A stretch of 42,221 nt of DNA from Gammaproteobacteria bacterium. GTDB taxonomy: Bacteria; Pseudomonadota; Gammaproteobacteria; Arenicellales; CAJQKF01. Positions 1 through 42,221 of this stretch are shown piece after piece. The DNA is taken from contig JAUIEZ010000030.1 in the NCBI GenBank assembly GCA_030429665.1, positions 1 through 42,221 on the forward strand. The letters are read 5' to 3'. Position numbers and translations under genes: made by a program. The stretch's first letter is position 1. Each line of letters opens with the position of its first letter. The notes under the pieces are model-generated. The model made no database searches. It was not told the DNA's origin and worked only from the letters and a program-made list of their open reading frames with translations.

Positions 1-1
1 G

Positions 2-193
2 AGCCTGCACAGCGGTGTGCGCAAGAGCATTCGCAACAAGGGTCATTTTCCAAGCGACGAGGCGGCGACCAAGCTGATCTGGTTGGCGCTACGCAATATC
101 ACCGCGAAGTGGAAGAATCCACCTATCGCCTGGGCGTCGGCCAAGTCCCAGTTCGCGATACAATTCGGTGACCGATTTCGAGTCGATGAGTAA
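2..193 (+). CDS. IS256-family transposase, C-terminal fragment (cut by window edge)
   Basis: Reading from base 2 gives 63 residues and a TAA stop. The peptide contains KSIRNKGHFPSDEAATKLIW, then LALRNITAKWKN and FAIQFGDRF, the conserved C-terminal signature of IS256/Mutator DDE transposases. The catalytic DDE core lies upstream, outside the window, so activity cannot be judged. The reading frame is intact as far as it is visible. Confidence 0.9.
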   Translation, partial: SLHSGVRKSIRNKGHFPSDEAATKLIWLALRNITAKWKNPPIAWASAKSQFAIQFGDRFRVDE

Positions 194-203
194 TCACGAA
201 AAC

Positions 204-233
204 GGCTCACACACAAAATTTCTGACGCCACCC
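204..233. repeat. Probable right terminal inverted repeat of the IS256-type element
   Basis: A roughly 30-base segment just after the transposase stop carries the ACACAAAATTTCTGAC core often seen at IS256-family ends. The mate at the left end is not in the window, so the assignment rests on position and general resemblance only. Confidence 0.45.
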
Positions 234-274
234 GGACACTCGGTATTTTTCCGCCATACCGCTGATCGGGCGAA

Positions 275-3200
275 CTAGCTCTTTTCCGCCTCTTCCCGCG
301 CCGCGCCGCGGGGTGCGCCCTTCAATCGCTCGCGGGTCGACTGCACGATGTAGTAGAGCGGCGGCACCATGACCACGCCGATCACCGTGGCGGCCAGCAT
401 GCCGCCGAAGGCGGTGATGCCGATGGACACGCGGCTGGCGGCGCCGGCGCCGCTCGCCAGCACCAGCGGCAGCACGCCGAGGATGAAGGCGATGGCGGTC
501 ATCATCACCGCGCGGTAGCGAAGCCGGGCGCCCGCCATGGTGGCGTCGAGGATCGACTCTCCCCGTTCGCGCTGCTCGCGCGAGAACTCGACGATCAGGA
601 TGGCGTTCTTCGACGCCAGGCCGATCAGCATGACCAGGCCGACCTGCGTGTACAGGTTGACCGGCATGCCCACGGCCCATACCAGCAGCAATGCGCCGAG
701 GATCGCCACCGGGACTGACAGCAGTACCGACAGCGGCACCGACCAGCTTTCGTACTGGGCGACCAGGAACAGGTAGACGAATACCAGCGACAGCACCAGG
801 ATGACGGTGGTTTGTCCCGCCGCCTTGATCTCCTGGTAGGACATGCCGGTCCATTCGTAGCCCATCGTGTCGGGCAGGGATTCCTCGGCCAGTGTCGACA
901 TGGCGGCGATGGCGTCGCCGGAACTGTAGCCGGCCGCGGCGCTGCCGTTGACGGTTGCCGAGCGGAACAGGTTGTAGCGGTCGATCACGTCGGGCCCGGT
1001 GACCGGCTCGAAGCTGACCATGGTCGACAGCGGGACCATTTCGCCGGCATTGTTGCGCACGTAGAGCCTGCCGATGTCCTCGGGTGCGTCGCGGTAGGCC
1101 GACTCGGCCTGCACCATCACGCGGTAGACGCGGCCGGCGCGGTTGAAGTCGTTCACGTACAACCCGCCGAGCTGCGCCTGCAGCGTCGAGAATACCTCGT
1201 TCAGCGGCACGCCGAGTGTCTTGGCCTTGGCACGGTCGATGTCGAGCCAGATGCGCGGCGAGTTGGTCGAGAAACTGGAAAACACCTGGGCCAGCGCCGG
1301 CGAGCCGTTGGCCGCCACCACCAGCGACTTCATCGCCGACTCGAGCTCGGCCGGCGTGCCCCCGGCACGGTCCTGCAACACGAACTCGAAACCGGACGTC
1401 GAGCCCAGGCCCGGGATCGGCGGCGGGATGAAGGGCAGCATGGTGGCGTCGGGCAACGCCAGGGCGATGGCCTGCAGGCGGCCCATGATGGTGCGCAACG
1501 ACAATTCCGGCTCGGTGCGGTTGGTCCAGTCGTCGAGGATGCCGATGGCAAACGCGGCGTTCGAGGACTGTGCGCCGCTCAGCATGCTGAAGCCGGGCAC
1601 CGACATCACGTCGGTGACGCCGGGAATCGCCAGCACCTGGTTTTCGATCTCCGACAGCACGGCCTCCGTGCGGTTGAGCGAGGCGCCGTCGGGCAGTCGC
1701 AGGTCGATCATGAAGGCGCCCTGGTCCTCGTTGGGCACGAAGGCGGTGGGCAGGGCCGCGAACAGTTGCCAGGTCCCGCCGAGCACCACGCCGAGCACCA
1801 GCAGCGTCAACAGCACGCGGCGCACCAGCAGACGCACCAGGCCCGTGTAGGCCCCGGTGAGTTTCTCGAATGCGCGGTTGAACGCCTTGTGCCAGCGCGC
1901 GCCTTCGCCCTCGGGCCTGAGCAGCACCGCGCACAGCGCCGGGCTCAGGGTCAGCGCGTTGATTGCCGAGATGGCCACCGAGGCGGTGATGGTGACCGCG
2001 AACTGGCGGTACAGCTCGCCGGTGATGCCGGGCATCATTGCCACCGGCCCGAACACCGCGAACAGAACCAGCGTGGTGGCGACGATCGGCCCGCTCACCT
2101 CGCGCATGGCGAGCCGCGTTGCCTCTACCGGCGACTTGCCCTCGGCCATGTGACGCTGGGTGTTCTCCACCACCACGATGGCGTCGTCGACGACGATGCC
2201 GATGGCGAGAATCAGGGCGAACAGCACGATCGTGTTGAGCGAGAAACCCGCCGCCAGCAGTACGCCGAAGGTGCCGACCAGGGACACCGGTACGGCGATG
2301 GCGGGTATCAGCGTGGAGCGCCAGTCGCCGAGGAACACGAACACCACCAGCACCACCAGGAACAGGGCCTCGAACAGGGTGTGTATGACTTCCTCGATGG
2401 AGATGCGCACGTAGCGGGTGGTGTCGTAGAGGATGCTGTACTCGACGTCGGGCGGAAATCGTTCCGACAGTGAATCGAGCTCGGCACGCACGTTGTCGGC
2501 GACGTCCAGGGCGTTGGCGTCGGGCAGCTGGTACACGGCCATTACCACCGACGGCCTGCCGTTGAGGCGACCGTAGGCGCTGTAGGACGACGAGCCGAGT
2601 TCCACCCGCGCCACGTCGCCGAGCGTCACCCGCGAGCCGTCGTCCTGCACACGCAGCATGATGTCGGCAAACGCCTCGGGTTCGGCCAGCCGGCCGCGGG
2701 TGACCACCGACCAGGTAAACGACTGGTCCGCCGCGAGCGGCGGCGCGCCGACCTTGCCGGCGGCGACCTGCACGTTCTGCTCGTTGAGCGCGGCGGCGAC
2801 GTCGGTGGCAGTGATGCCGAAGCTGGCCATGCGCTGCGGATCGAGCCAGATACGCATGGCGTACGGCAGCTCACCGAGTATCGACGCCTCGCCGACGCCG
2901 GGCACGCGGGACAGCGCGTCGCGGATGTTCACGGCGGCGTAGTTGGACAGGTATACGCCGTCGTAGGTGCCGTCCGGCGAGGTCAGGTTGATGACCAGCA
3001 CCATGTCGGTGGAGGTCTTGCGCGTGGTCACGCCCTGGCGGACCACTTCCTCGGGCAGCTTGGAGGTGGCGGCGGCCACGCGGTTCTGCACGTTGACGGC
3101 GGCGAGGTCAGCGTCGGTGCCGACGTCGAAGGTCACGGTAATGGTCATGGAGCCGTCGTTGGCCGACTTCGAGCTCATGTAGATCATGTTCTCGACGCCG

Positions 3201-3412
3201 TTGATCTCCGCTTCCAGCGGCGCCGCCACGGTTTCCTCGACCACCTCGGCGTTGGCGCCCGGGTAGACCGCCGTGACCTTCACGGTGGGCGGCGTGATCT
3301 GCGGGAACTGGGCGATGGGCAGCGCCTGCAGGGAAAGCAGGCCGACGAGCGTGATGACGATGGAGATGACGAAGGCGAACTTGGGCCGGCTGATGAAGAA
3401 CTGGCTGAACAC
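275..3412 (-). CDS. RND multidrug efflux permease, HAE-1 (AcrB/MexB) family
   Basis: Inner-membrane proton/drug antiporter subunit of a tripartite efflux pump, 1045 residues, the usual length for AcrB-type permeases. It starts with [13 protein letters not shown], typical of the family, with a first membrane helix at about residues 10-30. The proton-relay pair in transmembrane helix 4 is present as D409-D410 in the context [14 protein letters not shown]. The helix-10 lysine is K935 in [13 protein letters not shown]. Periplasmic porter segments such as [11 protein letters not shown] fit drug-transporting rather than metal-transporting RND proteins. The gene follows the adaptor gene after a 10-base gap, so the two form an operon. 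No outer-membrane factor gene follows; the IS256 end lies about 40 bases past the stop. Substrate range cannot be read from the sequence. Confidence 0.95.
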
Positions 3413-3422
3413 GGCGCGGTCC

Positions 3423-4520
3423 TCAGTTGGCCGTCACGTCGACGGTCATGCCGTCGCGAATCTTCTGCAGGCCGCGCACGACAACGCGTTCGCCCGCGGC
3501 CAGCCCCGACGTCACCACCCACATGTCGCCGCTCGCCTCGCCGGTCTCGATGGCGCGCTGCTCGACCACGTTGTCGTCGCCCACCACCATCACGCTGCGG
3601 CCGGATTGTCCCGAGAGTACGGCCGCCTGGGGCACCAACGGCACCGCCTCCGGTGCCGAGCCCTCGAACACGACGGTGACGAACTGGCCGGGTCGCAGCA
3701 GCTCGTCAGGGTTCGGAAACACCGCCCGCGCGGTCAGCGTGCCGGTGCCGGGATCGATCTCGTTGGCGATGAGCTCGATGCGCCCGGGGTGGGGATACTC
3801 GGTGCCGTCCGACAGGCGCAGCGCCGGCTCGATGTTCGGCGCCGCACCGTCCTCGGCGACGCGCCGCCTGAGGGCCAGGTACTCGACGTCGCTCAGCGTG
3901 AAATGCACGTGCACCGGGTCGAGGCTGACGATGGTGGCGAGCACGCCGCTGTCGGGACCGACCAGGTTTCCCGTGTCCACGTTGGCTTCGCCGATGCGAC
4001 CGGCCACCGGCGCGGTGATACGCGTGTGATCCAGGTTGAGCGTGGCCTGTTGCAGCGCCGCCTTGCTGCCTTCCACGCCCGCGCGCGCCACCTGTGCCGC
4101 GGCGCGCGCCTCGTCCACGTCCTGTTGGCTGACGCTGCGGTTCACGCCGAGTTGCTCCATGCGCGAAAGACGCACCTCCGCATCCGCGACCTGTGCCTCG
4201 GCCGACGCCACCTGTGCCGCGGCCTGGTCGACCTGGGCCTGGTAGGCGTCGCGTTCGATCTCGAACAGGAGCTGGTCGCGCTCGACGCGCGCACCCTCTT
4301 CGAAGTTGCGCGCCTGCAGGATGCCGGATACCCGCGCCCTGAGGTCGACGCGATCGGGGGCGTCGACACGGCCGATAAACTCGCGGTGGATGGCGGGAGA
4401 ACCGGCGGTTACCTCATGCACGGAAACGGCCGGCGGCGGCATCTCGACCGGCGTCTGTTGTTCGGTGCAACCGGCGGCAAGCGCGATCGCGACGGGGATT
4501 GCGAGGCTCAATCGTGCCAT
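3423..4520 (-). CDS. RND efflux periplasmic adaptor lipoprotein (AcrA/MexA family)
   Basis: Membrane-fusion protein linking the RND permease to an outer-membrane channel. The ATG at 4520 gives 365 residues beginning with a lipoprotein signal peptide whose lipobox ALAAGC places the lipidated cysteine at residue 18; an upstream TTG (4553) would add 11 residues before the signal and is less likely. The order of elements is typical: lipoyl-like half-motifs ([20 protein letters not shown] and later [20 protein letters not shown]), an alanine/glutamate-rich coiled-coil hairpin between them, then beta-barrel and membrane-proximal segments. It is transcribed before the permease. The 127-base gap to the divergent hydrolase gene at 4648 must contain its promoter; no good sigma-70 match was found there. 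Confidence 0.92.
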
Positions 4521-4647
4521 GGCGGGATGATTTTTTGTTGTTGGTGACGACAAGTTTACCCCAATCGTCGTTGCCGCCGCTCTCGCCCGTACGCGGCGAT
4601 TTTTATATAGTTACGGGCCACCACATAACCCACGCACGACGCCCGCC

Positions 4648-5448
4648 ATGCAATTCATCCAGCTCGGATCGGTGGTCATCCATTACGCCACGGCCGGCGA
4701 TCCGACGCGCCCGGCGCTGGTGTTCTCCAACTCCCTGGGCACCGACCTGCGCATCTGGGACCGGGTGGCGCCGGCTTTCGAGGACAATTTTTTCGTGGTG
4801 CGCTACGACAAGCGCGGTCACGGCCTGAGCGACGCGCCGCCGGCGCCCTACAGCATGAGCGACCACGTCGGCGACGTCGTCGGCCTGATGGACGCGCTCG
4901 ACGTCACCAGCGCGGTGCTGTGCGGCGACTCGGTCGGCGGGCTCATCGCACAGGGGGTCGCCGCCCGCGACGCCGAGCGGGTGCAGGCCCTGGTGCTGTG
5001 CGACACCGCGGCGAAAATCGGCGACGCCGACACCTGGAACGCGCGCATCGAGGCGGTCGAGGACGGCGGCATCGAGGCCGTCGCCGGGGCCACCATGGAA
5101 CGCTGGTTCACCCGCGCCTTCCGCGCAGAGCGCGGCGACGAGGTCAGGGGCTGGTATAACATGCTGGTGCGAACGTCGCTCGCCGGCTATCTCGGCACCA
5201 TGATGGCGATTCGCGACACCGACTACAGCGACGACACCGACGGACTGTCCGTGCCGGCGCTGGTCGTGGTGGGCAACGAGGACGACTCCACGCCGCCGAG
5301 CGTGGTCAAGGGGCTGTCCGACCTGATCGACGAGTCGGAGTTTCACGTCATCGACGACGCCGGTCACCTGCCGTGCATCGACCAGCCCGAGGTTCTCGTC
5401 GACCTGATGCGCACGTTCCTGCAGCGCAACGGCCTGATGCGCGACTGA
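4648..5448 (+). CDS. pcaD: Alpha/beta hydrolase, probable 3-oxoadipate enol-lactonase
   Basis: Predicted to hydrolyse 3-oxoadipate enol-lactone to 3-oxoadipate in the beta-ketoadipate branch of aromatic degradation. The 266-residue protein has the alpha/beta-hydrolase layout: oxyanion-region FSNSLGTDLRIWD, the DKRGHGLSD motif, nucleophile S95 in the elbow GDSVGG, an acidic residue at D212 or D213 (NEDDSTPP) and H240 in DDAGHLPCIDQP. NSLGTDLRIWD and KRGHGLS are characteristic of PcaD rather than general esterases. The elbow reads GDSVGG instead of the commoner GLSMGG or GVSIGG. The next gene, 56 bases on, encodes a PcaF-type thiolase that acts two steps later in the same pathway, which supports the call. 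No clear ribosome binding site precedes the ATG. Confidence 0.78.
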   Translation: MQFIQLGSVVIHYATAGDPTRPALVFSNSLGTDLRIWDRVAPAFEDNFFVVRYDKRGHGLSDAPPAPYSMSDHVGDVVGLMDALDVTSAVLCGDSVGGLIAQGVAARDAERVQALVLCDTAAKIGDADTWNARIEAVEDGGIEAVAGATMERWFTRAFRAERGDEVRGWYNMLVRTSLAGYLGTMMAIRDTDYSDDTDGLSVPALVVVGNEDDSTPPSVVKGLSDLIDESEFHVIDDAGHLPCIDQPEVLVDLMRTFLQRNGLMRD

Positions 5449-5504
5449 TTGCATTTTCCGGGCGCAGGGAACGGCGGCCGCAACTTCCGACAGGATTGAA
5501 CACC

Positions 5505-6710
<1,206 letters not shown>

Positions 6711-6711
6711 C

Positions 6712-7512
6712 ATGACGCGCGTGGCGGTATTCGGCCTGGGCGAGGCCGGGTCGCTGATAGCGGCCGACCTCGCGGCGGCCGGCGTGCCGGTGACCGGCTA
6801 CGATCCGGCCAACGTGGGGACGCCCGCCGGCGTGGACCGGGTCGACGCGCCGCGCGAGGCGGTCGGCGGCGCCGACTTCGTGCTCGGCATCACGGCCGCG
6901 GCGGATGCCGTTACCGCGCTCGAGCAGGCGCTGGACGCGATCGCCCCGGGTACGGTGTACGCGGACCTGTCCACCGCCGCGCCGTCGCTGAAGCAGCGTC
7001 TCGACGACATCGCGCGTACGGCGAAGCTCGGCTTTGTCGACGTGGCGCTGCTGGCGCCGGTGCCGGGGAAGGGACTGCGTACGCCGGCCGGTATTGCCGG
7101 CAGCGGCTCGCGGGCGTTCGGCGATGCCTTCGGCGCCCTCGGCATGCCGGTGGACGTGGTGGGCGAGCATGCCGGCGACGCCGCCCTGCGCAAGCTGCTG
7201 CGCAGCGTGATGATGAAGGGGCTCGCGGCGCTTCTCATCGAGGCCATGCGTGCCGGCCACGCCGCCGGCGTGGGCGACTGGCTGTGGCGAAACATGGCCG
7301 ACCAGCTCACCCGCGCCGACGGGGCGCTGCTCGCGCGGCTCGTCGCCGGCACCAAGCCCCACGCCCGGCGCCGGCTGCAAGAGATGGAGGCGGCCGGCGA
7401 GCTGCTCGACGACCTCGGCGTGGACCCGGTGATGACCCGGTCCACCATCGAATCCCTCAGGCGCATGCTCGACGAGGAGTTGCCGCCCGTACCCGAGCGG
7501 CCGCAGGGGTAG
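6712..7512 (+). CDS. NAD(P)-dependent dehydrogenase of the 6PGDH/3-hydroxyisobutyrate-dehydrogenase-like group with DUF1932-type C-terminus
   Basis: 266 residues. The N-terminal Rossmann fold begins with VAVFGLGEAGSLIAADLA (dinucleotide-binding GxGxxG) followed by an acidic strand end in TGYDPAN. The middle contains VYADLSTAAPSLKQ and FVDVALLAPVPG, the substrate-loop pattern of beta-hydroxyacid dehydrogenases. The C-terminal half, with LRKLLRSVMMKGLAALLIEA and RRLQEMEAAGELLDDLG, resembles the DUF1932 domain. The start is one base after the thiolase stop, so translation is probably coupled. Its substrate is unknown; the context suggests an oxidoreductase used with the aromatic-acid genes, but this is inference from position only. 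Confidence 0.78.
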   Translation: MTRVAVFGLGEAGSLIAADLAAAGVPVTGYDPANVGTPAGVDRVDAPREAVGGADFVLGITAAADAVTALEQALDAIAPGTVYADLSTAAPSLKQRLDDIARTAKLGFVDVALLAPVPGKGLRTPAGIAGSGSRAFGDAFGALGMPVDVVGEHAGDAALRKLLRSVMMKGLAALLIEAMRAGHAAGVGDWLWRNMADQLTRADGALLARLVAGTKPHARRRLQEMEAAGELLDDLGVDPVMTRSTIESLRRMLDEELPPVPERPQG

Positions 7513-7555
7513 CCCCGGCCAGCATCGACCGTCCGCGAACCCGGGAGAATCCGTC

Positions 7556-8527
7556 ATGACCCAGAAGATTCCCAATTCCATCACTTTCATCGACGGCCGG
7601 GGCGGCGGCGAGCGGCAGGATTTACTGGAACCGCGCGTCGAGCCGCCGCGCGGCGGCATGTTGTGGGTACATCTCGACCGGGGTTCGCCCGAGGCGAAAA
7701 CCTGGCTCGCCGAGCACAGCGATCTCGACGAGTTGTCGGTAGACGCGTTGCTGGCAGAGGAGACCCGGCCGCGCTGCGTCACCATGGAAGACGGCACGCT
7801 GCTTGTGCTGCGCGGCGTGAACCTCAACCCGGGCGCCGACCCGGACGACATGGTGGCCATCCGTATCCTGATCCAGCCGGGTCGCGTGATCAGCTCGCGC
7901 CACCGGCGGCTGATCTCCATCGACGACCTTCGCGATTCGCTGGCCGCCGGTCGAGGCCCGCGCAATCCCGGCGAGTTCGTGGTCGAGCTGATTCATCACC
8001 TGGTCTCGCGTATCGCCGGTGCGGTGGGCGACGTGGAGGACGAAGTCGATCGGTTGCAGGCCCGGGTGCTGGAGTCCGAGGCGCAGCGCCTGCGCACCGA
8101 GCTGTCGAGTATTCGCCGCGAGATCATCGTGCTACGGCGTTACCTGGCACCGCAGCGCGATGCCATGAACCAGCTCTACCACCTCAAGGTGGTGTGGCTG
8201 AACGACGGCAACCTGCAGAAGCTGAGGGAGGAAACCGACCGCATCACGCGCCTGGTGGAAGACCTTGACGCCGCGCGCGAGCGCGCGGCGGTCACCCAGG
8301 AGGAGTTGTCGAGCCGGCTGTCGGAGCAGCTCAACAACCGAATGTACGTGCTCACGGTGGTGGCGGGCATTTTTCTGCCGCTCGGATTTCTCACCGGCCT
8401 GCTCGGCATCAACGTCGGCGGCGTGCCGCTGGCCGACAATGCCTGGGGCTTCGCCTGGGTACTGTTGGCGCTGGCGGTGATCACCTTCGCGGAAATCGCC
8501 TTCTTCCGCTGGCGGCGCTGGGTGTAG
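7556..8527 (+). CDS. zntB: ZntB-like CorA-family divalent cation (zinc) transporter
   Basis: 323 residues. A large soluble N-terminal domain is followed by a long helical segment (about 170-260) and two C-terminal membrane helices (about 265-283 and 297-316). The pore motif between the helices is GIN at 284-286 (LLGINVGGVP), the ZntB form of the CorA GMN signature. VEDEVDRLQARVL and LRRYLAPQRDAMNQL are typical of the stalk helix in this family. The start is supported by a GGGAGA element 8-9 bases upstream. ZntB proteins conduct zinc and related divalent ions; the exact ion here is not provable. It lies 43 bases after the dehydrogenase gene and may share its transcript. Confidence 0.88.
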   Translation: MTQKIPNSITFIDGRGGGERQDLLEPRVEPPRGGMLWVHLDRGSPEAKTWLAEHSDLDELSVDALLAEETRPRCVTMEDGTLLVLRGVNLNPGADPDDMVAIRILIQPGRVISSRHRRLISIDDLRDSLAAGRGPRNPGEFVVELIHHLVSRIAGAVGDVEDEVDRLQARVLESEAQRLRTELSSIRREIIVLRRYLAPQRDAMNQLYHLKVVWLNDGNLQKLREETDRITRLVEDLDAARERAAVTQEELSSRLSEQLNNRMYVLTVVAGIFLPLGFLTGLLGINVGGVPLADNAWGFAWVLLALAVITFAEIAFFRWRRWV

Positions 8528-8675
8528 GAATGTCGGGGGAGACGACGCATTCGCAGCGCAGGGCGAGGTTCTCCGTCGGAACGCCGCAACGCTACCCGGG
8601 GGATTCGAAGAAAGTATACTGTGCGGGGACTGATTCGCCCGATTCGTGGGATTGCCGTACAACGTGCCGGAACCA

Positions 8676-10238
8676 ATGCGAATAACCTACCTGGGCCATT
8701 CCGGGCTTTATATCGAGACGCGGGCCGGCAGCATCCTTTGCGATCCGTGGTTCAATCCATGTTACTTCGCGTCGTGGTTCCCCTTTCCCGACAACGAGTC
8801 CCTCGACCCCGGTGCGTTCTCCAGTCCCGATTACCTCTACGTGTCGCACGAGCATCGCGACCACCTGGACCGTCGATTCCTGCGCGAGCACGTATCGCGG
8901 GATACGACGGTCCTGTTGCCCGACTACCCGGTTCGATCGCTGGAGCGGGAACTGCGTGACCTGGGGTTCGAATCGTTCCTGTATACCGTCAACGCCGAGC
9001 CCGTCGACCTGGACGGCGTGCGCATCGCCATCGTCGCGATGGTCACGCCATCGGACGGCCCGGAAGGCGATTCCGCGATGATCGTCGATGACGGTGAGAG
9101 CAGGGTGTTGAACCAGAACGATTCGCGTCCGGCCGATCTCGAGCCGTTGTTGGCGCTTGGCCCGTTCGACGCGCACTTCGTCCAGTTCTCCGGGGCGATC
9201 TGGTATCCCATGGTGTACCGGTTCACCGAGAACGAGAAAAAGGCGTTGGGGAAACAGAAGCGCGTCAACCAGCAGCAGCGCGCCCTGGCCTTCGTGCGCC
9301 AGGTGGGCGCTCGCCACGTATTTCCGTGCGGCGGTCCGCCGTGCTTCCTGGATGACGAGTTGTTTCATCTCAACGACGTCGACGACGATCCTTCGAACAT
9401 CTTCTGCGACCAGGCGGTCTTTCTCGACTTCATGCGAAGTCACGGAGAGCAGGGCGGGCGGCTGCTGGTTCCCGGCAGCGTTATCCAGCTCGACACCGGG
9501 CGCTGCACGACGACCCATCCTGTGCCGGACGCGGAGATCGACGCGATTTTTTCCGACAAGGCCGCCTACCTGGAAGCTTATCGAGCCCGGCGCAAACCAC
9601 AGCTCGAGGCCGCGAGGGCGGCCCTTCCCTCGCGGCAGCTCGATCTCCTGACATCGCTACGGGGCAAGTTCGAGCCGCTGCTTGCGCTCGCCGACCGCCT
9701 GTGCGCGGGCGTCGGGGCGCGCGTCCTGCTCGATTGTTCGGGTGAGCGGATCGTGTTGGATTTCCTGAACCGCAGCGTGTATCGATGGCGAGACGAGTAT
9801 TGCAGGTACCGGTTCTGGATCGACCGGCCCCTGGTCGAAGCCTGCCTCCTGAACGACGAGGAAGACTGGGTCAACTCGCTTTTTCTTTCCTTTCGATTCG
9901 AGGCCGAGCGCGATGGGCCGTACAACGAGTACGTCTACAACTTTTTCAAGTGCGTCAGCGTGGAACGGTTGCGGTATGCCGAGAATCATTATGCCGGGTG
10001 GACCGACGAGGACGAGTTGCTCCAGATCGACGGGCGCGTGGTCCAGCGGCGGTGTCCCCACCTGAAAGCCGACCTGGCGAGGTTTGCACACGTCGAGGAC
10101 GGCATCCTGACCTGTACGATGCACGGTTGGCAGTTCGATCTCGAGACCGGACAGTGCCTGACGTCGGACCAGTGCAGTCTGTTTACGCGCCCCGCGGGCG
10201 AAGACGGCGATGCCTCCGGGGACGACCGGGATCCATAA
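8676..10238 (+). CDS. Fusion of metallo-beta-lactamase-fold hydrolase and C-terminal Rieske [2Fe-2S] domain (CMAH-like)
   Basis: 520 residues from the ATG at 8676. The N-terminal MBL-fold domain begins MRITYLGHSGLYI, as in UlaG/CMAH-type proteins, and has the metal motif H58-x-H60-x-D62-H63 (SHEHRDHLD). The C-terminus carries a Rieske cluster motif C460-x-H462-x17-C480-x2-H483 in RRCPHLKADL and LTCTMHGWQFDL. MBL and Rieske domains are combined in vertebrate CMP-N-acetylneuraminate hydroxylase, but there the Rieske domain comes first. A middle region (about 280-440) has no motif I recognise. The role is inferred: an oxygenase or hydroxylase acting on a nucleotide sugar or glycan intermediate, because the next gene overlaps by 29 bases and encodes a glycosyltransferase. 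A TATACT hexamer at 8615-8620 could be a -10 element, but no matching -35 was found. Confidence 0.8.
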   Translation: MRITYLGHSGLYIETRAGSILCDPWFNPCYFASWFPFPDNESLDPGAFSSPDYLYVSHEHRDHLDRRFLREHVSRDTTVLLPDYPVRSLERELRDLGFESFLYTVNAEPVDLDGVRIAIVAMVTPSDGPEGDSAMIVDDGESRVLNQNDSRPADLEPLLALGPFDAHFVQFSGAIWYPMVYRFTENEKKALGKQKRVNQQQRALAFVRQVGARHVFPCGGPPCFLDDELFHLNDVDDDPSNIFCDQAVFLDFMRSHGEQGGRLLVPGSVIQLDTGRCTTTHPVPDAEIDAIFSDKAAYLEAYRARRKPQLEAARAALPSRQLDLLTSLRGKFEPLLALADRLCAGVGARVLLDCSGERIVLDFLNRSVYRWRDEYCRYRFWIDRPLVEACLLNDEEDWVNSLFLSFRFEAERDGPYNEYVYNFFKCVSVERLRYAENHYAGWTDEDELLQIDGRVVQRRCPHLKADLARFAHVEDGILTCTMHGWQFDLETGQCLTSDQCSLFTRPAGEDGDASGDDRDP

Positions 10239-11223
10239 GAGCCCAGAATCCGCGTGCCCTGCGCCGCCGATGCCCGGAGGGGAACCGGAACTCGCCGTCG
10301 TCGTGCTTGCCGTGGGCGCGCCGCCCGAACTGCGCACGGCGCTCGAATCCCTTGCCCGGCAAAGCGTTCCGGTCGAGATCGTCGTAGTCAATTCGGGCGG
10401 CGGAAACCCACGGTCCATGCTGCCGGAGGACGGCCCGCCCGTGCGTATCGTCAACGTGCGGCAAAGGCTGTGGCCGGGCGCCGCGAGAAATCTCGGCATT
10501 CGAGCGACCCGGGCGCCCTGGGTCGCCTTCCTGGCGTCGGACCATGTGATCGATGCCGATTGGGCGGCCGCTCGACTGGCGTTGCATCGGCAGGGCCACC
10601 GCGCCGTGGCGTGCGCGGTGGTCAACAGTCATCCGCGGAACCTTTATGCCTGTGCGTACCATTACGCCATCCTGGTTCGCCGGCTCCCGGGCATTCCCCG
10701 ACACGCGGCGTCGCTTCATGGCGTGAGTTATGCCCGGTCACTGTTCGAGGAACATGGTGAATTCCGCGAGGATCTTCGAATAGGCGAAGACACCGAGTTC
10801 AACAACCGGTTGTCCGACGCCGACCGTCCGTTATGGGCGCCTTCCGTCCAGGCGACGCATTTGAACCCGACGACCTTCGGTCACATGGTGAGAAGCCAGT
10901 ACCACCGTGGCCGACGGGCCGGACGGCACTGGCCCCATTGGCACCGGGGACCGTTCCTGGCGCGCGTGTCGATACGCTTCCCGATGACCATGCAATATGC
11001 CTTTCGGGCCACCCGCGGACTGGAACGATGCATGGCGATTGCCAGCGCGCCGCTGGTGCTCGTCTGCGTCTGTGCCTTCAGTCTCGGCGTCTCGGCCGCG
11101 CGCCGGCAGTCACCGCGAGAAAAGGTGCCTGTGCGCGCGCCACAAACAGCCGGGCGATTCAACCTGGCCGGCGACCTGGTTCGTCGCGCTGCCAGGCCGC
11201 GCCGCGGCGATCGTACAAAGTAG
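10210..11223 (+). CDS. Family 2 type glycosyltransferase with C-terminal membrane segment
   Basis: 337 residues. A GT-A fold start is seen in LAVVVLAVGAPPELRTALESL with QSVPVEIVVVNSG, followed by WPGAARNLGIRATRAPWVAFL, the classical GT2 GxxxARNxG pattern. The usual DxD after that strand is replaced by SDHVIDADW (109-118), while the later acidic motif GEDTEF (192-197) is kept. A hydrophobic helix at about 275-297 suggests membrane attachment. The ATG at 10210 lies inside the preceding gene (29-base overlap), implying coupled translation; a second ATG at 10270 is possible and would remove 20 proline-rich residues. It runs tail-to-tail, four bases apart, with the nucleotidyltransferase-like gene. 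Sugar and acceptor are unknown. Confidence 0.8.
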   Translation: MPPGTTGIHKSPESACPAPPMPGGEPELAVVVLAVGAPPELRTALESLARQSVPVEIVVVNSGGGNPRSMLPEDGPPVRIVNVRQRLWPGAARNLGIRATRAPWVAFLASDHVIDADWAAARLALHRQGHRAVACAVVNSHPRNLYACAYHYAILVRRLPGIPRHAASLHGVSYARSLFEEHGEFREDLRIGEDTEFNNRLSDADRPLWAPSVQATHLNPTTFGHMVRSQYHRGRRAGRHWPHWHRGPFLARVSIRFPMTMQYAFRATRGLERCMAIASAPLVLVCVCAFSLGVSAARRQSPREKVPVRAPQTAGRFNLAGDLVRRAARPRRGDRTK

Positions 11224-11227
11224 TGTC

Positions 11228-12649
11228 CTACGTTCGACGGAGCGTGGTCGCCGACGGTGCGCGCGCTTCGGTCTCGAGGTATTCCGACAATACCCGAACC
11301 AGGCGCGCCGCCCGGTCGTGCAACTGTCGAAAGGCGAGCATCGGGTCGAGAGGGGCTCTCGACGCCGGCCCGGCGCCCGGGCTTTCGCGGTCGCGGCCAT
11401 GCAAGACCGGGTCTTCGCCTGTAAGCGCTTCAAAGTAACCCGTCAGATTCTCGATGGTCGCGCGCACGGAATCATATTGATCCGGGTCGTCGCACCCGAC
11501 GAGGGAACGCAATTTCGGAAACACCGCGTAGGCGTCGACGAAGGCCCGGGTCCGCGTGTACGCCCCCGCGATCGTGTGCGTCGTGCCTTCCGGCAGCCGC
11601 GTGAAATTCCACGTCGGGCACGGCGCGTTGAGGTACAGCCTCTCGAACACGGTCGTCGTTACCAGGAACGGCTGGCGCCCGCCCGCGTTCGTCATTCGCA
11701 GGAACGTGTCCGTCGCGTTCGGGCAATCGTTCGACTCCAATACCACCAGGTCGGCGCAATCCATGCTGGCGACCCACATCGAGACGTCCTCGGCGGAACC
11801 GGCCGGTCCGTCGATGGCTGCCGCCGTCTCGCGGTCCGTGAATCCACGAATTCCACCGGGCGCGAGGCGCGGATCGTTCGCCGCCGGCTCGATGCACGCG
11901 GACACGGCGTCATCGAGCGCCCGCAGCAGGCCGGGCAGGACGTTAGCGCCCGTCGCCGGTCCCGGGTTCGCCGGCGCATGCTCCCCGGTCGAATGACGTG
12001 CCTGTCGCCCGTTCGTGTCCCCCGGCAGCATTCGGAATTCCCCGAATGCATTGCGAATGGAATGCAGCATCCGGTCGGCCATCCTGGCGCACAACCGCCG
12101 CTCGAGTTCGCTTTTCGGGTGGTTCCACAGCGCGGTCTGCACGCCCTCGAGGCGCCACAGCGCCTTGTAGACATGGTGCAGTCCCTTGGTCGCTTCGTCC
12201 ACGTGATACGCGGGATGCGCCGCGTCCTTGTCGAACACGGTCTTCGGTACGCCGTAGCGCTTGCCCAGGAAGAGGTCCGAGACCAGTCGCCATTCACGTC
12301 TCGCGTAGATGATCACGTGCGGCCCCACCTTGGGACGACCCCACGGAGGCATGGTGTAGCGCAGGAGCCGCTCGATGCGCCGAACCAGGCGGTACTCGGC
12401 TTCGCACGGGAGATCCGCCACGACAAGGACGAAGTCGATGTCGCTCAAGCCGGGCTCGGGGTCGTCGGTCGCCATGCTGCCGGCGAGGTAGGCCGCGCGA
12501 ACCGACGGCAGCGACCGGAACAACAATCCCAGCGCGCCGGCCAGGATGCGGTAGCACGAGCGACACGCGCCGCGCAGTGCCCGCATACGGCAGAAACGGG
12601 CGGCTAGGTGTTGCAGCGACACGATCGATTGCCGGAGACGAGAGGACAT
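11228..12649 (-). CDS. Large protein with nucleotidyltransferase (Pol beta/MNT-like) domain
   Basis: 473 residues. Residues 50-80 carry the nucleotidyltransferase signature: AYLAGSMA (G57-S58), then GLSDIDFVLVV with the metal-binding pair D70 and D72. The rest, about 390 residues, has no motif that I recognise. Parts around PKVGPHVIIYARREWRLVSD and WRLEGVQTALWNHPKSELERR are rich in aromatic and charged residues and look folded. Stand-alone MNT antitoxins are about 100-150 residues, so this is a much larger protein, closer in size to aminoglycoside-type or lipid/sugar-modifying nucleotidyltransferases. It sits among glycosyltransferase genes on the opposite strand, so adding a nucleotide or phosphate-linked group to a glycan or precursor is possible but unproven. 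Confidence 0.65.
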   Translation of the reverse strand: MSSRLRQSIVSLQHLAARFCRMRALRGACRSCYRILAGALGLLFRSLPSVRAAYLAGSMATDDPEPGLSDIDFVLVVADLPCEAEYRLVRRIERLLRYTMPPWGRPKVGPHVIIYARREWRLVSDLFLGKRYGVPKTVFDKDAAHPAYHVDEATKGLHHVYKALWRLEGVQTALWNHPKSELERRLCARMADRMLHSIRNAFGEFRMLPGDTNGRQARHSTGEHAPANPGPATGANVLPGLLRALDDAVSACIEPAANDPRLAPGGIRGFTDRETAAAIDGPAGSAEDVSMWVASMDCADLVVLESNDCPNATDTFLRMTNAGGRQPFLVTTTVFERLYLNAPCPTWNFTRLPEGTTHTIAGAYTRTRAFVDAYAVFPKLRSLVGCDDPDQYDSVRATIENLTGYFEALTGEDPVLHGRDRESPGAGPASRAPLDPMLAFRQLHDRAARLVRVLSEYLETEARAPSATTLRRT

Positions 12650-12823
12650 TCGCGTCCGATGCCGTCATGTACCGGATGCATGGTTCGGCTCGATGATATG
12701 ACGAGTGGAAGATGTCAGTGCCGGGCGTTTGGTCGCGGCACGGCGAATGGCCCTGTTGATCGACCGTTGTTTACTCTACCATGTCGCCTGTCCCGATCCG
12801 ACGACATCGCAATCGATTCCTCC

Positions 12824-13633
12824 ATGCGGCGACTGCTACGATATCCCCGATCGATCATCCGGCGGCTGCGCAATGTCAGGCCGCCGATACGGCCGGGCGC
12901 GCGACGGATCGCGGGCGTGATGGCGACGAGGAACTACGACGGCGCGACCTCGACGTTCGAAACGCTCCAGGAACTGAGCGACCTGACCATCGTCCTCGAC
13001 GACAATTCCGATTCGCCCTTCCCGCACGAGGCGCTGTGCACCGAGTACCTGTCCATGCGCAACGCCCTGCCGTGGAACGCCCCGGCGAACCTTACGCTGC
13101 TCATCTACCGCGCATTCGTACACGGCTGCGAGTGGATCGTATCGCTGGACGACGACATCATTCTTTCTTCCGGTTTTCGATCCAGGGGCGACGTGGAGGA
13201 GGCGGTGGATGCCATGGAGGCGCGTGGCGCCGATATCTGCCATTTCCCGCTCAGGGATCTGTGGGACTCGCACCGGCAGGTTCGCGTCGACGGCGTCTGG
13301 TCCCGCAAGACCTTTCCCGTGCTGCGCCGGAACTGGTTTTTCTACGGCGACGCGACGCTGCGCGACCCCTCCCTTCGCCTGCACACGGCGGCGTTTCCCG
13401 CCGACCTCAAGGTGATCGACATGGTCCACCCGGAACACGTCGCCTACCATACCGGATGCATGACCGCGGAGCTGCGCCGTTCAAGGGTGCGCAAATACGC
13501 CGTCGAGGATCCCGACAATACCTTCCAGGCGGACTATGCGTACATGCTCGACGAACGAGGGCTCCAGCTGCAAGCCGTTTCCGATGCCGACGCGGCGCTG
13601 ATTCGGCAGAAACTGAACGCCCGACCGTCCTGA
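12824..13633 (+). CDS. GT-A fold glycosyltransferase-like protein
   Basis: 269 residues from the ATG at 12824. The sequence upstream in frame is open but Cys/Arg-rich and unlike a folded protein, so this start is preferred. Strand patterns RIAGVMATRNYDG and DLTIVLDDNSDSP (58-64) match the nucleotide-sugar binding start of GT2-like enzymes. The metal site is D109-D110-D111 in WIVSLDDDIIL. A basic N-terminal tail (MRRLLRYPRSIIRRLR) could lie against the membrane. It faces the nucleotidyltransferase-like gene divergently (174-base gap) and converges with the next GT2 gene (21-base gap). Donor and acceptor sugars are unknown. Confidence 0.65.
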   Translation: MRRLLRYPRSIIRRLRNVRPPIRPGARRIAGVMATRNYDGATSTFETLQELSDLTIVLDDNSDSPFPHEALCTEYLSMRNALPWNAPANLTLLIYRAFVHGCEWIVSLDDDIILSSGFRSRGDVEEAVDAMEARGADICHFPLRDLWDSHRQVRVDGVWSRKTFPVLRRNWFFYGDATLRDPSLRLHTAAFPADLKVIDMVHPEHVAYHTGCMTAELRRSRVRKYAVEDPDNTFQADYAYMLDERGLQLQAVSDADAALIRQKLNARPS

Positions 13634-13654
13634 CGTCATCATGTGAATCCGGGA

Positions 13655-14875
13655 TCAGTTCACGCGCACGGGTCTTTCGCAGGCATCGGGTCGTGTTTCG
13701 CCGGTATCCTGTCGATCGCGGCAGAACGCGATCATGCGGCACGGCAGTTCGTCGAACAGCCGACGATCGTAGGCGACCCATTTGTCCAGATTGTCGGCAC
13801 CGCCGCTCTGGGTGAGGCGCTCGAACTCGACGCGGGCGTCGCTGAATCGTCCGCGGGATATCAGCCAGTGACCCTTGATCCACGTCGTCTGGAGGTTGCC
13901 GGGAAAAAAGCGTTCCGTCTCCTTCAGCAGCGACTTTGCGTCCACGCCGGTGGATACCAGGTGGGTCAGCAGGGCAAGATGCACGGAGCAGTGGGCGGGA
14001 TGGTGTCGCGAATAGCGCCCGAGAATGGCGACGCCGCGCCGCCATGCGCGTTCCGCCGACTCGGGATCGCCGAGCGCGGCGTACACGTCGCCGAGATGGC
14101 CCCAGATATACACCTTGTCGATCTCGTCCGGTTCGGATTGCAGCGCCCTGACGAGCAGCGGCAGGTTTCGTTCGTGCTTCGCGGTCAGGTCCCCGTCATA
14201 GCCGTAGTGATCGAAGCGCAGCATGCAGCGGCCGATATGCTTCCCGCTGGCGGCGCGAAGTTGACCCGGCGTGATTCCCTCGTGAATGACGGACCGGTGT
14301 CGCAGCGCGGTCAGCCGCCTGTAGAGCTTGAGTTGCCAGTTGCGCGTCAGACGGGTGCGGCGCCGGAACAGTACGTAGTACGCGCACACCGAGTCGTCGC
14401 GCACCAGTTGGTCCAGGTAGTCGCCGGAAGACGGCAACAAGACCTCGTCGGCGTCGATCGCGAGTATCCATTCCCCGCGGGCATGGTCGCGGGCAACGTT
14501 TCGTGCCTCGGCGAAGCTGTCGTTCCACCGGGACTGGATCACTCGCGCACCGTACGCTCGCGCGATGTCCTGGGTTCCGTCGGTGGATCCGGTGTCGACC
14601 ACGACGATTTCGTCGACCCGGTCCCTGATGCTCTCCAGGCAGGCGGCGAGATTTTTTGACTCGTTCCTGACGATCAGGCAACCGGAAATGCCCGCGCGCC
14701 GGCCGCGATGACCGGTCGCGCGTTGCCCGGGCTCGGCGATGGGCCGGTCGCGGCAATGCGCGTAGTCGTCGTATGTCTGGCAGGTTCTCCACACGCCAAC
14801 CGGCTCCGCCGCGTGTACGGAGACATCGTTGGCGGGCAACTCGCGGTTCCCGGGTGAATGGCTCGTATCGTTCAT
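13655..14875 (-). CDS. Family 2 glycosyltransferase with C-terminal TPR-like repeats (SunS/WaaE-like)
   Basis: 406 residues from the ATG at 14875; a TTG 14 codons upstream is less likely. About 60 low-complexity N-terminal residues precede the GT2 domain: SGCLIVRNESKNLAACLESI, the substrate motif VVDTGSTDGT (93-101) and metal motif DADE (141-144). The segment from about 250 to 400 has alpha-helical repeats of TPR type (YIWGHLGDVYAALGDPESAE and similar). This architecture is common in bacterial GT2 enzymes that modify peptides or LPS core. It is the outermost gene of the first glycan island and is divergent from uvrA. A role in glycan assembly is likely, with substrate unknown. Confidence 0.85.
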   Translation of the reverse strand: MNDTSHSPGNRELPANDVSVHAAEPVGVWRTCQTYDDYAHCRDRPIAEPGQRATGHRGRRAGISGCLIVRNESKNLAACLESIRDRVDEIVVVDTGSTDGTQDIARAYGARVIQSRWNDSFAEARNVARDHARGEWILAIDADEVLLPSSGDYLDQLVRDDSVCAYYVLFRRRTRLTRNWQLKLYRRLTALRHRSVIHEGITPGQLRAASGKHIGRCMLRFDHYGYDGDLTAKHERNLPLLVRALQSEPDEIDKVYIWGHLGDVYAALGDPESAERAWRRGVAILGRYSRHHPAHCSVHLALLTHLVSTGVDAKSLLKETERFFPGNLQTTWIKGHWLISRGRFSDARVEFERLTQSGGADNLDKWVAYDRRLFDELPCRMIAFCRDRQDTGETRPDACERPVRVN

Positions 14876-15014
14876 GTGACGCACCCTTGACTGGCGAAGA
14901 CCACGTCTTCCGACCAATCGTGGAGGAATTCACCGGCGCGTGCAAGGCGTGGCCGGTTGCCGGGATCGCGCCACCCGGCGGCTCGGTCGCGTGCCGGAGT
15001 GCCTGCATGACGAA

Positions 15015-15043
15015 TTGAGCCCATTGCCGTGAACACCGATAAT
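15015..15043 (+). promoter_or_regulatory. Predicted sigma-70-type promoter of uvrA
   Basis: TTGAGC at 15015-15020 and GATAAT at 15038-15043 are separated by exactly 17 bases. Transcription would start near 15050, 40 bases before the ATG at 15089. This argues against the in-frame GTG at 15029, which lies between the two hexamers. No LexA-type CTG-N10-CAG box was seen nearby, so SOS control is not supported by what is visible. Confidence 0.55.
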
Positions 15044-15088
15044 CATACGGCCCGGTTGAACCCCGATTCCTCAAGACGCCGCCGCCCG

Positions 15089-18000
15089 ATGCCCCATCAC
15101 GTGATTCGCCTGCGCGGTGCGCGCCAGAACAACCTCAAGAACCTCGACCTCGAGCTCCCGCTGGGCAAACTGGTGGTGATCACCGGGCCGAGCGGCTCCG
15201 GCAAGTCGTCGCTGGCCTTCGACACCGTCTTCGCCGAGGGCCAGCGCCGCTACGTCGAGACCTTTTCGCCTTATGCTCGCCAGTTCCTGGACCGCATGGA
15301 CAAGCCCGCCGTGGACGCCATCGAGGGCATTCCGCCGGCGATCGCCATCGACCAGACCAACCCGGTGCGCAACTCGCGGTCCACGGTCGGCACCATGACC
15401 GAGCTGAACGATCACCTGAAGCTGCTCTTCGCGCGCGCGGCGCGTCTGTTCTGCGCCGGTTGCGGACGCGAGGTGCGCCGCGATCACGCCGGCGCCATCG
15501 TCGCCGACCTGCTGCGGCGCGGCGAGGGCGAGCGGGCCGTGGTCACTTTCGACATTGCGCTGAGCGGCGCCGTCGCCGGGGACAAGGTGCGGGCGGAACT
15601 GGCGCGTCAAGGTTACACGCGGGTGGAGGCCGTCGGCGCGAACCGCCTGCGCGTGACCCAGGACCGGGTGCGGCTCGAGAGCGGCCGGCGCGATCGCGTT
15701 ACCGAGGCGGTGGAGGCCGCGCTGCGCGCCGGTCGAGGGCGAATGGGCGTCACCGTCCTCGATCGGGAAGGAAGCCCCGCACGGCACTGGCGTTACTCGG
15801 AAGGATTGCACTGCCCGGACTGCGACCGCGACTACACCGATCCCATTGCCAATTCCTTCTCCTTCAATTCGCCGGTGGGCGCCTGCGAGGCCTGTCGGGG
15901 ATTCGGCCGCGTGATGGGGATCGATTACCGCCTGGTGGTGCCGGACGAGAACAAGTCGCTGGCCGAGGGCGCCGTCAAGCCGTGGCAGACCGACAGCTAC
16001 GACGAGTGCCAGCGCGACCTTATCAGGCATTGCCGCCGCTTCGGCGTGCCAACGGACGTGCCGTGGAAGGATCTCGACGAAAAGGACCGACGGTGGGTGC
16101 TCGAGGGCGACGCCGACTGGACGTGGAAGTCCACGAGCGGCGGCTGGTACGGGGTGCGCCGCTTCTTCGACTACCTCGAGTCCAAGGCCTACAAGATGCA
16201 CATCCGCGTGCTGCTGTCGCGCTATCGCGCCTACGACGAGTGTCCGTCCTGCCGGGGCGCGCGGCTGAAGCCGGAGTCGCTATTGTGGCGCATCGGTTCG
16301 AAGGCCGACGCCGACGCCGTGCTGTGCCCGGCGCGGCGCTTCAAGCCCGCCGGCGCGAACGTCCCGGACGACGTGCTCGAAGGGCAACCCGGTTTGAACA
16401 TGGCCGATGTATCGGGCCTGCCCATCGGCGCGGTGCGCGAGTTTTTTCGGCGGATTCACCTTCCCGCGCCGCTGGACGAGGCCTCGGAGCTGCTGCTGGA
16501 CACCATCCGCGCGCGGCTCGACTACCTGGTCGAAGTGGGACTCGATTACCTGACCCTGTCGCGCCAGTCGCGCACGCTGTCCGGTGGCGAAGTGCAGCGC
16601 ATCAACCTGACCACCGCGCTCGGCACCTCGCTGGTCAATACCCTGTTCGTGCTCGACGAGCCCAGCATCGGCCTGCATCCGCGGGACATGGATCGCATCA
16701 TCGGCGTCATGCACCGGCTGCGCGACGCCGGCAATTCGCTGCTGGTGGTCGAGCACGACCCGCAGGTGATGCACGCCGCCGACCGCGTCATCGACATGGG
16801 GCCGGGGCCCGGCGAGCGCGGCGGCGAGATCGTGTTCCAGGGCACGCCCAGGCAGCTCTTGCGCTCGCGACGCTCGCTCACCGCCGACTACCTGAGCGGC
16901 CGGCGCCGGGTGGCGGCGGGCGTCGATGCCGACCGACTGCCGGTCGCCATCGGGAAAGGGCACTGGCTTGCCGTCGAGGGTGCCGCCGCGCACAACCTGA
17001 AGGAAATCGACGTCAGCTTTCCGCTCGATCGACTCGTGGTGGTCACCGGCGTCAGCGGCTCGGGCAAGTCCACCCTGGTGGAGGACGTGCTGTATCGCGC
17101 GCTGGCGGAGATCAAGGGTCGGCCCGGCGACGTGCCGGGTGCCCACAAGCGCATCACCGGGCACGGGTTGGTCGACGACGTCGTGCTCGTCGACCAGTCG
17201 TCGATCGGCCGTACCACGCGCTCCTCGCCGGCCAGCTACGTCGGCGCCTTCGAGGTCATCCGCAAGCTGTACGCGGCCCTCCCCGAGGCGAAGGCGCGCG
17301 GCTACACCGCGGGCACGTTCAGCTTCAACGCGGGCAACGGACGCTGCCCGACCTGCGGCGGCAACGGCTTCGAGCACGTGGAGATGCAGTTCCTGAGCGA
17401 CGTGTACCTGCGCTGCCCGGACTGTGACGGCCGCCGCTACCGGCCCGAGATCCTGGACGTGACCCTGCCGCCGTCGGTCGGTTCGTCAGCCGGTCCGCGT
17501 TCCATCGCCGAGGTGCTGGAAATGTCGGTGAACCAGGCCGTGGTGTTTTTCGCCGACCATCCCGACGTGCTGCGCGTGCTGGAACCGCTGCAGGCCGTGG
17601 GCCTGGGGTACATGACCCTCGGCCAGCCGGTGCCGACGCTGTCCGGCGGCGAGGCGCAGCGGCTCAAGCTCGCGGGCCATCTTGCCCGCGCCGCGACGCG
17701 CCGGCGCGGCGACGAACGGTTGCTGTTCCTGTTCGACGAGCCGACCACCGGCCTGCACATGGACGACGTCGCCGCGCTCCTGGGGTCGTTTCGGCTGCTG
17801 CTGGAAGCCGGCCATTCGCTGGTGGTCATCGAGCACAACCTCGACGTCATGGCCGCGGCGGACTGGCTCGTCGATCTCGGGCCGGAGGGCGGGACGGCGG
17901 GCGGCGAGGTGGTGGCGGCCGGTACGCCGGAAGCCGTCATGGAGGTGAAGACCAGTCACACCGGTCGGGCGCTCAGGCGATACCTCGGCCGCGCGAACGC

Positions 18001-20641
18001 GCCGCGCGAGGGACGATCCGTCACCGTTGCCGAGGCGCCGCCCGCCTACGGCGCCGGCGCGCGCCGCAACGCCATCAGCATCCACCACGCCCGCGAGCAC
18101 AACCTGAAGGACGCCGACATCTCGATCCCGCGCGACAAGCTCACGGTGATTACCGGGTTGTCCGGCTCCGGCAAGAGCACGGTGGCCTTCGACATCGTCT
18201 TCAACGAGGGTCAGCGGCGTTACCTCGAGTCGCTCAACGCCTACGCCCGGCAGTTCGTCCAGCCGTCCTCGCGTCCGGACGTGGACGCGGTTTTCGGCAT
18301 CCCGCCCACGGTCGCCATCGAGCAGCGTACCAGTCGCGGCGGGCGCAAGAGCACGGTCGCGACCATGACCGAGGTCTATCACTTCCTGCGCCTGCTGTTC
18401 GTCAAGCTCGGTACGCAATACTGCCCGGACTGCGACCGACCCATCGAGGCGCAGACGCCGGCCGCCATCCGCCAGCGCATCCTGCGCGAGGCGCGCGGCC
18501 GCAAGGCGACGCTGCTGGCGCCCCTCGTGGTGGCGCGGAAAGGCTACTACACCGATCTTGCCCAATGGGCCGAAAGGAAGGGCTTCACGACACTGCGCGT
18601 GGACGGCATCGAGCAGCCGACCGCCGACTGGCCGCGACTCGCCCGGCACAAGGAGCACGACATCGACCTGCCCGTGGGCACGATCAAGGTGAGCGCGGGA
18701 TGCGAGGCCGAACTGGACGAGCTGATCGAGCGCGCGCTGGATTTCGGCCAGGGTGTCGTGAAGCTCTCGACTGCCCGCGGCGAGACCATACTTTCCACGA
18801 AACGGTCGTGCGCCGGCTGTGGCCGCAGTTTTCCCGAACTGGACCCGAGATTGTTCTCGTACAACTCCAAGCACGGCTGGTGCGACGGCTGCTTCGGCAC
18901 CGGCCTGGCACTGGCGGGCTTCGGCGAGGAACAAACCGGCGAGGAAGACGCCTGGCTGAACGGCGGAGACGACGCCCCGGGCGTTTGCCCGCGCTGCCAG
19001 GGCCGACGTCTCAGGCCCGAGGCGCTCGCGGTGCGGTTCAAGGGCCGGAACATCGCCGAGTATACCGCCCGGTCCGTCAAGCAGGCCGCGCGCGCGTTTC
19101 GCGCGCTGCGACTCTCGGGCCGCGAGTCCGGCATCGCCCGCGACATCCTCCCGGAAATCCGGACGCGGCTGGAATTCCTGCAACAAGTGGGTCTCGACTA
19201 TCTCGGGCTGGATCGCGCCGCCCCCACGCTGTCGGGCGGAGAGGCCCAGCGCATTCGCATCGCCGCCCAACTCGGCTCCAATTTGCAGGGCGTGTGCTAC
19301 ATCCTCGACGAGCCCACCATCGGCCTGCATCCGCGCGACAACCGCATGCTGCTGGATACCCTGGCCCGGCTCGAAGGCAAGGGCAACACCATCGTGGTGG
19401 TCGAGCACGACGAGGACACCATCCGCCGTGCCGAGCACGTCATCGACCTTGGCCCCGGCGCCGGGGTCAACGGCGGGCGCGTCGTCGCCGAGGGCTCGGT
19501 AACGGCGCTGAAGCGAAATACCGAATCCATCACCGGCCGCTGCCTGGCCAACCCGCTCCGTCATCCCCTGCTGGAGAACCGGCGTACGGACAAGCCCGAG
19601 ACGGTGCTGCGTGTCGAAGGCGCGCACCTGCACAACCTGCGGCATATCGATGTCGAGATTCCCCTGCGGCGGCTGGTCTGCGTCACCGGCGTATCCGGCT
19701 CCGGGAAGAGTTCGCTGGTTCGCGGCGTGCTGCACGACAACCTGCGCCGCCTGGTCAGAACGCGCCGGGGCCGAAGGCCCGGGCCGGTCGGCTGCGTCGC
19801 CATCGACGGCTGGCGGCACATCGACCGCGTACTGGAAGTGGACCAGTCGCCCATCGGCAAGACGCCGCGCTCCTGCCCCGCGACCTACGCCGGATTCTGG
19901 GACGACATTCGCAAGCTGTTCGCCGGGACCGAGGAAGCGCGCCTGCGAGGTTTCGAGGCGCGCCGGTTCTCGTTCAACACCAGCGACGGCCGCTGCCCGG
20001 GCTGCGAAGGGCAGGGCATGAAGCGCATCGAGATGAATTTCCTGCCCGATGTCACGGTGCCGTGCGAACTCTGTGCCGGCGCTCGCTTCACGCCGGAGAC
20101 CCTGGCCGTCACCTGGGGCGGCAGGCACATCGGCGAGGTGCTCGGCATGAGCGTCGACGAGGCTATCGAACACTTCGGCGCCCAACCGAAGATCCATCAC
20201 GCGCTGGAACTCATGCGCGACGTCGGTCTCGGCTACCTCACGCTGGGGCAGCCCAGCCCGACCCTCTCCGGCGGCGAGGCGCAGAGGCTCAAACTGGTCA
20301 CCGAGCTGGCACGGGCGCGCCCCGACCTGCGCCGCCAGCGCGAACCCCACACCCTGTACCTCCTCGACGAGCCCACGGTGGGCCTGCACATGGCCGACGT
20401 GGAACGCCTGATCCGCGTGCTGCACCGCCTGGTGGACGCCGGCCACAGCGTGGTGCTGATCGAGCACAACCTGGACGTGATCGCGGAGGCCGACTGGGTG
20501 ATAGACCTGGGGCCCGACGGTGGCGATGCCGGCGGGCGCATCGTCGCCCAGGGGCCGCCGGAGAAGCTCGCGCGCACCCGTCGGCGAAGCGAGACCGCGC
20601 GCGTCCTGCGCGAGTTTCTCGAGGCACGGACGCTAGCCTGA
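15089..20641 (+). CDS. uvrA: Tandem-duplicated excinuclease UvrA (four ABC cassettes in one chain)
   Basis: DNA-damage recognition ATPase of nucleotide excision repair, here 1850 residues, about twice the usual length of ~940. Each half is a complete UvrA. Walker A motifs lie near residues 33 (GPSGSGKSS), 654 (GVSGSGKST), 1023 (GLSGSGKST) and 1534 (GVSGSGKSS). There are four LSGGE signatures and four Walker B DEP motifs ([40 protein letters not shown]). CxxC zinc-module pairs occur in both halves, for example [22 protein letters not shown] and CPGCEGQG. The halves join near residue 985-1000. Normal UvrA works as a homodimer, so this chain may act as a covalent dimer; related dimeric-form UvrA proteins occur in other Pseudomonadota. 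The promoter position supports the ATG at 15089. Confidence 0.93.
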
Positions 20642-20705
20642 AGGCAGTGCGAACGTTTTCCGGTATGTTCTCGGCGATGTGGCTGGCGGCCGATCGAATC
20701 GCGAA

Positions 20706-20738
20706 ACCGGGGTGCGCGTCCCGGTCCGTCAGACGGAC
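20706..20738. terminator. Pair of short inverted repeats between convergent uvrA and M24 genes
   Basis: ACCGGG at 20706-20711 pairs with CCCGGT at 20720-20725 (8-base loop), and GTCCGTC at 20724-20730 pairs with GACGGAC at 20732-20738. They sit between two genes that end towards each other, the usual place for a bidirectional terminator. No T-run follows on either strand and the second repeat overlaps the last codons of the M24 gene, so the call is tentative. Confidence 0.28.
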
Positions 20739-22000
20739 AGCAGCCGTTCCTCGAGAGGGAACGTGGACAGGCGTCTCGGTCCGTTCTCCGTGACCAACAC
20801 CTGCTCCTCGAGCTTGACGCCGTCCGGGCCGCCGGTTTCGCCGATGTAGCTTTCGACGCACAGCACCATGCCGGGTTCGAGGACGATCTCGCCCTCGCCC
20901 TGGGCTTCGAGGAGTTTGCGTTGGTAGCAGTTGGGCCACTCGTCGCACAGGCCGACGCCGTGGGCGATGAACGTGTAACTGTTCGCCGCGTACTCGGGCG
21001 GTACGGGCCACGCCTTCTCCGCGACGTCGCGCAGGGCGGCGCCCGCTTCGAGCAGTTCGGTGTTGTGCCGGATCTCCTCCACGGCGAGGGCGTAGAGATG
21101 GCGCTGGCGCGCGGTCGCTTTCGCCGGGCCGCAATGGAAGGTGCGCGAGATGTCCGCGCAATAGCCGAACGGCCCGATCATGTCGGTATCGAAGGCGACG
21201 ACCTCGCCGGATTGGACGGGCTTGTCGGACGCCTCCTGCAGCCACGGGTTGGTGCGTTGCCCGGAGGTCAACAGCCTGCATTCCAGCCATTCGCCGCCGT
21301 GGGCGATGTTCGTGTCGGCGAGCGCCGCCCACAGCTGGTTCTCGGTGATGCCGGGCCGGAGCATTTCCAGCATGTTCTGCATGCCGTGCTCCGCCACGGC
21401 CAGGGAGACCTCCATGCACTCGATCTCCTGCGCCGACTTGATCGACCGCGCGATCTCCATCGGCGCCTGCGCGTCGTGGACTTCAAAGCCGCGACGTTCC
21501 AGGGCGAAGGCCAGGTTGGGCTCGCAATGGTCCATGGCGAGCCGCTTGCTGCCACCGCCGTAAAGCCTGGCCAGGTCGCCGATTTCCGCGATCCAGTCGG
21601 CCACGTTGCGTTCGACGTTCGCGCCGCCGGTGGCCGCGCGGCAGGAAATCCTGGGCCGAACCTCGTCCACCCGTCCCGATCCTTGGGTGAGGTGACGGAA
21701 GTGGGGCTTCTCGAAAAACACCACGGGCCCCTCACCGGGAATGAAGCCGTAGCGATCGCGGAAGTGCAGCGAGAACACCGGCATGGTGCTGGTGCCGGTG
21801 GCATAGCGGATGTTTACCGGGTCGTAGAGCACCATGCAGGCGAAGTCCGCCCTGCGTATCTGCTCCCGGACGCGCCCGAGCCGGTACGACCACAGCGATT
21901 CGATATCGATCTCGAACGTGTGAAGGCCGCGACGCTTTGCATACAGCGCCTGGGCGGCGCGCATGCGCCGGTCAGGAGACTCGTTCGGATCGTAGGCCAT
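20729..22000 (-). CDS. M24 (creatinase/aminopeptidase-P fold) protein, DddP-like candidate DMSP lyase
   Basis: 423 residues, pita-bread fold. The C-terminal half has a complete set of M24 metal ligands: D271, D273, D283, H347, E383 and E398. The motif after the histidine is HGVGLCDEWP (347-356), as in DddP, the enzyme that cleaves dimethylsulfoniopropionate to dimethyl sulfide and acrylate. From memory of the DddP structure from Ruegeria lacuscaerulensis (D295, D297, D307, H371, E406, E421, catalytic D377, Y366), the residues here sit at a near constant offset of 23-24, including D353 and Y342. GGEWLECRLLTSG and NIRYATGTSTM also resemble DddP. Close relatives outside marine alphaproteobacteria may be peptidases, so activity is not proven. 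It converges with uvrA, and no acrylate or DMSP transport gene is adjacent. Confidence 0.7.
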   Translation of the reverse strand: MAYDPNESPDRRMRAAQALYAKRRGLHTFEIDIESLWSYRLGRVREQIRRADFACMVLYDPVNIRYATGTSTMPVFSLHFRDRYGFIPGEGPVVFFEKPHFRHLTQGSGRVDEVRPRISCRAATGGANVERNVADWIAEIGDLARLYGGGSKRLAMDHCEPNLAFALERRGFEVHDAQAPMEIARSIKSAQEIECMEVSLAVAEHGMQNMLEMLRPGITENQLWAALADTNIAHGGEWLECRLLTSGQRTNPWLQEASDKPVQSGEVVAFDTDMIGPFGYCADISRTFHCGPAKATARQRHLYALAVEEIRHNTELLEAGAALRDVAEKAWPVPPEYAANSYTFIAHGVGLCDEWPNCYQRKLLEAQGEGEIVLEPGMVLCVESYIGETGGPDGVKLEEQVLVTENGPRRLSTFPLEERLLSV

Positions 22001-22091
22001 GGCGGTTTCCGCGTGCTACCGGTAACGAACGAGCGATATTCTAGTCGCGGAAGTCTCTCGCGCAGTATTCCCGGTTTGAAAGCGTAAACCG

Positions 22092-22307
22092 CTACCGCTC
22101 GATTCTTCGTTTGCTATCGAGGTCGCCGGCCGGGCGGGTGGTTTTCCCATTAGCGCTCGCTCGGTCGATTACGAATGAATTCTGCGGCGCGCCCTGAATC
22201 GTGCGCCTCCTCGAACGCCAGCGTCGCGCGGCGACCATGGCTCCCCCGGAACCGGCCGCTCCCGCGAGCAGGCAGGCGGCCGCGCTGACGATGCAAACGG
22301 GGCACAT
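22092..22307 (-). CDS. Small CPVC-motif hydrophobic protein, unknown function
   Basis: 71 residues beginning MCPVCIVSAAACLLAGAAGS, so a CxxC pair is directly at the N-terminus and is followed by one hydrophobic helix (about 5-27), then a basic tail. Short proteins starting MCPVC with one helix are widespread and uncharacterised. It begins 12 bases after the stop of the DUF899 gene on the same strand, which itself has a CxxC pair, so co-transcription is likely. No convincing ribosome binding site is visible. The tail beyond about residue 35 has no clear fold, so the true protein may be shorter in function than in length. Confidence 0.45.
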   Translation of the reverse strand: MCPVCIVSAAACLLAGAAGSGGAMVAARRWRSRRRTIQGAPQNSFVIDRASANGKTTRPAGDLDSKRRIER

Positions 22308-22319
22308 GGATATGGCCGG

Positions 22320-22967
22320 TCAGTACTCGTCGTGCTTGCGCCACCACTGGTAGGGCGGCGTTTGTGGTACGTAATCGGGCGCGTCCTCCCACTCTTCCTG
22401 GCGTCCCATGGCGGTCAGGTCGAGGTAGGAGAAGTTGCTGCCGAGGTATTCCGCGCCGCGCAGGGTGGTGTGATAGGTGCGAAAGATGCGTTCGCCGTCG
22501 CGAATGAAGGCGCTCAGGCCGAACATCTCGCCGTCTTCGCGGGTGGCGTCGAAGTCCTTGTTGAAATCGCTGCCGGCGGAGGAATACCACGGTTCGGTCC
22601 AGCCCATGCGTTGCCTGTATGCCTCCAGCCTGGGCCAGGGCGCCAGCGAGACCAGCACCCGGGACGTGTCTCGCGCGTGGAGGTGGGCGGGATGACCCAT
22701 GTTGTCGACCATCATCGAGCAGCCGACGCAGGGGGATTCGGCGAACATGAAGTGATACACCAGCAACTGTTTTCGTCCCGCGAACAGGTCGGGCAATCCG
22801 ACGGGGCCGTCCGGGCCGGTCAGCGTGTAGGACTTGGTCACTTCGGTCATCGGCAGGCGACGCCGTTCGGCGTTGAGGGCATCTCGCGCGCGGGTGTGGG
22901 TCTTTTCCTTGACCCGAAACGATTCGATGGCCGCTCGCCATTCTCGTTCGCTTACGATCTCGTTCAT
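22320..22967 (-). CDS. DUF899 family thioredoxin-like protein
   Basis: 215 residues from the ATG at 22967, chosen because a GGAGA ribosome binding site lies 7-8 bases upstream; the frame is open further up without a comparable site. The family has a thioredoxin-like fold. Here the strand LLVYHFMFAESPC leads into a C80-x-x-C83 pair (CVGCSMM), and further family motifs follow: SRAPLA-type SLAPWPRLEAY, MGWTEPWYSS and DFNKDF. The usual length is 210-260. Function is unproven in general; a redox role is inferred from fold and CxxC. It is divergent from the GlxA-like regulator across a 144-base gap, which suggests control by it. Confidence 0.85.
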   Translation of the reverse strand: MNEIVSEREWRAAIESFRVKEKTHTRARDALNAERRRLPMTEVTKSYTLTGPDGPVGLPDLFAGRKQLLVYHFMFAESPCVGCSMMVDNMGHPAHLHARDTSRVLVSLAPWPRLEAYRQRMGWTEPWYSSAGSDFNKDFDATREDGEMFGLSAFIRDGERIFRTYHTTLRGAEYLGSNFSYLDLTAMGRQEEWEDAPDYVPQTPPYQWWRKHDEY

Positions 22968-23111
22968 GTCCAAGTCTCCGTGGGTTGATGCGATGACATG
23001 AGTTTGGTCGACTCCGCTCGCGCGGGCGCTGTGGTGAAAAGCCATTCAGGGGGTGGTTTTGTGCCAAGTCGTCGGCTATGCTGCAGGTAACTTCCCGGCG
23101 GATGCATTGCG

Positions 23112-24098
23112 ATGAAGTCGGTTTACATTCTGGTCCACGAGGACGTGGTGCTGTCTTCGGCCGCGGCGCCGTTGGACATCTTCACCCGCACCAACGACAT
23201 ACTGCGCTCGGACGGAAGATCGCCGGCGTTCAACGTTTCGCTGGTCGGTCGTCGCCCGGACAAGGTATCCCTGAAGTTACCCGCGCTGTTCGACTGCCGG
23301 CGGGCGCTGGACGAAGTGCCGCCCAAGTCGGCCGGTCATCGGCAATCGTTGATCCTGGTGCCGGCGTTCGACGGCGACTGGGAGAACGTGCGTGACAGGA
23401 ACCGGGACGTGATCGAGTGGCTTGCCCGGCACCACCGGAGCGGCACGGAGATCGCGAGTCTATGCGTGGGCAGCTATTTCCTCGCGGAGGCGGGCCTCCT
23501 GGACCACAAGCCGTGCACGTCGCATTGGGCCGCGGTCGAGGACATGCGCCGGCGCTATGCGAGCGTCGAGTTTCAACCGGACTCGGTATTGACCGATCGG
23601 GACGGCATCTACACTGGGGGTGGCGCGTTCTCGTCGCTGAACCTGGTGTTGTACCTGGTGGAAAAATTCTGCGGCCACGATATCGGCGTGCGCGTTGCGA
23701 AGAACTTTTCGATCCATCGCGATCACGTCAACCAGGCGCACTTTTCGGTGTTCAACGGGTTGAACCGGCACGGCGACCGGGTGATCCTGAACGCGCAGGA
23801 CTACATCGAGTCTCACTATGCCGAGGACATCAGCGTCGAAAGCGTTGCCGGCATGGTGAACATGAGCAAGCGAAATTTCGTACGCCGTTTCAAGCGGGCG
23901 GTTAAGGTTACGCCGCTTGAGTATATCCAGCGTGTGAAAATCGAGGCGGCGAAGAAAGCGCTCGAACAGGGCCGTCAGAACATCCAGGCGCTGACCTACG
24001 AAGTCGGTTACAGCGACAGCAAGACGTTTCGTACCGTTTTCAAACGACTGACCGGCGTGACGCCGCAGGACTACCGCAACAAGTACGGGCGAGCGTGA
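23112..24098 (+). CDS. GlxA family transcriptional regulator (DJ-1/PfpI-like domain plus AraC DNA-binding domain)
   Basis: 328 residues. Residues 1-190 form a class-I glutamine-amidotransferase-like (DJ-1/PfpI) domain, with PLDIFTRTND near the start and a cysteine at the nucleophile elbow (C118 in ASLCVGSYFLAEAG). The C-terminal ~100 residues hold two helix-turn-helix motifs of AraC type: ISVESVAGMVNMSKRNFVRR and IQALTYEVGYSDSKTFRTVF, ending in TGVTPQDYRNKY. Such proteins are usually activators that sense a small molecule. The divergent partner encodes the DUF899 protein and is the best candidate target. No inverted repeat typical of an AraC site could be assigned with confidence in the shared 144-base region. 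Confidence 0.9.
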   Translation: MKSVYILVHEDVVLSSAAAPLDIFTRTNDILRSDGRSPAFNVSLVGRRPDKVSLKLPALFDCRRALDEVPPKSAGHRQSLILVPAFDGDWENVRDRNRDVIEWLARHHRSGTEIASLCVGSYFLAEAGLLDHKPCTSHWAAVEDMRRRYASVEFQPDSVLTDRDGIYTGGGAFSSLNLVLYLVEKFCGHDIGVRVAKNFSIHRDHVNQAHFSVFNGLNRHGDRVILNAQDYIESHYAEDISVESVAGMVNMSKRNFVRRFKRAVKVTPLEYIQRVKIEAAKKALEQGRQNIQALTYEVGYSDSKTFRTVFKRLTGVTPQDYRNKYGRA

Positions 24099-24245
24099 GT
24101 TTGACGTCTTGCCGGTCGGCGGCGAAAGTCGGCGCTTAGCCGCGACGATAGACGTCGTCGAAACCGTTGGCCCGGGGTTGGCACTGTTTGCCCGTTCCGG
24201 CGCTTGTTTATACCAGGCGAATCGAAAAGTCGGAGCGCGCCCTCG

Positions 24246-26078
24246 ATGGAGTCATCACTGTTCGGTCTCCTGTGCGCCGACGATCGCCGGCAGGCGTCGT
24301 CGGAAGACCTGGCGATGGTCGCCGCGACCATTGGCGCGCCCCGTGCCGCCATCCGGGCCGAGGGGCCATTGGCGGTAGGCCTGCACGGCGGCATCGTCGA
24401 GGGCAGTCCCGACACGGCGTCGATGGCCATCGATCCCGGTTGCTCGTTATGGGTGGCCGTCACGGGAAACATCGACAACCGTGCGCACCTGGTCCACTGC
24501 CTTGCACGGGACGCGCAGCCGCACGCAACTACCACGGATGCCGCGCTCGTTCTTGCGCTGTTCCGCACGAAGGGAGCGTCCTTCATCGAGGCCGTCGAGG
24601 GTTGTTTCAACATCGTCATCTGGAACGCGCCAGAGAGGGAACTGATGTTGTACACGGATCACTGCGGCGGCATCAGGCCTATGTATTACTACCCGGGACC
24701 CGACTTCCTGGCCTTCGGTTCCACGGCCAAGGCCGTGGTGGCGCACGGCCGTGTGCCGCGCCGTGTCGATACGGTCGGCCTGGACCAACTGGTCGCCTTC
24801 GCGCATCCGATCGCGCCGAGGACGCTGTTCGAGGGCGTCAGCGTATTGCCCGGCGGCACCTTCCTCAAGTATCGCGAGGGACGGCTGGAAACCGGACGAT
24901 ACTGGCAGCGACAGCCGTTTCGTGACACCGGGGAAGACTTGTGTTCGTTGAGCGAGCGCTATTTCAATACCTTGACCAGGGCCGTGGAGAACCTCGTCGA
25001 TGCCCGTCGCGAACCGGGAGTGTTGCTCAGCGGCGGCGTCGACTCGGCCGCGCTGGTCAGCCTGATTCGTCGCGCGGGCTGCGATCGACTGAAGACGTTT
25101 TTCGTGAACACCGCCGACGCAACGCACGGCGACCGCGAGGCCGCGCGGCGGGTCGCGGCGCTGCATGGTACGGAACACCACTCCCTCGATGCCCTCGATG
25201 CCGGGTGCCTGGAGCGCCTGCCGGAGATGATCTGGCACTACGAGTCCCCGGGACAGGGCTTTTATCCAACCTACCTGCTGTGCGAAGAGGCGAAACGCCA
25301 TTGCGACGTCGTCCTCACGGGGCACGGCAATGACCTCGTTTGGGGCACCTTGCCGCCGCGCTGGTGGGCAAGCGCCTGGCTGTTTGGACTCTCCTCCGCC
25401 GTGGCCTTGCGGGGATACACGCTCAAGCGAAGAATGCTGCGCCGCCGCGCCGCACGCCGCCTGCTCGCCAACGGTCCGGCCACGGACCTGGGCCTGCTCG
25501 CGGCTATCTCCGGGTACGCGGTGCGAACCGGAAACCTGGTCACCGACTTCATCTGCCTGGATGAATCCCTGTTCGGCGATCAACGGGTTTGCCGCGAGCT
25601 CGGCAAGTTCGCATTCGATGCCCATTCCCTGCGCGTGCTCATGCCGTACACGGATGCGGCCGTTACCGAGATGGCGGAAAGCGTTCCCCCGGATGCGCGC
25701 TTCACCAGCTGGTACGATGGGCAAACCCGGCTCAAGGGCTTTTTCAAGGACGTGATGAACCAGTACCGGGTGCTGCCGGAGGATCTCATATTCAGAAAAA
25801 AGGCCTGGATGAACTCGCTGATGCCGCAATGGCTGCGCGGGGATCACGGGCTCGTCGTCGAGGACATCCTGCTCGGCGGCGGCTCGCGCATCGGCGATTT
25901 TTTCGATACCGGCGCTGTGACGCAGGCATGGCACGAGCATCGCGCCGGGATCGCCGATCATGGCTACGTCCTCGCCATGCTGACTGCCTTCGAAGTATGG
26001 CGCGGGCTTTTCATCGATCCGCCCGCCATTCGCTCGCCCGTCGTCCATCTCTCGGATTTTCGCGACAGCGTGCGCTGA
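24246..26078 (+). CDS. Asparagine-synthetase-like amidotransferase lacking the N-terminal cysteine
   Basis: 610 residues from the ATG at 24246. The C-terminal half is an Asn-synthetase adenylating domain with the PP-loop SGGVDS at 262-267, followed by TGHGNDLVWG, which fits the pyrophosphate/substrate site. The N-terminal half still resembles a class-II glutaminase (TGNIDNRAHL, EGCFNIVIWN, DHCGGIRPMYYY), but the obligatory Cys2 of MCGI-type proteins is absent: the protein starts MESSLFGLL. It may therefore use free ammonia or activate a carboxylate for another nucleophile. In other surface-polysaccharide clusters such enzymes amidate uronic acids (WbpS type). It is followed by DUF115 and GT9 genes on the same strand, which favours a glycan role over asparagine supply. 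Confidence 0.82.
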   Translation: MESSLFGLLCADDRRQASSEDLAMVAATIGAPRAAIRAEGPLAVGLHGGIVEGSPDTASMAIDPGCSLWVAVTGNIDNRAHLVHCLARDAQPHATTTDAALVLALFRTKGASFIEAVEGCFNIVIWNAPERELMLYTDHCGGIRPMYYYPGPDFLAFGSTAKAVVAHGRVPRRVDTVGLDQLVAFAHPIAPRTLFEGVSVLPGGTFLKYREGRLETGRYWQRQPFRDTGEDLCSLSERYFNTLTRAVENLVDARREPGVLLSGGVDSAALVSLIRRAGCDRLKTFFVNTADATHGDREAARRVAALHGTEHHSLDALDAGCLERLPEMIWHYESPGQGFYPTYLLCEEAKRHCDVVLTGHGNDLVWGTLPPRWWASAWLFGLSSAVALRGYTLKRRMLRRRAARRLLANGPATDLGLLAAISGYAVRTGNLVTDFICLDESLFGDQRVCRELGKFAFDAHSLRVLMPYTDAAVTEMAESVPPDARFTSWYDGQTRLKGFFKDVMNQYRVLPEDLIFRKKAWMNSLMPQWLRGDHGLVVEDILLGGGSRIGDFFDTGAVTQAWHEHRAGIADHGYVLAMLTAFEVWRGLFIDPPAIRSPVVHLSDFRDSVR

Positions 26079-26186
26079 TCGGCGCGTTCGCCGTCGACAA
26101 CCGGCCATCGGTGATACCCATGACGGCGTCCTGGTTGGTAGACTTGCCCCGGCGAACCACCCACGGGCCTGCCGCCCCGCAATCGA

Positions 26187-27065
26187 ATGAACGTGCGCCA
26201 GCTTCTTGGCGGTGTCCGATTTGCCATGCGCAATCCGCATGAGCTTCAGAAGTACCTGAGAACCAGGAACTCGTTCGGCCGCCTGCTGAAAACCTCGCTG
26301 GCGCGGATCGGTATCGTGATGGCGGAAAACGAGCGGATACTGCGATCGTTGAAAGACCGCCACGCCGGTCGGCGCTGTTTCGTGATCGGTAACGGGCCGA
26401 GCCTGCGCCTTGAAGATCTCGAAAAACTGCAAGGCGAGGTGACATTCGCCTCGAACCGGATTTACCTGGCCTTTCCATCGGTGGATTGGCGACCCAGTTA
26501 CTTCACGTGCATCGACACCATCTATGCCGAGAACTATGCCGACGAGATAAACGATCTCGACCTGTTCAAGATCTTTCCCGACTACCTGCAACCGTATCTT
26601 TCCCGCTCCGGCGTTACCGGAACCGGCGGCGACACGGTCTACGTCCGCCGGATCAGCGGGCGTTTCGATCTTGACGGTCGATACCGGGGGCACTTCTCCG
26701 GCGATGCCATGCGGGGATTTCATACCGGTCCGACCGTCACGATCCTCAACCTGCAACTCGCCTATTACATGGGGTGCCGGACGATCTACCTGCTCGGCGT
26801 GGACGGCGGTTACCGGGTGTCGGCGAAAAGAGCGTCTCATACCTTGCACGGGGAAGTCGCGGTATCCGAGGGGGAACGGAACCATTTTCATCCCGGTTAC
26901 CGTGTTCCCGGCGACGCCTACGTCATACCTCTGCAAGACGAGACCGAGATCGGCTACGCTGCCTGCCGTGAGTTTCTCGAAAGGCGGGGCGTCGGGATCT
27001 ATAACGCGTCGCGTGAAACCCGCGTCGAAGCGTTCGATCGTATAGACATCGACCGGGTGTTGTAG
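26187..27065 (+). CDS. DUF115 / MptE-like glycan-associated protein (Maf/sialyltransferase-like fold)
   Basis: 292 residues. The motif CFVIGNGPSLRLEDL (G68-N-G-P-S-L73) and the later GPTVTILNLQLAYYMG with CRTIYLLGVDGGY are typical of the DUF115 family, which includes Maf flagellin-glycosylation proteins and 6-hydroxymethylpterin pyrophosphokinase MptE and resembles bacterial GT42-type sialyltransferases. TFASNRIYLAF after the first motif fits the same fold. Maf members transfer nonulosonic acids, but no nonulosonate synthesis gene is present here. It lies 108 bases after the Asn-synthetase-like gene and 36 bases before GT9, probably one transcript. A transferase acting on a surface glycan is the most likely role. 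Confidence 0.72.
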   Translation: MNVRQLLGGVRFAMRNPHELQKYLRTRNSFGRLLKTSLARIGIVMAENERILRSLKDRHAGRRCFVIGNGPSLRLEDLEKLQGEVTFASNRIYLAFPSVDWRPSYFTCIDTIYAENYADEINDLDLFKIFPDYLQPYLSRSGVTGTGGDTVYVRRISGRFDLDGRYRGHFSGDAMRGFHTGPTVTILNLQLAYYMGCRTIYLLGVDGGYRVSAKRASHTLHGEVAVSEGERNHFHPGYRVPGDAYVIPLQDETEIGYAACREFLERRGVGIYNASRETRVEAFDRIDIDRVL

Positions 27066-27101
27066 TGCGGCGCGCTCGAACGACGACGGGATGCTAGGGC
27101 G

Positions 27102-28214
27102 TTGTTCGCGTTCGACCAACAGCACGAACCTTCGGACATTCTGATCGCTCGCCTCAGCTCGATGGGCGACGTCTTGCGTTTCCTGCCCCTCGCGGGCGCC
27201 CTCAAGCGTCGCTATTCCAGGGTTCGCATCACCTGGGTCGTGGGGGCGCGTTGCCGCGACCTGGTGGCCATGTGCCGTGATGTCGACGAGGTGCTTGTCA
27301 TGGACGTCGACCCGCTCAGCCCCCGCTGGCGCTGGCCGGGCGCCCTGCTGCGCTTCGCGCCGCGCCTTCGCAAACGCCGCTACGACTTCGTCATCGACGC
27401 GCATTCAACCCCGCTCAGTGCCGGCGTGGCGATACTGGCGCGGACCGGACGCCGCCTGGGGATCGACAAGCCGGTTGTGTCCAATTTCAGGTTGTTCCCT
27501 TTTCAGCCGGTGGATAAAAGATCGGCGGGACCGATTGACTATCACCTTTCGGTGCTGCGTTTTTTCGGTGTCGACTTGCAGGCTTTGGACCCGTCCGTCG
27601 ACCTTGATCCGGGCGATGCCGCGCGTGCGAAGATTCGGACCTTCTTGTCGCAAGAACTGGCCGGGCATCGGCCGCTCGTGGTCGTTCATCACGACACGAG
27701 TCTTCACAGCAAGCGCTGGCCGGCGGAAAGATTCGGCGAACTGGCCAACCGGTTGCGGCGTGAGAGGAATGCGAGCGTCGTGGTGGTCGGGGAAAGGCGG
27801 GACGCGAGGCTCGAGGCGATTCGTCGTCGGTGCGATCCGGCCGTCGCATTCACGCATGATCTTTCGATTCCGGAACTGGCCGCGTTGTTCCAGGCCTGCG
27901 ATCTTGCGGTTGCGCTGGAGAGCGGACCGTTGCACCTGGCGGCGGGACTCTCGCGGCCTACCATCGGGATCTTTGGGCCGTCCGACCCTGCCATACATAC
28001 GCCGTACGGCGACCGGCATGTTACGGCGCGCGAGCCGGTTCATTGCTCGCCTTGCTTCGAGGGTTTCAGATTCTGTTTCACCTGTCCGCTCAGCACCATG
28101 GAATGCTTGCTGTCGCTGGAAGTCGAAAACGTCATGGCGGCGACGGGAAACGTGTTGGGATCGCTGCCGGCGCGCGGCCCGCTCGCCGGCCCCGCGATGT
28201 TCGGGAAGCGCTGA
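27102..28214 (+). CDS. Family 9 glycosyltransferase (heptosyltransferase-like)
   Basis: 370 residues. The N-terminal strand-loop DILIARLSSMGDVLRFLPLAGAL is the acceptor-site signature of heptosyltransferases; the C-terminal half has SLHSKRWPAERFGELA and the donor-binding ESGPLHLAAGLSRPTIGIFG with GPSDP. Length is typical for GT9. The start is a TTG at 27102, preceded by AGGG; it is the only reasonable start, since the next methionine (M21) is inside the conserved first loop and a stop codon in frame precedes. GT9 enzymes add heptose to LPS inner core, so this gene ties the island to lipooligosaccharide assembly, though other sugars are possible. It converges with the GT4 gene (37-base gap). 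Confidence 0.85.
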   Translation: MFAFDQQHEPSDILIARLSSMGDVLRFLPLAGALKRRYSRVRITWVVGARCRDLVAMCRDVDEVLVMDVDPLSPRWRWPGALLRFAPRLRKRRYDFVIDAHSTPLSAGVAILARTGRRLGIDKPVVSNFRLFPFQPVDKRSAGPIDYHLSVLRFFGVDLQALDPSVDLDPGDAARAKIRTFLSQELAGHRPLVVVHHDTSLHSKRWPAERFGELANRLRRERNASVVVVGERRDARLEAIRRRCDPAVAFTHDLSIPELAALFQACDLAVALESGPLHLAAGLSRPTIGIFGPSDPAIHTPYGDRHVTAREPVHCSPCFEGFRFCFTCPLSTMECLLSLEVENVMAATGNVLGSLPARGPLAGPAMFGKR

Positions 28215-28251
28215 CCGGCCAAGGACGACGAGCGAGAGATCTGCGCGCTTG

Positions 28252-29448
28252 CTACCGTTGCCGGTCGAACCGCGCGATCTCGTGTAGTACCGACCTCAGT
28301 GTCGAAACGTGCCGCTGCGGCCCGAAGCGATCGAGCGCGCGGTCGACGGCCGTCGGGTCGAGGCACCCGCGCGGGAAGGCTGCGCCCGTGGACACCGCGA
28401 TCAGGGCATTGGCGAGATCGCTGACATCGCCGGTGCGGAAATGCAGGCCGGTGACGCCATGTTCGACGGTCTGGGCGAAACCGCCGGCGTCCGGCACGAT
28501 CGCCGGCACGCCCCTGAATATGGCTTCCAGCGCGACGAGGCCGAACGGTTCCGGCCAGAGCGACGGCGCGACCAGGGCCCACGACTCGCTCAATTCGCGA
28601 TCGATTCGCTCCCCCTCCCGCCAACCGAGGAAGCGCACGCTGCCTTGCAGGTCGAGCGAGTCGGCCAATCGCTCGAGTGCCTCGCGGCGCTCGCCCCGGC
28701 CGACGATATGCAACCGGCATGTCGGCACTGATCGCAAGCAGATCGAGAACGCCCGCAACAGCAGGTCGACGCCTTTTTCGACATCCAGTCGTCCCAAGTA
28801 GAGCAATCGTGGCGCGGTGTCGGGGTTGCGTTGCGGCACGTCGTCGGGCAGGTTCGAAAACAGGTACAGGCGACGACTCTGTATTCCTTGCTCGGCCAGC
28901 ATGTCGCGCAATGCGTCGCTGGTCGAAAAGACAACAGCGGCGTTTTCGACGACCGCGCGGATCCGGCGATAACGCCACTGATCGCGAAGCCAGTGCAGCG
29001 GCGGCGTACAGCCTTGCCGAAGGCAGGCGATCCCCGCCCGGTTGCGACAGACGGAAAGGTCGGGTAACAGCCGGTGTCCCACCGGGCAGATGCACTTGTA
29101 GTCCGATACGAGCAATGCGTAGGGTACCTCGCCCAGTGCATCGACCGCCGCGGGCGAGAGATACAAGGCGAACATGTTGACGAGAGCCGCGTTCGGCCTG
29201 AAGGTGCGGACGGCTCGCCGCACGGCGGCGGCGGCAAACGGGTTGTGAATCTGCAGCAGCCCTTTCGCCAGCAGCCGGTCCGAGGCGGGCGCCAGGTGAT
29301 CCGCCACCGCGCGTGCCTCGTTGCTGACATTGGCGGTCAACAATCGCACCTCGTCGCCGGCGTCCTGCAGGGCGCTGCAAAGCGCTTGCGTATACCGCTC
29401 CGCGCCGCCGTACCTGGGGTTCCAGTCCTGGAGAACGAGTAGTTTCAC
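28252..29448 (-). CDS. Family 4 glycosyltransferase (GT-B fold)
   Basis: 398 residues. It starts MKLLVLQDWNPRYGGAERY with the glycine-rich acceptor loop GGAE. The C-terminal donor domain has LLYLGRLDVEKGVDLLLRAF, LHIVGRGERREALE and the E-x7-E motif PEPFGLVALEA, followed by GVPAIVPDAGGFAQTVEHG, all standard GT4 features. A cysteine-rich insert (DYKCICPVGHRLLPDLSVC and CLRQGC) in the acceptor half is seen in some GT4 enzymes. It is the last gene of the minus-strand operon GT8-GT2-Gfo/Idh-GT4, beginning 24 bases after the oxidoreductase stop. The transferred sugar is unknown. Confidence 0.88.
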   Translation of the reverse strand: MKLLVLQDWNPRYGGAERYTQALCSALQDAGDEVRLLTANVSNEARAVADHLAPASDRLLAKGLLQIHNPFAAAAVRRAVRTFRPNAALVNMFALYLSPAAVDALGEVPYALLVSDYKCICPVGHRLLPDLSVCRNRAGIACLRQGCTPPLHWLRDQWRYRRIRAVVENAAVVFSTSDALRDMLAEQGIQSRRLYLFSNLPDDVPQRNPDTAPRLLYLGRLDVEKGVDLLLRAFSICLRSVPTCRLHIVGRGERREALERLADSLDLQGSVRFLGWREGERIDRELSESWALVAPSLWPEPFGLVALEAIFRGVPAIVPDAGGFAQTVEHGVTGLHFRTGDVSDLANALIAVSTGAAFPRGCLDPTAVDRALDRFGPQRHVSTLRSVLHEIARFDRQR

Positions 29449-29472
29449 CGAAAGTGCCCTGAACGGCGGACG

Positions 29473-30498
29473 TTAACGGTGGCCCGCTTCGGCGTCGATC
29501 ACGATCCGCGACGCCGCGGTACCGTCTACCACGCCTGCGAGGTCCGCGTCCCGCCGCCCGGGATTGCTTACGGCATCGACGAAGGCGCGTATCGCCAGTC
29601 CATGGGAAGGATCGAAGGAGGGCTGGATCCACTTCCTGCCGCGCCATGACAATCCGGCGAGGTTCATGATGACGGGGCGGGTTGCGACGCCATAGCCGAA
29701 CCGGCGGTCGCGCTGCATCACGAAGCGGCCGGCATGCAGGTCGAGTTGCAAGGTTCCGGTCGTGCCGTGAACGATGAAACCGTGTGACCGGCTGACGGCG
29801 TGAGCGAAGTAACCGGCCACCTCGACGCCGCGCGTGGTCGTGCCGCGCACGATCGCGTGGTCGCGAGCCACGTCCGCTGCGCCTCGCTCGACCCGCGCGC
29901 CGATCAATTCGTCGCGCAGCAGCCAGCGGTAAAGATCGACGTGATGGGTGCCCAGGTCGAGCAGCACGCCACCGCCGAGCGCGCGCTCGCGACGCCATCG
30001 GGGCCAGGCCCCCGCGTCGACGGGTTCGGTGAAGTGGGTGGATACCGCGCGAACGTCGCCAACGGCTCCCGCGTCGACGACGCGGCGAAGCCACCGGCAG
30101 GCCGGGTGGAAACGGTAGTTGTAGCCGACCGCGAACACCGGCCCGGCGCCGTGAACGCGTTTCAGCACGGCTTGCAGCGATGATGCGTCGTGGGCGAGAG
30201 GTTTCTCGACGTAGACATGCTTTCCCGAACACCACGCCTCGGCGGCCTGGGAAGCATGCAGGCCGGTGGGCGAAGCGATCACCACGGCGTCGACGTCGTT
30301 GCTCGCCAGCAGCGCGTCAGGGTCGCGAAAACAGCGTGCGTCGACCCGGCGCGCCGCCAGCGCCAGGGCCTCTGAGTCGGGATCGGCCAATGCGGCGATG
30401 CGCGCCGTTCCCAGCTTTCTCAGATTGCGCAGGTGCTGCCAGCGCGCGATGGTTCCGCAGCCGATCAAGCCGACGCGAATGCGAGATCCGGGATTCAA
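29473..30498 (-). CDS. Gfo/Idh/MocA family NAD(P)-dependent sugar oxidoreductase
   Basis: 341 residues. The Rossmann motif RVGLIGCGTIARWQHL begins at residue 8, and the catalytic lysine motif is E98-K99-P100 in YVEKPLAHD. Downstream segments VGYNYRFHP and GGGVLLDLGTHHVDLYRWLL are the conserved central block of the family; H186-type residues in the GTHHVDL segment fit substrate binding. Members oxidise or dehydrate nucleotide-activated or free sugars (for example UDP-GlcNAc 3-oxidation). The start is TTG at 30498, as no ATG or GTG fits between it and an upstream stop; the upstream GT2 stop lies 16 bases before. It likely makes the unusual sugar transferred by its operon partners, but the substrate is not known. 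Confidence 0.87.
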   Translation of the reverse strand: MNPGSRIRVGLIGCGTIARWQHLRNLRKLGTARIAALADPDSEALALAARRVDARCFRDPDALLASNDVDAVVIASPTGLHASQAAEAWCSGKHVYVEKPLAHDASSLQAVLKRVHGAGPVFAVGYNYRFHPACRWLRRVVDAGAVGDVRAVSTHFTEPVDAGAWPRWRRERALGGGVLLDLGTHHVDLYRWLLRDELIGARVERGAADVARDHAIVRGTTTRGVEVAGYFAHAVSRSHGFIVHGTTGTLQLDLHAGRFVMQRDRRFGYGVATRPVIMNLAGLSWRGRKWIQPSFDPSHGLAIRAFVDAVSNPGRRDADLAGVVDGTAASRIVIDAEAGHR

Positions 30499-30514
30499 GA
30501 CGCCGGAATCCGCA

Positions 30515-31510
30515 TCAGGCGTACCGCTGCTTGTGCAGTTCGTACTCGGTCATGCGTCGCTCGCTCGCGGCGAGCCTGCCGAGGCGCAGGTAACCGAGCG
30601 CTTCGCCGAGCGCGCGGGTGGTCGTGCCGAGCAGCATCGTCGGCAGGATCGCCCGCGACAGTCCGTAACGCCGGATCGCTTGCCGGGCCGGGGGCCGGAC
30701 GCGGACGAACAGCACCAGAGCGATCAGCGGCGCTGCCGCGGCATAGGCCCAGCGGCGCGGCAGCGGCCAATCCCTCGATCGATAGCCGGCGACCAGGTGA
30801 CCGGCCACCCAGTGCTCGTCGAGCCAGTCTCTCCACCGGCTGATGTTCAGGTGTGCCAGCGCCGCTTCCGGCTCGAACCACACCCGGTGGCCGCCGGACT
30901 TTAGCGCCAGTAACATCTGGTCGCCGTAGGACAGGGCGCCGGCGAGGTCTTGCGTGCAGCCGAGCACGGCGGAGCGGTCGCACGACGAATTGTTCAACGG
31001 CCAGTAATCCGTCTCGCCGGCGGGTTGATCGTGCATCCAGCCGCCATAGTCCAGCAGGAAGCCCGCCCAGCTCAGCAGGCGTCCCGGATTGGCGTTGTGA
31101 AAACCGGGCACGACCACGGCCCAGCCTTCCCGGTGTCGCGCAAGCAGCCGCTCGGCCCAGTCGGGCGAGCGGGCAAAGGAGTGTGTTTCGCCGAGGAATG
31201 CATAGGGCGCACGGGCGGCTTGCAGCGCCAGTGCACGGGCACGGCCCAGGGAGTCGAGGTTTTCTACGTCGACGACACCGACCCAGCCGAATGCCGCCAG
31301 GCTTTGGTGCGCCGGGTCGATCCTGCTCGACGCCGGCGTCGCCAGTACGATCTCCAGCTGCCCCGCGATGGTCTGCCGGCGCAGATGATCCAGCACGCCG
31401 CGAATCGCCTCGAGACCGTCCGTCGGCAGGATCACGGACAATGCCGGGGCCGATGCCGTCGCATGGCGGGCGCCTCGCGCGATGTCCGTGTCCTCGTCGT
31501 GCGTGTTCAT
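30515..31510 (-). CDS. Family 2 type glycosyltransferase with membrane segment
   Basis: 331 residues. The GT-A start is ALSVILPTDGLEAIRGVLDHL, followed by IVLATPASSR and NLDSLGRARALALQAARAPYAFLG, a GT2 pattern with an ETHSF sequence (about 114-118) where a DxD would be expected. LSYGDQMLLALKSGGHRVWF matches the late catalytic block. A hydrophobic stretch at about 257-275 (RWAYAAAAPLIALVLFVRV) suggests membrane attachment. The overall layout resembles the GT2 gene at 10210, which also lacks the DxD and has a C-terminal membrane helix. Its ATG follows the GT8 stop by a single base (TGACATG), so translation is coupled. Confidence 0.78.
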   Translation of the reverse strand: MNTHDEDTDIARGARHATASAPALSVILPTDGLEAIRGVLDHLRRQTIAGQLEIVLATPASSRIDPAHQSLAAFGWVGVVDVENLDSLGRARALALQAARAPYAFLGETHSFARSPDWAERLLARHREGWAVVVPGFHNANPGRLLSWAGFLLDYGGWMHDQPAGETDYWPLNNSSCDRSAVLGCTQDLAGALSYGDQMLLALKSGGHRVWFEPEAALAHLNISRWRDWLDEHWVAGHLVAGYRSRDWPLPRRWAYAAAAPLIALVLFVRVRPPARQAIRRYGLSRAILPTMLLGTTTRALGEALGYLRLGRLAASERRMTEYELHKQRYA

Positions 31511-31511
31511 G

Positions 31512-32522
31512 TCAGTATCCCCGGAAATGTCGCCATTTTAAATGCTGGTTTTCGAGCCAGTAAGTCGCGTGGCGTACCCGGGAGTTCAGGTACCACGAGA
31601 GCAGCCGGGTTCGGGCCGTGCGCCGGGGTCTCGCATGGCGCCATGGCGTATTGTCCAGGTGTTGAAAGAAAACATCCTGGATCGCACCGAGTTCCGGGAT
31701 CGCCCAGGGTTTGACCCTGCCCGAAAAATGCACGATCGCGCCGCCGGCGCCGCCGGGAGCCTGCCGCGGCGCGTGAAAGCGATTGGCGCTCATGTTCCAT
31801 CGGTCGTCCAGCGGCGTCCAGGCGGAACCGACCACGGCGTTCAATGCCTCCTGCTCGTTGAAGTGAACCGAGCGGCCGTGGCGACGAAGATACTCGAAGG
31901 ACCGCCTGGCAATGGAAAGCTTGCGCCACTTTTTCATGTCGATCAGCATTACGCCGGCGTTGAAGTACGGCATTTCCCGGGCCAGCCCCAGCGCCCGCCA
32001 GTCGCTTATCCCGAACGGCGACGAAACCCGAGGCACGAAAGGATCGCGCACGGCACTCAGCACGCCGTCGCCGTGGTCCTTCAAAAGCAGGAACGGCGTG
32101 ACGTCGTCCAGCACGAGCAGGTCGGCGTCCAGCCACAGCGCGTGCCGGGTGTCGGCGGGAAGGTAGTCGTCCAGCCTCAAACGTTCGTAGGTGACACGGG
32201 TCACGTGTCCCCAGCGCGGCGCGCCCAACCCGGCGTCGTGCGCCGCGCGCAGCCAGTGAAACCGCGCGCGGCCGCGCGCAATGGCGTCGATGCCTTCGCG
32301 GGATGTCGAGGTCAACCCGGCATCAACGATATGCACGTCGGTACAGGTCTTCGGATCGAGGTTGGCAAGCAGAGACTCGAGCATGACCGCCAGCGGGAGG
32401 GCGTAGTTGTCGTCGGCCGCGCAAATGATCGAAACGCCCGGACTCACGTTCGCGACGGTCCTGTCGGCCGCGCGGAATCCGCTATATCTCGCCCCGTGTT
32501 TTTGAATACGATGATTCACCAT
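31512..32522 (-). CDS. Family 8 glycosyltransferase (LgtC/WaaO-like)
   Basis: 336 residues. After about 28 N-terminal residues the fold begins VSIICAADDNYALPLAVMLESLL, the GT8 opening. The metal-binding DxD is D132-A-D134 in HALWLDADLLVLDD. Further family motifs are MPYFNAGVMLIDMKKWR, FNEQEALNAV and the C-terminal VHFSGRVKPW. These enzymes are retaining galactosyl- or glucosyltransferases that extend LPS outer core in Gram-negative bacteria, which fits the neighbouring GT9 and GT4 genes. It is the first gene of the minus-strand operon; its promoter should lie in the long non-coding stretch upstream (32.5-33.07 kb), where no clear consensus was found. Confidence 0.92.
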   Translation of the reverse strand: MVNHRIQKHGARYSGFRAADRTVANVSPGVSIICAADDNYALPLAVMLESLLANLDPKTCTDVHIVDAGLTSTSREGIDAIARGRARFHWLRAAHDAGLGAPRWGHVTRVTYERLRLDDYLPADTRHALWLDADLLVLDDVTPFLLLKDHGDGVLSAVRDPFVPRVSSPFGISDWRALGLAREMPYFNAGVMLIDMKKWRKLSIARRSFEYLRRHGRSVHFNEQEALNAVVGSAWTPLDDRWNMSANRFHAPRQAPGGAGGAIVHFSGRVKPWAIPELGAIQDVFFQHLDNTPWRHARPRRTARTRLLSWYLNSRVRHATYWLENQHLKWRHFRGY

Positions 32523-33069
32523 GGCGTTACGTACGGTGTCGGCAAACAGCGGCGGGTGTGGCCTTGGCTTCTATTCGGGTTACGCGTCCGGAACGGGAGC
32601 GCTCGTTGGCGACAACCTTGCAATTCGCGGGCGATTCCGAAATCGACGAACCGCGCGCACCATGCGGTCACCGAACCGTGCCGCGGGTATGGACCACGAC
32701 GGACCCGGGCAACAACCGTTGCGCATGCGTGCGTTTCGCGACAACGCCGGATCGTCCGGGCCGTGGCGTGGTTTCGACTTTCATCGGCTGACCGTGCTCG
32801 AACCTGGCGTCGAAGCGGTTTCGCCTGACGCCGCATTGTCGCACGTGTCGTACGCATCCGGTCGTCGGTGAGAGCGGGTGTATCGGATGCGTCGATCCGA
32901 TCCGCTTCGCGACGAGATGCGCGGGGTCGCGAATCGCCCCGTTTTGATCTTGCGCGGCCACGACCGGCCGGGCACGCCCACGACGAGGCCTCCGTTTGAA
33001 TCGCGTTGAAATCCGGCGCCGCCCATCGTCTTCGTCTGGTCGAGAAACATGAAGGAGGGATTGCGTGTG
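32523..33069. other. 547-base intergenic stretch with no supported gene
   Basis: The region lies between the GT8 gene start and the end of the methyltransferase gene. Open frames up to about 116 codons exist on both strands, but their proteins are Arg/Gly/Ala-rich with no hydrophobic core pattern or known motif. No tRNA-like fold, repeat array or terminator hairpin was noticed. It must hold the promoter of the GT8-GT4 operon, but no convincing -35/-10 pair was found. It is the longest non-coding gap of the window and marks the edge of the second glycan island. Confidence 0.6.
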
Positions 33070-33747
33070 CTAGTGGCGTCGGACCCGCAGCATCCGGTTA
33101 CCGTCGCGCTGGAATTCGTAGGCGACTTGTTCGACCCGGGCGCTCATGCCGCCGCGCCGCAATGCCGCGAGCGTCGGCTCGAGGTGACACGACACGCTGC
33201 CGTCCAACGACAGCAGCGGAAACACGCGGACTTCGCTGGCGACGCGACAAAGTTCGGCGAGTGCGAGCAAATGAAAGCGCCGGTCATGTTGTTCGCTGTA
33301 CAGGAAGAGAAAATGGGAACAGACGGCGAGGTCGAACGCACCGTCGGCGAACGGCAGGCCGGGTAATTGTGCCGCGACGTAGTGACCCGAACGCGATGAC
33401 GACGAAAAATCCTCGATGAAGCGTTCCATGGCGGAAAGCCGAGCGTTTTCGAGCGCTTCGACCGTCCGGAAACGATTCCACGCATAACTGTCGAGGTTGG
33501 CGCGTGTCTGTTCGATGATGGTCGCCTTGGTCGCCTCGATGCGCGCGGCAATCTCGACGGCGCGGAACCGGTAGAGAGGGTCGACCGAGACGACGCGGCC
33601 GCCGCGCTCGAATTGCTCGGCGTTGAATGACGCCGGTCCGTCGGCACAACCCAGTATCGAGGTGGCGAGATCGGCCCGTGACAGCGCGAACATGTCGACG
33701 TACTCCTCGCGTGAACGGCCCCATGGCACGACCTCGTCGAGTCGCAC
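33070..33747 (-). CDS. Conserved SAM-dependent methyltransferase-like protein
   Basis: 225 residues belonging to a conserved family that begins MRLDEVVPWGRS and has EYVDMFALS, ILGCADGPASFNAE (the glycine-containing loop that stands in for SAM motif I), VVSVDPLYRF, and a late LPFADGAFDLAVCSHFLFLYS. The last motif is the usual methyltransferase motif near strand 4. The substrate of the family is unknown. It is transcribed towards the long non-coding stretch and lies 61 bases downstream of the CBS gene on the same strand, so it could be the last gene of a short operon. Confidence 0.8.
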   Translation of the reverse strand: MRLDEVVPWGRSREEYVDMFALSRADLATSILGCADGPASFNAEQFERGGRVVSVDPLYRFRAVEIAARIEATKATIIEQTRANLDSYAWNRFRTVEALENARLSAMERFIEDFSSSSRSGHYVAAQLPGLPFADGAFDLAVCSHFLFLYSEQHDRRFHLLALAELCRVASEVRVFPLLSLDGSVSCHLEPTLAALRRGGMSARVEQVAYEFQRDGNRMLRVRRH

Positions 33748-33808
33748 GCCCGTCAGCCCGGCCGCCGATGGTCCGGGTCGGGCGCGGCCATCCGTGGCGC
33801 AGGGACGA

Positions 33809-34237
33809 TCAACCGGAGATGTACTGTTTCAACTGGTCGATCATGACCTGCTGTTCGTCGATGGTGGCCTTCACGAGGTCGCCGATGGACAGCACGCCGA
33901 CGACGCGCTTGTCTTCCACCACCGGCAGGTGACGCGCACGCTTGTCGCTCATCAGCGCCAGGCATTCGTCGACGGTGCGCTCGGGCGACACGCACAGTAC
34001 CTGCCGTGTCATGATGTCCGATACGGGTGTGTCGCGCGAGGCCTTGCCCTCGAGAATGATCTTGCGCGCATAGTCGCGTTCGGAAATGATGCCCACGAGT
34101 TTCTCGCCGTCCATGACCACCAGCGCGCCGACGCCTTTCTCCGCCATCATCTTGACTGCGTCGAACACGGTATCTTCGGGACGAACGGCGTGTATGTCGT
34201 GGCCCTTCTTCTTGAGTATCTGGCTAACCAACGTCAT
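33809..34237 (-). CDS. Two-CBS-domain protein
   Basis: 142 residues made almost entirely of a CBS pair (Bateman module). The first CBS runs from about 8 to 63 (DTVFDAVKMMAEKGVGALVV, LVGIISERDYARKI), and the second from about 74 to 130 (ERTVDECLALMSDKRARHLPV, VVGVLSIGDLVKA). Such modules bind adenosine nucleotides and sense energy state. There is no attached catalytic domain, so a partner protein must be regulated by it, but none can be identified from context. The start is supported by an AGGAG element about 10 bases upstream of the ATG at 34237. Confidence 0.92.
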   Translation of the reverse strand: MTLVSQILKKKGHDIHAVRPEDTVFDAVKMMAEKGVGALVVMDGEKLVGIISERDYARKIILEGKASRDTPVSDIMTRQVLCVSPERTVDECLALMSDKRARHLPVVEDKRVVGVLSIGDLVKATIDEQQVMIDQLKQYISG

Positions 34238-34398
34238 CTGCTTGGACTCCTGTGTGAATTCATCGGGCAGTCAACGCACGGGAAAGCATAGCACCGGGAC
34301 GCCAAAAATGCCCGGTCGGCGCCGCGGGCGGGGCGATGAAAGGTTTATCGTCCCATAGATTCGAGTGATGAAATACCGTGCGCGAGCTGCAGGTACCG

Positions 34399-34995
34399 TC
34401 AGATGAGGTCGAGCAGGGATTCTCCCGATTCCAAGCGCTCGAGCATGCCCGCTTCGCGGCGCTGGATGTTTTCCGCGGCCTCCATACGAACCTCGAGCTC
34501 GTGAATCGAGGCGACGACGACGCCGTCGGCATCTCCGACCAGCACGTCGCCCGGATTGACCTCGACGCCGCCGCAGAGCACGGTCGTGTTCACGTCGCCG
34601 TCGACGTCGAGCGGGGCGGCACGGGGACAGTACGACCTCGCGTAGACCGGCAGCGCGAGCCGCGCGATAGTCGTTACGTCCCGCACCGCACCGTCGACGA
34701 CCAACCCGGCCAGGCCCTTGCGCAGGCATTCGCTGGAAAACAGCTCGCCGGCCAGGGCCTCGGGCCGGCCGCCGCCGTCGATCACGATGACGTCGCCCGG
34801 CGCTGCCTGGTGCAATGCGCGTACCACCGCGCCGAGTCCGCCGCCCGCCCTCACGGTCAACGCGCGTCCGACAAGCGTGAGGTCGCCGCGAACCGGCCGC
34901 ACGCCGAAGTCCATGACGCGCAGCGGCTCACCGGCGTCGCACAGGCTGGCCGTGTCGAGACGGAGAAGCCGCTCTTGGAGTTCGGAATATTCCAT
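34399..34995 (-). CDS. RraA family protein, possible 4-hydroxy-4-methyl-2-oxoglutarate aldolase
   Basis: 198 residues with the RraA/HMG-aldolase fold. The phosphate/pyruvate loop is APGDVIVIDGGG (66-76), and the metal and substrate residues are R105 and D106 in GLVVDGAVRDVTTI. NPGDVLVGDADGVVV follows, as in enzymes with aldolase or oxaloacetate decarboxylase activity; RNase-E regulator RraA proteins have the same fold, so the R-D pair is the main support for an enzyme. The substrate could be an aromatic degradation product, in line with pcaD and pcaF at 4.6-6.7 kb, but these are far away. It lies 39 bases upstream of the HDAC-like gene stop on the same strand. Confidence 0.8.
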   Translation of the reverse strand: MEYSELQERLLRLDTASLCDAGEPLRVMDFGVRPVRGDLTLVGRALTVRAGGGLGAVVRALHQAAPGDVIVIDGGGRPEALAGELFSSECLRKGLAGLVVDGAVRDVTTIARLALPVYARSYCPRAAPLDVDGDVNTTVLCGGVEVNPGDVLVGDADGVVVASIHELEVRMEAAENIQRREAGMLERLESGESLLDLI

Positions 34996-35034
34996 GGTGG
35001 CTGCCGGACCGTAAACGCGACGTCGTCTCGAGGA

Positions 35035-36003
35035 TCAATCGGCCGCGGCGTTCGGTGTCGAGCGCGCCCCGACGAGCGTTTCGACGTGAGCGCAAACGCA
35101 GGCCGCCAGGGCGTCCAGGTCGTAACCGCCCTCGAGCAGTGAAACGATTCGTCCGCCGGCGCTGGCATCGGCTATCTCCATCATTTCCCGTGTCATCCAG
35201 CGGAAGAACCCCGTGCTGAGGTTGATGCCGCCGAGGGGGTCTGCGGCATGAGCGTCGAAGCCGGCCGAGATCAGCACGGCGTCAGGTTTGAAGGCGCGAG
35301 CGGCGGGGAGCACTTGGTCCTTGAACGCGACGCGATAATCGTCGTCGCCGGAGCCGGCCGGCATGGGACAGTTGAGCGTGCTGCCGGCGCCCGCGCCCAA
35401 GCCGGTCTCGTGCCGGGCGCCGGTGCCGGGATACCAGGGGTACTGGTGCAGGCTGACATAGAACACCGAAGGGTCCTCCTCGAAACTGTGTTGCGTGCCG
35501 TTGCCGTGATGCACGTCCCAGTCGAGGATGAGTATCTTGTCGAGACCGTGGCGTCGCTGCAGGTAGCGCGACGTGATCGCGATGTTGTTGAACAGGCAGA
35601 AGCCGAGCGCGGTGTCCCGCTCGGCGTGGTGACCCGGCGGGCGCACCAGTGCGAATCCGTTGTCCACTTCACCGGCGACGACCGCGTCGGCGATCGCCAA
35701 CGCGCCGCCGGTAGCCAGGGCGGCGACGTCCCATGACGACGTTCCGATGGTTACGTCGGGCGTGTCGAGGAAACCTCGTCCATTCCGGCACGCGGCGAGT
35801 GAACGGTCGATATAGTCGTCGTCGTGAACCGCGGTCAGCCAGTCGCGCTCGCAAGCGCGGGGCTGGATGCGGCGCAGACCGTCGAACCAGGGCATGGATT
35901 CGAGCGCTTCGATTGCATGCGTCAATCGTGAAGGGCGTTCCGGGTGACCGGTCCCCGTGTCGTGTTCGAGGTATCGCGGGTCGTAGACGATGGCGGTGGT
36001 CAT
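35035..36003 (-). CDS. Histone-deacetylase-family amidohydrolase (acetylpolyamine/acetoin-type)
   Basis: 322 residues of zinc-dependent deacetylase. The charge-relay histidines are H125-H126 in RPPGHHAE, the zinc ligands D163, H165 (DWDVHHGNGTQ) and D250 (SAGFDAHAADPL), and the transition-state tyrosine Y294 in EGGYDLDAL. The protein starts TTAIVYDPRYLEHDTGTGHPERP, as is usual for bacterial class-II-like members. These act on acetylated polyamines, amino acid derivatives or other small amides, and the true substrate cannot be told. It belongs to a run of minus-strand genes (methyltransferase 36980, HDAC 36003, RraA 34995), with an 83-base gap before it. Confidence 0.92.
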   Translation of the reverse strand: MTTAIVYDPRYLEHDTGTGHPERPSRLTHAIEALESMPWFDGLRRIQPRACERDWLTAVHDDDYIDRSLAACRNGRGFLDTPDVTIGTSSWDVAALATGGALAIADAVVAGEVDNGFALVRPPGHHAERDTALGFCLFNNIAITSRYLQRRHGLDKILILDWDVHHGNGTQHSFEEDPSVFYVSLHQYPWYPGTGARHETGLGAGAGSTLNCPMPAGSGDDDYRVAFKDQVLPAARAFKPDAVLISAGFDAHAADPLGGINLSTGFFRWMTREMMEIADASAGGRIVSLLEGGYDLDALAACVCAHVETLVGARSTPNAAAD

Positions 36004-36086
36004 GAATGGTCAGATCGGTAGGGTTGATGCCGGACCAACGGCCATGGAACCGTCCTCGGTGCGACGTCGGCGCAACGATCGCCCGC

Positions 36087-36980
36087 TCATCGCGGGTTGA
36101 CGCCGCTGATCACCCACGACGAGGAGTCCATGTAGATGCCGTCGCTCTCGTGATCCTGTTCGGCAAGCATTTTGCCGAGCGCGGCCACGATCTCGTCGCG
36201 ACACGCCTCGGCCGTCTCGCCGGCCTCGCGGAATACCTCGCCGGCGGGACCGAGGGCCAACTGGAATTCCACGGCGTCCTGCACCGTACGTCCGATCAGC
36301 ACCCGGGCGTCCACGCGCTCGAACGTGATCCGTTCGTAACCGGCGATTTCCATCATTCTCGTCACGGTGTCCCGGTCGGCCATGGAGAAGGGGCCGGGTC
36401 CGCAGGTGCGCGCGTTCTCGCCGGGCGGAGGCAGGTACTCGAGAACCACGTTCTTCGCCATGCTCAGCCACGGGTTGTCCGCGGCGGTGCGCCAGACGAT
36501 GTGTGTCATGGTCGCGCCGGGCTTGAGCGCGGTTCGCATGTTTCGAAGCCCGACCACGGGGTTCTCGAAGAACATCGTGCCAAAGCGCGAAAACACGAAA
36601 TCGTACTCGGGCTGAAACTTCATCGTCAGGACGTCGCCGAGCGCGAAGCTCACGTTGTCGACGCGCCGATCGAGGGCGTCCCGGCGCCCGAATTCCATGA
36701 ACGCGTCGCAGCAGTCGATGCCGACGACGTGTCCCGCCGGACCGACGCGTTCGGCGAGAGCGATGGCGGTATCGCCGAATCCGCAACCGACGTCCAGCAC
36801 GTGATCGCCGGTGCCGGCCGCCAGGTGCGGAAACACGGCCGCGCTGTGGTGCGTCAGTCCGTCGACCAGGACGTGCTTGAATCGAATGAACTTGGGGACC
36901 AGGACTTCGTTCCAAAACTCGACGTACTCGGCTTGGAGCGATCGTTCGCCCGTGGGTCCGGCGGGGTCGGTTGGGGCCAT
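36087..36980 (-). CDS. Class I SAM-dependent methyltransferase
   Basis: 297 residues from the ATG at 36980. The start is fixed by a strong GGAGG ribosome binding site at 36989-36993, 8 bases away; a GTG at 37001 in the same frame is less likely. SAM-binding motif I is HVLDVGCGFGDTAIAL (60-75), followed by HVVGIDCCDAFME (motif II) and FDFVFSRFGTMFF-like YDFVFSRFGTMFF (motif III region). This resembles UbiE/Methyltransf_11 type enzymes. Its substrate is unknown. It lies downstream of the peroxiredoxin gene, separated by a strong hairpin, so it probably has its own promoter. Confidence 0.85.
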   Translation of the reverse strand: MAPTDPAGPTGERSLQAEYVEFWNEVLVPKFIRFKHVLVDGLTHHSAAVFPHLAAGTGDHVLDVGCGFGDTAIALAERVGPAGHVVGIDCCDAFMEFGRRDALDRRVDNVSFALGDVLTMKFQPEYDFVFSRFGTMFFENPVVGLRNMRTALKPGATMTHIVWRTAADNPWLSMAKNVVLEYLPPPGENARTCGPGPFSMADRDTVTRMMEIAGYERITFERVDARVLIGRTVQDAVEFQLALGPAGEVFREAGETAEACRDEIVAALGKMLAEQDHESDGIYMDSSSWVISGVNPR

Positions 36981-37120
36981 GTTGGTTACCTCCGTCGGCA
37001 CGTCTGTCGCGATGGTCCTCGGGTCGTCCGGTGGTCGACCGTCTTGTATCCGGGTATTCGCGGGCGCGGCGACGATGCCCTTTGTATCGGGGTCGGGTAA
37101 CCTACGATATCACTACCCCG

Positions 37121-37158
37121 GGACGCGTCCAACAGGGGCGGCCCCGTGGCCGCCCCTG
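37121..37158 (-). terminator. Strong hairpin downstream of the peroxiredoxin gene
   Basis: An 11-base perfect stem (CAGGGGCGGCC at 37133-37143 and GGCCGCCCCTG at 37148-37158) with a 4-base loop starts 10 bases after the peroxiredoxin stop on the minus strand. Only two T residues follow it, so termination would not depend on a long U-tract. A further perfect palindrome GGACGCGTCC lies at 37121-37130. Confidence 0.5.
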
Positions 37159-37168
37159 CCGGCGACGG

Positions 37169-37828
37169 CTATTCAGGTTGCGGTACGATGCGAAGGTACG
37201 GTTTCGGCGCCTTCCATCCTCCGGGAAACTTGGCCTTGGCGTCCTCGTCCGATACCGCCGGGACGATAATCACGTCCTCGCCCGGCTTCCAGTTCACCGG
37301 TGTCGCCACCTGGTGCCTGGCGGTGAGTTGCATGGAATCCAGGACCCGGAGGACCTCGTCGAAATTGCGGCCGGTACTCATCGGGTAGGTAAGCATCAGC
37401 TTGATCTTCTTGTCCGGACCGATGATGTAGACCGTGCGCACGGTGGCGTTGTCGGCCGGGGTGCGTCCGTCGGACGTATCGCCCGCGTCAGCCGGCAGCA
37501 TGTCGTACAACTTGGCCACCTCGAGTTCCGGGTCGCCGATCATCGGGTAGTTCACGGCGTGGCCCTGGGTCTCCTCGATGTCGGCGGCCCACCGGCTGTG
37601 GTTGTCCACCGGGTCGACGGACAGGCCGACAATCTTGCAGCCGCGTTTGTCGAACTCAGATTTCAGGCCGGCCATGTAGCCGAGTTCGGTGGTGCAAACC
37701 GGCGTGAAATCCTTGGGGTGGGAAAACAATATGGCCCAACTGTCGCCAATCCACTCGTGGAATCGAATTTCTCCCTCGGTGGTCTGCGCTGTGAAATCGG
37801 GCGCAGTGTCGTTGATACGAAGCGGCAT
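37169..37828 (-). CDS. 1-Cys peroxiredoxin (Prx6/AhpC-like)
   Basis: 219 residues, thiol peroxidase that reduces hydrogen peroxide and organic hydroperoxides. The peroxidatic cysteine is C45 in the motif P38-x3-T42-x2-C45 (SHPKDFTPVCTTE); C64 in FDKRGCKIVGL is not at a resolving position. The C-terminal domain with NWKPGEDVIIVPAVSDEDAKAKFP is the Prx6-type extension. The ATG at 37828 has a GGAGG site at 37835-37839, 6 bases upstream. It has its own promoter (37947-37975) with a hairpin at the transcript start and a strong hairpin after the stop, so it appears monocistronic and well expressed. Confidence 0.95.
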   Translation of the reverse strand: MPLRINDTAPDFTAQTTEGEIRFHEWIGDSWAILFSHPKDFTPVCTTELGYMAGLKSEFDKRGCKIVGLSVDPVDNHSRWAADIEETQGHAVNYPMIGDPELEVAKLYDMLPADAGDTSDGRTPADNATVRTVYIIGPDKKIKLMLTYPMSTGRNFDEVLRVLDSMQLTARHQVATPVNWKPGEDVIIVPAVSDEDAKAKFPGGWKAPKPYLRIVPQPE

Positions 37829-37919
37829 GGTAAACCTCCATTTGCAGTGCGATGTACAAGTCGCCGGGCATCGTGGGGGTGACGTCGGCGAGGTTCCTTA
37901 AAGGGGTAGCTAAACGCTA

Positions 37920-37940
37920 GCCGCCGCAGGACACGGCGGC
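37920..37940 (-). promoter_or_regulatory. 5-prime hairpin of the peroxiredoxin transcript
   Basis: GCCGCCG and CGGCGGC form a perfect 7-base stem with a 7-base loop at 37920-37940. If transcription starts 6-7 bases after the -10 hexamer (near 37940), the hairpin is at the very 5-prime end of the mRNA, about 90 bases before the ribosome binding site. Such hairpins can protect mRNA from decay; regulatory use is not shown. Confidence 0.4.
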
Positions 37941-37946
37941 GCAATC

Positions 37947-37975
37947 ATTATACGGTCGCGTATGACCGCCACCAA
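37947..37975 (-). promoter_or_regulatory. Predicted sigma-70 promoter of the peroxiredoxin gene
   Basis: On the minus strand TTGGTG (37970-37975) is followed after exactly 17 bases by a perfect TATAAT (37947-37952). It is the best match to the vegetative consensus noticed in the window. The leader to the ATG at 37828 would be about 112 bases long. Confidence 0.65.
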
Positions 37976-38028
37976 CAATCGTTGACGCCATTGTAACTAT
38001 GAACCAGGCGGATGACGGGATTGCAACG

Positions 38029-38787
38029 TTACCGGGCGATGGTGTCCCGATGACGGTCCAGCAAGGCCAACACGTCCGCGAGCATGGACCCGGCGAGGAC
38101 GCGGCCCTTGCCGGGGTCGGCGAGCCGCGCATTTCCCATGGCGCCGCTGGGGGAAAAGTTGGGCGCGAAGGGATCGTCCCTGACAAGCGGCCCGGGGCCG
38201 AACTCGGTGGCCGACTCGTCGCGGGCGCGCCCCGGGTCCACCATCGAGGGCGCGATGTGCATCATCAACGAAGTCTCGACCTCGTCGGCGTGTCCGCCGG
38301 CCGATTGCTCGCATACCCGTTCGACGGCGCGGCGGAAACGTTCGCCGCGGTAGACGTGGCAGGCATGCGCTTCGCTGATTCCGCGGCAGACTTCGTCAAC
38401 CGTCTCGATGGTGCTGATCCCGGTGTTGAGGACCACGCATACGCGGTGGCCGGATCGGCACATGGATGCGAGCGCGCGTTCCAGCAGTTGGCCGAACGCG
38501 TCGGCGTCGAGGCTCGGGCTGCCCGGATAATTAGTGAATGCCGGGTAGTGGCCGTAGCCGACCAGCGGCCATACCAACGCCTCGCGCCGGGCGGCCACGG
38601 CCGCGGCGATCCAGCGCGCCTGGATGGCGTCGGTACCAAGCGGCAGGTGGCGGCCGTGCTCCTTGCTGGCGGCGCCCACCGGCAGCAGGCCGACGGCGCC
38701 GGGCGCGCGCCGCGCCAGTTCGGGCCAGCTCAGCGCTTCGACGTGGGCGCCGTGGTCGAGGCGTTCACCGCTCGACGGACTCGTCAC
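38029..38787 (-). CDS. Creatininase family amidohydrolase
   Basis: 252 residues if started at the GTG at 38787; ATG starts at 38847 or above would add an unrelated-looking tail and overlap the divergent kinase gene. The family motif near the N-terminus is VGAASKEHGRHLPLGTD (37-53), the variant with ASKEHG rather than STEQHG. SPSLDADAFGQLLERAL and AGGHADEVETSLMMHIAPS follow as in the family. The strand that usually ends in NGHGGN reads VVLNTGISTIET here, so the histidine of that motif is missing. Members hydrolyse creatinine or other cyclic amides, or act in cofactor maturation (MftE). The substrate here is unknown. Confidence 0.78.
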   Translation of the reverse strand: MTSPSSGERLDHGAHVEALSWPELARRAPGAVGLLPVGAASKEHGRHLPLGTDAIQARWIAAAVAARREALVWPLVGYGHYPAFTNYPGSPSLDADAFGQLLERALASMCRSGHRVCVVLNTGISTIETVDEVCRGISEAHACHVYRGERFRRAVERVCEQSAGGHADEVETSLMMHIAPSMVDPGRARDESATEFGPGPLVRDDPFAPNFSPSGAMGNARLADPGKGRVLAGSMLADVLALLDRHRDTIAR

Positions 38788-38836
38788 CGGGGCGAGGTGG
38801 GCGCGGGAGGGTTCGGGTACAATCGCGCGACCTGCG

Positions 38837-39487
38837 ATGATTACCATTGACGCCAACCAGTATAACGCCATTCTGTCCGGCGCCACCGTGCTCGAGCAAA
38901 GCGTGAAGTACGGGCCGAGTGTGTGGCGCACCGATGACGATCGCATCATCAAGGCCTTCCACCGCCGCCGTCGCTACTTCTCGAGGCGATTCTCCTATGC
39001 GCGGCGTTTTACCCGGCACTGCGGCTGGTTGGCGCGTCGCGGCGTCCGCGCCCCCCGGGTGAAGGAAGCCTATCGGTGCCCGCAGGTTGGATCGGAACTG
39101 GTGGTCTATCCGCTGATACCCGGTGAAACGCTGCGCAGCATGACACCGGGTTCGCCCGAGGCCGGCAGGGTGCTCGACGCGCTGCCGGCATTCCTGGCCG
39201 CCCTGCATCGTTCGGGCATTCATTTTCGCGGCATTCACCTGGGCAACATACTGCACGATGCCGAGGCGGGTTTCGCGCTGATCGACGTCAGCTACATGCG
39301 CTGGTATCCGTGGCCGCTCACGGTGCGTGCCCGCGCCGCCAATTTCCGCAACATCCTGGGCTACGACCGGGACGCCGCCCTGATCGATGCTTTCGGACGT
39401 GACGACTTTATGCAACGATACGTCGAGGCCGCCTCGCTCGGGCGCCGCCGCGCGGCGCGACTAGAACGCGCGGTGTATCGCGGCTGA
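38837..39487 (+). CDS. Toluene-tolerance/InaA-like kinase-fold protein
   Basis: 216 residues with the small-lobe lysine K39 (DRIIKAFHR) and the large-lobe sequence GIHFRGIHLGNILHD (127-141) followed by GFALIDVSYMRW. This matches a family of lipopolysaccharide-kinase-like proteins annotated as toluene tolerance proteins in Pseudomonas. The usual kinase HxD aspartate is glycine (G132), while the Asn (N137) and the DFG-like D150 remain. Whether it phosphorylates a core sugar is unproven. The ATG at 38837 is divergent from the creatininase gene (49-base gap) and is followed, after 39 bases, by a methyltransferase gene. Confidence 0.75.
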   Translation: MITIDANQYNAILSGATVLEQSVKYGPSVWRTDDDRIIKAFHRRRRYFSRRFSYARRFTRHCGWLARRGVRAPRVKEAYRCPQVGSELVVYPLIPGETLRSMTPGSPEAGRVLDALPAFLAALHRSGIHFRGIHLGNILHDAEAGFALIDVSYMRWYPWPLTVRARAANFRNILGYDRDAALIDAFGRDDFMQRYVEAASLGRRRAARLERAVYRG

Positions 39488-39526
39488 CACTTCACGAGCG
39501 ACCCAACCGGAATCGACTTCACCCGC

Positions 39527-40207
39527 ATGACGCCCGAGCAAGACGCCTACATCGACACCCGCGAGCGCTTCAACGACGAAGCGGTCGCGCGCGACTACGT
39601 CGCCAAGAAGAACACCCTGGCAACGTCGAAGAACCGGCGCGAAATGGCCTGCATCGGTGCCGCGCTCGAGGGGCTGGCGGTCGGCAGCCGCGTGCTGGAC
39701 CTGCCGTGTGGCACCGGCCGTCTCGCCGCGATGCTTCTCAAGCGCGGCTTCGAGGTCGTGGAGGCGGACTATTCCGCGCCCATGATCGACGCGGCGAAGG
39801 CGTGGTACCTGGACCATCCCCTGGACGGCGAATCGGCGTCTCGACTTCGCTTCGTGCGGCAGGACGTGATGCATACCACCTTCGATGACGACGCCTTCGA
39901 CGCCGTCATCTGCAACCGGCTGCTGCACCATTACCCGGAGCCGGCGACCCGCCGCGCGGTGCTCGGCGAACTGGCGCGCATCTGCCGCGACCGGCTGATC
40001 GTTTCCTACTACGACAGTTTCGCCCTGAGCGCGCTGAAATTCCGACTGCGCAACCGCTTGCGCGGCGTTACGCCGACCGACCGGATTCCCATTGCAACGA
40101 GCGAATTCCGTCGCGACTACGAGTCCTGCGGACTTCGCCTGTTGCGGACGCTGCCGGTTCGCTACGGGATCTCGCCGCAGACCTACCTCGTGCTCGGCGT
40201 CGGTTGA
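39527..40207 (+). CDS. Class I SAM-dependent methyltransferase
   Basis: 226 residues. SAM motif I is RVLDLPCGTGRLAAML (55-70), motif II lies in FEVVEADYSAPMIDAAK, and motif III region in FDAVICNRLLHHYPEP. The layout is that of Methyltransf_11/25 type enzymes. The substrate cannot be read; its position 39 bases after the kinase-like gene suggests the two are transcribed together, and a lipid or glycan substrate is possible. It is followed by the M20 peptidase gene after 54 bases. Confidence 0.85.
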   Translation: MTPEQDAYIDTRERFNDEAVARDYVAKKNTLATSKNRREMACIGAALEGLAVGSRVLDLPCGTGRLAAMLLKRGFEVVEADYSAPMIDAAKAWYLDHPLDGESASRLRFVRQDVMHTTFDDDAFDAVICNRLLHHYPEPATRRAVLGELARICRDRLIVSYYDSFALSALKFRLRNRLRGVTPTDRIPIATSEFRRDYESCGLRLLRTLPVRYGISPQTYLVLGVG

Positions 40208-40261
40208 TCGACCGGCGCGACGTACTCCACCATCCACCAACCTGCGACCGCAAGCAACGCC

Positions 40262-41698
40262 GTGAACGTAGACCGTACCATCCGCTTTGCCGACGAGATC
40301 TGGAACGACTCCATTGTCGACGCGCTGACCGAGTACATACGCATTCCCAACAAGTCGCCGCTGTTCGATGTCGACTGGGAGCAGAACGGCTACATGGAAG
40401 ACGCAGTCAGGTTGATGAGCGACTGGTACGCGGCCCATGCGATCGGCGAGGCAAACCTGGAAGTCATTCGTCTGCCCGGACGGACACCCCTTTTGTTTGT
40501 CGACGTGCCCGGCACGGGAGAGGGCTCCATTCTCTTTTACGGTCACCTCGACAAGCAGCCGGAAATGACCGGTTGGCACGAGGGTCTCGGCCCGTGGAAG
40601 CCGGTGATCGAAGGCGACAAGCTCTATGGACGTGGTGGCGCCGACGACGGCTACGCACTATTCTCGACGGTCGCGGCGGTGCTTGCCCTGAGAGACCAGG
40701 GGCTCGGGCACGCCGGGTTGAAGATCATCATCGAGGCCAGCGAGGAAAGCCATAGCGTGGACCTGCCGGCCTACATCGAGGCGCTGGCCGGACGCATCGG
40801 ACAGCCGGACCTCGTCGTCTGCCTGGACTCGGGATGCGGCAACTACGATCAACTGTGGTTGACGACGTCGCTGCGAGGCCTGGCGGGTGGGCGGCTGAGC
40901 GTGGAGGTGCTGACCGAGGGCGTGCATTCCGGCGACGCCGGCGGCGTGGTGCCTTCGAGTTTTCGCATCTGCCGGCAGCTTCTCGAACGGCTCGAGGACG
41001 CCGGCACCGGCGCGATCCGGCCGGCAGAATTCAACTGCGAGATTCCCGCCCTGCGCATCGAGCAGGCGGCCCGCGCCGCCGACATCCTGGGGCCGGACAC
41101 GTTCCGACGATTTTCCTTCGCCGGCGCCACCCGGGCCATGGGCGAGGACACGGCGGAGGCAATCCTGAATCGCACGTGGCGCCCGGCTCTCGAAGTGACC
41201 GGTGCCGGCGCCCTGCCGGCGATCGAAAGTGCCGGCAACGTGCTGCGTCCGGCGACGATGCTGAAGCTCTCCCTGCGACTGCCGCCGCTCGTCGACGACC
41301 GCAAGGCCAGCGCTTGCCTGAAATCGCTACTCGAATCCGATCCTCCCGAAGGCGCGACGGTGCGCTTCGAACCCGACCACTCCGCCGCCGGCTGGAATGC
41401 GCCGGCCATGGAGCCGTGGCTGGACGCTGCCGTCAATGCCGCCAGCGAGGCTTGTTTCGGTCGCGAGGCGGCGAATCTTGGCGAGGGCGGCAGCATTCCC
41501 TTCATGGCGATGCTCGGCAGGCAATACCCCGACGCGCAGTTCCTGGTCACCGGCGTGCTGGGGCCCAAGTCGAACGCCCATGGTCCCAACGAGTTTCTCC
41601 ACCTGCCCATGGCGCGGCGGCTCACCGCGTGCGTGGCGCAGGTGGTGCACGCCCACCACGTGTACCATGAGCGCGCGGCCCAGGCGAGACCGGGGTAG
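40262..41698 (+). CDS. M20 family metallopeptidase (carnosinase/dipeptidase-like)
   Basis: 478 residues, cytosolic zinc peptidase of the CNDP/M20 group. Metal ligands and catalytic residues are in place: H95 and D97 (FYGHLDKQP), D128 (RGGADDGYA), E161-E162 (EASEES), D189 (CLDSGCG) and the C-terminal histidine in SNAHGPNEF. Insertion of the dimerisation domain starts with TTSLRGLAGGRLSVEV. The start is a GTG at 40262 with no strong ribosome binding site; no better start precedes the conserved region. Its likely substrates are dipeptides or acylated amino acids. It precedes the cyclodeaminase-like fragment by 45 bases. Confidence 0.9.
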   Translation: MNVDRTIRFADEIWNDSIVDALTEYIRIPNKSPLFDVDWEQNGYMEDAVRLMSDWYAAHAIGEANLEVIRLPGRTPLLFVDVPGTGEGSILFYGHLDKQPEMTGWHEGLGPWKPVIEGDKLYGRGGADDGYALFSTVAAVLALRDQGLGHAGLKIIIEASEESHSVDLPAYIEALAGRIGQPDLVVCLDSGCGNYDQLWLTTSLRGLAGGRLSVEVLTEGVHSGDAGGVVPSSFRICRQLLERLEDAGTGAIRPAEFNCEIPALRIEQAARAADILGPDTFRRFSFAGATRAMGEDTAEAILNRTWRPALEVTGAGALPAIESAGNVLRPATMLKLSLRLPPLVDDRKASACLKSLLESDPPEGATVRFEPDHSAAGWNAPAMEPWLDAAVNAASEACFGREAANLGEGGSIPFMAMLGRQYPDAQFLVTGVLGPKSNAHGPNEFLHLPMARRLTACVAQVVHAHHVYHERAAQARPG

Positions 41699-41743
41699 TA
41701 AACGCGTGTTAGGGTGGCGCCGAACGACTCCCGAGGTGAAGAC

Positions 41744-42221
41744 ATGAATCCCGAAACTCCGCCCTACCTGTCCCGCGCCACGTGCGAGTCGCTGGGGATT
41801 ACCACCGGGGAGGTGATCGACATGATGGAGGCGCTGATCCGGGGTGCCGCGGCGGGCCGTGTGTGGAACGCGCCAAAGGCCGTGGTCATGCCGGGTGACG
41901 GTCGCTACCTGATGGCCACGCTGTGCGCCGCCGACGACCCGCCCTACATGGCGGTGAAGTCGCTCGGCCTGAATCCAGAGAACGCCTCTCGCGGGTTGCC
42001 CCAGATCAACGCCGTGGTGGCGCTTCACGATGCCCGGACCGGGGTGCCGGTGGCCTTCGTCGAGGGGAACTGGGTGACCGAGGTGCGCACCGCGGGCCTG
42101 AGCGCGGTGCGCTTCGGCTTCGTCCCGACCCTGCTCGCGGGCGCGGTGCTGGGCCCGGGCTCCAACCTCGCCTTCGCCTATCTCGCCCTGCACGGCGCCG
42201 ACCCGGGCGTGTTCGCCGGTG
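41744..42221 (+). CDS. Ornithine cyclodeaminase/mu-crystallin-like protein, cut by window edge and possibly chimeric
   Basis: 159 codons are visible, starting with an ATG preceded by GAGGTG. Residues 1-122 fit the N-terminal dimerisation and substrate domain of the ornithine cyclodeaminase family: an MPGDG segment, YMAVKSLGLNPEN, GLPQINAVVALHDARTG and VEGNWVTEVRTAGLSAV, including the substrate-binding arginine and lysine regions. From about residue 123 (base 42110) the protein should lead into a Rossmann fold, but instead reads FGFVPTLLAGAVLGPGSNLA and on, a membrane-helix-like sequence reminiscent of AmpG-type transporters. The switch is in frame. It may be an assembly chimera, a recombination joint, or an unusual fusion; the window ends too soon to decide. 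Confidence 0.6.
   Translation, partial: MNPETPPYLSRATCESLGITTGEVIDMMEALIRGAAAGRVWNAPKAVVMPGDGRYLMATLCAADDPPYMAVKSLGLNPENASRGLPQINAVVALHDARTGVPVAFVEGNWVTEVRTAGLSAVRFGFVPTLLAGAVLGPGSNLAFAYLALHGADPGVFAG

Follow-up and report, generated by a model that had tools for sequence, protein, structure and literature searches.

NamH, the product of Rv3818, carries a UlaG domain at its N-terminus and a Rieske domain at its C-terminus (PMC10050696) and is listed as UDP-N-acetylmuramic acid hydroxylase, acting on the UDP precursor pool (PMC11555704), with UDP-MurNGlyc being formed by means of molecular oxygen (PMC10234563). The naming is that of Raymond et al. 2005, as cited in PMC10050696 and PMC11555704. 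N-glycolyl muramic acid is regarded as characteristic of mycobacteria and their actinobacterial relatives and has been associated with tolerance of lysozyme and beta-lactams and with stronger sensing by NOD2 (PMC11555704, PMC10234563), direct evidence for it coming mainly from Actinomycetales (PMC11555704); the literature we searched held no direct evidence for this sugar in Chloroflexota or Gram-negatives. Two further groups are relevant here, CMP-sialic acid hydroxylase (CMAH), in which the Rieske domain is N-terminal (residues 6-112; PMC9219854), and the metallo-beta-lactamase (MBL) oxidoreductases, which have a more acidic ligand set than their hydrolytic relatives (PMC7785958).

The window analyzed here, that is the whole stretch of 42,221 nucleotides, contains at 8676-10238 of the forward strand an ORF of 520 codons plus stop, whose 520 aa product had been described in an earlier note as a fusion of an MBL and a Rieske domain. 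Both domains (Lactamase_B_2/_3 and Rieske) exceed the Pfam cut-offs, thus the fusion itself holds, but a third domain lying between them, SCP2_Rv3818 (residues 324-440), had been overlooked. The features of the gene are as follows.

8676..10238, + strand: namH-family gene with MBL (UlaG-type), SCP2-like (Rv3818-type) and Rieske domains (Pfam, at least 80 homologues, nearly all full length, tree)
8676..9335, + strand: MBL-fold domain, approximately residues 1-220, with what is probably a (di)iron centre of oxygenase type (PF12706/PF13483; profile and fold matches to FrsH and CmlA)
8847..8864, + strand: HEHRDH, residues 58-63, predicted metal ligands (invariant in 37 homologues)
9054..9074, + strand: DGPEGDS, residues 127-133, with D127 and D132 invariant (37-homologue alignment; DG...D also in L116 and L117)
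9111..9125, + strand: NQNDS, residues 146-150, with N148 and D149 invariant, probable bridging metal ligand (alignment; N..D also in L116)
9645..9995, + strand: SCP2-like domain, residues 324-440 (PF25451 SCP2_Rv3818, E-value 7e-46, 155.7 bits against a cut-off of 28.2)
10035..10172, + strand: Rieske [2Fe-2S] domain, Pfam match over residues 454-499 (PF00355, 1e-9; the model of residues 436-520 resembles Rieske ferredoxins)
10053..10124, + strand: Rieske motif C460-x-H462-x17-C480-x2-H483 (CPH-x17-CTMH), its four ligands invariant in 35 homologues

The HxHxDH site at residues 58-63 and the complete Rieske motif at 460-483 are located where the earlier note had placed them, in agreement with Pfam, and the two motifs occurred together in none of 20,000 shuffles of the 520 aa protein. 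About 60 residues are invariant across 37 aligned homologues, including all those of HxHxDH as well as D127, D132 and D149, the invariance of the four Rieske ligands referring to the 35 alignment rows used for that domain; taken as a set, the metal-site residues are invariant or almost so in the 37 homologues, and the metal sites are intact. A ring-hydroxylating Rieske oxygenase was also considered and rejected, since Pfam found no match to the Ring_hydroxyl catalytic domain in the 520 aa protein, the C-terminal end of which is the Rieske domain.

The order MBL - SCP2_Rv3818 - Rieske obtained with Pfam is that of NamH, an arrangement already published, and the Pfam domain PF25451 itself bears the Rv3818 name. 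Hence the suggestion of an undescribed oxygenase family had to be dropped: judged by its sequence, the protein is a member of the NamH family. A genome scan yielded at least 80 homologues, nearly all of them full length, with about 50-62% identity. Among the matches listed, the closest belong to Chloroflexota and Egibacteraceae (61-62% identity), and full-length relatives were found in Mycolicibacterium, Rhodococcus and Micromonospora (about 49-51%) and in many Chloroflexota; the mycobacterial and Rhodococcus orthologues aligned over residues 1-505. The enzyme class is thus known and the family ordinary; what is new is the Pseudomonadota host, the glycosyltransferase neighbourhood being likewise unusual. 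An apparently split copy was also observed in L113 (5001-6758, Microbacterium plasmid NZ_CP072877), where namH is annotated as three ORFs (MBL, hypothetical and Rieske); degradation of the gene or a sequencing error is the probable cause.

When the family profile was compared with the PDB, the MBL domain matched FrsH (8e-9) and CmlA (6e-5), both ahead of any hydrolase; these best matches being diiron oxygenases, the result supports oxygenation rather than hydrolysis. An AlphaFold model built with 37 homologues reached a mean pLDDT of 88.8, and its best PDB fold matches were CmlA and FrsH, two diiron hydroxylases of MBL fold, together with UlaG-type MBL proteins; none of the solved structures returned by the PDB searches covered two or more domains of the NamH-type protein. 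At the position of the third metal histidine of MBL hydrolases (PGHTPGS-type motif) the family has an invariant DGPxGDS, and motif comparison suggests that D127 may replace this histidine; such an invariant Asp would fit the more acidic ligand set reported for MBL oxidoreductases (PMC7785958). The note had asked whether the Rieske part folds around a cluster at all: modelled alone (residues 436-520), it resembled Rieske proteins only, which occupied all of the first 50 PDB matches, the best being BphA3 and the toluene-4-monooxygenase ferredoxin with a probability of ~1; owing to the small size of the domain, the lowest E-value was no better than 4e-3.

The earlier comparison with CMAH, in terms of an opposite domain order, is correct in that the two proteins carry the Rieske domain on opposite sides of the MBL domain, but is better worded as a probably related MBL core to which the Rieske domain is joined at the other end. 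This rests on two alignments: with a provisional CMAH sequence, the MBL domains of both proteins align over ~220 residues, a stretch in which the DG...D and N..D motifs are found, and the bacterial proteins L116 and L117 are colinear with NamH residues 2-370 (hhalign probability 98%). L116 and L117 were the two best matches of the CMAH bait, their similarity to both CMAH and NamH being confined to regions other than the Rieske part; no Rieske-bearing CMAH was evident in 398 phylum genomes with this bait, again the provisional sequence. A circular permutation of CMAH (Rieske-MBL-SCP2 against MBL-SCP2-Rieske) was also considered, and sequence gave it no support: in a profile comparison of the CMAH C-terminus (provisional sequence) with the SCP2-like domain, the result was not above that of shuffled sequences. 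L116 and L117 are Pseudomonadota proteins of ~450-480 aa having a NamH-like MBL-SCP2 core (DG..DS, N..D) and no Rieske match, possibly forming an uncharacterised group of relatives. An archaeal MBL protein of 474 aa from a Halobaculum plasmid (L112, 6001-7425) shows 27% identity to NamH residues 1-343, with no PF25451 and no Rieske match.

The tree of the 80 homologue loci fetched and the window protein splits into two halves, one of 32 rows including the window protein (31 other loci) and one of 49 loci. The window protein adjoins two Chloroflexota rows (92/76) inside a starred clade of 18 (96/95), and its grouping with the mycobacterial and Rhodococcus clade was rejected (p-AU 1.7e-5). Such a position in the sister half, together with Chloroflexota, indicates a member of another NamH branch and not a recent mycobacterial transfer. 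Two loci titled Proteobacteria (L010 and L014) group with Ktedonobacterales, apart from the window protein, and are probably mislabelled bins. Streptomyces and Actinospica proteins appear in two distant NamH branches (L022, L026, L029, L031 and L032 in one; L037, L043, L059 and L070 in the other), so some streptomycetes carry namH-like genes, though the genus is usually described as lacking them.

According to tblastn, peptidoglycan genes adjoin namH at 10 of the 31 other loci in the half containing the window protein and at none of the 49 in the other half, which served as a rough background for cell-wall gene linkage. Some of mreC, mreD, PBP2 and rodA were found near namH at L008, L011, L016, L018, L019 and L027, a Mur-ligase-family gene at L020, L024 and L028, while at L009 a glutamate-racemase-type gene ends 48 bases upstream of namH. 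These ten loci support a peptidoglycan role on the Chloroflexota side, while the background half indicates that many members lack such a linkage. The namH genes of Micromonosporaceae repeatedly have housekeeping genes as neighbours, identified by eye as frr, rlmN and dxr. At the Mycolicibacterium locus L055 the neighbours are, by eye, glf, serS and a pheA-like gene, which we take to be the neighbourhood of Rv3818 on the M. tuberculosis map. The earlier note had named homologues consistently next to unrelated catabolic genes as evidence against its reading; this did not occur, the informative contexts of the closer homologues being those of peptidoglycan synthesis and not of catabolism.

No 16S rRNA gene was found in the bin, thus the phylum was placed through RpoB (67% identity to that of E. 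coli) and uvrA, which was closest to Burkholderia among plasmid records; according to these sequences the host is a member of Pseudomonadota, probably of the gamma or beta group. The distribution of the gene around this host is patchy: in overlapping samples of 109 genomes from the order, 369 from the class and 398 from the phylum, the window genome alone has PF25451. In the congener G001, corA is directly followed by the segment that starts at 33.8 kb of the window, so the 25-kb block carrying namH (8.6-33.7 kb) is absent from that site. In another genome, G002, the same place is occupied by an unrelated stretch of ~4 kb that includes a GT2-like gene; the site thus looks like an insertion hotspot. 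The block and the genes that concern us are the following.

8530..33800, no strand: 25-kb block between corA and a CBS-domain gene, absent in the same-genus genome G001 (synteny, content, codon use)
10210..11223, + strand: GT2 glycosyltransferase directly downstream of namH, possible start 10270, candidate partner (PF00535, 1.4e-14)
13655..14917, - strand: GT2 glycosyltransferase with a TPR-like tail, in the same lower-GC3 segment (PF00535, 1.2e-22; GC3 0.79)
28252-29448: GT4 glycosyltransferase, among the minus-strand ORFs lacking a Pfam or NCBIfam match
29473-30498: Gfo/Idh sugar dehydrogenase, among the same minus-strand ORFs

In their codon use, namH and its glycosyltransferase neighbours resemble the flanking genes less closely: the mean log frequency of codons ranged from -1.02 to -1.20 for this group and from -0.73 to -1.02 for a set of 12 genes that were flanking or host-like, the two ranges touching at namH. 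The block ends displayed no convincing direct repeats and no convincing tRNA, and a phage search gave no match. Horizontal acquisition of namH is the best reading of these data; a Chloroflexota-type donor is the most likely from the tree, the long end branch of the window protein (0.79) leaving the donor uncertain. Besides namH, the block contains GT2, GT4 and GT8 glycosyltransferase, sugar dehydrogenase and methyltransferase genes, plus uvrA and an M24 peptidase gene. The latter two, a tandem UvrA of ~1850 aa and the peptidase (15089-22000), show host-like codon use inside the block, and the congener has its uvrA in another context. A 3265-bp contig of bin G001 (L087) is over its whole length 100% identical to 13408-16672 of the window, G001's own uvrA being 81% identical, which reflects either a contig shared between two bins or sharing of the island at strain level. 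Neither Pfam nor NCBIfam models matched the minus-strand ORFs of 985, 212 and 331 aa (24447-27404, 27405-28043 and 30515-31510) or the ORFs at 11228-12649 (-) and 12608-13633 (+), the former of this last pair having a nucleotidyltransferase-like SDIDFVLVV stretch by eye.

Taken together, we consider it likely that the gene encodes a UDP-N-acetylmuramic acid hydroxylase of the NamH family, horizontally acquired from what is likely a Chloroflexota-type source. The immediate neighbours, glycosyltransferases and not Mur genes, count against UDP-MurNAc as the substrate, and the same surroundings had led the earlier note to a nucleotide sugar or glycan. A NamH-type enzyme recruited to a surface-glycan island would hydroxylate an N-acetyl group on another UDP-sugar, and the adjacent GT2 would then transfer the resulting N-glycolyl sugar into a polysaccharide. 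This agrees with the GT2 gene lying directly downstream, with the GT4, GT8, sugar dehydrogenase and methyltransferase genes of the same block, with the long branch and with the fact that no peptidoglycan gene was recognised near namH. The 29-base overlap between both genes exists if the GT2 start is the ATG at 10210, but disappears with the in-frame ATG at 10270, and since the GT2 Pfam domain begins only at residue 30 its exact extent is uncertain. Moreover, GT2 was paired with namH at none of the 80 fetched homologue loci, and the partnership was rejected as a conserved trait; every family-conserved residue is retained, and with genes of no related function, uvrA for example, in the same block, the neighbourhood is weak evidence. 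We therefore regard such a recruitment as doubtful, and its more specific form, in which the captured hydroxylase would supply an exopolysaccharide or O-chain with some N-glycolyl nucleotide sugar different from UDP-MurNGlyc, as unlikely; if true, the latter would give the NamH family a new substrate and bacteria an equivalent of the Neu5Gc step.

A contig that is chimeric or mis-binned, the true host being a member of Chloroflexota or Actinomycetota from the same sample, would account for the Chloroflexota rows nearest in the tree and for a corA-namH junction seen in one assembly only, the assembly being a metagenome bin of 245 contigs with 2.25% contamination. However, both flanks (4.6-8.5 kb and 33.8-42 kb) share 74-84% identity with a genome of the same genus, uvrA on the far side shows 81% identity to that genome, and contig C180 of bin G001 repeats the GT2-uvrA junction at 100% identity, although both may derive from the same reads, for which reason we find this explanation improbable. 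Even less credit can be given to an MBL domain acting as a hydrolase, with a merely structural or regulatory Rieske domain and no oxygenase at all: the UlaG-type fold and the many MBL hydrolases among the fold matches are compatible with it, but the leading profile matches are the oxygenases FrsH and CmlA, the invariant Asp stands where hydrolases have their third metal histidine, and a need for O2 has been reported for NamH.

Under the preferred reading of a NamH-family hydroxylase, electrons from NAD(P)H would pass through some ferredoxin or reductase to the C-terminal Rieske cluster and onward to the N-terminal MBL domain, whose two-iron centre would activate O2 and convert the N-acetyl methyl of UDP-MurNAc into N-glycolyl; the modified precursor would then enter peptidoglycan through the ordinary Mur pathway. 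A probable role of the SCP2-like domain is to assist in binding the nucleotide sugar or in keeping both redox domains in contact. Both murB and murC are present in the host genome, so the host makes UDP-MurNAc. The nucleotide-sugar hydroxylation proposed in the note is probably right, as predicted from homology to NamH, and the length of the window protein's branch (0.79) indicates that specificity may have shifted. If true, NamH in a Gram-negative, and in many Chloroflexota beside cell-wall elongation genes, would imply that the modification is broader than thought and mobile.

With NamH of mycobacteria the window protein shares the UlaG/MBL - SCP2-like - Rieske order, similarity over the full length and all the invariant residues, whereas it differs in its Gram-negative host, its position on the Chloroflexota-side branch of the tree and its glycosyltransferase neighbours. 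CMAH also combines a Rieske domain with a probably related MBL domain and converts N-acetyl into N-glycolyl on a nucleotide sugar; however, its Rieske domain is N-terminal instead of C-terminal and the sugar nucleotide is another one. Rieske non-haem iron (ring-hydroxylating) oxygenases resemble it in having a Rieske cluster that feeds an oxygenase site, but Pfam did not find their catalytic ring-hydroxylase domain in the 520 aa protein. Finally, the MBL-fold diiron beta-hydroxylases CmlA and FrsH, the closest relatives in the PDB, share the MBL domain and its HxHxDH motif, which in them forms a diiron oxygenase site, while acting on amino-acid substrates of peptide synthetases, possessing an unrelated N-terminal half and lacking a Rieske domain; this kinship of the MBL domain suggests for NamH a di-iron, Rieske-fed chemistry that can be tested.
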